Of a stretch of DNA of 64,000 nt, positions 1 to 64,000 are shown piece by piece (within the stretch, counting starts at the first letter, position 1; each line of letters starts with the position of its first letter). This DNA is from Microbacterium sp. RU33B (GTDB lineage: Bacteria; Actinomycetota; Actinomycetes; Actinomycetales; Microbacteriaceae). The translations under genes and the position numbers were made by a program. The DNA lies in contig NZ_FTPO01000002.1 of assembly GCF_900155915.1 (NCBI RefSeq), positions 682,001 through 746,000 on the forward strand, read 5' to 3'. The notes beneath the pieces were generated by a model. That model did not search any database, was not told the DNA's origin, and worked only from the letters and a program-made list of their open reading frames with translations.

Positions 1-3000
1 TGCCGCCCTCGCCTGTCCGTACAGCGCGGCCGCCGACCCCCAGTCGCCCCGGTAGTACGCGCGCACCCCGAGAAGGCTCAGCACCTTCGACTTCGACAGC
101 TCGTCGCCCGTCTGGTCGTACATCTCCAAGGCCTGCGCGAGGTGGATCATGGCGCCGTCGCCGCCGATCTCGCTCGCGGCGATGTCGTGGTACCGGTACG
201 CGTCGGCGAGCACGCGCCGGCTCGTCGCATCGTCGGCGCGACCCTCGAGCAGCGTGATCGCCTCGACGGCCAGGTCCTTCGCGGGCGCCCAATGCCCTTT
301 GCGCAGCTCGAGGCCCGACTCCGTGACGGCGATCGCCGCGAGCACGCCGCGCGCGCTGTCGCCGGCGCCGGCCACCGCGCGTCGGGCCGCTCGGAGGGCG
401 CGCGCCGCTTCGTCGGCGCGGCCGAGGATGTTCAGCGCGTAGGCGCGCTCGCGGTCGAGGCGCGCACGCGACACGGCATCCGTCATGAGCTTGCGCGCGC
501 TCGAGAACGCCTCGAGGCCCTCTGCCGCCCAGCCGCCCGCGACGCTCACGCGGCCGAGCGCCTCCAGGAGCGCGGGCAGGTCGTGGGATGATCCGCCCGA
601 GCGCCGCGCGGCCTCGATCGCGCTGCGATAGGCGCGCACCGCCTCTTCGAGAGCGAAGGCGGACTCGGCGGAGGCCGCCGCGCGGGAGGCGGCCTCGCGG
701 GCCGCCTCCCATTCGCCGGCGGCTTCGTAGTGCGCGGTCAGCATGGCATCACGGGATGCTCCGCCCATGCCCGGATCGGAGGAGATGGCCGCCGCGGCGG
801 CACGATGCAGCTCGCGCCGTGCCTGGAACGTGAGCTGGCTGTACGCGACGTCGCGGAAGAGCTCCGACCGGAACGAGACCCCGTCGGCGCCGAGCTCGAG
901 GAAGGAGGACAGCCCACTCGACAGGAGAGGAGCGCCGACGCATGTCAGATACAGGCCGAGCGGAATCCGCACGCCGAGCACGGCGGCCCGGCGCAGGATC
1001 GTGCGGTCGGTCTCGCTCAGCGCGTCGATGCGCTCGCCGACGAGCTGCTCGATCGCGAGACCGTCGACCTCGCTCGCGAGCCCTGCCGCGATCTCGACCA
1101 GGTACAGCGGCGTGCCGCCCGCGCGGGCGACCAGGGGAGCGAGATCGGCCGGGAGCATGCGCCGGCCGGCGACCGCTTCGATGAGATCGCCGGCGTCGTC
1201 GTCGTCGAGGCCGCCGAGGGCGATCTCGCCGGCCTCGACGGCCAGTGCTCCTTCGCCGTCGCGTCGCGACACGAAGATCGCGTGCACCGCGTCGGCCGCG
1301 ATCATCTCGCCCAGGACGGCCGCGGACGCCGGGTCGATCCACTGGGCGTCGTCGAGCACGAGGCATCCGGGGCCGGCCGTGACGGTCTCGATGAACTCGC
1401 GCAGCACGGCCGACGCGCGCTCCGCGCGGAACGCGTCGTCGAGAGCGTCGACCTCGTCGGTGGCGGCCACCTCCGCCCGCACCGCCGGGGCGAGCAGTGG
1501 GAGCCACGGGGAGAGATGCGGAGCGCGATCGGCGACGGCCGCACCCAGGAGAACGCCCGCGTCGATCGGCGGCGAGGCCGACGGGATGCCGAGCAGCGGC
1601 CGCAGCAGGGTCTGCAGCGTGCGGTAGGGGGCGTTCGCGCCGTACCGGTCGCCGTGCGCGCGCAGCACGGGCAGCGGTGTCTCCTCGAGAGCATGGTCGA
1701 GCAGCCGGGTCTTGCCGATTCCGGCCGGACCCGACAGCACCGTGACGCTCCCGACGCCCGCTGCGGCCTCCGCCAGCCGTGTGCGGACAGCCTCGAGTTC
1801 GGAGAGCCGCCCGACGAACGGAGTCTGCCGCGCGTCCAGGCTCGCGAGCCCGCCGTGACCGGTCACGACGACCACGGGGATGGCCTGCGATTTGCCCTTC
1901 ACCGTGATCGTCCCGCGGTCGTCCGCGTCGAACGGGCGGCCCGTGCGCTCGACCGCGGAGCGCGTCGCGAGCACGGTGCCGGTCTCGGCGCGCGCGGCGA
2001 GGCGGGCGGCGAGGTTCGTCGGATCGCCCATCACGGTGTACGTCTGCCGGTACGTCGCACCGACGAAGCCTGCGAACACCCGCCCGGACGTGAGTCCCGC
2101 CCGGATGCCCGGCCCCCCGTCCTGCACGATGCGCAGGACCGCCGTCAGCAGACGCCCCTCCGGATCCTCGACCGTGGTCGGAGCGCCGGCCGTGAGGAAG
2201 AAGCGGTAGCCGTGCCGCGCCGGGTCGACGTCGAGCAGCGTGACCCCGGAGTCCGCCGCGGCGGCCTCCACCAGCAGGGTCAGCGCCTGCATGCGGGCGA
2301 TGTCTTCGGGGCCCGGAGCATCCGGCGCCTCCACCTGCACGAACGCGATCGCCGCCCACCGGTGGTCGGGCTCGGATCCGAGCAGATCGGGGCGCTGCGC
2401 GAACGTCCGCGGGAGGAAGCGGTCGGCGGCCGACGTCCGTCCGACGCTCAGGGCCATGAGGGCTGCCGAGGCCACCGAGCCGGCCTTCAGGAGACGTCGG
2501 CCCCCGGCCGCCGACTCGTCCTTCGCGACCTGGGATTCCGGCAGGAGCGCGGCGGTCTCGTCGCTCACGAGGATGCGGCCGGCCTCCGCGGCATCCTGCA
2601 GCTCCAGCACGCGCGTCGTCGCGGCCCCCGTCAGGATCACGCTGACGACGTCGTCGCCGCTCAGGACGAATTCGTAGGTGCCCGAGTGCACGCCCACCGA
2701 CATCCGGAGCTTCGTGCGTGCGGAGGGGAGATGGATGTCGCCGATCGCGGCGAGGACGCGGTTCATGTTCCACGCCGCATGCGCGGCGTGTTTGGCGTGG
2801 TCGGCGCCCTGGAACAGCACGAACAGCGCGTCGCCGGCGAACTTGACGACATCGCCGCCGTCGTCGCTGGAGGGGAGCAGCACCGTGAAGATGCGCGAGA
2901 GCGTGGCGATGAGCTGTTCGGTGCCTTCGCGACCGGCCGAAGCCAGCTGCTCGGAGAGCGCCGTGAACCCCGAGATGTCGACGACGACCGCCGTGCCGTC

Positions 3001-3084
3001 GACGCGGAGGTGCGGATCGGCGTCATCGGGAACCCCGTGGAGCAGGCGAGGAGACAGCGCCGAGGCCACGACATGCGCAGTCAC
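1..3084 (-). CDS. Class III adenylate/guanylate cyclase-domain protein fused to AAA/STAND ATPase and helical repeats (3' end off window)
   Basis: The frame is open for 1028 codons from a GTG at 3084 to the window edge. A purine-rich GGGGAGGCG lies just upstream of that GTG. The N-terminus has a nucleotide-cyclase catalytic domain with candidate metal aspartates in VVVDISGF (D36) and KFAGDALF (D85). A second cyclase-like domain follows near residue 350 (MGDPTNLAARL), then a Walker A loop GPAGIGKT (K458) of a STAND-type ATPase, and a long alanine-rich helical region resembling TPR repeats. The architecture matches actinobacterial cyclase-ATPase sensors. Whether it makes cAMP cannot be told from sequence. 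It stands alone on the minus strand, 138 bp upstream-side of the HAD gene stop. The C-terminus is missing. Confidence 0.85.
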   Translation of the reverse strand, partial: MTAHVVASALSPRLLHGVPDDADPHLRVDGTAVVVDISGFTALSEQLASAGREGTEQLIATLSRIFTVLLPSSDDGGDVVKFAGDALFVLFQGADHAKHAAHAAWNMNRVLAAIGDIHLPSARTKLRMSVGVHSGTYEFVLSGDDVVSVILTGAATTRVLELQDAAEAGRILVSDETAALLPESQVAKDESAAGGRRLLKAGSVASAALMALSVGRTSAADRFLPRTFAQRPDLLGSEPDHRWAAIAFVQVEAPDAPGPEDIARMQALTLLVEAAAADSGVTLLDVDPARHGYRFFLTAGAPTTVEDPEGRLLTAVLRIVQDGGPGIRAGLTSGRVFAGFVGATYRQTYTVMGDPTNLAARLAARAETGTVLATRSAVERTGRPFDADDRGTITVKGKSQAIPVVVVTGHGGLASLDARQTPFVGRLSELEAVRTRLAEAAAGVGSVTVLSGPAGIGKTRLLDHALEETPLPVLRAHGDRYGANAPYRTLQTLLRPLLGIPSASPPIDAGVLLGAAVADRAPHLSPWLPLLAPAVRAEVAATDEVDALDDAFRAERASAVLREFIETVTAGPGCLVLDDAQWIDPASAAVLGEMIAADAVHAIFVSRRDGEGALAVEAGEIALGGLDDDDAGDLIEAVAGRRMLPADLAPLVARAGGTPLYLVEIAAGLASEVDGLAIEQLVGERIDALSETDRTILRRAAVLGVRIPLGLYLTCVGAPLLSSGLSSFLELGADGVSFRSELFRDVAYSQLTFQARRELHRAAAAAISSDPGMGGASRDAMLTAHYEAAGEWEAAREAASRAAASAESAFALEEAVRAYRSAIEAARRSGGSSHDLPALLEALGRVSVAGGWAAEGLEAFSSARKLMTDAVSRARLDRERAYALNILGRADEAARALRAARRAVAGAGDSARGVLAAIAVTESGLELRKGHWAPAKDLAVEAITLLEGRADDATSRRVLADAYRYHDIAASEIGGDGAMIHLAQALEMYDQTGDELSKSKVLSLLGVRAYYRGDWGSAAALYGQARAA

Positions 3085-3222
3085 CGGGAATCGCCTCCCC
3101 AGGGACGGTCGAGGTCGCGACAGAGTCAGGGGGAGGGGCGTCGCGGAACGCAGCCGTCCAGGTGAGAAATATCTCAGATGACGGGGTGCCGGCGCTATGG
3201 GGCGGGCGAGATCCCGGCCGGT

Positions 3223-4095
3223 CTAGATCAGGCCGTGGCGCAGGAAGGCGTTGCGGATGCCGTCGTCGTCGATCGCCGTGGTGACCTCGTCGGCGAGGGC
3301 CTGCACCTCGGGGAGGGCGTTGCCCATCGCGATCGACAGGCCGCACACCTCGAACATCTCCACGTCGTTCCAGTTGTCGCCGATGCCGATCGCATCGGAG
3401 GGATCGATGCCCAGGTGTGCGAGCACCTCGAGGATCGTCGCGCCCTTGGTGACCCCGGCGGGGGCGACTTCGCCCGAGCCGCCCTCGGGGAGCGGGATCG
3501 TGCCGCTGACGACCGCGAAGTCGCCGTCGAGCTCGGCGAGCAGCGCACCGACCTCGTCGGGGTCGTCGCCGAGGATGACGGCCTTCGCCACCTCCGCCGC
3601 GACGAAGTGCTCCGGATCGTCGAAGGCCTTCATGCCGATGCTGAAGAACTCGAGGTCGTCGGGCGAGACGCCCGCGGCCCGCGCGCGCTCGACGTGAACC
3701 GCGCGATCGCGTTCGACGTACGTCTGCATGAGCGCGCTCAGACCCGCGCTGGCGAACAGGCGGTCGTAGGTCTGGAAGTACCAGTGGATGCCTCGAGCGG
3801 CGAACTCCCGCTCGAGGCGGGCGACGGCATCCGCTGACATCAGACGCGACACGATGATCTCGTCGCCCACGCTTGCGAAGGCGCCGCCGTTGGTCACCGC
3901 GCCGTCGACCGCGATCTCGGCGAGCGCGCCCGTCAGCTCCGCGGTGCCGCGGCCGGTGCTCCAGAAGACGACGTGGCCCGCGGCGCGCGCCCCGCGGATC
4001 GCGTCGACGGCCGACGGCGGGATGTGGCGGCCGTCCTGCATGATCGTGCCGTCCACGTCGAGGAAGACGGCGCGCCGGCGGAAAGAGGTGCTCAT
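3223..4095 (-). CDS. HAD-superfamily (Cof-type) sugar-phosphate phosphatase
   Basis: A 290-residue cytosolic hydrolase. HAD motif I is FLDVDGT near residue 12, and motif IV is the GIGDNWND loop near residue 240. Between them lies a C2-type cap, the layout of Cof/YbiV phosphatases. The start is the ATG at 4095, giving MSTSFRRR directly before motif I. The frame stays open further upstream, but that part has no domain similarity. It is the last gene of the licT-bglF-bglA-HAD run, so it may dephosphorylate sugar phosphates arising from beta-glucoside use. That role is inferred from context. A strong inverted repeat separates it from bglA. Confidence 0.85.
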   Translation of the reverse strand: MSTSFRRRAVFLDVDGTIMQDGRHIPPSAVDAIRGARAAGHVVFWSTGRGTAELTGALAEIAVDGAVTNGGAFASVGDEIIVSRLMSADAVARLEREFAARGIHWYFQTYDRLFASAGLSALMQTYVERDRAVHVERARAAGVSPDDLEFFSIGMKAFDDPEHFVAAEVAKAVILGDDPDEVGALLAELDGDFAVVSGTIPLPEGGSGEVAPAGVTKGATILEVLAHLGIDPSDAIGIGDNWNDVEMFEVCGLSIAMGNALPEVQALADEVTTAIDDDGIRNAFLRHGLI

Positions 4096-4116
4096 GGTGT
4101 GCTCCGGAAGAAGAGG

Positions 4117-4195
4117 GGATGCCGCGGCCCGCGCCCTGCGACGGCTCGAGGCCGATGCGTGTGAGGGCCGGGTGGAAGCCCGGGCCGCGGCATCC
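4117..4195 (-). repeat. 15-bp perfect inverted repeat between bglA and the HAD gene
   Basis: The arms lie at 4117-4131 and 4181-4195 (GGATGCCGCGGCCCG and its complement), separated by 49 nt. On the minus-strand transcript this forms a GC-only hairpin just before the HAD start. It has no U-run, so it looks more like an mRNA-stabilising or partial attenuating structure than an intrinsic terminator. Confidence 0.6.
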
Positions 4196-4202
4196 GGCTG
4201 TG

Positions 4203-7539
<3,337 letters not shown>

Positions 7540-7594
7540 CGGGATCCGCCATCCTTTCGCCGCTCCTGCGCGGCATGTTCAGGTTCTGGAAGCC

Positions 7595-7613
7595 CCCGGA
7601 ACCCGTTTCCGGG
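7595..7613 (-). repeat. Small hairpin in the bglF leader downstream of the terminator
   Basis: CCCGGAA and TTCCGGG pair around a 5-nt loop, on the bglF side of the intrinsic terminator. The function is not evident; it may protect the mRNA 5' end or extend the leader structure. Confidence 0.35.
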
Positions 7614-7617
7614 CAAC

Positions 7618-7668
7618 AAAAAAACCTGAACTCGTTCACCGTCGGATGACGATGTGAGTTCAGGTTTT
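7618..7668 (-). terminator. Intrinsic terminator in the bglF leader
   Basis: On the minus-strand RNA, AAAACCTGAACTC (plus 7656-7668) pairs perfectly over 13 bp with GAGTTCAGGTTTT (plus 7621-7633). The loop is 22 nt and a run of seven U follows (plus 7618-7624). The first bases of the 5' arm are shared with the antiterminator target, so the two structures exclude each other. Confidence 0.9.
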
Positions 7669-7691
7669 GCCCGCTGCCGCGGTAACAATCC
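7663..7691 (-). promoter_or_regulatory. RAT (ribonucleic antiterminator) target of the LicT/BglG protein
   Basis: The 29-nt RNA element starts GGATTGTTACCGC and ends GCGGGCAAAACC on the minus strand. This closely matches the known BglG/SacY/LicT targets. It lies between licT and bglF, and its 3' end overlaps the terminator stem by 6 nt, the expected geometry for competition between RAT and terminator. Protein binding would allow read-through into bglF-bglA-HAD. Confidence 0.9.
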
Positions 7692-7700
7692 AGACGCTTC

Positions 7701-7720
7701 GCAGAGCGACTCCGCTCTGC
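7701..7720 (-). repeat. Hairpin directly after licT
   Basis: GCAGAGCG and CGCTCTGC pair around a 4-nt loop, 5 nt after the licT stop and 9 nt before the RAT. There is no T-run. It may partly terminate licT mRNA or insulate the RAT fold; neither is shown. Confidence 0.45.
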
Positions 7721-7725
7721 GCCGC

Positions 7726-8622
7726 CTACGGTACCACAGTCTCGGAGGGGGTGCCGAGGCTCACCTGCGACGCCAGACGCTCGACGTGCACGATCAGGTA
7801 CAGCAGCTCCTCGTCCGTCAGCTCGGACTGCGTCGCCGCCAGCACGTAGGCCTTCACGTCCACCGCGATCGCGTAAGAGCGCGGGTAGCTGTGCTTGGCG
7901 AACTCGAAGAACGACGTGTCGCCGCTCGAGAGCATCGTGCGGCTCACGAGGCGCTGCAGCAGGAACTGGATGTGCAGGATGAAGCGGGCGTAGTCGGGGC
8001 TCGCCGTGTCGAGGCGCACGCCGAGGCCGTGCTCGACGGTCTCCACGACGTGCTGCACGCGGCGGAACAGCAGGGCCGCCGTGCCGTTGGGCTCGTCGCG
8101 CGTCGCGTTGAGCAGGTGCATCGTGAGGAACACCGACTCCTCGGGCGGGAGCTCCCGGTCCAGGGCCGTCGCGATCGAGGCGGCCATCTGCTGCGCGGTG
8201 TCGAACTCGTGCGGATGCAGCACCCGCAGCTCGGGCATCGACGTCGTCGGGATGCGCAGTCCCTGGTCGAGCCGCTCCAGCACGTACTGGATGTGGTCGA
8301 TGACCCCGATCGTCAGGCGCCTGCCCAGCTGACGGCCGAGCGAGCGCTCGGCCTGATCCACCGCGCGGGACACGGCTTCGATGACGGGGTAGGGCACGTC
8401 GGTGAGCAGCTGGCGCTCGCGCTCGCCGTCGGCTCCGGCGTCGAGGATGAAGGTCTTCTCGACCTTCGCGGGGTCGATCGTGTCGCTCGGCTTCAGGCCG
8501 AAGGCCAGCCCCCGACCCATCAGGACGCGCTCACGGCCCGACTCGTCGACGGCGATCACGACGTTGTTGTTGAGCACCTTGTGCACGGGGACGGCGCGCG
8601 CCCCCTTGCCCTCGCCGCTCAT
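7726..8622 (-). CDS. licT: BglG/LicT-family transcription antiterminator
   Basis: A 298-residue RNA-binding regulator. The N-terminal CAT-RBD domain carries the typical [11 protein letters not shown] start (residues ~15-25). Two PTS regulation domains (PRD1 ~75-180, PRD2 ~185-290) follow, with conserved histidines such as those in VLHPHEF and FLTMHLLN. It should bind the RAT in the bglF leader and prevent termination when dephosphorylated at PRD1. The start at 8622 is preceded by TAGACT and only 6 nt, which fits a leaderless transcript. Divergent from rlmN with a 50-bp gap. Confidence 0.93.
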
Positions 8623-8628
8623 GGGGGA

Positions 8629-8634
8629 AGTCTA
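8629..8634 (-). promoter_or_regulatory. Probable -10 box of a leaderless licT transcript
   Basis: TAGACT on the minus strand lies 6 nt before the licT ATG. No Shine-Dalgarno sequence is present (only TCCCCC intervenes). The geometry matches actinobacterial leaderless promoters, where transcription starts at the A of ATG. Confidence 0.55.
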
Positions 8635-8659
8635 GGACGCTCCGTCCAGGTGCGCCCGG

Positions 8660-8665
8660 TACCCT
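8660..8665 (+). promoter_or_regulatory. Probable -10 box of a leaderless rlmN transcript
   Basis: TACCCT is followed by 7 nt and then the rlmN ATG, with no ribosome-binding site. It is divergent to the licT box 26 bp away, so the two promoters share a compact intergenic region. Confidence 0.5.
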
Positions 8666-8672
8666 GGCCTGC

Positions 8673-9917
8673 ATGACCGAGCCTTCTCCCGTGCGCACCA
8701 CGAAACCGCGTCAGGTGCGCCCGGCGACCGAGGGCTGGTCGCAGAAGAAGGACGAGGAGGGCCGCCCGCTCCTGCAGTTCGCGTCTCCCAAGCGCGGGAA
8801 GCCGCCGGTGCACCTGGCCGACATGACGCCGGAGCAGCGCGTCGAGAAGGTGAAGGAGCTCGGGATGCCGGGCTTCCGCGCGAAGCAGCTCGAGAAGCAC
8901 TATTTCGAGCACTTCACGCACGACCCCGCTGACATGACCGACCTCCCCGCCGACGGCCGCGCCGAGCTCGTGCACGGCATGCTGCCGCCCCTGCTCACCG
9001 AGGTCCGCCGCCTCGAGACCGACCGCGGCGACACCGTCAAGTTCCTCTGGAAGCTCCACGACGGCGCGCTCGTCGAGTCGGTGCTCATGCGCTACACCGG
9101 TCGCATCACGCTGTGCGTGTCGTCGCAGGCCGGCTGCGGCATGAACTGCCCGTTCTGCGCCACCGGCCAGGCCGGCCTCACGCGCAACATGTCGGCCGGC
9201 GAGATCATCGAGCAGATCGTGCGGGCCAACCGCTTCATCGCCGACGGCGGCTTGGGCGATCCGCGACGCGTCGGACACGACGGCGAACGCGTGACGAACA
9301 TCGTCTTCATGGGCATGGGCGAGCCGCTCGCCAACTACGCCCGCGTGCTGCAGGCCGTGCGCGTCATGGTCGACAAGAAGCACGGTATCGGGATGAGCGC
9401 ACGCGGCATCACGGTCTCGACCGTGGGACTCGTCCCGGCGATCCGCAAGCTCGCCGACGAAGACATCCCGGTCACGTTCGCCCTGTCGCTGCATGCGCCC
9501 GACGACCTGCTGCGCGACGAGCTCATCCCCGTGAACTCGCGGTGGAAGGTCGACGAAGCCCTCGACGCCGCGCGCGAGTACTTCGACAAGACCGGACGCC
9601 GCGTCTCGATCGAGTACGCGCTCATCAAGGACATGAACGACCACGCCTGGCGGGCCGACCTCCTCGCCGACAAGCTCAACGCCCGCGGGCGCGGCTGGGT
9701 GCACGTCAATCCGATCCCGCTGAACCCGACCCCCGGGTCGATCTGGACGGCCTCCGAGGTCGACGTGCAGAACGAGTTCGTGCGTCGGCTGAACGATGCG
9801 GGCATCCCGACGACGCTCCGCGACACCCGCGGCAAGGAGATCGACGGCGCGTGCGGCCAGCTCGTGGCGACCGAGGCCGACGAGGTGCTGGCCGCCGACA
9901 CACCGCTCGAGGTCTGA
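8673..9917 (+). CDS. rlmN: 23S rRNA (adenine(2503)-C(2))-methyltransferase, radical SAM
   Basis: A 414-residue radical-SAM enzyme that methylates A2503 of 23S rRNA (and probably A37 of some tRNAs, as known for RlmN). The 4Fe-4S-binding motif is CGMNCPFC, a C-x3-C-x2-C arrangement, near residues 152-159. [14 protein letters not shown] follows, and the C-terminal [17 protein letters not shown] holds the second catalytic cysteine. The N-terminal ~45 residues are a polar extension usual in actinobacterial RlmN. The start is the ATG at 8673, 7 nt after a -10-like TACCCT. Confidence 0.96.
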
Positions 9918-9925
9918 TCTCCCCA

Positions 9926-10081
9926 GACCCTGGCGCTCGTCGGAGAGCCGCGGCATCCCGCCGCCAAAGGCAGGCGATCTGCCGGACGCAGGAGGATTCG
10001 TTCGGATTCCGCCTGCAGCGGGCAGATCGCCTGTTGCGGGCTGGCGCAGCGACTCTGACCCCTGGCGCTCGGCAGAGAGCC
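9926..10081 (+). repeat. Intergenic palindrome flanked by imperfect direct repeats
   Basis: In the 180-bp gap between rlmN and the ABC1 kinase, perfect 13-bp inverted arms lie at 9971-9983 and 10021-10033 (CAGGCGATCTGCC and its complement). The interior is itself nearly palindromic (GCAGG..GGATTC against GGATTCC.CCTGC). On either side are two copies of a GACCC(C)TGGCGCTCG...GAGAGCC block (9926-9949 and 10057-10081). It could serve as a terminator for rlmN, or be a small palindromic mobile or REP-like element. I see no T-run. Confidence 0.7.
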
Positions 10082-10097
10082 TGAGACAATCGGACGC

Positions 10098-12074
10098 ATG
10101 CCCACCTGGTTGCTGGCCGTCCTGCTCGCCGTGGTCTTCGCCGTGCCGTCGGCATGGGTCAGCCGGCGTCTGCTCGACGACCAGGTCGGCTGGGCCCGCT
10201 CGATCGTGGTCGCCGTCGTGGTCTTCCTCGTCGGCGCACCCGTGACGGTGTGGGCGCTGCGCCGAGAGGGCGGCTGGGACGGACAGCACATCACGATCGA
10301 CGGGTGGACGGCGGCGGGACTGCTGCTCCTGTCGATCGGATGGCTCTTCGTCGCCGTCGTCGTCGTGGTGCTCACGCTGGAGTTCCTCTGGCCCTCGCGC
10401 GGCCCGCGCAACCCGATCGCCGTCGTGCGGGGAGCCTTCCGTCGTCGGCGTCGCGCCCTGCGGTACACGCAGATCGTCGCGATCGCGTCCCGCCACGGTC
10501 TCGGCATCGTCCGGGCCCACCGCGACGGCACGCCGGACGATCTGCCGGCCGCTCTCGTGGCGGCGATGGACGAAGCCGGAGTGACCTTCGTCAAGCTCGG
10601 GCAGGTCCTGTCGGCACGCGACGACGTCCTGCCGCCCGAGCTCACCTCGGCGCTCGCGACGCTCCAGTCCGACAGTGCTCCGCTGCCGTGGGAGCGCGTG
10701 CGCACCGTCATCGAGGCTCAGCTCGGTCGTCCGCTCGAGGAGGTGTTCGCCACGATCGACGAGACTCCGCTCGCCGCGGCATCCGTCGCCCAGGTGCACG
10801 CCGCGACGCTGCGCGACGGGGCGGAGGTGATCGTCAAGGTGCAGCGCCCCGACGCCCGCGCGCAGGTGCGGACCGACCTCGACATCCTCGGCACCCTCGC
10901 GCAGGACGCGGAACGCCGCATGGCCTGGGCGCGCGACTACGGGGCGGTGGCGCTCGCCGACGAGTTCGCCCAGGGCCTGCGCGAAGAGCTGGACTACCGC
11001 ATCGAGATGGCCAATCAGGAGATGCTGCGCGCCGTCGTGGAGCGCTCCGGCATCGCGCGCATGCACGTGCCCCACGTCTACGAGGAGATCTCGACCGAGC
11101 AGATGATCGTCCAGCAGCGCGCTGAGGGCGAGCCGTTCGCGCGGGTGGATGCCGCTTCTCTCGATCCGGAGTCCGCGCGGGCGATCGCCGACGATGTGCT
11201 CGATTCGTTCTTCGACCAGATGGCCGTGCGCGGCGTCTTCCACGCCGACCTCCACGCCGGCAATCTCATGCTCGCCGCGGACGGCACCGTCTCGCTGATC
11301 GACTTCGGTGCCGTCGGCATCCTCGAGAAGAGCCTTCGGCGCCTCCTGCTCCCGCTGCTGGTGGCCCTGTCTAACGAAGACGACATCGCCGCCACCGACA
11401 TCGTCCTGATGCTCATCGCCGAGCCGGACGGGGGAGTGGACCGCGACCGGCTCCGTCACGACATCGGAGTCGCGCTCACCCGCGTGCACAACGCGGGCAT
11501 CGGTGCGAACGTCTTCCGCGAGCTCATCGGCATCCTCCGCCGCCATCGCGTCGGCATCCCGCCGTCGCTCCTCCTCGTCTTCCGCTCACTCGGATCGCTC
11601 GACGGCGCACTGCGCCTCCTCGATCCGGACTACGACATGGTCACGCGTGCGCTCGACCGCGCTCCGCACTTCTCGCGGAAGACGCTCTCGCTGCGCTCGG
11701 CGACCCTCACGGCGCAGACCGAGCTCGCCCTCGGGGTCGAGCGGCTGCGCCGTGTGCCCCAGCGCGTCGAGCGCATCCTGGGCGAGCTCGAGAGCGGCTC
11801 GTTGACCGTCCGGCTCCGCGCGGACGAGGGGGGATCCGCGCACACGTGGATCGACCGCATCGTCGGCCAGCTCACGACCGTGCTCATCGGGATCGCGCTG
11901 GTGGTGACCGGACTGCTGGTCAGCATGTCGACCGACGGGCCGCTGATCACGCCCGAGGTATCGGTGTTCGCGGTCCTCGGCTCTCTGATGGGGCTCGGCG
12001 GGATGCTGCTCCTCCTGCGCGCGCTGCGCACCGTGCTCCGCCGACGCGACCCCCGGGACGTCGATCGCCGGTAG
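10098..12074 (+). CDS. ABC1/UbiB-family atypical kinase, membrane-anchored
   Basis: A 658-residue protein. Two N-terminal membrane segments (residues ~1-55 and ~70-97) precede an ABC1/ADCK kinase-like domain with the family KxGQ motif (TFVKLGQVLSARDDVLP) and the A-rich loop AAASVAQVHAA. The catalytic-type HADLHAGN and LIDFGAVG motifs follow. Two C-terminal membrane helices (~595-645) end the protein. UbiB proteins are ATPases supporting isoprenoid-quinone or lipid handling; actinobacteria make menaquinone, so the exact role is unknown. The start is the ATG at 10098; a -10-like GACAAT lies 7 nt upstream. Confidence 0.9.
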   Translation: MPTWLLAVLLAVVFAVPSAWVSRRLLDDQVGWARSIVVAVVVFLVGAPVTVWALRREGGWDGQHITIDGWTAAGLLLLSIGWLFVAVVVVVLTLEFLWPSRGPRNPIAVVRGAFRRRRRALRYTQIVAIASRHGLGIVRAHRDGTPDDLPAALVAAMDEAGVTFVKLGQVLSARDDVLPPELTSALATLQSDSAPLPWERVRTVIEAQLGRPLEEVFATIDETPLAAASVAQVHAATLRDGAEVIVKVQRPDARAQVRTDLDILGTLAQDAERRMAWARDYGAVALADEFAQGLREELDYRIEMANQEMLRAVVERSGIARMHVPHVYEEISTEQMIVQQRAEGEPFARVDAASLDPESARAIADDVLDSFFDQMAVRGVFHADLHAGNLMLAADGTVSLIDFGAVGILEKSLRRLLLPLLVALSNEDDIAATDIVLMLIAEPDGGVDRDRLRHDIGVALTRVHNAGIGANVFRELIGILRRHRVGIPPSLLLVFRSLGSLDGALRLLDPDYDMVTRALDRAPHFSRKTLSLRSATLTAQTELALGVERLRRVPQRVERILGELESGSLTVRLRADEGGSAHTWIDRIVGQLTTVLIGIALVVTGLLVSMSTDGPLITPEVSVFAVLGSLMGLGGMLLLLRALRTVLRRRDPRDVDRR

Positions 12075-12077
12075 CGT
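12072..12077 (+). promoter_or_regulatory. Possible -10 box of a leaderless aldo/keto reductase transcript
   Basis: TAGCGT overlaps the stop of the preceding gene and ends 6 nt before the ATG at 12084, with no Shine-Dalgarno sequence between. It fits the same TANNNT-N6/7-ATG pattern seen at licT and rlmN. Confidence 0.4.
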
Positions 12078-12083
12078 TTTCCC

Positions 12084-13097
12084 ATGGTCAACTATCGCTA
12101 CCTCGGCAACAGCGGCTTCAAAGTCTCGGAGATCACGTTCGGCAACTGGGTGACGCACGCGTCCCAGGTCGGCAACGACGCGGCGATCGCGACGGTGCAC
12201 AAGGCGCTCGACCTCGGCATCACGACATTCGACACCGCCGACACGTACGCCAACACGGCCGCGGAGGTCATCCTCGCCGAAGCGCTCAAGGGGCAGAACC
12301 GCGCCGAGATCGAGATCTTCACGAAGGTCTACTTCCCGATCGGCCGCATGGGGCCCAACGACCACGGCCTCAGCCGCAAGCACATCTTCGACGGCATCCA
12401 TGGGTCGCTGAAGCGCCTCGACGTCGACTACGTCGACCTGTACCAGGCGCACCGCTACGACTACGAGACCCCGCTCGAAGAGACGATGCAGGCCTTCGCC
12501 GACATCGTGCGGCAGGGCAAGGCGCTGTACATCGGCGTCTCGGAGTGGACGGCCGAGCAGCTGCGCGAGGGTCACGCCCTGGCGAAGAGCCTCGGGTTCC
12601 AGCTCGTCTCGAACCAGCCGCAGTACTCGGCACTCTGGCGCGTCATCGAGGGCAAGGTCGTCCCCACGTCGGAAGAGCTCGGCATCTCGCAGATCGTCTG
12701 GTCGCCGATGGCGCAGGGCGTGCTGTCGGGCAAGTACCTACCCGGTCAGCCCGTGCCCGACGGCTCGCGCGCGACCGATGAGAAGAGCGGTGCGAACTTC
12801 ATCAAGCGCTTCCTCGACGACGACGTGCTCGCGGCGGTGCAGAAGCTGCTGCCGGTCGCCGAGCAGGCGGGCCTCACGATGCCGCAGCTCGCGATCGCCT
12901 GGGTCCTGCAGAACCCCAACGTCGCCGCGGCGCTCGTGGGGGCATCCCGTCCGGAGCAGCTGGAGGACAACGTGAAGGCCTCGGGCGTGAAGCTCGACGC
13001 CGACACCCTCGCCGCGATCGACGAGGCTCTCCTTCCGGTCGCCGTCACCGACCCCGAGAACACGTACGACGTCTCGCCCAAGACGCGGCTGGTCTGA
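12084..13097 (+). CDS. Aldo/keto reductase, voltage-gated K+ channel beta-subunit-like
   Basis: A 337-residue NADPH-dependent oxidoreductase with an (alpha/beta)8 barrel. The catalytic tetrad is visible as Asp and Tyr in FDTADTYAN, Lys in EIFTKVYF and His in DLYQAHRYD. The NADP-binding C-terminus GASRPEQLEDNVKASG is intact. It most resembles the YghZ/Kv-beta group of AKRs, which reduce reactive carbonyls. It lies 9 bp after the ABC1 kinase and 3 bp before the NUDIX gene, so the three may be co-transcribed. The physiological substrate is unknown. Confidence 0.92.
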   Translation: MVNYRYLGNSGFKVSEITFGNWVTHASQVGNDAAIATVHKALDLGITTFDTADTYANTAAEVILAEALKGQNRAEIEIFTKVYFPIGRMGPNDHGLSRKHIFDGIHGSLKRLDVDYVDLYQAHRYDYETPLEETMQAFADIVRQGKALYIGVSEWTAEQLREGHALAKSLGFQLVSNQPQYSALWRVIEGKVVPTSEELGISQIVWSPMAQGVLSGKYLPGQPVPDGSRATDEKSGANFIKRFLDDDVLAAVQKLLPVAEQAGLTMPQLAIAWVLQNPNVAAALVGASRPEQLEDNVKASGVKLDADTLAAIDEALLPVAVTDPENTYDVSPKTRLV

Positions 13098-13100
13098 CCG

Positions 13101-13577
13101 ATGGTGGCGACGAGCGCCGGCCTTCTGCTGTACCGCCTCGGCGGACCGCGGGCGGAGGTGCTCGTCGCCCACATGGGCGGTCCGTACTGGGCCTCGAAGG
13201 ACGACGCGGCGTGGTCCATTCCCAAAGGGGAATATGATCCGGCTGTCGAGTCTCCCCTCGATGCGGCCGTGCGCGAGTTCCGGGAGGAGCTCGGCGTCGA
13301 TCCCCCCGAGGGGGCTCCCGCCGAGCTCGGCACGTGGGCGTACTCGTCGGGCAAGCGCATCACGGTCTTCGTCGTGGACGGCGCCGACTTCGGCGACCCC
13401 GACTACGCCTTCGGCACATTCGAGCTCGAGTGGCCGCCGCGCTCCGGCACGCGCACCGCGTTCCCCGAGGTCGACAGAGCGGAGTGGATGCCGCTGGAGA
13501 TCGCCCGCGAGAAGCTCGTGAAGGGCCAGCGCCCGGCGATCGACGCGCTCGAGAAGAGGCTCGACGCGGCATCCTGA
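13101..13577 (+). CDS. NUDIX hydrolase
   Basis: A 158-residue hydrolase of nucleoside diphosphates linked to another moiety. The Nudix box reads GEYDPAVESPLDAAVREFREELG (shown only as a motif; residues ~43-65); E-x7-REFxEELG is exact, but the leading Gly is one residue further out than in the consensus. Members of this subgroup often keep that spacing. The substrate is not predictable. It follows the aldo/keto reductase by 3 bp, suggesting translational coupling. Confidence 0.88.
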   Translation: MVATSAGLLLYRLGGPRAEVLVAHMGGPYWASKDDAAWSIPKGEYDPAVESPLDAAVREFREELGVDPPEGAPAELGTWAYSSGKRITVFVVDGADFGDPDYAFGTFELEWPPRSGTRTAFPEVDRAEWMPLEIAREKLVKGQRPAIDALEKRLDAAS

Positions 13578-13645
13578 GCCCGCTCCGGGGCGGTTCGGGG
13601 CGGTGTATAGGGTGGGCAGGGACTCCGCTCCCCACCCTGGACGCC

Positions 13646-16324
13646 ATGCCGACCACGACACCGCGGCGCGAGGCATCCGTGCCTCGCCTGATCCGCGAGC
13701 GCACCCGCGCATCCCGCGGCGTGCTCGCGAGCATCCTGGCGGCGATCGTCGTGTCGACGACCCTCCTGTGCGGGCTGTCGGCCGTCGCCGATCTCCAGCT
13801 GCGCGCGGCCGTGCGCGCCGCGGTTCCGGATGCCGACGTTCCCGAGGGATGGCTGCAGCTGCAGACCCGTCCCGCGGCCGACGCGGCCGTGCAGGACGCC
13901 GCAGCGGACGCCCTCTTCGACGAGGTCCTGGGCGACACCGCCGTCGTCGAGCGCCTCGAGCTCGGCGATCCGGGCACGGACTTCGAACGCGTCGCGTGGC
14001 GCATCACGCCCGACCCCGACCGTCTCGGTCCCGACTCGATCGAGAGGCTGGCTGCGGGACTCGACCGACTTCCCACGGCGTTCCGCGATTCGGATGCCGA
14101 GGAGCGCGGAGCGTCGGTGTCGGGCGGGCTTCCGGCCGCCGTGGCCGAGGTCGCGATCGGCACCCGCGCGGCGACGGCCCTGCTGCCGGTGCCGCTGATC
14201 GTGCTGGGCGTGCTCGCCTGGTTCGCGGTGCTGCAGCTCGCGCGGCTGCTCGGGCTGTCGCGCGGGCGCGAGGCGGCGCTGCTGCGGGCCCGCGGTCTGT
14301 CGGGCCGGCAATCGGCGATGCTCGCCGCGGGCGAGTCGGCGGCCGTCGCCGGCGCGGCGCTGGGCTGGGCCCTCGGCCTCGTGCTCGTGCCGGCCCTGCC
14401 CGGTGGGGCTGGAGGGCTCCCGGCGGTGGTCGCGACGTGGCCGCTCGCGCTCCTCGTCGTGCTCGCCGCCACGGCGACGCTCGCGGTCGGCCAGCTCCGT
14501 GCCGCGGGGCGCGCGAGGGGATCGGATGCGGCTGCGGGGCGGGTGGCGCGCGCGGCCACCCCCGCGGCAGGCATCCTGCTCGTCGTGGTCACGGGCGTCG
14601 TGATCTGGCAGGCGCGCACGTCGCCGTCGGGCGTGTGGGGGATCGTGGTGGCCACGCTCGCTCCGGCTCTCGGGGTCGCCGCCGTCGCGCTGCTGGCGGT
14701 GCTCCTGTTCGGTCCGGTCGCGGCCTTCGCGGCGATGCTCGCCGGACGCGCACGCGGCATCTCGCCGTCGTACCCCGCACGTCAGGTCGCGCGCCGGGTC
14801 GGCGCGTATTCGGTGGCGGTGGCGCTCGTGGCCATCGCCGTGTGCGGGGCGGTGCTGGCCGGCGGGTACGCCGGAATGGCGGGCACGACCGCCGCCGACT
14901 CCCAGCGGGTGCAGGCGGGCACCGCGATGCGCGCCGTGCTGCCGGTCGGCGCGGGCGACGTCGCGCGAGCGGAGTCGGTCGACGGCGTCGAGCTCGCCGC
15001 CCCTGCGATCGTCGTGCCCGTGGCATCCTCCGGCGAAGACGCCGTGCTGCTCGCGCTCCCCGCCGACGCCATGCGCGACCTGCTCTTCGAGGTCCCCGGG
15101 GCTGCCGCGCCCGCGACGCTGGCCGACGCCGTCGGCGCCCCGTCGTCTCTCGTGGCGATCTCCGGTTCCGAGCTGCGCCTCGATGCCTCGGCACGGTCGT
15201 CGGTGCCGGAGGCGATCGCCGACACCGCCGTGCGGGCGTGGATCGTCGACGACGCAGGCACGACCGTGCCGCTCGCACTCGAGGTCGAGACGGGGGATGA
15301 CGCGACCGGCGACACGTCGACGTTCGCCGCCCGGGCTCAGCTGCCCGACGGCGCGTGGCGCCTGGCAGGCCTCGAGCTCGCGCGCGGCAACGCCTGGGCG
15401 CAGGTCGAGATCTCCTTCACCCGCTTCGCCCTCTCCGCCGACGGCGCCCCGCTGGACGTGACCCTGCCTCCCGTCGTCCGCCTCTACGGCGGATTCGGGG
15501 CTCCCGGCGTCCCGTCCGCACTGGTCTGGAGCGCCGCCGGCGAGGAGGGCGACCGCGTGCCCCTCGCGATCACCACGTCGCTCGCGTCGACGCTCGCGCT
15601 CGACGTCGGCGACCCGGTCGATCTCTCGTTCAGCGCATCCGGTCGGGTGCTGGGCGGCACGGTGGCATCGGTGTCCGACGCGATCCCCGGCATCGGGGCG
15701 CGACCGGGTGCGGTCGCCGACCTGGAGGCGCTGACGGTCGCCCAGCTGCCGTCGGCGCCGACGATCGGCGAGCCCGCCGCCACGCCGCCGCTGCCCGATC
15801 AGCTGTGGGCGGCGGGGGACGAGGCATCCGCCCCCGCCCTCGCGGACGAGCTCGGCGTCCCCGTGCTCGTGCCCGCGTCGCAGTCGACCGCCGTGACCGC
15901 ACCCGTCACGATCGTGTGGATCGCGGCCGCGCTCGGGGGTGCGGTGCTCGCCGGCGTCGCCCTCGTCGCCCTGCTCGCCGCCGTCACCCGGCAGCGGGCC
16001 GGCGAGGTGCTCGTGCTGCGGGCGATCGGCGTCGCGCCGCGGCGCCAGAGCCGTCAGCGCGTCGCGGAAGCCGTGGTCGTGGTCGCGATCGCCGCCGCGC
16101 TCGGAGCGGCGGGGGGCTACGCGCTCACGGCGCTGCTCGTGCCGGGGCTCGTGGCGCGCGCCGTCCCGTCTGCCGCGCTGGCGCCGGTGCTGTCGGTCGA
16201 CGGGTGGCCGGTGATCGCAGCGGTCGCGCTCATCGCGGTCGGATGCCTGGCCGGCGCGGTCGCCATCGCGGCATCCGTCGCGGCGCAGTCGCGTTCCACG
16301 CGCCTCGAGGAGGCGGCACCGTGA
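13646..16324 (+). CDS. FtsX-type ABC transporter permease (first subunit)
   Basis: An 892-residue membrane protein. An N-terminal anchor (residues ~22-48) is followed by a ~120-residue extracellular domain, two blocks of membrane helices with FtsX-like loops (~180-430), a second large extracytoplasmic domain and a C-terminal four-helix FtsX block ending in a typical LLAAVTRQRAGEVLVLRAIG segment. This is the duplicated layout of macrolide- or lipoprotein-export-type permeases. The ATG at 13646 lies 7 nt after CACCCT, a weak leaderless-type box. It overlaps the next gene by 4 bp. The cargo is unknown. Confidence 0.85.
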   Translation: MPTTTPRREASVPRLIRERTRASRGVLASILAAIVVSTTLLCGLSAVADLQLRAAVRAAVPDADVPEGWLQLQTRPAADAAVQDAAADALFDEVLGDTAVVERLELGDPGTDFERVAWRITPDPDRLGPDSIERLAAGLDRLPTAFRDSDAEERGASVSGGLPAAVAEVAIGTRAATALLPVPLIVLGVLAWFAVLQLARLLGLSRGREAALLRARGLSGRQSAMLAAGESAAVAGAALGWALGLVLVPALPGGAGGLPAVVATWPLALLVVLAATATLAVGQLRAAGRARGSDAAAGRVARAATPAAGILLVVVTGVVIWQARTSPSGVWGIVVATLAPALGVAAVALLAVLLFGPVAAFAAMLAGRARGISPSYPARQVARRVGAYSVAVALVAIAVCGAVLAGGYAGMAGTTAADSQRVQAGTAMRAVLPVGAGDVARAESVDGVELAAPAIVVPVASSGEDAVLLALPADAMRDLLFEVPGAAAPATLADAVGAPSSLVAISGSELRLDASARSSVPEAIADTAVRAWIVDDAGTTVPLALEVETGDDATGDTSTFAARAQLPDGAWRLAGLELARGNAWAQVEISFTRFALSADGAPLDVTLPPVVRLYGGFGAPGVPSALVWSAAGEEGDRVPLAITTSLASTLALDVGDPVDLSFSASGRVLGGTVASVSDAIPGIGARPGAVADLEALTVAQLPSAPTIGEPAATPPLPDQLWAAGDEASAPALADELGVPVLVPASQSTAVTAPVTIVWIAAALGGAVLAGVALVALLAAVTRQRAGEVLVLRAIGVAPRRQSRQRVAEAVVVVAIAAALGAAGGYALTALLVPGLVARAVPSAALAPVLSVDGWPVIAAVALIAVGCLAGAVAIAASVAAQSRSTRLEEAAP

Positions 16325-19104
16325 CCCTCCGCGTCGGCACGCCCCGGCTGCTCGCCCGCCATCTGCGCACGGGACTCGGCGGGTCGGTGGTCGTGGCATC
16401 GCTCGTGCTCGTGCTCACGGTCGTCACGACGATCGTCTCACCCGCCGTCACGACTCTCCTCGACGCGGCCACGAGGTATCAGCTCGATCGCCTCAGCCCT
16501 TCGGTGCGCGATCTGACCACCTCCGTCGGCGCGCTGCCGTCGGTCGGCTACGGCGCCAACACGACCGATTCGCTGCCCCCGGCGTACGAGGCGACGTGGG
16601 GGGAGTGGGACACGGCGCTCTCGCAGATCCGCCGGAACGCCGCCCCCGCGATCAGGGAGAGCTTCGGCGAGGCCGACTACTTCACGCGCCTCGGCGAACC
16701 GGCGCAGTACGCCTCGACGACCTATGTCGTGCTCGATCCCCGGTATGCGTCGCGCATCCGACTGGTCGAGGGCCGCCTGCCCGAGACCACCGCGACGGCC
16801 GAGCAATGGCAGACGGCGTTCGACGACCTGATCGACCCGCAGACACTGCGGCCGCGGGTCGACGGCACCGCCACCCTGCCGGCCACCGAGGTGGTGATCT
16901 CCGCAGAGGCCGCCGAGGCCGAGGAGTGGGCGATCGGCGACGTCCGCGAGGTCGGCACGGAGGCGAAATGGCCGGCGCCGGTCCCCCTCGTCCTGGTCGG
17001 CACGTACGACGTCGTCGACGCCGCCGACCCGTACTGGGCGCGCACGACCGCGATGATCACGCCGTCGCGCGGCGCGGATCCCGACGGCAACCCGTGGACC
17101 CGCATCGGCGCCTTCGCGTCTCCCGACGGGCTCGCCACGATCGGCACGATCGCCGGAGGCCTCTCGACGCCGATGTGGTACCCGCTCGATGCCGAGACGG
17201 TGACGGCCGAGGCCGCCCCCGGCCTGCTCGCCGAGCTCCGAGGCTTCACCGGCACGTCGCAGCCGTTCTCCACCCGCACGTACCCGGGCGCGAACCTGTC
17301 GTTCCAGACCGGGACGATCTCCGCGCTGGAGACTTCGACGGCGCAGGCCCGCACGCTCGTCGCCGTGCTCGCGATGTTCGCGTCCGGTCCGTTCGGCGTC
17401 GCGGTCGGGGTGCTCGCCCTCGGCTGCCGGCTCATCCTCGAACGGCGCCGAGCCGCCCTCGATCTCCTGGCCGCGCGGGGGGCGGCGCCGGCGCAGCTGC
17501 GCGCTCTGCTCGCGCTCGAGGGCACGCTCGTCGGGGTGGTGCCCGCCGTGCTCGGGCTCGCCGCCGGCGCGGCGATCGCGCGCCTCGCCTTCCCGGCATC
17601 CGGAGCGATCGCGCCGCTCGCGGTGGTGGCGGCCGTCGTGCTCGGGCTCGTACCGCCGGCCGTCGTGATCGCCTCCGCGGGTGCGACCCGCGCCGGCCGG
17701 TCGGATGCGCCGGCCCGCCGGTCCCGGTGGCGCGGCCTGGTCGAGCTGCTCGTGGCGCTCCTCGCCGCTCTCGCGACCGTGCTCCTCCTCGTGCGGGCCG
17801 CCGAGCCCGCCGACGACCCCGGCGCCCTCGATCCGCTCCTGGTCATCGCGCCGCTCCTGCTGTCTCTCGTGGCGTGCGTCGCGACGCTCCGCCTGTACCC
17901 GCTCGCGCTGCGCGCCATCCTCGCCCGGCGTCAGCGCGGGCGGGGGTTCGTGGGCGTCCTGGGCGCCGCCCGCGCGATCCGCGATCCCGCCACCGGCGTC
18001 GCCCCCATCCTCGCCCTCGTGGTGGGCGTCTCGTTCGCCGTCGCGAGCGGTGTGCTGCTGTCGACGGTGCAGGGGGGAGCCGTGCAGGTCGCCCGTGCGT
18101 CGGTCGGGGCCGATCTGCTGCTGTCGGCGACGCGGTTCGACGCCGGCGCCGAGGCATCCGTCGCCGACATCGAGGGCGTCGCGGCGGTCGCGCCGGTGTC
18201 GGTCGCGTACGCCGCCAACCTCAAGACCGACGACCGGCTCCAGCGCGTGCTGCTCTTCTTCGCCGACCAGGCGCTGCTCGACGACGTGCAGCAGGGATAC
18301 CCTGCCGTCATCCCGCCGGGGGTCTCGCTCGCGGGCGGTGGCGAGCCCGTGCCGCTGCTCTTCTCGGCGGCCGCAGCCGAGCGGGCGGATGCCGCGAACG
18401 CCGCGCTGCGCATCGTCGAGGCGTCGGCCGAGTACGCCGGGGAGGTGGCCGGCGTCGTGCCGTTCGCCTCCAACGACCAGTGGGCGCTCGCCGACATCGC
18501 GTCGCTGCCGGCCGTCGGCGAGGTGACTCCCGTCACCGTGTCGATGCTCGTGCGCCTCGACGAGGGCGCCGATCCGGATGCCGTCATCGCCGCCGTGGGT
18601 GCAGCCCTCGGGCCGTCGGTGCAGGCGACGACGGCCGCGCGCGAGCTCGCCGAGCTGGCCGACGATCCCGTCGTCACCGGGCTGCGTATCGCCCTGTTCG
18701 CCGGCATCGCCCTGTCGGCGGTGCTGGCCGCGGTCGCCGTCGTCCTGACGCTCGCCCTCGGGTCGTCGTCCAGGCGTCGCGTGTCGGCGCTGCTGCGCAC
18801 CCTCGGCGCCGCGCCGCGCGCCGCGGGCGGACTCGTGGCGTGGGAGCTCGTGCCGCAGGTCGTGGCCGCGCTCGTCGTGGGATGCGCGTTCGGCGCCGCA
18901 CTCCCCCTCCTCCTGACCCGGGTGGTCGATCTGACGCCCTTCACCGGCGGTGCCGACCAGCCCGCCTACGCCGTCGACCCGATCGTGCTCGCGATCGCGC
19001 TCGGAGGCTTCCTCGTCGTGACCGCGGCCGTCGCCGTGGTCGCGATCCTCATCACCCGCCGCGCGCGCATCGCGACCGTGCTCCGTACCGTGGAGGACTC
19101 ATGA
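16321..19104 (+). CDS. FtsX-type ABC transporter permease (second subunit)
   Basis: A 927-residue paralogous permease starting at the GTG at 16321, which overlaps the previous stop (GTGA). GAGGAGG just upstream supports this start. It has an N-terminal membrane helix (~22-45), a large extracellular domain, a cytoplasmic-loop motif ILERRRAALDLLAARGA typical of FtsX proteins, two helix blocks and a last FtsX block with SSRRRVSALLRTLGAAPRAAGG. It presumably heterodimerises with the 13646-16324 product. It overlaps the next ATPase gene by 4 bp. Confidence 0.85.
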   Translation: MTLRVGTPRLLARHLRTGLGGSVVVASLVLVLTVVTTIVSPAVTTLLDAATRYQLDRLSPSVRDLTTSVGALPSVGYGANTTDSLPPAYEATWGEWDTALSQIRRNAAPAIRESFGEADYFTRLGEPAQYASTTYVVLDPRYASRIRLVEGRLPETTATAEQWQTAFDDLIDPQTLRPRVDGTATLPATEVVISAEAAEAEEWAIGDVREVGTEAKWPAPVPLVLVGTYDVVDAADPYWARTTAMITPSRGADPDGNPWTRIGAFASPDGLATIGTIAGGLSTPMWYPLDAETVTAEAAPGLLAELRGFTGTSQPFSTRTYPGANLSFQTGTISALETSTAQARTLVAVLAMFASGPFGVAVGVLALGCRLILERRRAALDLLAARGAAPAQLRALLALEGTLVGVVPAVLGLAAGAAIARLAFPASGAIAPLAVVAAVVLGLVPPAVVIASAGATRAGRSDAPARRSRWRGLVELLVALLAALATVLLLVRAAEPADDPGALDPLLVIAPLLLSLVACVATLRLYPLALRAILARRQRGRGFVGVLGAARAIRDPATGVAPILALVVGVSFAVASGVLLSTVQGGAVQVARASVGADLLLSATRFDAGAEASVADIEGVAAVAPVSVAYAANLKTDDRLQRVLLFFADQALLDDVQQGYPAVIPPGVSLAGGGEPVPLLFSAAAAERADAANAALRIVEASAEYAGEVAGVVPFASNDQWALADIASLPAVGEVTPVTVSMLVRLDEGADPDAVIAAVGAALGPSVQATTAARELAELADDPVVTGLRIALFAGIALSAVLAAVAVVLTLALGSSSRRRVSALLRTLGAAPRAAGGLVAWELVPQVVAALVVGCAFGAALPLLLTRVVDLTPFTGGADQPAYAVDPIVLAIALGGFLVVTAAVAVVAILITRRARIATVLRTVEDS

Positions 19105-20189
19105 CCACCTCGCCCGCCCTCACCCCGTCCGTCGCGTCCCGCGGGGACGAGCCCGACATCGCGTGCTCCGAACTGGTGCGCATCTTCAAGACGGATGCGA
19201 TCGAGGTGCAGGCGCTGCAGGGGCTCGACCTCGTCGTCGACCGGGGTGAGCTCGTCGCCGTGGTCGGGGCATCCGGGTCGGGGAAGTCCACCCTCCTCTC
19301 GATCCTCTCGGGTCTCGACGTGCCCACCGCGGGCGTCGCGCGCGTCGCCGGACGCGACCTGCTGTCGATGACGCGCTCCGAGCGCGTGACCTTCCGTCGG
19401 GAGTGCGTCGGCTTCGTGTGGCAGCAGACCTCCCGCAACCTGCTGCCGTACCTCACCGCGGCCGAGAACGTCGCGGCGGCGCTCGCGATCGCCGGGCGCA
19501 CGCCCAAGAGGGAGCGCGCCGCGCGCACGGCGGGTCTCCTCGACCTCCTCCAGGTCGGGTACTGCGCCGACCGGCGGCCCGCGCAGATGTCGGGCGGGGA
19601 GCAGCAGCGAGTGGCAATCGCCGTCGGAATCGCGAACGAGCCGCGCGTGCTCCTGGCCGACGAGCCGACGGGCGAGCTCGACGACGAGACGAGCGCGCAC
19701 GTCCTGGAGGCCATGCGATCGGTCAACCGCGAACTCGGCGTCACGACGCTCATCGTGACGCACGATCCGGCCGTGTCGGAGCACGTGGCCCGCACGGTGC
19801 AGATCCGCGACGGCCGCACGGCGACCGAAGTGCTGCGCTCGACCCGGCACGACGAGCACGGCGCCGAGCACCACATCGCCGAGGAGTACGCCGTGCTCGA
19901 TCGGGTCGGGCGGCTGCAGCTCCCCGACGAGTTCGTCACGGCCCTCGATCTCCGCCAGCGCGTGCGGCTCGCCCTCGAGCCGGATCACGTCGGGGTGTGG
20001 CCGGGTGCGACGGCCGACCGCCCTCGCGGATTCGGAGAATCACGCGAAACTCGGAGCCGTGAGAGCGCACGATCCGACGATCGCGACATTCTCCGAACTT
20101 CGGATGCCGCGGAGGCGCCGGGAGACCGGGCAGAGGATGCGGGAGACCAGGCAGAGGATGCGGCGTCGGCGACGGAGGACGCATCATGA
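19101..20189 (+). CDS. ABC transporter ATP-binding protein (MacB/LolD type) with repeat-bearing C-terminal tail
   Basis: A 362-residue ATPase, longer than the usual 230-260. Walker A GASGSGKST, signature MSGGEQQRVAIA, Walker B VLLADEPTGELDD and the switch histidine in VTHDP are all present in the first ~235 residues. The ~55-residue C-terminus from about residue 308 is Arg/Asp/Glu/Ala-rich and low-complexity. It is encoded by DNA containing an inverted repeat (20031-20097) and a 21-bp tandem duplication (20120-20161). It energises the two FtsX permeases upstream. ATGA overlaps link it to both neighbours. Confidence 0.88.
   Translation: MTTSPALTPSVASRGDEPDIACSELVRIFKTDAIEVQALQGLDLVVDRGELVAVVGASGSGKSTLLSILSGLDVPTAGVARVAGRDLLSMTRSERVTFRRECVGFVWQQTSRNLLPYLTAAENVAAALAIAGRTPKRERAARTAGLLDLLQVGYCADRRPAQMSGGEQQRVAIAVGIANEPRVLLADEPTGELDDETSAHVLEAMRSVNRELGVTTLIVTHDPAVSEHVARTVQIRDGRTATEVLRSTRHDEHGAEHHIAEEYAVLDRVGRLQLPDEFVTALDLRQRVRLALEPDHVGVWPGATADRPRGFGESRETRSRESARSDDRDILRTSDAAEAPGDRAEDAGDQAEDAASATEDAS
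20031..20097 (+). repeat. Inverted repeat inside the ATPase C-terminal tail
   Basis: The arms TTCGGAGAAT (20031-20040) and ATTCTCCGAA (20088-20097) are perfect complements 47 nt apart, with further partial pairing inside (CGCGAAACTCGG against CCGACGATCGCG). It lies in the coding frame of the low-complexity tail and looks like an extragenic palindrome read through in frame. Confidence 0.55.
20120..20161 (+). repeat. 21-bp in-frame tandem duplication
   Basis: Two adjacent 21-bp units (20120-20140 and 20141-20161) differ at a single base. They encode the repeated peptide GDRAEDA / GDQAEDA near the end of the ATPase. The unit length of seven codons keeps the frame, consistent with slippage in a dispensable tail. 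Confidence 0.75.
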
Positions 20190-21028
20190 CCGGGATCGCC
20201 CTGCGCGCGGAGGCGCTCCGACGCGTGTTCTCGTCGCCGGCCGGCGACGTCGTGGCCTGCGACGGCATCGACCTCGAGCTGCGCACCGGCGAGCTCCTCG
20301 TCGTGCGGGGAGCATCCGGCGCCGGCAAGACGACGCTGCTGAACCTGCTCGGCACGCTCGACACCCCGACGTCGGGCCGCGTGATGCTGGGCGACGTCGA
20401 CACGACCGGGTTGACGGAGGCCGAGCTCGCGCCGCTGCGCCGCGAGAACCTCGGGTTCGTGTTCCAGTCGTTCGGTCTCATCCCCGTGCTGTCGGCGCGG
20501 GAGAACGTGGAGCTGCCGCTGCGCATCGCGGGCGTCGACGCATCCGAACGCGACGAGCGCACGCAGCACGCGCTGCAGCTCGTGGGGCTCGCCGGCCACA
20601 GCGAGCAGCGGCCGTCGGAGCTCTCCGGCGGTCAGCAGCAGCGGGTCGGCATCGCGCGCGCGATCGTGTCGCGTCCGCGCATCCTGATCGCCGACGAGCC
20701 GACCGGGCAGCTCGACTCCCGCACCGCGGCGACGATCATGGACCTCCTCGGCGAGCTCGCCCACCAGCAGGGCCTGGCGGCGATCGTGTCGACGCACGAC
20801 CCGCTGCTGGTCGCGCGGGCCGACCGCGTCGTCGAGATCCATGACGGTCGCATCGCGGCGACGTCCGCCGCGGCTGCCGGCTCCGAGTCGGCGGCCGGCG
20901 CCAAGTCGGCGGCAGGCGTCGCGTCGGCGGCATCCGCCCCGCCGGCCCCGGACTCCGGGTCCGCCGCAGCGCCTACCACAGGCGTCCCCCTCACGCGGGC
21001 CGAGCTGCGCCGCCGCACCGGGCTCTGA
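20186..21028 (+). CDS. ABC transporter ATP-binding protein (second ATPase of the FtsX system)
   Basis: A 280-residue LolD/MacB-like ATPase with Walker A GASGAGKTT, signature LSGGQQQRVGIA, Walker B ILIADEPTGQLD and VSTHDP. The last ~50 residues are an Ala/Ser/Gly-rich tail built of short repeats (ESAAGAKSAAGVASAAS). It starts with an ATGA overlap on the previous ATPase. Two different ATPases with two permeases suggest an asymmetric transporter or two ATPase heterodimers. Confidence 0.88.
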   Translation: MTGIALRAEALRRVFSSPAGDVVACDGIDLELRTGELLVVRGASGAGKTTLLNLLGTLDTPTSGRVMLGDVDTTGLTEAELAPLRRENLGFVFQSFGLIPVLSARENVELPLRIAGVDASERDERTQHALQLVGLAGHSEQRPSELSGGQQQRVGIARAIVSRPRILIADEPTGQLDSRTAATIMDLLGELAHQQGLAAIVSTHDPLLVARADRVVEIHDGRIAATSAAAAGSESAAGAKSAAGVASAASAPPAPDSGSAAAPTTGVPLTRAELRRRTGL

Positions 21029-21061
21029 CCGCGCCGAACTCCGACCGCGCCGGGACGGCGT

Positions 21062-22681
21062 TCACCCCGCGGGGAACAGTTCGCGGCGCCGCGTGAGGGT
21101 GAGGGATGCCGCCAGCCCCACGCCGGTCGCCGACAGGAGCCACCACAGTCCGGCCAGGTCGACGGCGTCCTGCTCCCGGTGCGGGGCCGCCGCGATCGGC
21201 GATGCGTTCGTCAGCGCCTCGGGCAGGCCGAGGAGCGGCCCGAAGAGGCCGATCATGGTCGCCGCGAGCACGAGCGTCCAACCCAGTGCGATCGTGAGGC
21301 GCGGGGCGACGACGAAGACCAGAGCAGTCGCGGCGAGGAAGACGGATGCCGCGACGGCCTGACCGCCTCCGCTCACCCAGACGTCCGTCATCAGGTCCCC
21401 CGCGCCACCCCGGGTCGCGATGCCGATGGCGGCGCCCGCGACTCCTGCCAGCACGATCAGCACGATGCCCGCCGCCCCCACGCACACGTAGTCGGCGAGC
21501 CAGCGCACCCGTGCGACCGGAGACGAGAGCAGGGGCTCGGCCGTGCCGTGGGTCTCCTCCTGGCGGGCCCGGCACACGGTCTGCACCGCGGCGCACGCGG
21601 CGAGCACGCCGAGCATCGTGAAGAAGGTCGTGACCGTGGCCTGCTCGAGGTCGCCGCCGCCGGAGAGCTGGGCGAGGACGCCTTCGATCGCCGGGTTGCC
21701 GGATCCGACGTCGTCCACGATGGAGGCGAGCGACGTCGACAGCAGGCCGACCAGGAAGCCCCCGAGGGCCCATCCGACGATCGCCCCCCGCGTCAGACGC
21801 CAGGCGAGTCCGGTCGACGATGACAGCGTCCGGGGCGCGGCACGGGGCCCCTGACCCTCGGCGACGAGGCTCTCACCGAGATCGCGCGCTCCCGCCAGGA
21901 CGAAGGCGACCGCACTCAGGGCGCCCGTGACCGCAAGGCACAGGATCACCGGCCACCAGGCGTCGTCGTCGAACGCGCGCGTGTTCTCGCCCCAGCCGAA
22001 CGGCGAGATCCAGGTCAGGCCGGAGCTCTTCATGCGCGTCAGGTCGTCGGAGGGCGTGCCGATCGCGTTGCCGACGCCGGCGATCACGAAGAGCACGACG
22101 GTGGTCCACACCGCGGTCGCGTTGGCGCCGCGCGACGTGCGCATCAGCTGCGCGGTCGTGAGCCCGAGCGCGAGGAAGACCGCGCCGACGCTGCCGACGG
22201 CGCTTCCGACCAGCAGCGCGCCGCCGACGGGAAGGCCGACAGCGATGTAGGTGACCGCAATCAGGATGCCGAGTGCCGCGTTCGCGAGGAGACCGTGCAC
22301 GAGGGTGGCGGTGAGGGGGAGCATCCGCCCGGCGGGGGTGGCGGACACGAGCTCCAGACGGCCGGACTCCTCATCGCCGCGGGTGTGGCGCACGGCGAGG
22401 AACGTGCTCATGAACGCGGCGAGGAACGCGAGCCACGGGAAGATCAGGAAGACCATGAAGGCGCCCTCCTCCGATCCCGAGGGGAGGCCTCGGAACAGCA
22501 GGATCACGGGGTTCGCGATCGCCGCCGCGAGGAGCGCCGTGCGCTCCTGCTCCGTGCCGAACGTGCTCGTGACGCCGGAGTAGGCGGCGGCCGCGAGCGC
22601 CGTGGCACCGCCGATCCAGAGCAGCAGCTGCCAGCGATCGCGGCGGATGCGCTGGGCGATCAGCGTCGGGAACACGCTCAT
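21062..22681 (-). CDS. ABC-2-type multidrug/polyketide exporter permease
   Basis: A 539-residue polytopic membrane protein with about twelve predicted helices in two similar halves. It resembles actinobacterial exporters annotated for polyketide or tetronasin-type antibiotics (first half with GDEESGRLELVSATPAGR, second half with RQEETHGTAEPLLSSPVAR, the repeated cytoplasmic-loop motif). It begins at the ATG at 22681 and overlaps the ATPase gene stop by 4 bp. It faces the FtsX system convergently with a 33-bp gap. The transported compound is unknown. Confidence 0.85.
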   Translation of the reverse strand: MSVFPTLIAQRIRRDRWQLLLWIGGATALAAAAYSGVTSTFGTEQERTALLAAAIANPVILLFRGLPSGSEEGAFMVFLIFPWLAFLAAFMSTFLAVRHTRGDEESGRLELVSATPAGRMLPLTATLVHGLLANAALGILIAVTYIAVGLPVGGALLVGSAVGSVGAVFLALGLTTAQLMRTSRGANATAVWTTVVLFVIAGVGNAIGTPSDDLTRMKSSGLTWISPFGWGENTRAFDDDAWWPVILCLAVTGALSAVAFVLAGARDLGESLVAEGQGPRAAPRTLSSSTGLAWRLTRGAIVGWALGGFLVGLLSTSLASIVDDVGSGNPAIEGVLAQLSGGGDLEQATVTTFFTMLGVLAACAAVQTVCRARQEETHGTAEPLLSSPVARVRWLADYVCVGAAGIVLIVLAGVAGAAIGIATRGGAGDLMTDVWVSGGGQAVAASVFLAATALVFVVAPRLTIALGWTLVLAATMIGLFGPLLGLPEALTNASPIAAAPHREQDAVDLAGLWWLLSATGVGLAASLTLTRRRELFPAG

Positions 22682-23637
22682 CGCGCCTCCCGGCGTGCTC
22701 GGCGCGTCAGGCCCGTCTCGGACGCCTCGCCTGTTTCCGCCGCCGAGGAGCCGTAGTGACGCAGGAACAGCTCCTCCAGGCTCGGCGGTGCGACGCGGAG
22801 ACCCGGCGCCCCGGACGCCGCGATCGCCGGAAGGGCGGCGGCGACGGCATCCGAGTCCACCGTGAAGAACACCCGCCCGTCCTGCAGGCGCGGATCGTGG
22901 GCGCCGGGGATGGCCGACGCCGCATCGATCCCGGATGCCTCGAACGACACCTCCGTGCGCGTCAGGTGCCGCAGATCCGCCAGCGTGCCCGACTCGACGA
23001 TCCGGCCGGCGCGGATGATCGAGACCCGGTCGCACAGCTGCTCGACCTCGGACAGGATGTGGCTCGACAGCAGCACGGTGGCACCGGCATCCCGCACCCG
23101 CTGGATCTCCTCGCGGAACACGACCTCCATGAGCGGGTCGAGGCCGCTCGTCGGTTCGTCGAGGATGTAGAGGTCGGCCGGCACCGCGAACGCCGCGACG
23201 AGCGCGACCTTCTGGCGGTTGCCCTTCGAGTACGCGCGTCCCTTCTTGCGCGGATCGAGCTGGAACACGTCGAGGAGGCGCTCGCGGGCCTGGCGGTAGG
23301 CGGCGTCGCGCGTATCGGCGCCGCGCAGGCGGGCGAGGAAGTCGATCGCCTCTCCGCCGGAGAGGTTCGGCCAGAGGCTGACATCGCCGGGCACGGCGGC
23401 GATGCGCCGGTGGAGATCGACCGCGTCCTGCCACGGCTCGCGGTCGAAGACGCGCGCTTCGCCGTCCGTCGCGCGCGCGAGGCCGAGCAGGATGCGGATC
23501 GTCGTGGACTTGCCGGCTCCGTTGGGTCCGAGGAAGCCGTGCACCTGTCCCTGGTCTACCCGAAGGTCGAGCCCGTCGAGCGCGTGCACGTGGCCGAAGT
23601 GCTTCGTGAGAGAGCGGGTGAGGATGACGGGGTCCAT
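22678..23637 (-). CDS. ABC-2-type exporter ATP-binding protein (DrrA-like)
   Basis: A 319-residue ATPase. Walker A GPNGAGKST, the KGNRQKVALVAAF signature region (replacing LSGG by YSKGN, common in this exporter subgroup), Walker B LYILDEPTSGLDP and the H-loop SSHIL are present. The C-terminal ~90 residues form the DrrA-type accessory domain. The ATG at 23637 (MDPVILTRS) is chosen over the ATG at 23697, because homology starts there and GGGAGG lies about 15 nt upstream. It energises the permease encoded directly downstream. Confidence 0.87.
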   Translation of the reverse strand: MDPVILTRSLTKHFGHVHALDGLDLRVDQGQVHGFLGPNGAGKSTTIRILLGLARATDGEARVFDREPWQDAVDLHRRIAAVPGDVSLWPNLSGGEAIDFLARLRGADTRDAAYRQARERLLDVFQLDPRKKGRAYSKGNRQKVALVAAFAVPADLYILDEPTSGLDPLMEVVFREEIQRVRDAGATVLLSSHILSEVEQLCDRVSIIRAGRIVESGTLADLRHLTRTEVSFEASGIDAASAIPGAHDPRLQDGRVFFTVDSDAVAAALPAIAASGAPGLRVAPPSLEELFLRHYGSSAAETGEASETGLTRRARREAR

Positions 23638-23719
23638 GGCGCGGATCGTACGCCTCCCGGTGGCAGAGTTCGACGGGGGAGGTGCGCAGACGGTCACGGC
23701 GGGCGCCGCGGTGGCATGC

Positions 23720-23780
23720 TTGTATACCCTGACCCGTTATCGATTGCCTGTCTGGCACTTTCGAACACTCTGTGTATACA
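23720..23780 (+). promoter_or_regulatory. Paired GTATAC sites upstream of the GntR-prp operon
   Basis: TTGTATAC at 23720-23727 and TGTATACA at 23773-23780 are separated by about 45 bp, the second continuing as ATACAATCAGGG. Palindromes centred on GTATAC are typical of FCD-type GntR operators, and the first gene encodes such a protein. Autoregulation of the operon is therefore likely but inferred. The second site overlaps a plausible -10 (TATACA). Confidence 0.6.
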
Positions 23781-23808
23781 ATCAGGGTGATCCACGGGAG
23801 GTGCAACG

Positions 23809-24459
23809 ATGCGGGCAAGTGATCGCGCATACCGCACGCTCCTCGACGAGATCCAGTCCGGCGTCCTCGCCCCCGGCACCGTGCTGGGCGAGGTGGAGCA
23901 GTCCTCTCGCCTCGGCGTGAGCCGCACTCCGCTGCGCGAAGCGCTCGGCCGTCTCGCCGCCGACGGTCTCGTCGCCCAGGCCTCGCCGCGGGTGACGGTC
24001 GTCACCGGCATCGACGCCGACGACATCCGCGAGCTCTTCGCCGTCCGTCGCGCCCTCGAAGAGACTTCGGCGCGGCTCGCCGCCCAGCGGGCCGACCCCG
24101 CGGTGTTCGCCGAGCTCGCCGAGGAGTTCGGCGCGGCATCGGTGGAGGGCGCCGCCGCGATGGACGACTACTACGACGTGATCGCCCGCTTCGATGCCGC
24201 TCTGGACGCCGCCGTGGCGAACGACTACCTCTCGGCCGCCCTGCGCACCGTGCGCACCCACCTCGTGCGCGTGCGCCGGCTCGCGCGCGACAACCCCGAC
24301 CGCCTCGCGGCATCCGTCGCCGAGCATCGGCTCATCGCGAGCGCGATCGCCGCGCGCGACGCCGAGCTCGCGGCGCACGCCACCCACATCCATCTGCACA
24401 ACGCCCTGACCAGCATCCTCGACTCGCTCGAGTCGTTCCGGAAGGACACCACTCCATGA
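23809..24459 (+). CDS. GntR-family (FCD domain) transcriptional regulator of the prp operon
   Basis: A 216-residue DNA-binding protein. The N-terminal winged HTH (residues ~5-70) includes [21 protein letters not shown], the GntR signature. A helical FCD ligand domain follows, with candidate metal/ligand histidines near residues 145, 166 and 188 (RTHL, AEHR, THIH). The start at 23809 has GGGAGG 6 nt upstream. It overlaps prpD by 4 bp, so it is the first gene of the methylcitrate operon. The natural ligand may be methylcitrate, propionyl-CoA or a related acid; this is inferred. Confidence 0.88.
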
Positions 24460-25982
24460 CCGTCAGCCACCACGTCCGCGTGTACCGCAGCGAAGAGCCG
24501 CTTCCCCGCGAGGCGCAGCTCGCCTGGAAGATCGCCGAAGTCGCCGCCGACCCCGTGGAGGTCGACGCCGACGTCGTCGACATGATCATCAACCGCGTGA
24601 TCGACAATGCGTCGGTCGCCGCGGCATCCCTCACCCGCGCCCCGGTGAGCGCCGCCCGCCAGCAGGCCCTCGACCACGCCGTGTCGGTGAGCGGAAGGGG
24701 AGCCACGGTGTTCGGCTGCCAGCTCGAGCGCCACACGTCGCCGGAATGGGCCGCCTGGGCCAACGGTGTCGCGGTGCGCGAGCTCGACTACCACGACACG
24801 TTCCTCGCCGCGGAGTACTCGCACCCCGGCGACAACATCCCCCCGATCGTCGCCGTCGCGCAGCACGTCGGCTCCGACGGCGCTGCGCTCACGCGCGCCC
24901 TCGCCACCGGTTACGAGATCCAGATCGACCTCGTGCGCGCGATCTCGCTGCACAAGCACAAGATCGACCACGTCGCCCACCTCGGCCCCTCGGCCGCGGC
25001 CGGCATCGGTACGCTCCTCGGGCTCGACGTCGAGACGATCTACCAGGCCGTCGGCCAGGCGCTGCACACCACCACGGCCACGCGTCAGTCGCGCAAGGGC
25101 GAGATCTCGACGTGGAAGGCGCACGCCCCGGCCTTCGCGGGCAAGATGGCCGTCGAGGCGGTCGACCGCGCGATGCGCGGCGAGACGTCGCCGTCGCCCA
25201 TCTACGAGGGGGAAGACGGCGCGATCGCCTGGCTCCTCGACGGCAAGGACGCCTCCTACGACGTGCCGCTGCCGGCGGCGGGGGAGTCCAAGCGCGGCAT
25301 CCTCGATTCGTACACGAAGGAGCACTCGGCCGAGTACCAGGCTCAGGCGTGGATCGACCTCGCGCGCAAGCTCGGCGACGAGCGGCCCGAGCTGCGCGAC
25401 CCCGCCAACGTCGACTCGATCGTGCTGCACACGAGCCACCACACGCACTACGTCATCGGCTCCGGTGCGAACGATCCGCAGAAGTACGACCCGACCGCCT
25501 CGCGCGAGACGCTCGACCACTCGATCCCGTACATCTTCACCGTCGCGCTGCAGGACGGCGCGTGGCACCACGTCGACTCCTACGCGCCGGAGCGCGCCGG
25601 CCGCGACGACACCGTCGCGCTCTGGCACAAGGTCACGACGGCGGAGGATGCCGAGTGGACCCGCCGCTACCACTCGGAAGACCCGAACGAGAAGGCGTTC
25701 GGCGGTCGCGTGGAGATCCTCCTCGCGAACGGCCAGGCGATCGTCGACGAGATCGCGGTCGCCGATGCGCACCCGCTCGGCGCGCGCCCGTTCGCCCGCG
25801 AGGACTACGTGCGCAAGTTCCGCCTGCTCGCCGAGCCGGTGCTCACGCCCGACGAGATCGAGCGGTTCCTCGGTCTGGCCGAGCGCCTTCCCGAGCTCAC
25901 CGCCGAAGAGGTCGCCCAGCTCACGATCGTCGCGGCGCCCGGCGTGCTCGCGGGGGCACCGGCCCCGAAGGGCCTCTTCTGA
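24456..25982 (+). CDS. prpD: 2-methylcitrate dehydratase (MmgE/PrpD family)
   Basis: A 508-residue cytosolic dehydratase that converts 2-methylcitrate to 2-methyl-cis-aconitate in the methylcitrate cycle of propionyl-CoA use. It shows the MmgE/PrpD fold signature segments, such as [14 protein letters not shown] near residue 48 and [21 protein letters not shown] (motif, residues ~110-130). Length and position beside prpB and prpC are as expected. The start overlaps the regulator stop (ATGA), and its own stop overlaps the prpB start (TGATG). Confidence 0.94.
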
Positions 25983-26884
25983 TGCTCTACTCCACGGTGA
26001 CCGCCGCCGAGAAGCGGCGCGCGTTCCGGGAGCGGCTCGCCTCGGGGGAGCTGCTGCGCTTCCCGGGAGCGTTCAACCCGCTCTCGGCACGGCTGATCGA
26101 GCAGAAGGGGTTCGAGGGCGTCTACATCTCGGGCGCCGTGCTCTCGGCCGATCTGGGTCTTCCCGACATCGGCCTGACGACCCTCACCGAGGTCGCGGGG
26201 CGCGGTCAGCAGATCGCGCGCATGACCGATCTGCCGGCGATCATCGACGCCGACACGGGCTTCGGCGAGCCGATGAACGTCGCCCGCACGATCCAGACCC
26301 TGGAGGATGCCGGGATCGCCGGCACCCACATCGAGGACCAGATCAACCCGAAGCGCTGCGGGCACCTCGACGGCAAGGCCGTCGTCGACGAGGACACCGC
26401 GGTCAAGCGCATCCGCGCCGCCGTCGACGCGCGCCGCGATCCGAACTTCCTCATCATGGCGCGCACCGACATCCGCGCCGTGGAGGGGCTGGATGCCGCG
26501 ATCGACCGGGCGAAGGCGCTGGTGGATGCCGGCGCCGACGCGATCTTCCCGGAGGCGATGCGCACGCTCGACGAGTTCGAGGCGATGCGCACCGCCCTGG
26601 ACGTGCCGATCCTGGCCAACATGACCGAGTTCGGAAAGAGCGAGCTCTTCTCCGTCGATCAGCTGCGCAGCGCCGGCGTCAACATCGTCATCTGGCCCGT
26701 CTCGCTCCTGCGGATCGCGATGGGCGCGGCATCCCGCGCCCTGGATACGATCGCCGACGAGGGCCACCTCACGTCGAGACTCGGCGAGATGCAGCATCGG
26801 GCCGACCTCTACGAGCTGATCGACTACCCGGCCTACAACCACTTCGACACCAGCGTCTTCAACTTCACGATCGAGAAGGACTGA
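25982..26884 (+). CDS. prpB: Methylisocitrate lyase
   Basis: A 300-residue (beta/alpha)8 enzyme that cleaves 2-methylisocitrate to pyruvate and succinate. The metal-binding IIDADTGFGEP, the catalytic-loop KRCGHLDGK (the Cys of the ICL/PEPM superfamily) and MARTDIRA segments are intact. The ATG at 25982 overlaps the prpD stop by one base, so translation is coupled. It is the second enzyme gene of the prp operon and yields the pyruvate and succinate that feed central metabolism. Confidence 0.95.
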   Translation: MLYSTVTAAEKRRAFRERLASGELLRFPGAFNPLSARLIEQKGFEGVYISGAVLSADLGLPDIGLTTLTEVAGRGQQIARMTDLPAIIDADTGFGEPMNVARTIQTLEDAGIAGTHIEDQINPKRCGHLDGKAVVDEDTAVKRIRAAVDARRDPNFLIMARTDIRAVEGLDAAIDRAKALVDAGADAIFPEAMRTLDEFEAMRTALDVPILANMTEFGKSELFSVDQLRSAGVNIVIWPVSLLRIAMGAASRALDTIADEGHLTSRLGEMQHRADLYELIDYPAYNHFDTSVFNFTIEKD

Positions 26885-26885
26885 C

Positions 26886-28070
26886 ATGACCGACATCAAG
26901 AAGGGCCTGGCCGGGGTCGTCGTCGACTACACGGCGATCAGCAAGGTCAACCCGGAGACCAACTCGCTGCTCTACCGCGGCTACCCGGTGCAGGAGCTCG
27001 CGGCCACCCAGCCTGCGGATGCCGTGGCGTACCTGCTGTGGAACGGCGAGCTTCCGACCGCCGATCAGCTCGAGTCGCAGCGCGAGGAGGGTCGCCCCTG
27101 GCGTGCGCTCGCGCCCGAGGTCAAGGCGGCCATCGACGCACTGCCCCTCGACGCGCACCCGATGGACGAGGTGCGCACCGCCGTCAGCGTGATCGGTGCG
27201 ATCGACCTCGCCGGCATCGGCAACGTGCTCGACGCCGTCGGCACGGTCGAGGAGAACCGCGCCCGCAGCCTCCACCTGTTCGCAGCGCTGCCGGCGATCG
27301 TGGCGTACGGTCAGCGCCGCCGCCACGGCCTCGACCCGGTGGAGTGGCGCGAAGACCTCGACTACGCGGCGAACTTCCTCTGGATGACCTTCGGCGAAGA
27401 GCCCGATCCGGTCGTCGTCGACGCGTTCAACCGGTCGCTGATCCTCTACGCGGAGCACTCGTTCAACGCGTCGACGTTCACGGCGCGCGTCATCACATCG
27501 ACCCTGAGCGACCTCTACTCCGCCGTCGTCGGCGCCATCGGCGCGCTGAAGGGGCCGCTGCACGGCGGGGCGAACGAAGCCGTCATGCACATCTTCGACG
27601 AGATCGGCACGGCCGAGAACGTCGGGCCCTGGCTCGACGCCGCACTCGCCGAGAAGCGCAAGATCATGGGCTTCGGCCACCGCGTCTACAAGCGCGGCGA
27701 CTCGCGGGTGCCGACCATGAAGGCCGCGCTCGACACGCTCGTGGACTTCTACGACCGCCCGGACGTCGCCGATCTGTACAACACGCTGGAGTCCGAGTTC
27801 GTCGGCCGCAAGGGCATCTACCCGAACCTCGACTACCCGTCGGGACCGGCCTACAACCTGATGGGCTTCGACACGCTCACCTTCACCCCGCTCTTCGTCG
27901 CGGCGCGGGTCGTGGGCTGGACGGCGCACATCATGGAGCAGATGGCCTCGAACGCCCTCATCCGTCCGCTGTCGGAGTACAACGGCCCGGACGAGCGGCA
28001 CATCGACGGCTACGTCGCCGACACCGCGACGCTCGAGATCCTCGAGCGCGCCGAGGAAGCCGCGGACTGA
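26886..28070 (+). CDS. prpC: 2-methylcitrate synthase
   Basis: A 394-residue citrate-synthase-family enzyme that condenses propionyl-CoA with oxaloacetate. It shows the substrate loop GPLHGGANE (catalytic His), the second His in MGFGHRVYKRGD, and the Asp-bearing IYPNLDYPSGPAYNLMGF region that favours methylcitrate over citrate synthase assignment, together with operon context. It begins 1 bp after the prpB stop and ends in a TGATG overlap with a regulator gene. Confidence 0.94.
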   Translation: MTDIKKGLAGVVVDYTAISKVNPETNSLLYRGYPVQELAATQPADAVAYLLWNGELPTADQLESQREEGRPWRALAPEVKAAIDALPLDAHPMDEVRTAVSVIGAIDLAGIGNVLDAVGTVEENRARSLHLFAALPAIVAYGQRRRHGLDPVEWREDLDYAANFLWMTFGEEPDPVVVDAFNRSLILYAEHSFNASTFTARVITSTLSDLYSAVVGAIGALKGPLHGGANEAVMHIFDEIGTAENVGPWLDAALAEKRKIMGFGHRVYKRGDSRVPTMKAALDTLVDFYDRPDVADLYNTLESEFVGRKGIYPNLDYPSGPAYNLMGFDTLTFTPLFVAARVVGWTAHIMEQMASNALIRPLSEYNGPDERHIDGYVADTATLEILERAEEAAD

Positions 28071-28393
28071 TGACCGCGATGCAGTGGGCCGACGCCGAGG
28101 GCGAAGTGCTCACTGTGTTCCGGGCGCTCGCCAACGCTGAGCGCCTCGCCGTGCTCGACGTGCTGCGGGCCTGCGGATCGCGCGGAATGAACATCTCGCA
28201 GGTGGGGGAGGCGGCGGAGCTCAACCGCTTCACGGCATCCCGGCACCTCAAAGCACTGTGCAGCGCGGGTCTGGTGACCTCGGTGCGCCACAACCAGTCC
28301 GTCGTGCACCGCCTCGACCCTGCAGGGTTCGAGCGGGTCGAGGATTGGCTGTACGAGACGGCGCCTTCGGCAGAGGCGCAGAGATTCGGATGA
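28070..28393 (+). CDS. ArsR-type winged-helix regulator
   Basis: A 107-residue protein with a single HTH domain. [17 protein letters not shown] and the recognition helix region [16 protein letters not shown] are typical of ArsR/SmtB folds. I see no cysteine metal site of the classical kind, only Cys in LRACGSRG and KALCSAG. It starts within the prpC stop (TGATG), so it is the terminal gene of the prp operon. A second regulator in this operon beside GntR is unusual. It may act on prp or on the downstream cluster; not resolvable from sequence. Confidence 0.85.
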
Positions 28394-28433
28394 TCGCGAC
28401 GGTGTCGCGCGAACGATGGAGAAGGAGATCGGT

Positions 28434-29453
28434 GTGAGTGCACTCAAGCTGGGATACAAGGCATCCGCGGAGCAGTTCGGACCCCGTGAGCTCGTCGAGA
28501 TCGCGGTCTCGGCCGAGCAGCACGGTTTCGAGTCGGTCGCCGTGAGCGACCACTTCCAGCCGTGGCGTCACGAAGGCGGGCACGCTCCCTTCTCGCTGGC
28601 GTGGATGGCGGCCGTCGCCGAGCGCACGAGCACCATCACGATCGGCACGAGCGTCATGACGCCGACGTTCCGGTACAACCCCGCCGTGCTGGCGCAGGCG
28701 TTCGCGACGATGGGATGCCTCGCCCCCGGGCGCATCTTCCTCGGGGTGGGCACCGGCGAGGCGCTGAACGAGGTCGCGACCGGATTCCGCGGGGCGGGCG
28801 CCCAGGACTGGCCGGAGTTCAAGGAGCGCTTCGCGCGGCTGCGGGAGTCGGTGCGTCTCATGCGCGCGCTCTGGACGGGCGAGCGCGTGTCGTTCGAGGG
28901 CGAGTACTACTCCACCCACGACGCCTCGATCTACGACGTGCCCGAAGGCGGCATCCCGGTCTACATCGCCGCCGGCGGACCCGTCGTCGCCAAGTACGCG
29001 GGTCGTGCCGGCGACGGCTTCATCTGCACCTCGGGCAAGGGGCGCGCGCTGTACGAGGATCAGCTCATCCCCGCCGTCAAAGAGGGGGCGGAGGCCGGCA
29101 AGCGCGACTACGCGCAGATCGACCGGATGATCGAGATCAAGCTGTCGTACGAGGAGACCGAGGAGGCGGCGCTCGACAACACGCGCTTCTGGTCGCCCCT
29201 GTCGCTGTCGAAGGAGCAGAAGCACGACATCACCGACCCCGTCGAGATGGAGCGCGTCGCCGACGCCCTCCCGATCGAGCAGATCGCGAAGCGGTGGATC
29301 GTGGGCACCGACCCGGACACCGTCGTAGCGGCGATCGCGGAGTACGTCGACATGGGATTCAACCACCTGGTCTTCCACGCACCCGGCCACGACCAGGAGC
29401 GCTTCATGGGACTGTTCGAGCGCGATCTGGCTCCGCGGCTGCGGCGGCTCTGA
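28434..29453 (+). CDS. fgd: F420-dependent glucose-6-phosphate dehydrogenase
   Basis: A 339-residue LLM-fold enzyme that reduces cofactor F420 with glucose 6-phosphate. It is near-collinear with mycobacterial Fgd1 as I recall it: [19 protein letters not shown] at the start, [31 protein letters not shown], and [12 protein letters not shown] near the C-terminus. The GTG at 28434 is preferred (AAGGAGA lies 7 nt upstream) over an in-frame ATG at 28416, which would be inside that ribosome site. It stands at the left border of the catabolic cluster and would supply F420H2 to LLM reductases encoded downstream, if these use F420. Confidence 0.93.
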
Positions 29454-29495
29454 CCGGGGCCACCGCTCTTGCGGGATGAGGTGCCGACCGGAAGA

Positions 29496-29513
29496 ATACC
29501 TTCTGGTCGGTAT
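29496..29513 (+). promoter_or_regulatory. Operator A of the TetR regulon (maoC-tetR)
   Basis: ATACCTTCTGGTCGGTAT is an imperfect palindrome of form ATACC-N8-GGTAT, 40 bp before maoC and in the operon that encodes the TetR regulator. It aligns without gaps to four other copies at 32786, 32859, 46084 and 49848. The right half GGTCGGTAT matches the consensus exactly. Confidence 0.85.
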
Positions 29514-29553
29514 CTCATTCGAGACTCCGCACGCTCGAAGGAGAACGCCAGAG

Positions 29554-30042
29554 ATGAGACCCCCGCGCCGCACCGTGATCGAGCGTCCGTCCGACCTCCT
29601 CGCCCTCGTCGGCCAGGAACTCGGCGTGAGCGAGCCGCGCACCATCACGCAGGCCGAGATCGACCTCTTCGCCGACGTCACGTACGACCACCAGTGGATC
29701 CACGTCGACGCCGAGCGCGCGAAGGAGGGCCCGTTCGGCACGACGGTCGCGCACGGCTTCTTCTCGCTCGCCCTCGCGCCGCGGATGCTGACCGACACGC
29801 TCGAAGTGGAGTCGTTCTCGATGGGCGTGAACTACGGGCTCGATCGCGTGCGGTTCCTCCGACCGGTCCCGCCCGACACGCCGATCCAGGCGGTCACGAC
29901 CCTCGTCTCCGCCGCGCCGATCACCGCATCATCGTCGTTGTCGGGTGCGGGAATCCAAGCCAAGGCCTCGATGCTCGTAGAGTTCACTCACGATGAACAG
30001 CCCTGCTACATCGCGGAGCTGCTCTTCCGCTACTACGACTAG
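29554..30042 (+). CDS. MaoC-like (R)-specific enoyl-CoA hydratase
   Basis: A 162-residue hot-dog-fold hydratase that adds water to 2-enoyl-CoA. The MaoC signature is present as Asp/His in VTYDHQWIHVDAERA and the following FGTTVAHGFFSLAL. The ATG at 29554 has GAAGGAGA about 10 nt upstream. An upstream in-frame codon at 29476 would include the operator and is rejected. It is co-oriented and probably co-transcribed with the TetR gene 21 bp downstream, under operator A. Confidence 0.92.
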   Translation: MRPPRRTVIERPSDLLALVGQELGVSEPRTITQAEIDLFADVTYDHQWIHVDAERAKEGPFGTTVAHGFFSLALAPRMLTDTLEVESFSMGVNYGLDRVRFLRPVPPDTPIQAVTTLVSAAPITASSSLSGAGIQAKASMLVEFTHDEQPCYIAELLFRYYD

Positions 30043-30063
30043 CCAGTGGGGAAGGACCGACAC

Positions 30064-30684
30064 ATGACCGCATCGGAGCGGGTCGGTGGACGCCGGAAGC
30101 CGGACGGGTACGACCCGCAGCGCACGCGGCGCGCGCTCGTGGACAGTGCTCTCGCGAGGTTCGAGCGCGACGGATTCGACCGCACGACCCTGCAGGACAT
30201 CGTCGACGACGCCGGGCTCACGAAGGGTGCGTTCTACTACCACTTCGACGGCAAGGAGGAGGTGCTCTGGCAGATCCAGAACGAGTACCTCGACACCCAG
30301 ATCGCGCAGGCCACGGCCATCGTCACCGGCAGTGATGCTCCCGTCGAGCAGCTGCGCGCGCTCATCGGTCTGAGCCTCCTGGGCGCGGCGGACTACCGCT
30401 CCCACGTGGCGATATTCCATCAGGAGCGGCGTCACCTCACCGGGGACCGCCTCGACTCGATCATCCGCAAGCGCGACGAGCTGGAGCAGCACTTCCGCGA
30501 CGCCGTCCGGCGAGGGATCGAGCAGGGCGTCTTCCGCTCGGCCCTGAACGAGCGCATCGTCACGTTCGCGATCATCGGGATGTGCGCGTCGGCGTTCCAG
30601 TGGTACCGGCCGGGCGGGCGCCTGTCGATCGACGAGGTGGCGGGGCAGTTCTGCGACCTCGTGCTCGACGGTCTCCTCGCCTGA
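30064..30684 (+). CDS. TetR-family regulator, probable local repressor of the catabolic cluster
   Basis: A 206-residue regulator. The N-terminal HTH (residues ~18-64) reads TTLQDIVDDAGLTKGAFYYHF, a canonical TetR segment. A ligand-binding domain of about 140 residues follows, with a FHQERRHLTGDRLDSI region like that of KstR/FadR-type repressors of lipid catabolism. The ATG at 30064 has GGGGAAGGA 7 nt upstream, so it is preferred over the GTG at 30046. Gene context and five matching palindromes make it the best candidate for their binding protein. The ligand is likely an acyl-CoA or pathway intermediate; inferred. Confidence 0.9.
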   Translation: MTASERVGGRRKPDGYDPQRTRRALVDSALARFERDGFDRTTLQDIVDDAGLTKGAFYYHFDGKEEVLWQIQNEYLDTQIAQATAIVTGSDAPVEQLRALIGLSLLGAADYRSHVAIFHQERRHLTGDRLDSIIRKRDELEQHFRDAVRRGIEQGVFRSALNERIVTFAIIGMCASAFQWYRPGGRLSIDEVAGQFCDLVLDGLLA

Positions 30685-30710
30685 CCCGTCGCCGTCCCCG
30701 CGGCGGGGTC
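30683..30710. terminator. Hairpin between convergent tetR and flavin reductase
   Basis: GACCC..CGCCG pairs with CGGCGGGGTC across a 6-nt loop with a 2-nt bulge. It occupies the 24-bp space between the two stop codons and slightly overlaps both genes. It lacks U-runs; a bidirectional terminator function is plausible. Confidence 0.45.
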
Positions 30711-31224
30711 AGTTCGCCGTCGGGGTCGGCGGGGTGGAGAACCGCCCGCGGTAGAACGTGATCGCCGGGATCTCCTCCTCGGTCACCGCGAGGTGGTCGA
30801 TGTCGAGGATGAAGATGGAGTGATCTCCGCTGACGATGATCTCGTCCGTGCGCCCCGAGAGGATGGCCGGGCAGTCTGCCAGGACGGGCACCCCGTCCGG
30901 TCCCGCCGTCCAGTCGACGCCTTCCAGTCGTTCGGCTCCGGTGAGGCCGGATGTCGCGAGACGCCGCGCGGTGTCCTCCTGCTCGTGCCCGAGGATGTGC
31001 ACCGCGATCCGCTGCGCATCGCGGAGGACGGAGAAGCTCGAGGACGTCGTGATCAGGCAGAACAGCACCTTCGCCGGATCGAGCGACACCGACGTGAACG
31101 AGTTGGCCGTGAGGGCGGCGTATTCGCCGGTCGCCGTCACGGCCGTGATGGCCGTCACGCCCGTCGGGAACTGACCGCACGCCTGGCGGAACGTCCGGGA
31201 GTCGAACGTCGTCTGCGGGATCAT
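30709..31224 (-). CDS. Flavin reductase (HpaC-like), FMN-binding split barrel
   Basis: A 171-residue NAD(P)H:flavin oxidoreductase. FRQACGQFPTGVTAITAV at the start, ALTANSFTSVSLDPAKVLFCL (flavin-binding motif) and the C-terminal FYRGRF are characteristic. It supplies reduced FMN or FAD to two-component monooxygenases. Four LLM oxidoreductases lie in the same predicted regulon and are candidate partners. The ATG at 31224 has GGAGG upstream and overlaps the VOC gene stop by 4 bp. Third gene of the minus-strand operon under operator B. Confidence 0.92.
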   Translation of the reverse strand: MIPQTTFDSRTFRQACGQFPTGVTAITAVTATGEYAALTANSFTSVSLDPAKVLFCLITTSSSFSVLRDAQRIAVHILGHEQEDTARRLATSGLTGAERLEGVDWTAGPDGVPVLADCPAILSGRTDEIIVSGDHSIFILDIDHLAVTEEEIPAITFYRGRFSTPPTPTAN

Positions 31225-32036
31225 CGCGCAACCTCCGTCGCGTCGGAGCGGGCCGGTTCGAGCAGCTCCCCTGTCAGCTGGATGAGACACACGGTGTGAC
31301 CCGCGGCATCGCGGATCAGCTGCAGCATCCCGTACGGGCTCTGGATGGGTCCGATGCCGACCTTGCCCCCGAGGGCGGGGACGCGCTCGACCGTGGCGCG
31401 GAGGTCTGTGACGCCGAGGTATGTGATCCACGCGGCCGGCAGCGGCGCGAGGTCGTTGTCCTCGAGCTCGAGGATGCCGGCGATCGGAACCCCTTCCGCG
31501 AGGAGGACCATGTACGGCCGGGCCGTCGCCGACAGTCGGTGCTCGGCGACGATGCCGAACAGCTCGGCGTAGAACCGGAGGGCGAAGGCGGTGTCGGCCG
31601 TCTGCAGCTCGTTCCAGCACAGGGCGCCCGCGGTGTTGACGGCCTCGATGCCCGGCCGCGCATCACCGTGGTAGAGGCCGAAGGCGGCGCCGAGCGGGTC
31701 CATCACGACGGCGCCGAGCCCGGCATCCGGCAGGTATCTCGGCGGGGTCAGGATCTCGCCCCCGAGCCCGACGGCGAGCTCCGACGACGAGGCGACGTCA
31801 TCGACGCCGAAGTACGTGATCCACCCCTGCGCGCGCCCGTCGTGCAGGGCGCCGGCGTCGGAGATCCCGGCGACATCGCGGCCGTCGAGGCTGCACATGC
31901 GGTACATCGTGCGACCCAGCCGCTCCTCGCGGATCGTCCACCCGAGCAGCTCCGCGTAGAACGCGCACGCGCGCTCGGGATCGGGGGTGCACAGCTCGAT
32001 CCAGATCGGCTCGCCTCGTCGAGTGCGGTCGGTCAT
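31221..32036 (-). CDS. Two-domain VOC (glyoxalase/bleomycin resistance-like) protein
   Basis: A 271-residue protein made of two tandem beta-alpha-beta-beta-beta VOC modules (residues ~8-125 and ~137-262). The first starts EPIWIELCTPDPERACAFYAELLGW. VOC folds can hold a divalent metal for isomerase, dioxygenase or hydrolase chemistry, or act as binding proteins; a complete metal triad is not evident to me. The start is the ATG at 32036, overlapping the crotonase stop. It is in an operon with crotonase and flavin reductase. Confidence 0.85.
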   Translation of the reverse strand: MTDRTRRGEPIWIELCTPDPERACAFYAELLGWTIREERLGRTMYRMCSLDGRDVAGISDAGALHDGRAQGWITYFGVDDVASSSELAVGLGGEILTPPRYLPDAGLGAVVMDPLGAAFGLYHGDARPGIEAVNTAGALCWNELQTADTAFALRFYAELFGIVAEHRLSATARPYMVLLAEGVPIAGILELEDNDLAPLPAAWITYLGVTDLRATVERVPALGGKVGIGPIQSPYGMLQLIRDAAGHTVCLIQLTGELLEPARSDATEVAR

Positions 32037-32776
32037 CGCGTGCCTTTCGTCGTGAGGGATGCTGCCGAGCGCACGATCGTGCGGGCGGAGGCGATGTACG
32101 CGTCGTCGGGCCGACCGGTCGAGCGACTGGATTCGACGACGTCGACGACCGCTCGCAGAGCGGACGGATCCAGATCGGCGAGGGAGTCCACGAGCGCGTC
32201 GACGGCGCCATCGAGCTCGGCCTCGGGGACGACCCGCGCCGCGAGCCCCGCGCGATGGGCTTCCTCTCCCGAGAGCGTCGACTGCCCCGTCAGCAGGGCG
32301 TAGGCCTGCGGGCGGGGGAGGAGCTGGGCGAGGACGTGTCCAACGCCGGCCGGGGCGAATCCGAACCGCACCTCGGGGAGGGAGAGGCGAGATTCTTCGG
32401 AGACGATCGGCAGATGTACCGCGGCGAGCAGACCGACGCCGAATCCGATGACCTTGCCCCGCACGGCGGACACGACCGGCACGGGGAGACGACGGATCGT
32501 ACCGACCACCTCGTCGCTCGCGCGCAGCTGGGCGGCGACGTCGTCCACCGACGCGTCCGCCAGCTCGGCGAACGAGCCCGTGTCCCACCCGCTGCAGAAG
32601 TGAGGACCCTCCATGTCGAGGCGCACGACGCCGCAGGCGGGGTCCGCCGCGGCCGCGCTCAGCGCATCGGCGAGTGCCGTCAGCGACTCCATCGTGAAGC
32701 TGTTGCCCCGCCCGCTGCCCGCGACGACAACGCGGATGACACGGCCGGACCGCTCGCGCCGTTGCGTGATGTCCAT
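32033..32776 (-). CDS. Enoyl-CoA hydratase/isomerase-family (crotonase) protein
   Basis: A 247-residue crotonase. The oxyanion-hole segments are MEGPHFCSGWDTGSF (~55-70) and RGKVIGFGVGLLAAV (~107-121). The hydratase glutamate in the second position is kept (LPEVRFGFAPAGVG), but the first (GGxxE in classical hydratases) is replaced in GFGVGLL, so simple hydration is uncertain. It is the first gene of the minus operon. The ATG at 32776 lies 6 nt after TATTAT, an excellent leaderless promoter overlapping operator B. Confidence 0.87.
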   Translation of the reverse strand: MDITQRRERSGRVIRVVVAGSGRGNSFTMESLTALADALSAAAADPACGVVRLDMEGPHFCSGWDTGSFAELADASVDDVAAQLRASDEVVGTIRRLPVPVVSAVRGKVIGFGVGLLAAVHLPIVSEESRLSLPEVRFGFAPAGVGHVLAQLLPRPQAYALLTGQSTLSGEEAHRAGLAARVVPEAELDGAVDALVDSLADLDPSALRAVVDVVESSRSTGRPDDAYIASARTIVRSAASLTTKGTR

Positions 32777-32782
32777 GTCGGC

Positions 32783-32788
32783 ATAATA
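32783..32788 (-). promoter_or_regulatory. -10 box of a leaderless crotonase operon
   Basis: TATTAT on the minus strand is followed by GCCGAC and the ATG at 32776, so transcription likely begins at the start codon. Operator B covers the upstream half of this box (32786-32788 shared), a position in which a repressor would exclude RNA polymerase. Confidence 0.7.
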
Positions 32789-32803
32789 CGTACCGGTCGG
32801 TAT
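32786..32803 (-). promoter_or_regulatory. Operator B of the TetR regulon (crotonase-VOC-flavin reductase)
   Basis: ATACGTACCGGTCGGTAT read on the plus strand. It is one of five aligned copies and the closest to a full palindrome over the central ACCGGT. It overlaps the -10 box of the minus-strand operon. Confidence 0.85.
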
Positions 32804-32850
32804 GAAAGTCCATCTTCTCTTCGCATCTGCTCGCCGCGCGCATCCGGCCG

Positions 32851-32879
32851 TTGACGGAGTTCCTACTGGTCGGTATGTT
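32851..32879 (+). promoter_or_regulatory. Sigma70-type promoter of the ABC importer operon
   Basis: TTGACG (32851-32856) and TATGTT (32874-32879) are separated by exactly 17 bp. The spacer is filled by operator C. A start near 32886 would leave a ~60-nt leader before the substrate-binding protein. Confidence 0.75.
32859..32876 (+). promoter_or_regulatory. Operator C of the TetR regulon (ABC importer operon)
   Basis: GTTCCTACTGGTCGGTAT. Its right half is identical to the consensus and its left half has two changes. It lies between the -35 and -10 boxes and covers the first three bases of the -10. Confidence 0.85.
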
Positions 32880-32947
32880 GTCGGCAAGCCCGAGTGCGCT
32901 TGCACCCGCTGCTCGCTTGTTCCGTCAATGGAGAAGGGACCACGTCG

Positions 32948-34486
32948 ATGATGATGAAACGCAGTTCGGCCCGGAGGGTCTGGGGTGCCCTTGCCGCCGC
33001 GGCGGTAGGCGCACTCCTGCTGAGCGCGTGCGGAGGCGGCGGAAGCGGCCCGGCTCCGAGTTCGTCCGGTGAGGCCGGCGAGCCCGGCGGCACCGTCAAG
33101 GTGCTGCTGGCCGCACAGCCCGCCACCCTCGACCCGATCGTCGGCGCTCGGTCCGGACAGGTGGTGTGGGCGACGATGCTCGAGCCCCTGATCGTCACCG
33201 ACCCCGACCTCGAGCTCACCGACGCGGGCATCATCACGAGCTGGGAGCGCACCGACGAGACGACGTGGACCTTCGGCGTCCGTCCCGACGTGGAGTTCAG
33301 CAACGGGGAGAAGGCGGATGCCGCCGCCGTGGCGAACACGATCCTGCTCTCCCGCGATGCCGAGCGCTCGCAGCTGAAGTCGTACTTCGGCAACGTCGAG
33401 TCGGCGGAGGCGACGGATGCGACCACGGTCGTGGTCAAGACCAAGCTCCCGCAGTACAACATCGCCGACCTCCTGACCACCGTCTACCTCGTCCCCCCGG
33501 CGTACTACGCCGAAGTGGGCACCGAGGGCTTCGCGCTGGAGCCGATCGGCACGGGACCCTACGTCCTCGACGAGGTGAAGGCCGGTCAGTCGATCGCGGT
33601 CGTCGCCAACGAGGACTACTGGGGCGACCAGCCGCTCAACGACGGCATCGTCTACACCTGGGCGAACGAGGCGGCGCAGCGCCTCGCGCTGGTGCAGAGC
33701 AAGGCCGTCGACATCGCGCTGGACCTTCCGCCCGTGCAGGCCGACCAGGCCGAGAGCGCGGGCCTCGAGGTCATCCGGACCACGACGGCGATGAAGATCA
33801 TCGCGTTCCTCGACTCGACCAAGGCGCCGTTCGACGACCCGCAGCTCCGCGAGGCCGCTGCCCTCGCGATCGATCGCGACGCGATCGTCTCCGGCATCTT
33901 CGACGGCCAGGCCGAAGCGGACGGCGGCCTTCTGAACGTGCGCCCCGGCCAGGAGCCGGCGGAGATCGTGACGGCGGATCCGGATGCCGCGGCCGAGCTC
34001 GTGTCGGGTTCGCCCGCCGTGCAGATCCACTACCCGGCCGCCCAGTACACGAACATCAAGGAGGTCGCCGAGGCCGTCGGCGGCAGCCTCGAGCAGGCCG
34101 GCTTCACCGTCTCGTACGAGGCGACCGACTATGGCACGCTGGTGGGACGCGTCATCGGACGCGAAGTGCCGGGGATCTCGATCTTCGCGGGCGTTCCGAA
34201 CGTGGCGACTCCCGACTTCTTCGCGAGCGGGTTCATGAAGTCGGCGTCCATCACCGGCAACTGCCCCGATCCGACGATCGATGAGATGGTGGCGACGGCG
34301 CTCCAGCAGGAGAGCGATGAAGCCGCTGCGGAGATCTACGAGGAGCTGAACACGATGGGCGTCGTCGAGAAGCACTGCTACGTGCCGCTCTACCGCCAGA
34401 TCTTCAACATCGCGACGCAGCCGAGCGTTCAGGGTGTCGTGTTCGGCCCCCTCAACACGCTCAACCTGACGAAGACCACGCTCTGA
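32948..34486 (+). CDS. ABC importer substrate-binding lipoprotein, SBP family 5
   Basis: A 512-residue extracellular lipoprotein. The signal peptide has a positive N-region (KRSSARR), a hydrophobic stretch and lipobox LLSAC with the lipidated C28. The family-5 (DppA/OppA) fold follows, with LEPLIVTDPDLELTD and FDDPQLREAAALAIDRDAI. This family binds peptides but also many non-peptide compounds such as opines, sugars and nickel chelates. The first of three consecutive ATGs (32948) is chosen; GAGAAGGGA lies 8 nt upstream. It heads an 11-gene operon, so its ligand is probably the pathway substrate. Confidence 0.93.
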   Translation: MMMKRSSARRVWGALAAAAVGALLLSACGGGGSGPAPSSSGEAGEPGGTVKVLLAAQPATLDPIVGARSGQVVWATMLEPLIVTDPDLELTDAGIITSWERTDETTWTFGVRPDVEFSNGEKADAAAVANTILLSRDAERSQLKSYFGNVESAEATDATTVVVKTKLPQYNIADLLTTVYLVPPAYYAEVGTEGFALEPIGTGPYVLDEVKAGQSIAVVANEDYWGDQPLNDGIVYTWANEAAQRLALVQSKAVDIALDLPPVQADQAESAGLEVIRTTTAMKIIAFLDSTKAPFDDPQLREAAALAIDRDAIVSGIFDGQAEADGGLLNVRPGQEPAEIVTADPDAAAELVSGSPAVQIHYPAAQYTNIKEVAEAVGGSLEQAGFTVSYEATDYGTLVGRVIGREVPGISIFAGVPNVATPDFFASGFMKSASITGNCPDPTIDEMVATALQQESDEAAAEIYEELNTMGVVEKHCYVPLYRQIFNIATQPSVQGVVFGPLNTLNLTKTTL

Positions 34487-34488
34487 GC

Positions 34489-35331
34489 ATGTCCGGCGCC
34501 ATCACCCCCGAGGAGGCGGTCGCCTTCGATCGCCTCCCCGGGGGGCGCCGTGACGACGTGATCCTCGATGTCCGCGACCTCGTCGTGGAGCACCGCAACC
34601 GCAGCACGGGCGAGATGTTCCGTGCCGTGGACGAAGTGAATCTGACCATCCGCGCCGGAGAGAGCGTCGCGATCGTCGGCGAGTCGGGTTCCGGCAAGAC
34701 GACGCTGGCGATGGCGGCCACGGGCCTCGGCCATCACACCAGCGGCGAGATCCGCCTGATCGGTCGAGTGCTCTCCAGCCTCGGCAAGCGAGAGATGCGG
34801 GCCCTCCGGCCCGAGGTCCAGGTCGTCTTCCAGGATCCGCACGGTTCGCTCGACCCGCGCCAGACGGTGCGGTCCGGATTCTCCGAGCTGCGCAGCCTGC
34901 AGCCGCAGCGCACGGGATGGACCGACGACATCGGTCTGCTCGAGCGCGTGCGGCTCGGACCGGAGATGCTCACGCGGTATCCCCATCAGCTCTCGGGTGG
35001 ACAGGCGCAGCGCGTCTGCATCGCCCGCGCCCTGCTCATGCGACCGTCGCTCATCGTGGCCGACGAGCCGACGTCCGGTCTGGACGTCTCGGTGCAGGCC
35101 GATGTGCTCGCCCTGCTCGCCACCGTGCGCGCCGAGACCGGCGCTGCTCTGCTCATGGTGAGCCACGACCTCGCGGTCGTGCGGTCGGTCTGCGAGCGCG
35201 TGCACGTGATGTACAAGGGACGCGTCGTGGAGTCCGGTCCGTCCGAGACGGTGTTCACGCAGCCCACCGACGACTACACGCGCCAACTGCTGGCAGCCAT
35301 GCCCGGCGCACGATGGAGGTCGCGGCGATGA
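34489..35331 (+). CDS. Peptide/nickel-type ABC importer ATP-binding protein (OppF/DppF-like)
   Basis: A 280-residue ATPase with Walker A GESGSGKTT, signature LSGGQAQRVCIA, Walker B LIVADEPTSGLD and SHDLAVV. The C-terminal DDYTRQLLAAMPG is the typical oligopeptide-transporter tail, although the usual Cys-rich 4Fe-4S tail is missing. It starts 2 bp after the binding-protein stop and overlaps the permease gene by 4 bp. It pairs with the second ATPase at 37224. Confidence 0.92.
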   Translation: MSGAITPEEAVAFDRLPGGRRDDVILDVRDLVVEHRNRSTGEMFRAVDEVNLTIRAGESVAIVGESGSGKTTLAMAATGLGHHTSGEIRLIGRVLSSLGKREMRALRPEVQVVFQDPHGSLDPRQTVRSGFSELRSLQPQRTGWTDDIGLLERVRLGPEMLTRYPHQLSGGQAQRVCIARALLMRPSLIVADEPTSGLDVSVQADVLALLATVRAETGAALLMVSHDLAVVRSVCERVHVMYKGRVVESGPSETVFTQPTDDYTRQLLAAMPGARWRSRR

Positions 35332-36326
35332 CCGATCGAACACGGGGTGTATCGGTGCAGACGAGCCCGCATCCCACGAGTGCGAAGCCCGCGAGCGGGG
35401 CGAGGAAGAACCCGACGCTGCGCCGCGTCGTGACGCGGGGCGCGACGCTGCTCATCACCCTTCTCGTCGCGCTGACGATGGCCTTCCTGCTCGGCCGGCT
35501 CTCCGGCGATCCGGTCGCGACGATCCTGGGACCCATGGCCTCGCCCGAGCAGCGCGAGGCGCTGCGGGTGGAGCTGGGGCTCGATCAGCCGCTGATCGTG
35601 CAGTACCTCCAGTACATGGGCGGGATCCTCACGGGAGACCTCGGCCAGTCGCTGCAGTTCTACCAGTCCAACGTCTCGCTCATCCTCGAGCGGCTGCCGT
35701 TCACGATCCAGCTCGTCGGGGCGGCGATGCTGCTCGCGATCGCGATCGGCGTTCCCCTCGGCGTCTTGGCGGCGACCCGCGAAGGCTCCGTCTGGGACCG
35801 CATCGCTTCGACGTTTGCGCTCATCGGCCAGTCCGTGCCGGTGTTCTGGATGGGGATGATGCTCATCATCCTGTTCGCCGTGCAGCTCGCGTGGTTGCCG
35901 GCGGGGCAGGCGGGCGACTTCCGCAACCTCATCCTCCCGGCATGCACGATGGCCCTGTATCCCATGGCGCAGATCGCACGGCTCACCCGCGCGGCCATGA
36001 GCGAGGCGCTCGTCGAGCCGTTCGTCGACTCGGCGCGGGCGCGCGGCATCCGATCGTCGTCCATCGTGTGGCGCCACGCGTTCAAGAACGCCATGATGCC
36101 GGTGCTGACGATCGTCGTGCTGCAGGCTGGCATCCTCCTGTCCGGAGCCGTCGCCGTCGAGTACGTGTACTCCTGGCCGGGCATCGGACAGCTCGCCCTC
36201 CAGGCCGTGCAGTTCCGCGACTTCCCGCTCGTGCAGGCCATCGTCGTCTTCGGCGCCGTGACGTTCGTGGTGCTCAATCTTCTCGTCGACATCGTGCACA
36301 CGATCGTCGACCCCCGGGTGAGGTGA
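35328..36326 (+). CDS. ABC importer permease (DppB/OppB-like)
   Basis: A 332-residue membrane protein with six predicted helices. Typical DppB features are the N-terminal helix followed by LGLDQPLIVQYLQYMGGILTGDLGQS (motif, ~75-100), the QSVPVFWMGMMLIILF segment, and the EAA loop RARGIRSSSIVWRHAFKNA that contacts the ATPase. The start at 35328 overlaps the previous stop (ATGA), with GGAGG upstream inside that gene. It forms the channel with the next permease. Confidence 0.93.
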   Translation: MTDRTRGVSVQTSPHPTSAKPASGARKNPTLRRVVTRGATLLITLLVALTMAFLLGRLSGDPVATILGPMASPEQREALRVELGLDQPLIVQYLQYMGGILTGDLGQSLQFYQSNVSLILERLPFTIQLVGAAMLLAIAIGVPLGVLAATREGSVWDRIASTFALIGQSVPVFWMGMMLIILFAVQLAWLPAGQAGDFRNLILPACTMALYPMAQIARLTRAAMSEALVEPFVDSARARGIRSSSIVWRHAFKNAMMPVLTIVVLQAGILLSGAVAVEYVYSWPGIGQLALQAVQFRDFPLVQAIVVFGAVTFVVLNLLVDIVHTIVDPRVR

Positions 36327-36330
36327 CGGC

Positions 36331-37227
36331 ATGACCGAGATGACCACGCAGACCGTGCGCGCGCTCGAGTCGTCGATGACGCGCAAGCCGCGCCGTCGCC
36401 GCCGCCCGAACGCCGTGTTCTGGCTCGCGCTCCCGCTCGTCGTGATCGCGGCGATCGTCGTGCTCCTGCCGCTCACCGGCCTCCTGCCCGGCACCGAGCA
36501 GAATCTCGCGGCCACCCGACTTCCGCCGGCCTTCGTCGAGGGCGGCAGCTGGGCCCACCCGATGGGAACGGACAAGCTCGGGCGGGACGTCTTCACCCAA
36601 CTCGTCGAGGCGGGATCGCTGACGCTCACGATCGGCGTCATCGGCGCGCTCGTCGCGATCGGACCGGGCACCTTGCTCGGCGTGCTCGCCGGCTACTATC
36701 GCGGCTGGGTCGATCGTGTCATCTCGATCCTCATCGATGCGCAGCTCGCGCTGCCGTTCGTGCTCGTCGCCCTCGCGATCATCTCGAGCACGGGCGGCGG
36801 GATGCTGGTGCTCTTCGTCGTGCTCGCGATCACCGGCTGGGCCCCCGTCGCCCGCGTGACGAGATCGGCGACGATGTCGATCCGCGAGCGTCAGTTCGTG
36901 CTCGGGCTGCACGCCGCGGGGGCGTCCGAGCCCCGCATCATCTTCCGGCACCTCGTACCGAACCTCGCGGGCACGGTCGTCGCCCTCGCGACTCTGCAGG
37001 TCGGCATCGCGATCCTCATCGAAAGCGCCCTGAGCTTCCTCGGGCTCGGCGTCCAGCCGCCTGCCATCAGCTGGGGATCGATGCTCGCGACGGGGCAGAG
37101 CGAACTCACCCAGTCGTGGTGGATCGCGGTCTTCCCGGGCGTCGCGATCACGCTCGTCGTCCTGCTCGTGAACCTCCTCGGCGACGCGCTGCTGACGACG
37201 TACGACCCACGGAAGAGGCAGCGATGA
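36331..37227 (+). CDS. ABC importer permease (DppC/OppC-like)
   Basis: A 298-residue membrane protein. A basic N-terminus (RKPRRRRRP) precedes the first helix (~28-50). HPMGTDKLGRDVFTQLVEAG is the standard DppC periplasmic motif, and the EAA loop is LGLHAAGASEPRIIFRHLVPN. About six helices in total. It begins 4 bp after the DppB-like gene and overlaps the second ATPase gene by 4 bp. Confidence 0.93.
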   Translation: MTEMTTQTVRALESSMTRKPRRRRRPNAVFWLALPLVVIAAIVVLLPLTGLLPGTEQNLAATRLPPAFVEGGSWAHPMGTDKLGRDVFTQLVEAGSLTLTIGVIGALVAIGPGTLLGVLAGYYRGWVDRVISILIDAQLALPFVLVALAIISSTGGGMLVLFVVLAITGWAPVARVTRSATMSIRERQFVLGLHAAGASEPRIIFRHLVPNLAGTVVALATLQVGIAILIESALSFLGLGVQPPAISWGSMLATGQSELTQSWWIAVFPGVAITLVVLLVNLLGDALLTTYDPRKRQR

Positions 37228-38015
37228 CGGCCCTGCTCAGCATCCGCGACCTGACGATCACGGCGCGGGTGCGCGACGACGACCTCACGCTCCTCGAGAA
37301 CGTCGACCTCGAACTCGAGCGCGGAGAGGTGATCGGACTCGTCGGCGAGTCGGGGAGCGGGAAGACCACGCTCGCGCGCTCGGTCATCGGCCTCGTCGAG
37401 CGCAACGTCAGCGTCGCGGGCGGCGAGATCGCCCTGGCCGGCCGCACCATCGTGAGCACCGCACACGACGATCGCCGCCGCGTGCGCGGATCCGAGGTCG
37501 GGATGGTGTTCCAGGATGCCTCGCGCTCCCTGAACCCGCTGATGAAGGTCAAGGCGAATCTGGCCGAAGTGCTCCACCGGCACGAGCCCGGGATCTCGCA
37601 CGCCGAGGTTCTGCGCCGCTCCACCGAAGTGCTGCATCAGATGCGCATCGAGGATGCCACGCGCGTGCTCGACGCCTACCCGCATCAGCTGTCCGGCGGA
37701 CTCCGCCAGCGGGTCGCGATCGGCCTCGCCGTCGTGACCAAGCCCGCCCTCGTCATCGCCGACGAATGCACGACCGCCCTCGATGTCACGACGCAGGCGA
37801 AGGTGGTCGAGCTCTTCCGCTCGCTCGTGGACGAACTGGGCGTCGGGCTGGTCTTCGTGACCCACGACCTGATGCTGGCGAGCGACCTGTGCGACCGCAT
37901 CGCGGTCATGAGCAAGGGACGCATCGTCGAGGTGGGCACGGCGGAGGACGTGATGGACCGCCCGCAGGACGACTACACCCGCCGACTTCTCGCGGCGATC
38001 CCGAGCTGGACCTGA
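37224..38015 (+). CDS. Peptide/nickel-type ABC importer ATP-binding protein (OppD/DppD-like)
   Basis: A 263-residue ATPase. Walker A GESGSGKTT, Q-loop VFQDASRSLNP, signature LSGGLRQRVAIG, Walker B LVIADECTTALD (Cys in place of the usual Pro) and THDLMLA are present. The ATG at 37224 overlaps the permease stop. With the other four genes it completes a family-5 importer. The Cys-for-Pro change after the Walker B Glu is a small oddity whose effect is not known. Confidence 0.92.
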   Translation: MTALLSIRDLTITARVRDDDLTLLENVDLELERGEVIGLVGESGSGKTTLARSVIGLVERNVSVAGGEIALAGRTIVSTAHDDRRRVRGSEVGMVFQDASRSLNPLMKVKANLAEVLHRHEPGISHAEVLRRSTEVLHQMRIEDATRVLDAYPHQLSGGLRQRVAIGLAVVTKPALVIADECTTALDVTTQAKVVELFRSLVDELGVGLVFVTHDLMLASDLCDRIAVMSKGRIVEVGTAEDVMDRPQDDYTRRLLAAIPSWT

Positions 38016-38034
38016 AAGCGACGACTGGACTCCG

Positions 38035-39414
38035 ATGACACAGACGCACGGGATCGGGGCGTACGCCGCCTATCTGCCCGCTCACTTCCTCGGCGACAAC
38101 AGCCTCGACGGTGCGTCGGATCGCGTGCCGGTGCGCGTCCGCAGCGTCGCCGCGTTCGATGAGGACGTCGTCACGATGGCCGTCGAGGCGCTCCGCCGGT
38201 TCCCTCTGGATGCCGACGGACACCTCGTGCTGGCGACGACCTCGGCCCCGTACGAGGTGAAGACGGCCGCGGGGATCGTGCACGAGGCCCTCGGCCTTCC
38301 TGCGGCGGTCGGCGCGACCGACCTGCACGGCAGTCGGGCCGGCGCCTCCGCGCTCGCGTTCGTCGTCGACCACGGCATGGTCGTCGTCGCGGCAGACGTG
38401 CGCACGTCGCGCTCCGGTGCGCCGGACGAGCTCGCCCAGGGCGATGCCGCGGCGGCCTTCTCGCCGGGTGCGGATGCAGCGGTGCTGCTGGCGCGCGCCG
38501 GACGCAGTGTCGAACTGCTCGACCGCTGGCGGCTCCCCGGTGAGCGGCACGATCGCGTGTGGGACGAGCGGTTCACCGCGGATGCGCTCGTCGCGGCGGC
38601 CCAGGAGGTCGTCGGCGAGACGCTGCGGACGGCCGGCCGCGAGAGCGTGGACCGCGTGGTCGTGTCGTCGCCGAACCCGCGTGCGGCCGTGGCCCTGCGC
38701 CGCGCGCTCGGGGGAGGGGGAGAGGATGCCGCGCTCGAGCGGCAGACGGGGTTCACGGGCGCCGCACACCCCGGGCTCCTGCTGGCCGCGGCGCTCGACG
38801 ACGCCGCCCCGGGCGACACGATCCTCCTCGTGTCGGCGGCGGAGGGGGCGGACGCCTTCCTCTTCGAAGTCGGCGCGGGAGTTCGCGCGGCGCGACTCGG
38901 TCCTGCCGTGAGCGCGCAGCTCGCGGAGCGTCGCGCGCTGTCGTACGGACGCTACCTGCGGTGGCGCGGGCTCATCGACGTCCAGGGACCCGCACGCCCC
39001 GCGTCCGCGGCCCCCGCGTCTCCGCCCATGCTGCGCCGTTCCGGATGGAAGCACCGTCTGGAGGGCAGCCGGTGCGAGAGCTGCGGCGCCGTCACCACTC
39101 CGCCCGCCCGCGGGTGCGCCGCCTGCGGTCACCTCGCGACCGCCGACGGGATGGTCGTCGAGCCGCTGCGGGACCGTGTCGCCCGCGTCGTGTCGGTGAC
39201 ACGCGACCATCTGACGACGATGCCCGAGTCGGAGGTCACCGTGGTGGTCGCCGACGTCGACGGGGGCGGTCGTCTGATCGCCTACGCGGCCGATGTCGAC
39301 CCCGACGAGGTGGAGGTCGGATCGCCCATGGTCTCGACGTTCCGGCGCCTGTGGACGACCGACGGCATCCACAACTACTTCTGGAAGCTCCGCCCTTCGA
39401 GTGAGGACCGCTGA
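38035..39414 (+). CDS. Thiolase-fold (HMG-CoA synthase-like) domain fused to a DUF35 zinc-ribbon/OB-fold domain
   Basis: A 459-residue fusion. Residues 1 to ~310 follow the KASIII/HMG-CoA synthase half-fold, but the nucleophile position in ATDLHGSRAGASAL is Ser100/Arg101 rather than Cys, so condensation chemistry is doubtful. Residues ~330-459 form a DUF35 acyl-CoA-associated domain with a zinc ribbon (Cys 347, 350, 361, 364) followed by an OB fold. DUF35 proteins partner thiolases and Ltp2-type aldolases. The gene is fused in operon with a thiolase (TGATG overlap), so it probably acts as its partner. Function beyond that is not known. Confidence 0.85.
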   Translation: MTQTHGIGAYAAYLPAHFLGDNSLDGASDRVPVRVRSVAAFDEDVVTMAVEALRRFPLDADGHLVLATTSAPYEVKTAAGIVHEALGLPAAVGATDLHGSRAGASALAFVVDHGMVVVAADVRTSRSGAPDELAQGDAAAAFSPGADAAVLLARAGRSVELLDRWRLPGERHDRVWDERFTADALVAAAQEVVGETLRTAGRESVDRVVVSSPNPRAAVALRRALGGGGEDAALERQTGFTGAAHPGLLLAAALDDAAPGDTILLVSAAEGADAFLFEVGAGVRAARLGPAVSAQLAERRALSYGRYLRWRGLIDVQGPARPASAAPASPPMLRRSGWKHRLEGSRCESCGAVTTPPARGCAACGHLATADGMVVEPLRDRVARVVSVTRDHLTTMPESEVTVVVADVDGGGRLIAYAADVDPDEVEVGSPMVSTFRRLWTTDGIHNYFWKLRPSSEDR

Positions 39415-40613
39415 TGGCACGAGGACGCATGTACCACGACGTCGCGATCGTCGCGATGGGCTGCACGGCCTTCCGCGACCACTGGGACCGCTCCGCCGAC
39501 GACCTCCTGGTCGACGCGGTGCAGGACTGCTTCGGATCGACGTCCGCCCTCGGCCTCGACGATGTCGACGCGTTCTGGGTCGGCACGCAGGGCTCGGGCA
39601 TGTCGGGGCAGACCCTCGCCCGCCCGCTGCGGTTGACCGGCAAGCCCGTCACCCGCGTCGAGAACTACTGCGCGACGGGTTCGGAGGCGTTCCGAAACGC
39701 GGTGTTCGCCGTCGCCTCGGGCGCCTACGACGTCGTGATGGCGGCGGGCGTGGAGAAGCTCAAGGACAGCTCGCAGGCGGGCCTCTCGGCGGTGTACCCC
39801 CCGGCCGACGGCACCGACGTGGACTGGACGGCCCCGGCGGCGTTCTCCCTGCTCGTGCCCGCCTACCGCGCGGCGCACGGCGTCAGCGAGTCGGATCTTC
39901 GGTCGGCGCTGACGAAGGTCGCGATGAAGAACCACGCCAACGGTGCGCTCAACACCCGCGCCCAGTTCCAGAAGGCCGTCACGGCCGCCGCCGTGGAAGG
40001 CGCGCCGAAGGTCGCCGGCGTGCTCGGCACCCTCGACTGCTCCGGCGTCTCCGATGGCGCGGCCGTGGCCATCATCGTCCGGGCGGAGGACGCCCATCTG
40101 TACACGGATCGGCCGATCTACCTGCGCGGCATGTCGTTCATCGCAGGATCCGGAGCAGGACTCGCGGCAGACTCCTACGACTTCACGACGTTCCCCGAGG
40201 TGGCCGAGGCCGCACGCCAGGCGTACGAGCAGGCGGGGGTGACCGATCCCCGTGCCGAGATCTCCCTCGCCGAGGTGCACGACTGCTTCACGCCGACCGA
40301 GATCGTGCTCATGGAGGACCTCGGGTTCTCCGAGAGGGGTCACGGGTGGCGCGACGTGCTCGACGGCGTCTACGACCTCGGCGGAGACCTCCCCGTCAAC
40401 ACCGACGGAGGTCTCAAGTCGTTCGGGCATCCGATCGGCGCGACCGGTCTGCGGATGATCTACGAGTGCTTCCTGCAGCTGCGCGGCGAGGCCGGTCCGA
40501 GACAGGTCGCCGACGCCCGCCTCGCGCTGGCGCAGAACCTCGGAGGACAGCCGGGCTCGTGCGTCGCGTTCGTCGCCGTCCTCGGAACCGAACTGCAGGA
40601 GAGGGAGTCATGA
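39414..40613 (+). CDS. Thiolase / lipid-transfer-protein-type acetyl-CoA acyltransferase
   Basis: A 399-residue thiolase of the SCP-x/Ltp type. The nucleophile is Cys86 in VENYCATGSEAF. The HDC box is EVHDCFTPTE, and the C-terminal SFGHPIGATGLRM holds the second active-site His. It would cleave a 3-oxoacyl-CoA with CoA, releasing acetyl- or propionyl-CoA. Ltp-type enzymes can instead act as aldol lyases when paired with DUF35 proteins, and such a protein is encoded just upstream. Both neighbours overlap it. Confidence 0.92.
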   Translation: MARGRMYHDVAIVAMGCTAFRDHWDRSADDLLVDAVQDCFGSTSALGLDDVDAFWVGTQGSGMSGQTLARPLRLTGKPVTRVENYCATGSEAFRNAVFAVASGAYDVVMAAGVEKLKDSSQAGLSAVYPPADGTDVDWTAPAAFSLLVPAYRAAHGVSESDLRSALTKVAMKNHANGALNTRAQFQKAVTAAAVEGAPKVAGVLGTLDCSGVSDGAAVAIIVRAEDAHLYTDRPIYLRGMSFIAGSGAGLAADSYDFTTFPEVAEAARQAYEQAGVTDPRAEISLAEVHDCFTPTEIVLMEDLGFSERGHGWRDVLDGVYDLGGDLPVNTDGGLKSFGHPIGATGLRMIYECFLQLRGEAGPRQVADARLALAQNLGGQPGSCVAFVAVLGTELQERES

Positions 40614-41518
40614 CCGATCGAGTGAGCTTCGACGGCCGCGTCGCGATCGTCACGGGAGCGGGCGGGGGGATCGGGCGCGCGGAGGCCCTCACGCTGGCCG
40701 CGCACGGAGCGCGCGTGGTGGTCAACGACATCGGAGGCGACGTCACGGGTCGAGGAGGCTCGGGTGCGGCGCAGGCCGTCGTCGACGAGATCGTCGCCGC
40801 GGGCGGCGTTGCCGTCGCCTCCCGCGCGTCCGTCACCACGCCCGAGGGCGGTCGTGAGCTCGTCGACGCGGCGGTCGAGGCGTTCGGCGGCGTCGACGCC
40901 GTGATCCACAACGCCGGCATCCTCCGCGACCGCACGTTCGGAAAGCTCTCGGATGCCGACGTGGCCGACGTCATGGACGTCCACCTCCTCGGCGCGTTCA
41001 ACGTGCTGCGGCCGGCCTGGCCGCACCTCGCGGCCGGCGGCAGCGGCCGGATCGTCCTCACGAGCTCGTCGTCGGGTCTGCTCGGCAACTTCGGACAGTC
41101 GAACTACGGTGCCGCGAAGACCGGGCTCGTGGGGCTCATGAACGTGCTCGCTCTCGAGGGCGCGCGCAGCGGCATCCTGGTCAACACGATCGCGCCCACG
41201 GCGGCGACCCGCATGACCGACGGTCTGCTCGGCGAGCTCGCCGACCGCTTCGACCCGCGGCACGTCGCGTCGGTCGCGACGTTCCTGGCATCGTCGCAGT
41301 GCGCGCTCGACCGTCACATCCTCAGCGTCGGCGGAGGACGCGTCGCCCGCTTCTTCATCGGCGTCACGCCCGGGTGGTACGGCGGGGCGGATCCGGCGAC
41401 ACCCGACGACATTGTGGGCGCCCTCGACGAGATCGTGTCTCTGGACGACTTCATCGTGCCCGTCGGCGGCGCCGACGAGGTCGCCCTCATCCACCGCGTC
41501 ATCACCCAGGGGGAGTGA
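40610..41518 (+). CDS. SDR-family (3R)-hydroxyacyl-CoA dehydrogenase-like enzyme
   Basis: A 302-residue short-chain dehydrogenase. The cofactor motif is TGAGGGIGRAEA, the NAG motif VIHNAGI, and the catalytic Ser and Tyr-x3-Lys are in LTSSSSGLLGNFGQSNYGAAK. It resembles the dehydrogenase half of peroxisomal multifunctional enzyme 2 (17-beta-HSD4), including the VVNDIGGDVTGRGGS insert. The ~60-residue C-terminal extension is also like that group. It fits oxidation of 3-hydroxyacyl-CoA, directly before thiolytic cleavage. Overlaps the thiolase stop by 4 bp. Confidence 0.92.
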   Translation: MTDRVSFDGRVAIVTGAGGGIGRAEALTLAAHGARVVVNDIGGDVTGRGGSGAAQAVVDEIVAAGGVAVASRASVTTPEGGRELVDAAVEAFGGVDAVIHNAGILRDRTFGKLSDADVADVMDVHLLGAFNVLRPAWPHLAAGGSGRIVLTSSSSGLLGNFGQSNYGAAKTGLVGLMNVLALEGARSGILVNTIAPTAATRMTDGLLGELADRFDPRHVASVATFLASSQCALDRHILSVGGGRVARFFIGVTPGWYGGADPATPDDIVGALDEIVSLDDFIVPVGGADEVALIHRVITQGE

Positions 41519-41520
41519 GC

Positions 41521-42024
41521 ATGCCCGTCAGCGAAGTGCACCACGTCGCCGTCACGGTCTCGGATGTCGATCGTGCCGCCGACTTCTACGAGCAGGGGCT
41601 CGGATACCGAAAGACCCTGCGGACGGATGTCGGCGGTCCGGGCATCGAGGGTCCGCTCGGACTGCCGGAGGGCACGACGGGAAAGGTGCAGTACCTGCAG
41701 GGACCGAGTCAGATCGGCCAGCTCGAGCTCATCGAGTGGAACGGCACGAAGGTGCGCACCGCGACCGGCGGCCACCTCGAGCTCGGCACGTTCCTGCTGA
41801 GCTTCCAGGTGCCCGAAGCAGAAATGGACGAGCTCCACGATCGGCTGGCCGGTCTGGGCGCCGACTGCCTCGGGCGGCCGCAGCGCGTGCTGCTGGAGAA
41901 CTACGGCTACCTGACGGCCTTCGCGGCGCGCGATCTCGACGGCAATCTGCTCGAGTTCGTGGCGCTGCCGACCAAGGAGCAGATCCAGGCGTATCGCCGG
42001 GGTGAAGCCCGTGGCGACGAGTAA
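41521..42024 (+). CDS. VOC-family (glyoxalase-like) protein
   Basis: A 167-residue single-chain VOC protein with the module start EVHHVAVTVSDVDRAADFYEQGLGYRK (motif, ~4-30) and end DLDGNLLEFVALP. His and Glu at the expected first and last metal positions (HHVAV, LLEFV) suggest a metal site, unlike the two-domain VOC protein at 31221. Possible roles include epimerase (methylmalonyl-CoA epimerase fold) or C-C cleavage. The start is the ATG at 41521, 2 bp after the SDR stop. Its stop lies inside the next gene. Confidence 0.85.
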   Translation: MPVSEVHHVAVTVSDVDRAADFYEQGLGYRKTLRTDVGGPGIEGPLGLPEGTTGKVQYLQGPSQIGQLELIEWNGTKVRTATGGHLELGTFLLSFQVPEAEMDELHDRLAGLGADCLGRPQRVLLENYGYLTAFAARDLDGNLLEFVALPTKEQIQAYRRGEARGDE

Positions 42025-43528
42025 CTTCTCCGAGACCCTGCGGCGCCAGACGCTCCGGCGCGGCGACCGCGAGGCGCTCGTCGACGGCGATCGGCGATGG
42101 ACCTACGCCGAGCTCGACGCCGACGTCGACCGCCACGCGGCGGCGCTGCGCGCAGTCGGAGTCGAGGCGGACGCCCTCGTCGGGGTGCTCGGCCGCAATT
42201 CGGCGACGTTCGTCATCGAGCTGCTCGCGCTCGCCCGTCTCGGCGCGGTCTCGGTGCCTCTCAACTGGCGACTCCACGAGCAGGAGCAGGCTTACGTCGT
42301 CTCGCGCGCGGGCATCTCGGGCCTGCTGTACGACGACGAGTTCGCAGACATCGCGGCCTCGGTGGCCGCCGTGACCTCCGTGCGCCTGCTCGTCGCGCAC
42401 GGCCAGGAGCGCGTGCACGGCGGCTTCGTGCTCGCCGAGATGCTCGCGGAGGTTCCGCGAGGCATCCGGGTGCCCGACGTCGAGCGCGAGGCCGACGACC
42501 TGCACCGGCTCCTCTTCACGTCGGGCACGACGGCGCATCCCAAGGGCGTCATGCACACGTGCGGCAACATCGCGGCGAACCACGTCGGCCAGGTGCTCGA
42601 GCTCGAGCTCACGCAGGACGACCGCATCCTCGTCTCGGCGCCGCTCTTCCATGTGAGCGGGCTCGAGGCGCCCGGCCTCGCGACGTTCGTCGCCGGCGGG
42701 ACCCTCGTGCTCACGACGAGCTTCCAGCCCGCCGACATCGCGCGGATCGCCGAGAGCGAGCGCATCACGGGCATGGTGCTCGCCGCGCAGATCCTGTTCG
42801 GAATGCTCGACCTCGACCCCGCCCCCGACCTCTCGGCGCTGCGATACCTGCTGTTCGCCGGTGTCGCCCCCGCGGTGCGGCAGCGCGTCAAGGCCCTCCT
42901 GCCCCATGTGCGGCTCGTCGACACGTTCGGGATGACCGAGCTGTGCAACGGCGTGGCCTACCTCGACGCCGCGCACGAGCAGTCCAAGCTCGGCGCGCTC
43001 GGCGCCGCGTTCCCCGGGGTGCAGCTGCGGATCGTGGACGCCGACTTCCGCGAGGTCGGCCCCGACGTCGAGGGCGAGCTCGTCGTGCGCGGGGCGAAGG
43101 TGTCGCCGGGCTATTGGCGCGACGAGGAGGCGACGCGCCGGGCCTGGCGCGACGGCTGGTTCGTGACCGGCGACGTCGCCCGCATCGATGCGGACGGCTA
43201 CCTCTGGTTCGTCGACCGCCGCGCGAACCTCATCAAGTCGGGCGGCGAGAACATCGCCAGCGCCGAGGTCGAGCGGATCCTCGCCCAGCATCCCGGAGTC
43301 GCGGAGGTCGCCGTGATCGGCGTGCCCGACCCTCGGTGGGATGAAGTGCCGGAGGCGTTCATCGTCGCCCGCACCGAGCTCACCGTTGACGAGCTGCGAC
43401 GCCACTGCCTCGACCACCTCGCGAAGTTCAAGGTGCCGGCGCACTTCGCGTTCGTCGACTCCCTCCCGCGAAACGACTCCGGGAAGGTCCTCAAGAAGGC
43501 GCTGCGCGAACAGGAGCCGGTGCGATGA
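42002..43528 (+). CDS. Acyl-CoA synthetase (AMP-forming)
   Basis: A 508-residue ANL-superfamily ligase. The P-loop LLFTSGTTAHPKGVMHT, A5 motif DTFGMTEL, A7 TGDVARIDADGYLWFVDR and the catalytic Lys near the C-terminus (DSGKVLKKAL) are present. It activates a carboxylic acid to its CoA ester. The GTG at 42002 overlaps the VOC gene by 23 bp; an alternative GTG at 42011 would shorten it by three residues. Followed by a paralogous ligase with a 4-bp overlap. Confidence 0.93.
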   Translation: MKPVATSNFSETLRRQTLRRGDREALVDGDRRWTYAELDADVDRHAAALRAVGVEADALVGVLGRNSATFVIELLALARLGAVSVPLNWRLHEQEQAYVVSRAGISGLLYDDEFADIAASVAAVTSVRLLVAHGQERVHGGFVLAEMLAEVPRGIRVPDVEREADDLHRLLFTSGTTAHPKGVMHTCGNIAANHVGQVLELELTQDDRILVSAPLFHVSGLEAPGLATFVAGGTLVLTTSFQPADIARIAESERITGMVLAAQILFGMLDLDPAPDLSALRYLLFAGVAPAVRQRVKALLPHVRLVDTFGMTELCNGVAYLDAAHEQSKLGALGAAFPGVQLRIVDADFREVGPDVEGELVVRGAKVSPGYWRDEEATRRAWRDGWFVTGDVARIDADGYLWFVDRRANLIKSGGENIASAEVERILAQHPGVAEVAVIGVPDPRWDEVPEAFIVARTELTVDELRRHCLDHLAKFKVPAHFAFVDSLPRNDSGKVLKKALREQEPVR

Positions 43529-45069
43529 CGGCCAATCTCGCCCGGACCATCGATCTGCACGCCATCCGCTTCGCCGATCGGGCGGCGCTCGTCGCCGGCG
43601 ACCGCACGTGGACGTACCGCGAGCTCGCCCGCGACGTCGACGCGCTGGCCTCGGCGCTCGCCGACGACGGGATCGGAGCCGCTCAGCGCATCGCCGTCGT
43701 CGCCGACAACGTGCCCGAGTTCCTGATCCTCAATCTCGCGCTGAGCAAGCTCGGCGCCGTGTCGGTTCCGCTGAACTACCGGCTCACGGCGGCCGAGCTC
43801 CGCCACCTCCTGACGCACGCCCGCGTCGACGGGGTGGCGGTGTCGGCGCCGTACGCCGCCGTCGTGGGGGAGGCTCTGGAGCAGCTGGCGATCGACCGCC
43901 GGTACGCGCTCGAGGAGATCGGCGAGCCGTGGCAGTCGGTGCCGGCCCTCATCGCCTCGCACCGGGGTCGGGTCCAGCCGACCGCGTCCGTCGAGCCCGA
44001 CACGCTCCAGCGGATCATCTACACGTCGGGCACGACGAGTCTCCCCAAGGGCGTGCTGCTGACCCACGGCAACGTGAACGCCAACATGCACGCGCAGATC
44101 GTCGAGATGGGGCTGCGGCCGGGGGACAGCATCCTGAACTTCGCCCCGCTGTACCACGTGGGCGGCACCGACCTCCCCGGGTACGCCATCTGGCACGTGG
44201 GCGGCACGATGGTGCTCCTGCGCCGCGCCGACCCCGAAGGCATCGTGTCGGCCATCCTCGCCCACGGCGTGACCGGCATGGTGATCCCGGCGACGGTGCT
44301 CGACATGATCCGGCGGCTCGAGGCGAGCACGCGCCTGGCGGAGTCGCACGTGCGCTGGCTGCTCTTCTCGCAGGTGACGCCGGCGCTCTTCCGCACGGCC
44401 CGCGCGCTGTTCCCGAATGCGCGCCTCATCGAGGGCTACGGCCTGACCGAGACGTGCGGCGGACTCACCTACCTCGACGAGGCGCACATGGAGTCCAAGC
44501 AGGGGTCGGTCGGGCTGCCGCTGCCCTGGGTGGAGGTGCGGGTCGTCGACGCCGACGGTGCCGATGCTCCGACCGGCCAATCAGGGGAGATCGTGGCCCA
44601 GGGCCCCAAAGTCAGTCACGGCTACCTCGACGACCCCGAGGCGACCGCCCGCGCGTTCCGCAACGGCTGGTTCCACACGGGCGACGTGGGGTATCTCGAC
44701 GCCGACGGGTACCTGACCGTGCAGGACCGGCTGAAGGACATGATCCGCAGCGGGGCCGAGAACATCGCGAGCGCCGAGGTGGAGCACGTGCTCGCCGATC
44801 ATCCCGACGTGCTCGCCGTGGCCGTCGTGGGGGCGCCCGACCCGCAGTGGCAGGAGGTCCCCGTCGCCTTCGTGGTCGCGCGACCCGGCTTCGACCCCGC
44901 GTCGCTCGTGGAGTCCGCGGGCACGCGGCTCGCCCGCTTCAAGCTGCCCAAGGCGGTCTACGTCGTCGAGGAGTTCCCGACCAACCCCTCGGGCAAGGTC
45001 CTCAAGCGCGAGCTGCGGCTGCTGCGCGAAACCCTCGAGCCGGCGTGGGAGTACGTCCCGCGCGGCTGA
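43525..45069 (+). CDS. Acyl-CoA synthetase (AMP-forming)
   Basis: A 514-residue ligase with P-loop RIIYTSGTTSLPKGVLLTHGN, EGYGLTETCGG, HTGDVGYLDADGYLTVQDR and terminal NPSGKVLKREL. It is similar in layout to the preceding ligase but clearly diverged, so the two probably activate different intermediates. It is the last gene of the operon that starts with the ABC importer, and its stop lies only 11 bp from the convergent MBL gene. Confidence 0.93.
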   Translation: MTANLARTIDLHAIRFADRAALVAGDRTWTYRELARDVDALASALADDGIGAAQRIAVVADNVPEFLILNLALSKLGAVSVPLNYRLTAAELRHLLTHARVDGVAVSAPYAAVVGEALEQLAIDRRYALEEIGEPWQSVPALIASHRGRVQPTASVEPDTLQRIIYTSGTTSLPKGVLLTHGNVNANMHAQIVEMGLRPGDSILNFAPLYHVGGTDLPGYAIWHVGGTMVLLRRADPEGIVSAILAHGVTGMVIPATVLDMIRRLEASTRLAESHVRWLLFSQVTPALFRTARALFPNARLIEGYGLTETCGGLTYLDEAHMESKQGSVGLPLPWVEVRVVDADGADAPTGQSGEIVAQGPKVSHGYLDDPEATARAFRNGWFHTGDVGYLDADGYLTVQDRLKDMIRSGAENIASAEVEHVLADHPDVLAVAVVGAPDPQWQEVPVAFVVARPGFDPASLVESAGTRLARFKLPKAVYVVEEFPTNPSGKVLKRELRLLRETLEPAWEYVPRG

Positions 45070-45080
45070 GGTCGACTCCC

Positions 45081-46052
45081 TCAGCGATCGATGCTCTGGA
45101 GGAGCGCGAGCGTCTGCATGAGCGCGAAGCGCCGGGTTCCGACGCCCATCTCCGCCCACGGCTTCGCCCACGTCAGCTGCGGGGCAGCCTCCCAGGCCGT
45201 GGCCCCCGACGACGCGACGCGTGCGGCGTCGGCGAGCTCGCGGGAATGCTGGGCGATGAGCTCGGAGGCGCGCTCGGCCGGATCGAGGTAGGGGTACTGG
45301 TGGGCCGGGCAGGCGATCGCGGCGCCCAGGTCGCGGATGCGCGCGAGCGAGTCGAGCAGGTCGCGCACGGGGGCGTCGTCCGGCCGGCTCGGGAGCGTGA
45401 GCTGCACAGGTCCCTCCGGCATCATCGTGTCGCCGGTGAACACGACGTCGTGCACGGCGTACACGCGATGGCCCCATGTGTGGCCGGGGGTCCGCACCGC
45501 TCGGATGACCACGTCGCCGTACACGAGGTCCTCGTCGTCGTCGAGCACGAGGTCGGCGCGGAGCGACTCCGGATGCCGCGCGATCGTGAGCGCCGACCGG
45601 TACATGTCGTCGACGGTGGCCTCGGGCGCCCCGCTCAGCGCGAGCGCGCGCGAGAGCTGGTCGAGGAACCCCCCGCGCTCGGCGTGCTGGTGGGCGAAGT
45701 CGTCTTCGCGGTCGATCGCGATCGTCGCAGCGGAGACCTCGCGGATCCGCTCCGCCAGCCCCACGTGGTCGGGGTGGTTGTGGGTCAGCAGGACGGCGCG
45801 CACGGACTCGACCGGATGCCCGATCCCGTCGAGCCGCTCGACGAGCGCGTCCCAGCATCCGGAGGTGTCGTACGCCGCGTCGATCAGGACCGGTCCTACC
45901 GGCGTCTCCACGACGTGGATGGTCACGGAGCGGAGCGCGCTGTCGACCAGGGGGATCGGCAGCGACCACACGCCGTCGCGGATGCGCCGCACGGGCGGGA
46001 CCTCTTTCGAGCGATAGGCGAGGGCGAGATCGTCGTGCAGAGGGGTGGACAT
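45081..46052 (-). CDS. Metallo-beta-lactamase-fold hydrolase
   Basis: A 323-residue protein with the HxHxDH metal motif in LLTHNHPDHVGL. Further metal ligands are in RTPGHTWGHRVY and FTGDTMMP, and in CPAHQYPY. These indicate a binuclear Zn hydrolase of the glyoxalase II/lactonase class. A lactone or CoA-thioester substrate would fit the pathway, but is not shown. The ATG at 46052 has GGGAAG 7 nt upstream and is preferred; an ATG at 46067 is the alternative. Divergent from the ligase at 46120; operator D lies between. Confidence 0.88.
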   Translation of the reverse strand: MSTPLHDDLALAYRSKEVPPVRRIRDGVWSLPIPLVDSALRSVTIHVVETPVGPVLIDAAYDTSGCWDALVERLDGIGHPVESVRAVLLTHNHPDHVGLAERIREVSAATIAIDREDDFAHQHAERGGFLDQLSRALALSGAPEATVDDMYRSALTIARHPESLRADLVLDDDEDLVYGDVVIRAVRTPGHTWGHRVYAVHDVVFTGDTMMPEGPVQLTLPSRPDDAPVRDLLDSLARIRDLGAAIACPAHQYPYLDPAERASELIAQHSRELADAARVASSGATAWEAAPQLTWAKPWAEMGVGTRRFALMQTLALLQSIDR

Positions 46053-46083
46053 CGGTGCGCTTCCCATCTAGTTTGGGTACAAC

Positions 46084-46101
46084 ATACCGAATGGTCGGAA
46101 T
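46084..46101 (+). promoter_or_regulatory. Operator D of the TetR regulon (MBL / CoA ligase-ACAD)
   Basis: ATACCGAATGGTCGGAAT sits in the 67-bp space between the divergent MBL gene and the CoA ligase, so it may control both. Its left half ATACCGA matches the consensus best, with AAC just before it extending the palindrome. Confidence 0.85.
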
Positions 46102-46119
46102 TACTGACAATGGAGTCCG

Positions 46120-47676
46120 ATGATTGACCACAAGACCGGGTTTCGGCTTTGGGCCGTCTCCGATCCCGATCAGTGCGCCATCGTGTCCGCGGACGACACG
46201 TCGTGCACGTACGGCGAGCTCTTCGCCGACGTCAACCGCATCTCGCACGGTCTCGCCGCGCGCGGAATCCGCCAGGGCGACACGATCGCCTGCGTCATGA
46301 CGAACAGCGTCGGGATGATCGCGCTGTACCTGGCCGTCATGCAGTCGGGCCTCTACCTCGTCACCCTCAACTACCACCTGACCGAGTCCGAGATCGCGTA
46401 CATCGTCGGCGACAGCGACGCGAAGCTCGTCGTGTGCTCCGAGCGGGTGGAGGGCACCGTCCGATCGGTCGCCGACTCGCTCGGGATCGACCTCGTCGTC
46501 GACCGCCCGTCGGCCTCGGGCGACGTGCTCCACGACCTCACGCACGGGATGCCGTCCCACGACGTCGCCGCCCCGACGGCCGGCTCGCTCATGATGTACA
46601 CGTCGGGCACCACGGGCAAGCCCAAGGGCGTGAAGCGCCCCCTGAGCGGGATGGACGCCGACACCGGCGCGCTCACCTATGTGTGGCTCTTCCAGGAGTT
46701 CGGCATGGAGCGCGAGGCCTTCTCGGCCTGGCTCGTCTCCGCCCCCCTGTACCACTCCGCGAACATCACCCCGGCGATGGGCGCCCTCCACGCGGGGGGA
46801 ACGCTCGTCCTCATGGACGGCTGGACGCCGGAGGGGTTCCTCCGCCGGGTGCAGGAGCGTCGGGTGAGCGGATCGAGCATGGTGCCCACGCACTTCTACC
46901 GGCTGCTCCAGCTCCCGGTCGAGGTGCGGGAGTCGTTCGACGTCTCGTCGCTGCGCTACATCATCCACGGCGCCGCCCCGTGCCCACCCGATGTGAAGCG
47001 GCGCATCCTCGAGTGGTTCGGTCCCGTGGTCTACGAGTACTACGGATCGACCGAGGTGGGCACAACGATCGCGCGCCCGCTGGAGTGGCTCGCCCATCCC
47101 GGCACGGTGGGGCGGCCCGCCTCCATCTCGACGCTCAAGATCCTCGACGCCGACGGCGAAGAGGTGCCCACCGGCGAGACGGGCATCGTCTACATGCGCC
47201 AGGGCACCGATCGCATGGAGTACCACAAGGACCCCACGAAGACCGATGGCTCGCGTCGGGGAGACCTGCTCACCGTGTGGGATGTCGGACACGTCGACGC
47301 CGACGGATTCCTCTACATCACCGGACGCGCGGCGGAACTCATCCTCGTGGGCGGCGTGAACGTCTACCCGGCCGAGATCGAGGCCGCGCTGCTGGAGCAT
47401 CCCGCGGTGGCCGACGTGGGCGTGCTCGGCGAGCGTCACGACGAGTACGGCGAGGTGCCCGTCGCGCACATCGCGCTGTCGGAGCGCGCGTCGTCGCCCG
47501 ACGTCGTGGCGGAGCTGCGCGCGCACGTGGAGGCGCGGCTGGCCAAGCCCAAGAGGCCCGTGCACTACGTCATCCACGAATCCCTGCCGCGCGACCCGAA
47601 CGGCAAGCTCTACAAGACCAAGCTCGCCGGCACCGAGACCGCGCAGACCTCAGGAGGCGCCCATGGACTTCGATGA
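46120..47676 (+). CDS. Acyl-CoA synthetase (AMP-forming)
   Basis: A 518-residue ANL ligase: P-loop LMMYTSGTTGKPKGVKRPL, EYYGSTEVG, VWDVGHVDADGFLYITGR and C-terminal DPNGKLYKTKL. The N-terminal half resembles FadD-type ligases found with paired acyl-CoA dehydrogenases in steroid and side-chain catabolism. It is the first gene after operator D and overlaps the dehydrogenase gene by 14 bp. The substrate is probably a cyclic or branched acid; inferred. Confidence 0.93.
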   Translation: MIDHKTGFRLWAVSDPDQCAIVSADDTSCTYGELFADVNRISHGLAARGIRQGDTIACVMTNSVGMIALYLAVMQSGLYLVTLNYHLTESEIAYIVGDSDAKLVVCSERVEGTVRSVADSLGIDLVVDRPSASGDVLHDLTHGMPSHDVAAPTAGSLMMYTSGTTGKPKGVKRPLSGMDADTGALTYVWLFQEFGMEREAFSAWLVSAPLYHSANITPAMGALHAGGTLVLMDGWTPEGFLRRVQERRVSGSSMVPTHFYRLLQLPVEVRESFDVSSLRYIIHGAAPCPPDVKRRILEWFGPVVYEYYGSTEVGTTIARPLEWLAHPGTVGRPASISTLKILDADGEEVPTGETGIVYMRQGTDRMEYHKDPTKTDGSRRGDLLTVWDVGHVDADGFLYITGRAAELILVGGVNVYPAEIEAALLEHPAVADVGVLGERHDEYGEVPVAHIALSERASSPDVVAELRAHVEARLAKPKRPVHYVIHESLPRDPNGKLYKTKLAGTETAQTSGGAHGLR

Positions 47677-48814
47677 CAGCCCCGACGACAAGGCCTTCCG
47701 GCGCGAGGTCGGCGCGTGGCTCGACACCGCGCTCGCCGACGTCCCCGATCAGGAGGAGCTCGCCCACTCCGAGCGCGAACACTGGTCGCGCGTCTGGCAG
47801 GAGCGCCTGTGCGAGGGGTCGTGGGCCGGACTCTCGTGGCCGGTCGAGCACGGCGGTCGAGGGATGGATGCGCTCGCCCAGGCGATCTTCAACGAGGAGG
47901 CCGCCGTCCGCGGCGCTCCCTACCCTCTGAACGGCGTCGGCATGATGCTCGCCGGACCCACCATCATCGCGCACGGTGACGACGCCCAGAAGGCGCGGTA
48001 CCTCCCGGGAATCCTGCAGGGGTCGACCTACTGGTGCCAGGGATTCAGCGAGCCCGGATCGGGCTCCGATCTCGCGAGCCTGCGGACCGCGGCCGTGAAG
48101 GTCGACGGCGGGTGGGTCATCAACGGCTCCAAGATCTGGACCTCCAACGCGCACAACGCGAGCATGTGCCTGCTTCTCGCCCGCACCGATGCGACCGCCG
48201 ACAAGCACGCCGGCATCTCGTACTTCCTCGCGCCGATGGATCGCTTCACCGTGCGGCCGCTCGTCATGATCAACGGCGACACCGAGTTCAACGAGATGTT
48301 CCTCGACGACGTCTTCGTCCCCGATGAGGACGTCCTCGGCGGCGTCGGCAACGGGTGGAAGGTCGCTCTCACGACGCTCGCCTTCGAGCGCGGCTCGATG
48401 GCGCTCAACCTGTGGGTCTGGGCACGCCAGGCCGTCGACCGCTTGATCGACATCGCCGTGGAGCGCGGGATGGCCGACGACGAGGCCTTCCTCGACGCCG
48501 TCGGGGCGCTCGACTGCGATGCGGAGGCCGTGCGGATCGGCTCGATGCGGATGGTCGCCGAGAGTCGCAGCGGCGGAGTCCCGGGGCCTGAGACGTCGGC
48601 GCTGAAGAGTCTGTGGGCGGGTGTCGTGCAGAACGCGAACCGGCTCGCGGTGCAGATCGACGACGGCGGCGGCGTTCTGCTGGACGGCGACGGGGCGGGC
48701 CCGCGCATGCGGCGCTACCTGCGCGCCCGCGCCCACACGATCGAAGGCGGCTCGGAAGAGGTCCAGAAGTCCATCCTCGCGGAGAGGGTGCTCGGGCTGC
48801 CCCGCTCGCGCTAG
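47663..48814 (+). CDS. Acyl-CoA dehydrogenase, catalytic subunit of a probable heteromer
   Basis: A 383-residue flavoprotein dehydrogenase. The FAD/substrate segment WCQGFSEPGSGSDLASL and a KIWTSNAH strand are typical. The C-terminal THTIEGGSEEVQ-like segment (HTIEGGSEEVQKSI) supplies the candidate catalytic Glu (YEGT position). It is directly followed by a second, shorter dehydrogenase that lacks this residue. Such adjacent pairs form alpha2beta2 enzymes in actinobacterial sterol degradation (ChsE1-ChsE2 type). Starts within the ligase gene end. Confidence 0.92.
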   Translation: MDFDDSPDDKAFRREVGAWLDTALADVPDQEELAHSEREHWSRVWQERLCEGSWAGLSWPVEHGGRGMDALAQAIFNEEAAVRGAPYPLNGVGMMLAGPTIIAHGDDAQKARYLPGILQGSTYWCQGFSEPGSGSDLASLRTAAVKVDGGWVINGSKIWTSNAHNASMCLLLARTDATADKHAGISYFLAPMDRFTVRPLVMINGDTEFNEMFLDDVFVPDEDVLGGVGNGWKVALTTLAFERGSMALNLWVWARQAVDRLIDIAVERGMADDEAFLDAVGALDCDAEAVRIGSMRMVAESRSGGVPGPETSALKSLWAGVVQNANRLAVQIDDGGGVLLDGDGAGPRMRRYLRARAHTIEGGSEEVQKSILAERVLGLPRSR

Positions 48815-48823
48815 GAGGAGAAC

Positions 48824-49816
48824 ATGCACGCGACATTCACAGAAGAGCAGCGCGAGGTCGAGCAGGCCGTGCGCGACATCGCAGGCGGCGAGAACGGCGC
48901 GGCGCGGGCCGCCCTGGACGCCCCGTGGTCACCCCCCGCCATGGATGCCGAGCTGTTCGGCGGTTTCGGCGTGCTCGGCGTGCCCGAGTCGATCGGAGGC
49001 GTCGGCTCCGACCTTGTCGATCTGCTCGTCGCGGTCGAGGTTCTCGGCGAGACGCTCGCGCCCAGCCGCTTCCCGTGGCATGCGGCCGCGGTGCAGCTCC
49101 TCTCGGGCGGCCCGGTCGTCGACGACGCGATCCTGGGCGGCGAGGTCGTGCTCGCGCCGGCCGTGGACGCGCGGCCCGGGTGGACCGGCACGGGGATCGC
49201 GCGCAGTCTCGTCCCCTATGCGGCGCACGCGGATGCCTTCGCGGTCGTCGACGGCGATCGCGTGTGGTCCGCATCGGCGGTCGCCGTGCGCGAGCGCGAG
49301 TCGTTCGACCCCTCCGTCCCGCTCGCCGACGTGGAGTTCGCCGAGGCGGGGGCCGATCCGCGTCCGCTCGCGCGTGGTCTCGAGCGCGCCACGCTCGTCG
49401 TGGCGGCCCAGCTGTGCGGTGTGGCGCAGGGCGCGATCGATCTCGCGGCCGGCCAGGCGCGCACCCGTCAGCAGTTCGGCAAGGCGATCGGCTCGTTCCA
49501 GGGCGTCGCCTTCCAGCTCGCCGAGGCCGTGACCGCGCGGAAGGCGGCCTGGGACCTCACGATCTACGCGGCCTGGGCGGTGGAGAACGATCGCGACGAT
49601 GCGACGTCGCACGTGCACGCCGCAAAGGCCGCCGCAGGGAAGGCCGCGGTCTTCGCCGCCGAACGCTGCATCCAGGTGCACGGCGGCATGGGGATCACGA
49701 TGGCCGCGGATCCGCACCTCTACCTTCGTCGCGCCTTCGTGCTCGACGCCATGCTCGGCCGGGGCTCCGTGCATCGGCGAGAGGTCGGGCGGCTGCGCGT
49801 GGCGGCACGCGCGTGA
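48824..49816 (+). CDS. Acyl-CoA dehydrogenase-like partner subunit
   Basis: A 330-residue member of the same family, about 50 residues shorter than usual. The middle beta-domain is contracted (around residues 105-165) and the C-terminus ends LDAMLGRGSVHRREVG without the usual catalytic Glu. The FAD-binding RTRQQFGKAIGSFQGV and QVHGGMGITMAADPHLYLRR are intact. It is likely the second subunit of a heterotetramer with the 47663-48814 product, which would leave one active site per pair. RBS: AGGAGG 8 nt before the ATG. Confidence 0.9.
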   Translation: MHATFTEEQREVEQAVRDIAGGENGAARAALDAPWSPPAMDAELFGGFGVLGVPESIGGVGSDLVDLLVAVEVLGETLAPSRFPWHAAAVQLLSGGPVVDDAILGGEVVLAPAVDARPGWTGTGIARSLVPYAAHADAFAVVDGDRVWSASAVAVRERESFDPSVPLADVEFAEAGADPRPLARGLERATLVVAAQLCGVAQGAIDLAAGQARTRQQFGKAIGSFQGVAFQLAEAVTARKAAWDLTIYAAWAVENDRDDATSHVHAAKAAAGKAAVFAAERCIQVHGGMGITMAADPHLYLRRAFVLDAMLGRGSVHRREVGRLRVAARA

Positions 49817-49847
49817 TCGGCGTCGAGGTCGTCGGCGCGACCGCAAC

Positions 49848-49865
49848 ATACCGCCCAGTCGGGAT
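49848..49865 (+). promoter_or_regulatory. Operator E of the TetR regulon (LLM operon)
   Basis: ATACCGCCCAGTCGGGAT, preceded by AAC as in operator D, lies 28 bp before the first LLM gene. It has the GTCGG core common to all five copies, with two changes in the right half. Confidence 0.75.
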
Positions 49866-49892
49866 TAACTGCACGCAATCGGAGGAGTCGCT

Positions 49893-50984
49893 GTGAAATT
49901 CGGAATCATGAACCTGTTCCCGCTCAGCGAGGGAGGGTCGGACCACCAGGTCTACCGCGACACCCTCGAAGAGATCGAGCTCGCCGACGAACTCGGGTTC
50001 GACTCGGTGTGGCTCGCGGAGCATCACTTCTCCAAGTACGGGATCCTCGGCAACCCTCTGAACTTCGCGATGGCGATCGCCGCGCGCACGAAGAACATCT
50101 CGATCGGGACGGCCGTGCTCGTCCTCCCGCTGCACGACCCGCTCCGACTCGCCGAGGACATCGCCGCCCTCGATGTGATGTCGCAGGGGCGCGTGAGCAT
50201 CGGTGTCGGGAGGGGGTATCAGCCCACCGAGTTCTCGGGCTTCGGAATCCCGATCGAAGAGTCGAAGGTGCGCTACAACGAGACGCTCGACGTGCTGCGG
50301 CTCGCGCTGTCGCAGGAGAACTTCTCGTACCACGGCGAGATCCTGCACTACGAGAACATCACGACGTACCCGCGTCCGTACACGCCCGGGGGCCCCACGA
50401 TCCTCCAGGGAACGGTCTCGCCCGACAGCTTCCGCGAGCGCGGCGCCGTCGGCGAATCGATCATCACGTCGCCCAACTTCACGCCGCTGGGCATCATGCA
50501 GAAGAACTTCGCGCTGTACCGCAACGCGATGATCGAGAACGGGCACGACATCACGCAGTACGACGTGCCGTTCATGCAGCAGGTGTGGTGCGGAGAGGGC
50601 GAACAGGGCCTGCAGGCCGCGGCCCAGGCCGCGATGAACTACTACAAGTCCGTCGGCAAGGTGATCCCCGGCTCCGAGCAGGCGATGGAGGCCGAGAAGG
50701 CGTACTACGAAGCCGTCGCCCGCAACATCGACATGCTCACGCTCGAGCAGACCCTCACGCACGGCGGCAACTTCGGCTCGCCCCAGCGCGTCATCGAGAC
50801 GATCGAGCAGCTGCGCGATCAACTGGGCATCAACCACTACATCGGGTGGCTGCGCATCCCTTCGCTCGACCGCACCGCTGCGCTGAAGTCGATGGAGGAG
50901 TTCGCGACCACCGTGATCCCGCACTTCCGGGCCGAGTCCGCTTCGTCATCGGCGCCGTCGCCGAGCGAGGTGTTCGCCGGGTGA
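49893..50984 (+). CDS. LLM-class flavin-dependent oxidoreductase (bacterial luciferase-like)
   Basis: A 363-residue (beta/alpha)8-barrel oxidoreductase. It starts MKFGIMNLFPLSEGG and has LADELGFDSVWLAEHHFSKYG and the GVGRGYQPTEFSGFG loop. The long insert around residues 150-230 and the C-terminal YIGWLRIP segment resemble alkanal monooxygenase alpha-like LLM proteins rather than F420 reductases. FMN use with the cluster flavin reductase is likely but not certain. The GTG at 49893 has GGAGGA 7 nt upstream. First gene of a seven-gene operon under operator E. Confidence 0.9.
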   Translation: MKFGIMNLFPLSEGGSDHQVYRDTLEEIELADELGFDSVWLAEHHFSKYGILGNPLNFAMAIAARTKNISIGTAVLVLPLHDPLRLAEDIAALDVMSQGRVSIGVGRGYQPTEFSGFGIPIEESKVRYNETLDVLRLALSQENFSYHGEILHYENITTYPRPYTPGGPTILQGTVSPDSFRERGAVGESIITSPNFTPLGIMQKNFALYRNAMIENGHDITQYDVPFMQQVWCGEGEQGLQAAAQAAMNYYKSVGKVIPGSEQAMEAEKAYYEAVARNIDMLTLEQTLTHGGNFGSPQRVIETIEQLRDQLGINHYIGWLRIPSLDRTAALKSMEEFATTVIPHFRAESASSSAPSPSEVFAG

Positions 50985-51985
50985 AGATCAGCTGCTTCCT
51001 GAGCGCCCAGTTCGAGCCGGGCGCGTCGGCCGTCGCCGGTGTCGACCAGGTTCTCGCTCAGGCGACAGCGGCAGAGGACGCGGGGTTCCACGCCGTCTAC
51101 CTCGGTCATCATTACCTGGCCAAGTCCGCCTTCGTCCAGCCGGTCCCGCTCGCGGGATATCTCGCCGCCGCGACGTCGCGCGTGCGCATCGGCTTCGGCG
51201 TGCTCCTCGCTCCGCTTCTCAACCCGATCGCGCTCGCCGAAGACCTCGCCTCGCTCGACGTGCTCTCCGGTGGGCGACTCACCGTGGGCATGGGCGCCGG
51301 GTACCGCAAGCGCGAGACCGAGGCGTTCGGCGTCGCCTGGGACGACCGGCTCACGCGCCTGCGCGAGTACGTTCCGCTTCTGCGCGCGCTGTGGCGCGGG
51401 GAGGAGCTCGACCTCGAGGGCACGTGGGGGAGCGCGCCGCGCGCCTCGCTCGCCCTCCGCCCCGTGCAGCCCGGCGGCCCGCCCATCTGGATCGGAGCGT
51501 TCGCCGAGCCCGCGATCCGTCGCGCCGCGCGACTGGATGCGCCGTGGCTCATCGGTCCCAAGGGCACCGAGGACGAACTCGCCCGACTGCTCGGCATCTA
51601 CCGCGGAGTGCTCGAGTCGCGCGGCGCTTCCCTCGAGCGGGAGTACCCCCTGAGCCGCGAGGGATTCGTCGCCGACTCGCGGGCGGCGGCGTTCGACAGG
51701 GTGCGCCCCCACCTCGAGCGGCAGTACGCGGGATACAAGTCGTGGGACGACGCGCAGAAGATCGATGTCGAGCGCTATCTCGCCGAGGACTGCCTCGTCG
51801 GAACCCCCGAGGAGATCGTCGCGAAGCTGCGGCGCTGGGAGGACGTCCTCGGCATCACCGAAGTCACGCTCCGGCTCCAGTTCGTCGGCGCGAGCCACGA
51901 CGAGACCATGGACCAGATCCGTCGTTTCGGCGCCGAGGTCATCCCGCGCGTGGAAGCGCCCCGTGAGAGCACGGTCGTGCGATGA
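50981..51985 (+). CDS. LLM-class flavin- or F420-dependent oxidoreductase
   Basis: A 334-residue LLM protein (VKISCFLSAQFEPGASAVAG start; GGRLTVGMGAGYRKRETEAFG; GGPPIWIGAFAEPAIRRAARL). It begins at GTG 50981, overlapping the previous stop (GTGA), and overlaps the CoA-ligase gene by 4 bp. I cannot separate FMN from F420 use from sequence. It differs clearly from its LLM neighbours, so it may carry out another step or bind a different substrate. Confidence 0.88.
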   Translation: MKISCFLSAQFEPGASAVAGVDQVLAQATAAEDAGFHAVYLGHHYLAKSAFVQPVPLAGYLAAATSRVRIGFGVLLAPLLNPIALAEDLASLDVLSGGRLTVGMGAGYRKRETEAFGVAWDDRLTRLREYVPLLRALWRGEELDLEGTWGSAPRASLALRPVQPGGPPIWIGAFAEPAIRRAARLDAPWLIGPKGTEDELARLLGIYRGVLESRGASLEREYPLSREGFVADSRAAAFDRVRPHLERQYAGYKSWDDAQKIDVERYLAEDCLVGTPEEIVAKLRRWEDVLGITEVTLRLQFVGASHDETMDQIRRFGAEVIPRVEAPRESTVVR

Positions 51986-53535
51986 CCGGCGCGTCGAACC
52001 TCGCGACCATCATCGAGGCGCGGGCAGCGGAGCGCGGCGACGCCCCCGGACTCTTCGATGAGAACGGGCGCAGCTGGACGTTCGCGCAGATCGATCTCCT
52101 CGCCGGCGGTGTGGCCGAGTCGCTGCGCGCGAAGGGCGTCGGCGCGGGCGACCGCATCGCGTTCTACCTGACCAACGGCCCGGACGTCGTGTTCTTCCTC
52201 TTCGGCGCGTGGAAGATCGGCGCCATCCCGGTCACGATCAGCAGCCTCTACAACGCGTCGGAGCTCGCGGATGCCGTGCACAAGACGTCGCCGCGGATGC
52301 TCCTCGTCGACGCCCGCGGTGCGGAGGCGGCCCGCTCGGTCGGCGCGGACACCGCCCTCCCGATCCTCTCGATCGATGCCTCTGTCGCCGGAGTCGAGAC
52401 CCTCGCCTGGGGGCAGGAGGCGCGCGTCTCCGGGCCCGCCGTCGCCGACGAGGCCGAGGCCTGCATCCTCTTCACCGGCGGGACGACGGGTCGGCCGAAG
52501 GCCGTCAGCGTCACGCACGGCGGAACCTTCGGCTCCCTCGCGCGTCTCGCGCAGGCCTCCTCGCGTTCGGCCGAGCAGGGGACGGCGGCGCCGGATGCCG
52601 CCCCCAACCTCATCGCTCTCCCGCTGTTCCACTCCGGCGGGCAGCATGCCCTGCTCTTCGCGTTCTACGTCGGCCGCCCCGCGGTCGTCTGGGAGCGTTT
52701 CGGCGTGGACCGCCTCGCCGCCCTCATGGAGCGCTTCCGCTTCGACAACTTCTTCCTCCTGCCCACGATGGTGTTCGACATCGTGCACGCCGAGCGCGAG
52801 CTGCCTTTCGACGATGTGAAGTCGGTGCTCGTCGCCGGGCAGGCCATCTCGTGGACGCTGCGGCGCGAGTTCGAGGAGCGATACCGCACCCCGATCCTGG
52901 TGAACTACGGCTCGACCGAGTCCGGCCACATCGCGGGCTGGACGGGCCGAGACATGAAGGCCGGCCTCTGGAAGCCGGGGTCGGCCGGACGCGTCTACGA
53001 CGGCGTCGAGCTCGAGGTGCGCGCCGACGACGGCTCCGTCGTCGCCGACGGAGGAGAGGGCGAGATCGTCGTGCGCTCCGAGCTCACGCGCGGCTACGTC
53101 GACGACGCCGAGGCGTCGGCCGAGCTCATCCGCGACGGCTGGGTGCACACGGGCGACGTCGGCCACGTCGACGAGGACGGCGTGCTCTGGCTGTCGGGCC
53201 GCAAGCGCGACATGATCAAGTGCGGCGGATTCCAGGTGTGGCCCGAGGAGATCGAGGACGTGCTGCGGGAGCATCCCGCCGTCGTCGACGCGCGGGTGCT
53301 CGGAGTGCCCGACGACCGTCTCGGTGAGATCCCGGTGGCCGTGATCGTGCGCTCGCCGGAGGGGGCCTCCCGGCCCGATGACGACGTGCGGGCCGAGCTC
53401 GTCGCGTTCTCCCGCGAGCGGCTCGCGCACTTCAAGACTCCGCGGCGGGTCGAGTTCGTCGACGAACTGGAGCGGAGCGAGGCCGGCAAGGTCAAGCGCG
53501 TCGCGATCGCCGGACTGAGCGGGGGAGACGCATGA
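51982..53535 (+). CDS. Acyl-CoA synthetase (AMP-forming)
   Basis: A 517-residue ANL ligase. The P-loop reads CILFTGGTTGRPKAVSVTHGG (Gly in place of the usual Ser after Thr, and Ala in place of Gly after Lys), NYGSTESGHIAGW, HTGDVGHVDEDGVLWLSGR, and a C-terminal EAGKVKRVAI with the catalytic Lys. It is the fourth CoA ligase of the cluster. Embedded between LLM genes, it may activate an acid formed after ring cleavage by those enzymes. ATGA overlaps tie it to both neighbours. Confidence 0.92.
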   Translation: MTGASNLATIIEARAAERGDAPGLFDENGRSWTFAQIDLLAGGVAESLRAKGVGAGDRIAFYLTNGPDVVFFLFGAWKIGAIPVTISSLYNASELADAVHKTSPRMLLVDARGAEAARSVGADTALPILSIDASVAGVETLAWGQEARVSGPAVADEAEACILFTGGTTGRPKAVSVTHGGTFGSLARLAQASSRSAEQGTAAPDAAPNLIALPLFHSGGQHALLFAFYVGRPAVVWERFGVDRLAALMERFRFDNFFLLPTMVFDIVHAERELPFDDVKSVLVAGQAISWTLRREFEERYRTPILVNYGSTESGHIAGWTGRDMKAGLWKPGSAGRVYDGVELEVRADDGSVVADGGEGEIVVRSELTRGYVDDAEASAELIRDGWVHTGDVGHVDEDGVLWLSGRKRDMIKCGGFQVWPEEIEDVLREHPAVVDARVLGVPDDRLGEIPVAVIVRSPEGASRPDDDVRAELVAFSRERLAHFKTPRRVEFVDELERSEAGKVKRVAIAGLSGGDA

Positions 53536-54518
53536 AGTTCGGGATCATGGCGTCGCACCAGTATCCGCACGACGACGACCTCAGGACGCGACTGGACGAG
53601 CTGTTCGGCACGGTCGAGCTCGCGGCCGAACTCGGCTACGACTCGGTCTGGACGATCAACCACTTCCAGTCCAACCTCGCCACCCCCCAGCCCATCTCCA
53701 TGACGGCGAGCCTGCTCGCCCGCTCGGGCGACATGACGGTGGGCACCGGCATCCTGCTGATGCCGATGTTCCACCCCGTGCACATCGCGGAGGAGTTCGC
53801 GACGCTCGACCACCTCTCCCACGGGCGTGTCGTGCTCGGCGTGGGAGCCGGCTATCGCGACAACGAGTTCGCGGCGTTCGGCATCGACCCGGCGACCCGC
53901 TTCCGGCGGCTCGACGAGAGCGTGCGCGTCATCCGTGCGCTGTGGTCGGGCGATCCGGTCACCTTCCACGGCCGGCACGTGTCGCTCGACGACGCGTCGA
54001 TCGGCATCCGTCCGCTCACGCCCGGAGGTCCGCCCATCTGGATCGGCGCGGGCGGGCGCAAGGCGGTGGAGCGGGCCGCGAGGCTCGGCGACGCCTGGTA
54101 CGCGCCGGGCAACTCGCCCAACCCGCGGTACCTCCGCGAGCACACGCAGGTGTACGACGACGCGCTCGTCGCGGCCGGCAAAGACCCCGCGGCCGTTGAG
54201 CGGCCCGTCGGGCTCGAGCTGTACTGCGCCCCGACCACGGAGCGCGCGATCGAAGAGGCCCTTCCGTACGCCCGCCGGGAGTACTCGACGTATGCCGAGT
54301 ACCCGGCGCTGCGGTGGCAGCGCGATCGCTTCGACGAGCTCGTGGCCAACACGCTGCTGCTCGGATCGCCCGCTGCGCTCATCGAGCGCATCGAGGCGCT
54401 CCGCGCTCTGGGATTCACCCACGTCATCTTCCGGCCGGGATGGCTGGGGATGCCCGTCGAGAAGGTGCGCGACTCGCTGCGCCTGTTCGCCACAGAGGTC
54501 TTCCCGGCATTCCGGTGA
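53532..54518 (+). CDS. LLM-class flavin- or F420-dependent oxidoreductase
   Basis: A 328-residue LLM protein that begins MKFGIMASHQYPHDDDL and contains LAAELGYDSVWTINHFQSN, GVGAGYRDNEFAAFGID and GGPPIWIGAGGRKAVERAARLGDAW. Its N-terminus is close to that of the 55536 product (KFGI..HQY..DDDL), so the two are paralogs of a subfamily. It overlaps the ligase stop by 4 bp. Substrate and cofactor are unassigned. Confidence 0.9.
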   Translation: MKFGIMASHQYPHDDDLRTRLDELFGTVELAAELGYDSVWTINHFQSNLATPQPISMTASLLARSGDMTVGTGILLMPMFHPVHIAEEFATLDHLSHGRVVLGVGAGYRDNEFAAFGIDPATRFRRLDESVRVIRALWSGDPVTFHGRHVSLDDASIGIRPLTPGGPPIWIGAGGRKAVERAARLGDAWYAPGNSPNPRYLREHTQVYDDALVAAGKDPAAVERPVGLELYCAPTTERAIEEALPYARREYSTYAEYPALRWQRDRFDELVANTLLLGSPAALIERIEALRALGFTHVIFRPGWLGMPVEKVRDSLRLFATEVFPAFR

Positions 54519-54558
54519 GACGCAGAACCACCACCGACCAGAAAGAGTGAGGAACACC

Positions 54559-55539
54559 GTGAAGAAGTCCGAAGCAGATCTGCTCGAACACCAGTGGGAC
54601 GTCGAGAACATGGAGACCGATCCCGAGGTGCTCGCGCGCTACGTGCGCTATCACGTCGACGAGGAGCGCGCCGTCGCGACGATCACGTTCGACCGGCCCG
54701 ACCGGCTGAACGCGATCCCCGTCGCCGCCTTCGAGCGGGTCGGAGATCTCGTGCGCGAGGCTGAGACCGACGACCGTGTCAAGGTCATCGTCTTCACCGG
54801 CGAAGGCGACCACTTCGGCACCGGCGCCGACGCGGCAGAGCTCGGGCACTACATCGGCTACCGCAACGGCACCGACAAGGAGTCCCGCCGCCGGCCGTCG
54901 CAGCGCCAGCGCATCCTCGCCGACCGCAATGTGCTGAGCTCGGGGTTCACGCGCCCCATCATCGAGTCGCTCAAGGCGACGATCTGCCAGGTGCAGGGGT
55001 ACTGCTACGGCGGGCACTTCCAGATCGCCCTGTCGGCCGACATCGTGATCGCGACCCCCGACGCCAAGTTCACCCATCCCGCGTTCCGCTACCTCGGCCC
55101 GGCGCCGCAGGACATGTACCACTGGATCGAGAAGGTCGGCCTGACGACGATGAAGGACGTCATGCTGACGATGCGGGCCATCGGGGCCGAGGAGGGCGAG
55201 CGCAAGGGGCTCGTCACCAAGGTCGTCGAGCGCGATGAGCTCGAGAAGTGGGTCGCCGACTACGCGGCGGCGATCGCGGTCATGCCGCTGGACTCGCTCA
55301 TGATGGGCAAGTCGATGATGCAGGTGCTCATGGAGGCCCGCGGCAAGGGCCTCGGCGCCATGACCGGATGGGTCGGCCACGGGTGGGCGACGAACGTGTC
55401 GTTCGAGGAGGGCGACTGGAACTTCCTCAAGGAGCGTCGCGAGAAGGGCATCGGCCAGGCCCTCGCCGATCGCGACCGCCTCGTGGCGCCCTACTTCCGG
55501 CTCAGCGACTCCCGCTCGCGCGAGGATGCCGAGGGGTGA
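54559..55539 (+). CDS. Crotonase-superfamily protein lacking both hydratase glutamates
   Basis: A 326-residue crotonase with a ~40-residue N-terminal extension. Oxyanion-hole segments are visible (FTGEGDHFGTGADAAELG; VQGYCYGGHFQIALSADIV). The first hydratase Glu is Gln (GGHFQ), and the second is Ala (THPAFRYLGPAP), so it is not an ordinary enoyl-CoA hydratase. A C-C hydrolase acting on a cyclic beta-diketone, as in 6-oxocamphor hydrolase, or a CoA-ester ring hydrolase is possible; this is inference. The GTG at 54559 has GAGGA upstream. The stop overlaps the next LLM gene. Confidence 0.87.
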   Translation: MKKSEADLLEHQWDVENMETDPEVLARYVRYHVDEERAVATITFDRPDRLNAIPVAAFERVGDLVREAETDDRVKVIVFTGEGDHFGTGADAAELGHYIGYRNGTDKESRRRPSQRQRILADRNVLSSGFTRPIIESLKATICQVQGYCYGGHFQIALSADIVIATPDAKFTHPAFRYLGPAPQDMYHWIEKVGLTTMKDVMLTMRAIGAEEGERKGLVTKVVERDELEKWVADYAAAIAVMPLDSLMMGKSMMQVLMEARGKGLGAMTGWVGHGWATNVSFEEGDWNFLKERREKGIGQALADRDRLVAPYFRLSDSRSREDAEG

Positions 55540-56519
55540 AGTTCGGCATCCTCCTCGACCACCAGTACGCGCGGGACGACGATCTCGGCCGACGCTCGGG
55601 CGAACTGGTGGAGTTCGTCCAGCACGTGCGGGACCTGGGATTCGACTCGCTCTTCGGCATCCACCACTACCTGTCGTCGCTGCGCACGCACCAGCCGCTG
55701 CCTTTGCTGTCGCGCCTCATCGACCACTCCGGAGACATGTCGCTGGGCACGGGCATCCTGATCCTCCCGCTCGGGCACCCCGTCAGCTGGGCGGAGGAGA
55801 TCGCGACGATCGACCAGATGTCGGGCGGGCGGTTCATCCTCGGCATCGGGTCGGGGTATCGCGACGACGAGTTCTCCTCGTTCGGCGTGGATCGCCGCAC
55901 GCGCGTCTCGCGCATGAACGAGTCGCTCGAGGTGATGCAGAAGCTGTGGACCGGAGAGCCGGTCGTGCACCACGGCCGCCACTTCACGCTCGACGGCGTG
56001 CGCAGCAGCATGCTGCCCGTGAACCCCGGAGGGCCCGAGGTGTGGGTGGGGGCGAACGGTCCCGTCGGCATCACGCGGATCGCACGGCAGGGTCTCGCCT
56101 GGCTCGCGCCGTCGAACGTGCGCCGCAACTGGGCGGTCGGCAACCTCGCCGATTACCGCGCCGAGCGGACTGCGGCGGGGTTCGACGATGCCGGTGCCAC
56201 CTTCCCGATCCACCGCGACCTGTGCGTCGCCGACGACTTCGACGAGGCGTGGTCGATCGCGGGCGAAGGCGTCGCGCGGTCGTACGGGGAGTACGTGCAG
56301 TACGGGATGGACTACTTCGAGACGCAGTGGGAGGGGATCAAGCACAAGGCCCTGTTCTTCGGGTCGCCCGACGACATCGCCGCGAAGGTCAAGGACTTCT
56401 CGGATGCCGGGTACAACCACTTCGTCTTCCGGATGCAGTGGCTCGGCCTGCCGATCGAGGAGTCGATGCGGATCGCCGAGCGGTTCGCGCGAGAGGTCAT
56501 GCCGAGGTTCCGCACATGA
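55536..56519 (+). CDS. LLM-class flavin- or F420-dependent oxidoreductase
   Basis: A 327-residue LLM protein (VKFGILLDHQYARDDDL; LGFDSLFGIHHYLSSL; GIGSGYRDDEFSSFGVD; GGPEVWVGANGPVGITRIA). It is paralogous to the 53532 product and flanks the odd crotonase with it. The GTG start at 55536 lies in the crotonase stop (GTGA). Two such paralogs could act on enantiomers or successive ketones, as diketocamphane monooxygenases do; this is only an analogy. Confidence 0.9.
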   Translation: MKFGILLDHQYARDDDLGRRSGELVEFVQHVRDLGFDSLFGIHHYLSSLRTHQPLPLLSRLIDHSGDMSLGTGILILPLGHPVSWAEEIATIDQMSGGRFILGIGSGYRDDEFSSFGVDRRTRVSRMNESLEVMQKLWTGEPVVHHGRHFTLDGVRSSMLPVNPGGPEVWVGANGPVGITRIARQGLAWLAPSNVRRNWAVGNLADYRAERTAAGFDDAGATFPIHRDLCVADDFDEAWSIAGEGVARSYGEYVQYGMDYFETQWEGIKHKALFFGSPDDIAAKVKDFSDAGYNHFVFRMQWLGLPIEESMRIAERFAREVMPRFRT

Positions 56520-56845
56520 AGATCGGACACATCATCGTCCCCGCCGGCGACCTCGATACGCAGGTCGCCTTCTACACCGCGCTCGGTCTCACGCTGCGGT
56601 TCCGCGACGGCGACCGGTACGCCGCTCTCACCGACGGCACCACCACGCTCGCCCTCGCCGATGCGTCGCAGCAGCCCGTGCCGGGCGCGGTCGTGGTGAG
56701 CATCGCCGTCGACGACCTGGACGGGTTCCTCTCCGGCTTCGACGGCGAGGCCGGCCCGGTCGTGGAGGGCCCGCACGAGCGGACCGTCCTCGTGCGCGAT
56801 GCGGCGGGCAACGCCGTCGTCGTGTACGCGAAGAAATCGGTCTAG
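56516..56845 (+). CDS. Small VOC-family protein
   Basis: A 109-residue single VOC module: MKIGHIIVPAGDLDTQVAFYTALGL at the start and AAGNAVVVYAKK at the end. The terminal metal Glu of active VOC enzymes is replaced by Val/Tyr (VVVYA), so a binding or accessory role is more likely than metal catalysis. The ATG at 56516 overlaps the LLM stop. It is the last gene of the operator-E operon; its stop lies 8 bp from the convergent response regulator gene. Confidence 0.85.
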   Translation: MKIGHIIVPAGDLDTQVAFYTALGLTLRFRDGDRYAALTDGTTTLALADASQQPVPGAVVVSIAVDDLDGFLSGFDGEAGPVVEGPHERTVLVRDAAGNAVVVYAKKSV

Positions 56846-56853
56846 AGCGCCGC

Positions 56854-57534
56854 TCACCCGGCCCCGGGCGCCAGGAGGCCGCTCTCGTAGGCGAGGATGA
56901 CCAGCTGGGCGCGATCGTGCGCGTAGACCTTCGACATCACGCGGTTGACGTGGGTCTTCGCGGTGTGCGGTGAGATGTGCAGGCTGTCCGCGATCTCCTG
57001 GTTCGACAGCCCTCGAGCCACGAGGAGCAGGACTTCGCGCTCCCGGTCGGTCAGGTGCCGCAGCTGCGCGGGCACCTCGGCCGGCAGGCGGTCGGCGATC
57101 GCCGGGCGGGGCAGCACGTAGCGGGTGATCAGGCTGCGCGTCGCCGCGGGGGACAGGAGCGCATCGCCGGCGGCGACGGCGACGACCGCGGCGACGATCG
57201 CCTCAGGCTCGGCGCCCTTGCCGATGAAGCCGCTCGCGCCGGCGCGCAGGGCGGCGACGATGTACTCGTCCTCCTCGAACGTGGTCAGGATGAGCACCTT
57301 CGTCCCACCCAGCTCGGCACGAGCGCACATCGCCGCGGTGGCGGCGATGCCGTCCATCCGCGGCATCCGGATGTCCATCACGACGACGTCGGGCACGAGA
57401 TCGACGGCCGCCTGCACACCGTCCTGCCCGTCGGTCGCCTGCCCGACGACTTCGACACCGTCGGCGTGCTCCAGGATCTGCACCACCGCCTGGCGGATGA
57501 GGGCCTGATCGTCGACCACCAGGACGCGGATCAT
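56854..57534 (-). CDS. NarL/LuxR-type two-component response regulator
   Basis: A 226-residue regulator. The receiver domain has D8/D9 and phospho-acceptor D54 in VVMDIRMP. The C-terminal LuxR HTH is LTDREREVLLLVARGLSNQEIA with HISPHTAKTHVNRVMSK. It is encoded with its kinase (4-bp overlap). A perfect palindrome upstream of the kinase and the divergent ABC exporter is the likely binding site, so it probably controls that exporter. Confidence 0.94.
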   Translation of the reverse strand: MIRVLVVDDQALIRQAVVQILEHADGVEVVGQATDGQDGVQAAVDLVPDVVVMDIRMPRMDGIAATAAMCARAELGGTKVLILTTFEEDEYIVAALRAGASGFIGKGAEPEAIVAAVVAVAAGDALLSPAATRSLITRYVLPRPAIADRLPAEVPAQLRHLTDREREVLLLVARGLSNQEIADSLHISPHTAKTHVNRVMSKVYAHDRAQLVILAYESGLLAPGAG

Positions 57535-58736
57535 CGTGCAGCCTCCGTGGTGCGCGGCAGCGTCACCGACACCCGCCAGCCTCCGGTCGCGAGACCGGCC
57601 TCGACCGTGCCGCGACGTGCTGCGACGCGCTCACGCAGCCCGATGAGCCCGAGTCCGGATCCGGTGCGCGCAGCGGCGGACGGATCGCGTTCGGCCGGCG
57701 CCGCGCCCACCGGGTTGGTCACGATGATGCGCACCGCGTCGTCGACGCTGAGCAGGACGTGGGCGCGATGCTCGGCTCCGTGCTTGTGCGCGTTGGTCAG
57801 AGCCTCCTGGATCACGCGGTAGGCGGTCAGTCCCGTCGCCTCGTCCATCCGGCTCGGGTCTCCCTCCGTGCGGATCGTCACCGCGAGACCGACCTCCGCG
57901 AACGTCTCGACGAGCTCCGGCAGCCGGTCGACACCCGGCTGTGGGGAATCCGGCGCGCCCGGAGCATCCTCGTCGGTGCGCAGCACCTCGAGGAGCGTGC
58001 CGATCTCGCCGAGGACGCTGTTCGCGGCGGAGCGGATGGTGCGCACGGCATCCTGGGCCGCCTCCGGGCGGCTCGGAAGAGCGGATGCCGCCACCCCGGC
58101 GTTCAGACTGATGACCGCGATCTGATGGGCGACGGCGTCGTGCAGATCGCGCGCGATCCGCAGGCGCTCCTCCGTGACCCGGCGTCGCGCCTCCGACTCG
58201 CGCGTCTGCTCCGCCCGTTCGGCGCGCTCGGTGATCGCGGTGATGTAGGCCCGGGCGGACCGTTCGGCATCGGCCGCAGCGGCGGCGAAGGCGATCGTGA
58301 CGGCGACGGCGAAGATGCGCGTTCCCGGAATGCCTGCCATCGACGTCATCAGCGACATGATCACGACGACGGCGATCGTCGCCAGCGTCACCACGACGGT
58401 CCGGCGGCGCGTCGACCGGCTCGCCACGGCGAACACCGCGATGGCCACCGCGACGACGATGCCCGGCCAGAGGCGGCCCGCGAGTGCGGCGACGCCGTAC
58501 AGCACGACGCACACCGTCAGGACGGCCAGCGGCGCCCGGCGCCGCAGCGGCAGCATGAGGGCGGGCGCCGCCACCAGCGCGAGCCCCGCGGCATCGGTCG
58601 GATGGAACTGGGCCTCCGGAAAGGGAACGAAGGCGGAACCGATCACCACGACGGCGGCGGCGAGGTCTCCGACCCACGCCGTCACCTTCGGCGGCAGCCC
58701 GCCGAAGGTGTGGGCGGACAGCGGAACGGGCGTCAT
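57531..58736 (-). CDS. Two-component sensor histidine kinase (HisKA_3, NarL-system type)
   Basis: A 401-residue membrane kinase. Five or six N-terminal helices (residues ~15-165) with very short loops suggest sensing within the membrane. A coiled segment (~175-195, RAERAEQTRESEARRRV) leads to the dimerisation/phospho-acceptor motif RIARDLHDAVAHQ (H199). The HATPase_c domain ends in GSGLGLIGLRERV. The ATG at 58736 is chosen; CACACT 6 nt upstream could be a leaderless-type box. An ATG at 58793 is the alternative start. The layout resembles DesK/LiaS-like cell-envelope sensors. Confidence 0.9.
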   Translation of the reverse strand: MTPVPLSAHTFGGLPPKVTAWVGDLAAAVVVIGSAFVPFPEAQFHPTDAAGLALVAAPALMLPLRRRAPLAVLTVCVVLYGVAALAGRLWPGIVVAVAIAVFAVASRSTRRRTVVVTLATIAVVVIMSLMTSMAGIPGTRIFAVAVTIAFAAAAADAERSARAYITAITERAERAEQTRESEARRRVTEERLRIARDLHDAVAHQIAVISLNAGVAASALPSRPEAAQDAVRTIRSAANSVLGEIGTLLEVLRTDEDAPGAPDSPQPGVDRLPELVETFAEVGLAVTIRTEGDPSRMDEATGLTAYRVIQEALTNAHKHGAEHRAHVLLSVDDAVRIIVTNPVGAAPAERDPSAAARTGSGLGLIGLRERVAARRGTVEAGLATGGWRVSVTLPRTTEAAR

Positions 58737-58789
58737 GCGTCCAGTGTGGCGGTCATCGCGTCTCGCGGGATCATCCGGCAGCGGCATCC

Positions 58790-58811
58790 GCATACCGCGC
58801 CCGCGGTATGC
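58790..58811. promoter_or_regulatory. 22-bp perfect palindrome between the kinase and ABC exporter
   Basis: GCATACCGCG and CGCGGTATGC are perfect inverted arms separated by CC. The palindrome sits in the divergent space 54 bp from the kinase start and 87 bp from the exporter ATPase start. A binding site for the adjacent response regulator is the simplest reading. Confidence 0.7.
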
Positions 58812-58897
58812 AGGTGTCTCCGACAGGGCGACGCGGAGAACGGGTCGGCGCGGCGATGCTGGGTACCCACCCGCCCCGCACCCCTGTGAGGAGTCAC

Positions 58898-59596
58898 ATG
58901 GCCACCCCGATCATCTCGGTCACGGACGTACACAAGTCCTACGGCCGAGGTCAGAACCGCTTCGACGCGCTGAAGGGGGTGAGCTTCGACGTCGCCGAGG
59001 GCGAGAGCGTCGCGATCGTCGGCAAGAGCGGGTCGGGCAAGTCCACCCTCATGCACGTGCTCGCTCTGCTCGACGCCCCGACCTCGGGCTCGGTGCTGCT
59101 CGAGGGCGCCGAGACATCCCGGCTGCGGGGCGGTGCGCTCAACCGCACGCGCAACAAGACGTTCGGCTTCGTCTTCCAGCAGTTCTTCCTCACCGGAAAC
59201 GCGACGGTGCTCGAGAACGTCATCCTGCCGCTCAAGATCGCCGGCGTCGGACGCGCCGAACGCCGACGTCGCGGGATGGCGGCCCTCGCCCAGCTCGAAC
59301 TCGACGACAAGGCGAAGAACAAGGCCGTCAACCTCTCGGGGGGTCAGAAGCAGCGGACGGTTATCGCCCGCGCGCTGGTGAACAATCCGCGCATCATCTT
59401 CGCCGACGAGCCGACCGGCAACCTGGACAGCGCGACCGGAGCGGTCGTGGAGGACATCCTGTTCGGTCTGAACCGCGAGCACGGAATCACGCTCTTCGTC
59501 GTCACGCACGACGAGGACCTCGCCCGTCGCTGCGATCGGCGTCTCTTCATTCGCGACGGCCTGCTGGTCGAGGACTCCGCGGCGGTGGCATCGTGA
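58898..59596 (+). CDS. MacB/LolD-type ABC exporter ATP-binding protein
   Basis: A 232-residue ATPase. Walker A GKSGSGKST, signature LSGGQKQRTVIA, Walker B IIFADEPTGNLD, and VTHDEDLA are intact. The ATG at 58898 has GAGGAG 6 nt upstream, so it is preferred over an ATG at 58808 inside the intergenic space. It overlaps the permease gene by 4 bp. Linked to a two-component system, as in BceAB- or LiaRS-like envelope-stress loci. Confidence 0.93.
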   Translation: MATPIISVTDVHKSYGRGQNRFDALKGVSFDVAEGESVAIVGKSGSGKSTLMHVLALLDAPTSGSVLLEGAETSRLRGGALNRTRNKTFGFVFQQFFLTGNATVLENVILPLKIAGVGRAERRRRGMAALAQLELDDKAKNKAVNLSGGQKQRTVIARALVNNPRIIFADEPTGNLDSATGAVVEDILFGLNREHGITLFVVTHDEDLARRCDRRLFIRDGLLVEDSAAVAS

Positions 59597-60897
59597 AGAC
59601 CCTCGACCTGATCGGCACCGCCGTCGCGAACACCTTCCGCTCCAAGACGCGCACGATCCTGACCATCCTGGCGATCTTCGTCGGAGCATTCACCCTGACT
59701 TTGACCAGCGGCCTCGGCACCGGCATCAACGCCTACATCGACGACACCGTGACCGCGATCGGCGCGAGCGACGCGATGACGGTCACCAAGACCGCCGATT
59801 CCCTGACCGGCGTCGCCGCCGACGGGCCGGTCGAGTACGACCCCGACGCGGTGGCGAGCACGCAGCCCGGCCCTCCGGGATCGACCGTCGTGGCCCTGCG
59901 GCCCGACGACCTCGATACGCTCGCCGGCATCGACGGCGTCCTGGACGTCCAGCCCACGCGCACGATCAGCCTCGACTACATCCAGGCGGGGGACGGGACG
60001 AAGTACGTGATCGGGGTCGGCGCCCTCATCGCCGGCCAGACCATCCCGCTGGCCGCGGGCTCCGAGCCCGACGACGGCTCGGACGAGCTGCAGCTGGTGC
60101 TGCCGGTCGACTTCACCGAGCCGATGGGTCTGGGAGATGCGGAGGAGGCGATCGGCCAGACCGTCTCGCTCACGCTCACCGACGCCGAACGCACCCAGCA
60201 CGTGGTCGAAGCCACCGTGGTCGGGGTCGCCGAGGAGGGACTGGCGTCACCGTCGGGCGCCGCCGTCGTGCCGAACGAGGCGCTCAGCGATGCGTTGTTC
60301 GACGCGCAGAGCATCGGCCTGCCCGCCGATCAGGTGGAGCGGTACGCCCAGGCGACGATCCGCTTCGATCCGGAGGCGACCGACGACGACATCGCGGCGC
60401 TGAAGGACCGTCTGGCCGATGAGGGCTTCACCGGCTCGACGGTGGCCGATCAGCTCGGCGCGTTCCGCACCGTCATCGACGGGATCGTGCTCGTGCTGAA
60501 CGCGTTCGCCGTCATCGCCCTGCTCGCCGCGAGCTTCGGCATCGTCAACACCCTGCTCATGTCGGTGCAGGAGCGCACGAGGGAGATCGGGCTGATGAAG
60601 GCCATGGGCATGGGCAACGGCCGCGTGTTCAGTCTGTTCAGCTTCGAAGCCGTGTTCATCGGGCTGCTGGGCAGCGCGATCGGCGTGGCCGTGGCGGTGG
60701 TCGCCGGCGTCGGCATCAGCTCGGCGCTCGCCGACACCCTCCTGGCCGACCTCCCGGGGCTCACCCTGATCGCCTTCGATCCGCTGTCGATAGGCGTGAT
60801 CATCGTGATCGTCATGGGGATCGCGTTCCTCGCCGGAACGCTGCCCGCCGCCCGGGCGGCGCGCGCCGATCCCGTGGAGTCGCTGCGGTACGAGTGA
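59593..60897 (+). CDS. MacB-like ABC exporter permease (FtsX/MacB_PCD)
   Basis: A 434-residue membrane protein. The N-terminal helix (residues ~20-42) precedes a ~230-residue extracytoplasmic MacB_PCD domain, and three C-terminal helices carry the FtsX motif RTREIGLMKAMGMGNGRVFSLF. The GTG at 59593 overlaps the ATPase stop (GTGA). It pairs with that ATPase to form a mechanotransmission-type exporter; the cargo may be a peptide or antimicrobial. A strong hairpin follows the stop. Confidence 0.92.
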   Translation: MKTLDLIGTAVANTFRSKTRTILTILAIFVGAFTLTLTSGLGTGINAYIDDTVTAIGASDAMTVTKTADSLTGVAADGPVEYDPDAVASTQPGPPGSTVVALRPDDLDTLAGIDGVLDVQPTRTISLDYIQAGDGTKYVIGVGALIAGQTIPLAAGSEPDDGSDELQLVLPVDFTEPMGLGDAEEAIGQTVSLTLTDAERTQHVVEATVVGVAEEGLASPSGAAVVPNEALSDALFDAQSIGLPADQVERYAQATIRFDPEATDDDIAALKDRLADEGFTGSTVADQLGAFRTVIDGIVLVLNAFAVIALLAASFGIVNTLLMSVQERTREIGLMKAMGMGNGRVFSLFSFEAVFIGLLGSAIGVAVAVVAGVGISSALADTLLADLPGLTLIAFDPLSIGVIIVIVMGIAFLAGTLPAARAARADPVESLRYE

Positions 60898-60902
60898 CCC
60901 GC

Positions 60903-60936
60903 GGCGGCCCGATCCGCACGCGCGGATCGGGCCGCC
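60903..60936. terminator. Strong hairpin between the ABC exporter permease and convergent crotonase
   Basis: A perfect 15-bp stem (GGCGGCCCGATCCGC and its complement) closes a 4-nt loop, 5 bp after the permease stop and 46 bp from the convergent crotonase stop. It has no long T-run, as is common in GC-rich actinobacteria. It may work in both directions. Confidence 0.7.
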
Positions 60937-60982
60937 CCGTCGCTCCGCGGGATGTGCGCCGACGGGTCGTGCGCGATCGGGC

Positions 60983-61753
60983 TCAGTCGGCCTGATCGCG
61001 CCGCCGCAGCGCGGAGAGCATCTCGTCGGAGCCCTCCGGTCCCTGCGTCGCGACATGCGCGACGAGGGTCTCCCACTCCCGTGCCCAGGCGACGTCGCCC
61101 CCGTCCGACGAGCCGCGGGCCAGCGTCAGCATCCGCTGCACGGCGGCGGGATCGTGCCGCGCGATGCTCTCCGCCACGCCCCGAGCGCACTCGGCGAGCG
61201 CCTCGTCGTCGACGACCTCGCTCACCAGGCCGTGGCGCAGCGCGTCGTCGGCCGACCACGTCTCGCCGGTCAACAGCAGGCGCCGCGCAAGGGAGGGGCC
61301 CACGGCAGCCGGAAGCATCGCGCTCGACCCCCATCCGGGAACCTGACCGACCCGGATGTGCCGGTCGCCGATCCGCGCACTCCGCGCGGCGACGGCGATG
61401 TCGCACGCGAGGAGGAGCTCGAGACCGCCGGCGAACGCGGCGCCGTTGACGGCGGCGATCGTGGGCACGGATGCGCGGCGGATGCGCTGGACCAGTGCGC
61501 GTCCGCGTTCGAGGAACGCCAGCAGCGCCGGAGGATCGGCCAGGAGTCGCGTAGCCTCGGTGAGGTCGGCGCCCGCGCAGAACGTGGCGCCGGAGCCGGT
61601 GAGGATGAGCGCGCGCACGCCGGGGTCGTGCGCGCGCTCCGTCCACTGCTCGAGCAGCTCCATGACCTCGGAGCTGCACGCGTTGCCCGCTTCGGGCCGG
61701 CGGAGGCGGGCCCAGAGGATCGCGCCGTCGCGCTCGAGCTCGACGGCGCTCAT
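60983..61753 (-). CDS. Enoyl-CoA hydratase/isomerase-family protein
   Basis: A 256-residue crotonase. GSGATFCAGADLTEA and NGAAFAGGLELLLACDIAVAA are the oxyanion-hole segments; the first hydratase Glu is kept (GGLEL), but the second is His (IGDRHIRVGQVPGWG). An isomerase or altered hydratase activity is therefore possible. The ATG at 61753 overlaps the MDR gene stop by 4 bp. It is the last gene of the minus-strand operon running in from the right edge. Confidence 0.88.
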   Translation of the reverse strand: MSAVELERDGAILWARLRRPEAGNACSSEVMELLEQWTERAHDPGVRALILTGSGATFCAGADLTEATRLLADPPALLAFLERGRALVQRIRRASVPTIAAVNGAAFAGGLELLLACDIAVAARSARIGDRHIRVGQVPGWGSSAMLPAAVGPSLARRLLLTGETWSADDALRHGLVSEVVDDEALAECARGVAESIARHDPAAVQRMLTLARGSSDGGDVAWAREWETLVAHVATQGPEGSDEMLSALRRRDQAD

Positions 61754-62703
61754 CGCAGGCTCACGCAGAGCTTGCCGAACGCGGCGCCCTCCAGCATCCG
61801 CCGCACCTGCAGCTCGGTGTCCGCAAGGTCGACGACGCTGTCGACGACCGGCGTGATCCGATGCTCGGCGACGAAGGCGACCATCCGGTGGAACTCCTCG
61901 AGGGTGCCGGTCGTGGAGCCGCGGAGCGTGAGCTCGCGGGCGAACATGCGGCCGAGGTCGATCGCCCCGGTGAAGCCCGTCGACGATCCGCACGTCACGA
62001 CGCGGCCACCGACGCGCGCCGACGCGAGGGAATGCCCGATCGTCGCGGCGCCCACCGAGTCGATCACGACGTCGACGAGTTCGGGCACCCGCGCTCCGGG
62101 CGCGATCGCCAGGTCGGCGCCGATCCCGAGCGCCCGCTCGGCCTTCTCCGGAGAGCGAGAGGACACGACGACGGTCGCTCCGGCCGCCGAGGCCAGCGCG
62201 ATCGCGGCCGTCGCGACTCCTCCGCCGGCTCCCTGCACGAGCACCGTCTCGCCGGCTCGCAGGTCCGCCTGCGTGAAGAGCATGCGGTACGCCGTGAGCC
62301 ACGCGGTCGGAAGGGCGGCGGCCTCGGCCCAGGAGAGATGTGCGGGCTTGGGGGCGATGCCGGCCGCCGGCACGGTCGCGACCTCGGAGAGGACGCCGTG
62401 GCCGAGATCGGAGACGAGCGTGCCGTGCGCGACGTTGCGGCCGGGGTCGGCGAGCGCCAGCACGGGGTAGACGACGACGTCGGCTCCGCCGCTCGTCCCG
62501 GCGCAGTCGCTGCCGATGACCGTCGGCCCGTCCGCCAACGGCACGGCGCCGCGCAGCATCCAGACGTCGTGCATGTTCAGGGCGCCGGCATGCACCTCGA
62601 CCTCGACCCAGCCGTCGTCCGCCGTCGGGGCAGGGAGCTCGCCGATCGAGACGGCGCCCGCCGGATCGTCGGCGTCGGGCGCGGTGACGAACGCGGCCCT
62701 CAT
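61750..62703 (-). CDS. MDR-family NADPH:quinone oxidoreductase-like protein
   Basis: A 317-residue medium-chain reductase without catalytic zinc ligands. The NADPH-binding segment VLVQGAGGGVATAAIALA is of the quinone-reductase/enoyl-reductase type. The N-terminal half has the usual GroES-like fold (ALNMHDVWMLRGAVPL, ~45-60). It would reduce an enone or quinone. ATGA overlaps link it with the crotonase and nitroreductase, indicating one pathway. Confidence 0.9.
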   Translation of the reverse strand: MRAAFVTAPDADDPAGAVSIGELPAPTADDGWVEVEVHAGALNMHDVWMLRGAVPLADGPTVIGSDCAGTSGGADVVVYPVLALADPGRNVAHGTLVSDLGHGVLSEVATVPAAGIAPKPAHLSWAEAAALPTAWLTAYRMLFTQADLRAGETVLVQGAGGGVATAAIALASAAGATVVVSSRSPEKAERALGIGADLAIAPGARVPELVDVVIDSVGAATIGHSLASARVGGRVVTCGSSTGFTGAIDLGRMFARELTLRGSTTGTLEEFHRMVAFVAEHRITPVVDSVVDLADTELQVRRMLEGAAFGKLCVSLR

Positions 62704-63410
62704 GCGCGGTCCGTCCCGGCGGGTTCGTCCGGGGAGTTCCAGAACGCGACGTCCGACAGCGGTGCACGAGGGGCCGGGTGGAACTCGAGGCCCTTCGTGT
62801 GCGCCACCGGGAGGAGCGTGATGGGGCGCCAGTCCTCGGGAAGGCCCAGGGCGTCGCGCACCGCGTCGGCCCGGTGCGCGAGAGCGGTGGCCATCACCGA
62901 TCCGAGGCCGCGCGAGCGCAGGGCGAGGGTGAACGACCACGCGAACGGGAAGATCGAGCCGTAGTACCCGGATGCCGTGCCGCCGACCGCCTCCTCGGGG
63001 ACGGGCTTGAGCGAGCACAGGATCACAAGGACGGGCACCTCGGTCAGATGGTCGACGAGGAACTTCACGCCGCCGAGGATGCGCGCCTGGCGATCCGCCG
63101 TTTCACGATCGGGGCGCGTCGAGGGCGACAACCGGGTCACGGTGGCGGCCTCGTTCCGGGCGAGCGGTCCTTCGACGGTCTCGAACCAGATCTCGGTGTA
63201 CAGCGCGGAGATGCGCTCCTTGAGCGACGGGTCGTCGACGCACACGATGCGCCAGTGCTCGAGGTTCGACCCCATCGGCGCCTGCTGGGCGATCCGCAGG
63301 CACTCCTCGACGACGCCGCGGCCGACCGGCCGGTCGAAGTCCATCCGACGGCGCACCGCCCGGGTCGTGGTCAGCAGTTCGTCGACATCGGTGATGACGG
63401 GCGCGCTCAT
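62700..63410 (-). CDS. Nitroreductase-family flavoprotein (first of a tandem pair)
   Basis: A 236-residue FMN-dependent oxidoreductase fold. TRAVRRRMDFDRPVGRGVVEECL at the N-terminus, QAPMGSNLEHWRIVCVDD and the C-terminal LALRSRGLGSVMATALAH are typical of the NfsB/BluB superfamily. Members reduce nitro groups, enones or dehalogenate. It shares clear similarity in its second half with the neighbouring gene (WSFxLALRxRGLG; TLLPVAxTxGLxF). The ATG at 63410 overlaps the upstream gene stop. Partners could form a heterodimer. Confidence 0.9.
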   Translation of the reverse strand: MSAPVITDVDELLTTTRAVRRRMDFDRPVGRGVVEECLRIAQQAPMGSNLEHWRIVCVDDPSLKERISALYTEIWFETVEGPLARNEAATVTRLSPSTRPDRETADRQARILGGVKFLVDHLTEVPVLVILCSLKPVPEEAVGGTASGYYGSIFPFAWSFTLALRSRGLGSVMATALAHRADAVRDALGLPEDWRPITLLPVAHTKGLEFHPAPRAPLSDVAFWNSPDEPAGTDRA

Positions 63411-64000
63411 GCCGGCGCCCCCGACAGCTCTGCGAACGGTCGCTCCGCATAGGGGAGCGGAGCGCCCCACGCGTTGAGGTACGACACCGCGTTCACCGGC
63501 TTGCGCGCGACCGGGCGGAAGGACAGTCCCACGGTGTAGGCCACCGGCAGCAGCGTCACCTGGACCACGCCGTCGGGGATGCCGAGCAGTCGCGCGATCT
63601 CGGCGGCATGGTGCAGGTGCAGCGAGGTGATGCAGGTGCCGAGTCCGCGGGCCCGCAGCGCCAGGTTGAACGACCACACCGCCGGGTAGATCGATCCGTA
63701 GAGTGCGGATGTCGTGCCCGGCCCGCCCGCGGCCGGGTCGGGCCGTGTGGCGCAGGGGAGCACGAGGTACGGCGCACGCCCGATGGTGGTGGCCAGGTGC
63801 TCGGCGGCGTCGAGGATGCGGCGCGTCCGCTGATCCAGGGCGCCGTCCCGGCCGACGCCGCCCAGGCGCCCGCGCACCTCGTCGTCCTGCGCGCCGGATC
63901 CGCCGTGCAGGGGAGCGAGAACATGCTCGGTGAACGCCCGGAGGTAGTACTCGGCGATCTTCGCCTTCAGGCCCGGATCGTCGATCACGATCCACCGCCA
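63407..64000 (-). CDS. Nitroreductase-family flavoprotein (5' end off window)
   Basis: 198 codons are present and open to the window edge; the N-terminus is missing. The visible start WRWIVIDDPGLKAKI aligns with HWRIVCVDDPSLKERI of the downstream paralog, so roughly 45-50 residues lie outside. WSFNLALRARGLGTCITSLHLHH and TLLPVAYTVGLSF are the shared family segments. It is the most upstream gene seen of the four-gene minus-strand operon, so the promoter and any TetR operator would be to the right of the window. Confidence 0.88.
   Translation of the reverse strand, partial: WRWIVIDDPGLKAKIAEYYLRAFTEHVLAPLHGGSGAQDDEVRGRLGGVGRDGALDQRTRRILDAAEHLATTIGRAPYLVLPCATRPDPAAGGPGTTSALYGSIYPAVWSFNLALRARGLGTCITSLHLHHAAEIARLLGIPDGVVQVTLLPVAYTVGLSFRPVARKPVNAVSYLNAWGAPLPYAERPFAELSGAPA

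What the first reader, a model, noticed from the sequence alone, without database searches (positions are those of the whole stretch)
54559..55539. Crotonase-fold protein missing both hydratase glutamates between two paralogous LLM genes
The positions equal to Glu144 and Glu164 of rat enoyl-CoA hydratase are Gln (GGHFQ) and Ala (THPAF). The gene is flanked by the LLM paralogs at 53532 and 55536. 6-oxocamphor hydrolase is a crotonase that cleaves a C-C bond of a cyclic diketone, so a ring-opening hydrolase is an attractive reading.
Basis: partly seen in the sequence, partly recalled or inferred. Interest (0 to 1): 0.6.

Follow-up and report, generated by a model that had tools for sequence, protein, structure and literature searches.

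The report
Glutamate-less crotonase in conserved catabolic cassette
The gene encodes an enzyme of the crotonase family that has lost the usual acidic catalytic residues and carries two rare conserved histidines instead; it is the best-conserved gene of a roughly 27-kb transferable gene cassette, shared by distant soil actinobacteria, that appears to break down a still unknown ring-shaped compound.

Summary
In detail: 54559-55539 (+, GTG start, 326 aa) is a crotonase-fold protein with Gln155 and Ala175 at rat Glu144/Glu164, between two LLM paralogs (40% identical to each other). The cue itself is weak. Of 36 distinct crotonases from two other actinobacteria, 21 lack both Glu, and so does the host's own MenB. 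What is unusual is that the protein also lacks the third common acid (rat position 172, Ala182) and carries His153 and His173 at rat 142/162. His occurs at neither position in the 36 controls, but at both in all 23 orthologs and in a 30-39% identical mycobacterial subfamily. His153 aligns with 6-oxocamphor hydrolase (OCH) His122, but the OCH/ABDH catalytic set (His45, His145, Asp154, Glu244) is absent, so this is not an OCH-type enzyme. The gene is the most conserved member (82-93% identity) of a cassette found sporadically in Micromonospora, Dactylosporangium, Nocardioides, Actinomadura and Conexibacter, and on a Streptomyces plasmid. The cassette holds an ABC importer, 4 CoA ligases, an ACAD pair, 4 LLMs, thiolase/HMGS-like proteins, SDR, VOC and flavin reductase; fgd or npdG (F420) genes adjoin it in several hosts. 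Most likely it is a CoA-dependent, non-hydratase enolate enzyme. Hydrolytic C-C cleavage is plausible but unproven.

The parts
54559..55539 (+). crotonase-fold protein, 326 aa; His153, Gln155, His173, Ala175, Ala182, Asp185 and His188 mark the altered active-site region
54997..55023 (+). GYCYGGHFQ segment (residues 147-155): oxyanion-hole Gly152, His153 (rat 142 = OCH His122), Gln155 (rat Glu144)
55069..55092 (+). FTHPAFRY segment (residues 171-178): His173 (rat 162), Ala175 (rat Glu164)
53532..54518 (+). LLM oxidoreductase (upstream flanking paralog)
   Evidence: PF00296 225 bits, TIGR03619 168.6 bits (above cut-off)
55536..56519 (+). LLM oxidoreductase (downstream flanking paralog), GTGA overlap with the crotonase stop
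   Evidence: PF00296; 40.2% identical to 53532
56516..56845 (+). small VOC (glyoxalase-like) protein, last cassette gene
   Evidence: syntenic
51982..53535 (+). AMP-forming CoA ligase
   Evidence: PF00501
50981..51985 (+). LLM oxidoreductase
   Evidence: PF00296
49893..50984 (+). LLM monooxygenase, nearest solved relative 7bip (143 bits)
48824..49816 (+). acyl-CoA dehydrogenase, second subunit type, best NCBIfam match IpdE2 (below cut-off)
47663..48814 (+). acyl-CoA dehydrogenase; best solved matches 4x28, 6wy9, 6wy8
46120..47676 (+). AMP-forming CoA ligase
45081..46067 (-). MBL-fold hydrolase
43525..45069 (+). AMP-forming CoA ligase
42002..43528 (+). AMP-forming CoA ligase
41518..42024 (+). 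VOC protein (start approximate)
   Evidence: in the same place as the VOC gene of the Streptomyces plasmid cassette
40610..41518 (+). SDR oxidoreductase
39414..40613 (+). thiolase-like protein (NF004810, above cut-off)
38035..39414 (+). HMG-CoA-synthase-like protein with a C-terminal zinc ribbon/OB (DUF35-type) end
32894..38015 (+). ABC importer: family-5 solute-binding protein 32894-34486, ATPase 34489-35331, permeases ending at 36326 and 37227, ATPase ending at 38015
32033..32776 (-). second crotonase of the cassette
31221..32036 (-). two-domain VOC protein (ends approximate)
30709..31224 (-). flavin reductase (65% identical to the annotated plasmid gene)
30046..30684 (+). TetR regulator
29476..30042 (+). 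MaoC-type dehydratase (64% identical to the plasmid gene)
28416..29453 (+). [quoted passage not shown]

Best explanation
It is a divergent, probably CoA-dependent crotonase that is not an ordinary enoyl-CoA hydratase. It serves as one fixed step in a transferable catabolic cassette that imports a compound, activates it to CoA thioesters, and degrades it with a paired acyl-CoA dehydrogenase, LLM oxidoreductases and thiolase-type enzymes. SHOWN: the sequence changes, their invariance, the cassette and its sporadic distribution. INFERRED: the acyl-CoA oxyanion is held by the usual backbone hole (rat Ala98/Gly141 positions = Ala90/Gly152). His173, on the strand position two before the lost Glu164, acts as acid/base, possibly with Asp185. 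His153, at the OCH His122 position, binds a second carbonyl of the substrate. Most likely reaction, a guess from context: water-dependent C-C cleavage (retro-Claisen type) of a beta-oxo or vinylogous beta-oxo cyclic acyl-CoA formed by the LLM and dehydrogenase steps, as EchA20 and BadI do in other pathways.
For: Rat Glu144, Glu164 and the third acid position 172 are Gln155, Ala175 and Ala182; Ala98, Gly141, Asp150 and Lys241 of the reported ECH signature are kept. His153 and His173 are among 55 positions invariant across 23 orthologs plus 15 mycobacterial-type homologs. His is absent at both positions in 36 control crotonases. The third related subfamily, which keeps Glu144, has neither His. 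His153 aligns with OCH His122 in three MAFFT modes and in hhalign. Best fold and sequence matches are CoA crotonases. Context: CoA ligases, ACAD pair and LLMs in 20 of 21 loci, and the whole cassette on a plasmid. The crotonase is the most conserved of the 11 genes compared in every locus. Mycobacterial homologs sit next to a CoA-transferase-like gene. EchA20 sets a precedent for ring opening by a CoA crotonase (PMC5380842).
Against: No substrate, product or characterised close homolog was found. The AF2 model is weak overall (pLDDT 67.6) and uncertain in the loop 177-184 and the C-terminus, and its coordinates could not be inspected, so the side-chain geometry of His153/His173 is untested. 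EchA20 is reported to cluster with MenB, and the BadI model scores on the host MenB, whereas the query lies outside the host MenB's clade and has no MenB/BadI model in its best 25. Five of 36 controls also lack all three acids, so such loss is not unique.
Confidence: 0.4

Rival explanations
1. It is an unconventional enoyl-CoA hydratase or double-bond isomerase in which His replaces Glu, acting on a bulky cyclic enoyl-CoA made by the ACAD pair.
For: An ACAD pair lies in the same operon and the fold is that of CoA crotonases. Many crotonases without the Glu pair work with another acid: 11 of 36 controls have an acid at 172 alone.
Against: Asp172 is missing too (Ala182). The cassette has another crotonase (32033-32776) that keeps Glu at the 164 position and a MaoC-type dehydratase, either of which could do an ordinary hydration.
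Confidence: 0.3
2. It does other enolate chemistry on a CoA thioester: decarboxylation, retro-aldol or elimination, or thioester hydrolysis.
For: The superfamily covers hydrolysis, isomerisation, dehalogenation and decarboxylation (PMC3660561), and none of the three usual acids is present.
Against: No sequence family of these types ranks above the generic PRK08272/PRK06127/PRK08290 models.
Confidence: 0.17
3. It is a CoA-independent beta-diketone hydrolase of the 6-oxocamphor hydrolase/ABDH type.
For: His153 is in the column of OCH His122 and the equivalent ABDH His; LLM enzymes can act as Baeyer-Villiger enzymes (shown for progesterone, PMC12239570).
Against: OCH His45, His145, Asp154 and Glu244 have no counterparts. 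OCH/ABDH are not among the best fold or profile matches. The operon is rich in CoA enzymes.
Confidence: 0.07
4. It is a catalytically inert partner or scaffold of the neighbouring LLMs or ACADs.
For: It is nearly always adjacent to the LLM pair, overlaps the second LLM gene in the window, and is the most conserved gene.
Against: The altered polar residues are themselves invariant, which suggests a working site; in Patulibacter (L022) the gene occurs without the two flanking LLMs.
Confidence: 0.06

Closest known systems
PRK08272-type crotonases (NCBIfam NF006128, PRK08290, PRK06127); solved 3njb, 3ome
   Same: Best profile and PDB matches; 3ome and 3njb also show no Glu at the two positions in the printed alignments
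   Different: Below the curated cut-off (142.5 against 257 bits); 3ome and 3njb show neither His at these positions; function of those structures not established here
Mycobacterial-type GYCYGWHFY/F-G-H-P-[AS]-FRY subfamily (L038-L047, L050-L053, L055)
   Same: Shares His153, His173, FRY and other invariant positions, 55 in all
   Different: 30-39% identical; Tyr at 144 and Trp at 141; set in other clusters with P450, amidohydrolase-like, M24-like and CoA-transferase-like genes
EchA20 (HIEC-CoA hydrolase) and BadI, CoA-dependent ring-opening crotonases
   Same: Superfamily, CoA-linked ring cleavage as a plausible job, similar setting of CoA ligase/ACAD/thiolase genes
   Different: EchA20 clusters with MenB (PMC5380842); the query does not
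6-oxocamphor hydrolase (1o8u) and Anabaena beta-diketone hydrolase (2j5g/2j5s)
   Same: Crotonase fold; His at the same column two before the rat Glu144 position
   Different: They keep Glu at 144 and have the His45/His145/Asp154/Glu244 set; the query has none of these
Rat enoyl-CoA hydratase
   Same: Fold; Ala98, Gly141, Asp150, Lys241
   Different: Both catalytic Glu replaced; Arg178 to His188

Membership tests
Enoyl-CoA hydratase (ECH) | Glu144 and Glu164 (general base and acid) | tested here: not met
   Gln155 and Ala175, invariant in 23 orthologs
Enoyl-CoA hydratase (ECH) | Hydratase activity | not testable with these tools
   needs an assay
Crotonase superfamily (PF00378) | Family profile and fold | tested here: met
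   95 bits against a cut-off of 27; Foldseek prob 1.00 to many crotonases
Isomerase/dehalogenase-type crotonases | Asp at rat position 172 (role from my own knowledge) | tested here: not met
   Ala182; 11 of 36 controls have an acid at 172 alone
6-oxocamphor hydrolase / ABDH (CoA-independent beta-diketone hydrolases) | Catalytic His45, His145, Asp154, Glu244 (ABDH H43, H144, D153, E243) | tested here: not met
   Phe58, Phe176, Pro183 or gap, Gln300 in three alignments (ABDH residues)
6-oxocamphor hydrolase / ABDH (CoA-independent beta-diketone hydrolases) | His122 | tested here: met
   His153 in three MAFFT modes and hhalign
6-oxocamphor hydrolase / ABDH (CoA-independent beta-diketone hydrolases) | Activity without CoA on cyclic diketones | not testable with these tools
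   needs an assay
MenB/BadI/EchA20 group | Membership by sequence clade | tested here: not met
   host MenB (L006) lies in another clade (support 0.996); no MenB or BadI model among the best 25; EchA20 itself was not placed on the tree
CoA-dependent crotonase | CoA thioester as substrate | tested here: inconclusive
   Operon and homolog contexts hold CoA ligases or CoA-transferase-like genes; binding not tested

The most novel reading that the evidence does not exclude
A crotonase subfamily that has swapped the acidic pair for a His pair and performs hydrolytic ring opening of a CoA-bound cyclic ketone, at the heart of an undescribed, horizontally spread LLM/F420-linked catabolic pathway for a polycyclic natural compound.
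Probability: 0.22. Interest if true: 0.65.

Novelty: new variant of a known kind. Interest (0 to 1): 0.42.

Why it matters
The gene marks a well-bounded, transferable catabolic cassette of unknown substrate, conserved at high identity across distant actinobacterial genera. Its crotonase has an active site that standard annotation ('enoyl-CoA hydratase') probably misnames. Finding the substrate would add a pathway and test whether a His pair can replace the glutamates in crotonase chemistry.

Tried and rejected
6-oxocamphor hydrolase membership was tested with the solved sequence and rejected: only His122 of the residues compared is shared. The idea that missing Glu is itself remarkable was rejected with a control sample. 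The idea that F420 biosynthesis came with the cassette was rejected: 54 of 59 genomes of the genus have a match to the F420-ligase family, many of them strong and full length, while only the host has the crotonase. A viral-contig scan for more distant relatives found none. Literature searches found no paper describing this cassette, and a parallel with the npd picrate pathway could not be checked in the held library. The AF2 model was too uncertain at the active-site loop for geometry.

Full report
OBSERVATION. The gene at 54559-55539 is real, 326 aa, GTG start. It matches PF00378 with 95 bits; the best NCBIfam model is PRK08272 (142.5 bits, below its cut-off of 257). Alignment with rat enoyl-CoA hydratase puts Gln155 on Glu144 and Ala175 on Glu164. 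The flanking LLM genes are paralogs, 40.2% identical to each other. The crotonase stop and the next LLM start overlap (GTGA, 55536-55539).

IS IT MORE THAN CHANCE? The missing glutamates are not rare. Among 36 distinct crotonases taken from two other actinobacterial genomes, 21 lack both Glu and 8 have both. This sample consists of the best Pfam matches and their neighbours, so if anything it leans towards canonical enzymes. In the host genome 4 of 9 crotonases lack both. One of these is MenB, confirmed by NF006186, which carries Ser/Asp.

WHAT IS UNUSUAL. The query also lacks the third common acid, at rat 172 (Ala182). Only 5 of 36 controls lack all three, and none has His at rat 142 or 162. 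The query has both, His153 and His173. They are invariant in 23 orthologs and in 15 mycobacterial-type homologs of 30-39% identity, whose motif is GYCYGWHFY / FGHP[AS]FRY with Tyr at 144. A third related subfamily keeps Glu144, lacks Glu164 and has neither His. This looks like a swap of acid for His, but it may be one evolutionary event: grouping of the two His subfamilies has weak support (0.31). Position 172 was read from pairwise alignments and is less certain than 144/164.

COMPARISON WITH 6-OXOCAMPHOR HYDROLASE. In three MAFFT modes, and in hhalign (probability 96.4), OCH His122 aligns with His153. OCH His45, Glu124, His145, Asp154 and Glu244 align with Phe58, Gln155, Phe176, Pro183 or a gap, and Gln300 (Gln300 lies in a poorly aligned end). 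The choice of OCH residues is from my own knowledge; a published analysis names D153, H144, E243 and H43 as the known catalytic residues of ABDH (PMC3584854), and these correspond to the OCH residues that are absent here. So membership fails, while one residue is shared.

THE CASSETTE. In 20 of 21 orthologous loci the LLM-crotonase-LLM order is kept, and in 19 the full order: MBL hydrolase, CoA ligase, two acyl-CoA dehydrogenases, two LLMs, CoA ligase, LLM, crotonase, LLM, VOC; the Conexibacter locus is a variant. Hosts are Micromonospora, Dactylosporangium, Virgisporangium, Nocardioides, Actinomadura, Thermomonospora and Conexibacter; the Patulibacter copy has different neighbours. A 149.5-kb linear Streptomyces cathayae plasmid carries the entire unit, from a MaoC gene through TetR, flavin reductase, VOC, second crotonase, ABC importer, HMGS-like, thiolase-like, SDR and CoA ligases to the final VOC, with IS elements nearby. 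The same unit lies in the window at about 29.5-56.8 kb. The crotonase is the most conserved of the 11 genes compared in every locus (median 89.5%, next 83.8%). Only 1 of 59 genomes of the host genus (the host) and 2 of 396 genomes of the phylum (host included) have an ortholog at this level; the next matches fall to 39% or less. This points to horizontal spread.

COFACTOR. A flavin reductase lies in the cassette. [quoted passage not shown] F420 biosynthesis is general in the genus. The LLMs may therefore include both FMNH2 monooxygenases and F420H2 reductases; this was not resolved.

PATHWAY. The first acyl-CoA dehydrogenase matches solved chains 4x28 and 6wy8/6wy9 best; from my own knowledge these are heteromeric steroid enzymes. 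The second matches IpdE2 best, below its cut-off. With the thiolase- and HMGS-like proteins this suggests a polycyclic or terpenoid-like substrate. That is inference.

MECHANISM. Kept features (Ala90, Gly152, Asp161, Lys251 = rat 98, 141, 150, 241) fit a CoA-type oxyanion site (signature). I propose His173 as acid/base and His153 as ligand of a second carbonyl, with Asp185 as a possible partner; all unproven. EchA20 shows that CoA crotonases open rings (PMC5380842), but EchA20 clusters with MenB and the query does not. The AF2 model supports the fold but is too weak at the site for geometry.

VERDICT. Observation confirmed; OCH-type assignment rejected; ring-opening reading open; the real find is a conserved, mobile, uncharacterised catabolic cassette with a glutamate-less, His-bearing crotonase.

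Noticed in passing
window 29476-56845; L073/L076 (NZ_CP121683): A roughly 27-kb catabolic cassette shared with distant actinobacteria and present whole on a Streptomyces plasmid with IS elements nearby; substrate unknown.
   Followed up: partly
window 28416-29453; L010-L014, L028, L073: F420-reducing genes adjoin the cassette: fgd in the window, npdG in seven other loci.
   Followed up: partly
L064-L070, L072, L074: Mycobacterial-type relatives of the crotonase often sit in another recurring cluster with P450, amidohydrolase-like, two M24/Xaa-Pro-peptidase-like genes and a long CoA-transferase-like gene, also of unknown function.
   Followed up: no
window 38035-40613: HMG-CoA-synthase-like protein with a DUF35-type end followed by a thiolase related to acetoacetyl-CoA thiolase 6esq and PhlC chains; may run in the cleaving direction.
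   Followed up: no
window 24456-28070: Methylcitrate-cycle genes (PrpD, PrpC) lie just upstream of fgd and the cassette, which would suit a substrate that yields propionyl-CoA.
   Followed up: no
window 32033-32776: A second crotonase in the cassette has Gly at 144 and Glu at 164.
   Followed up: partly
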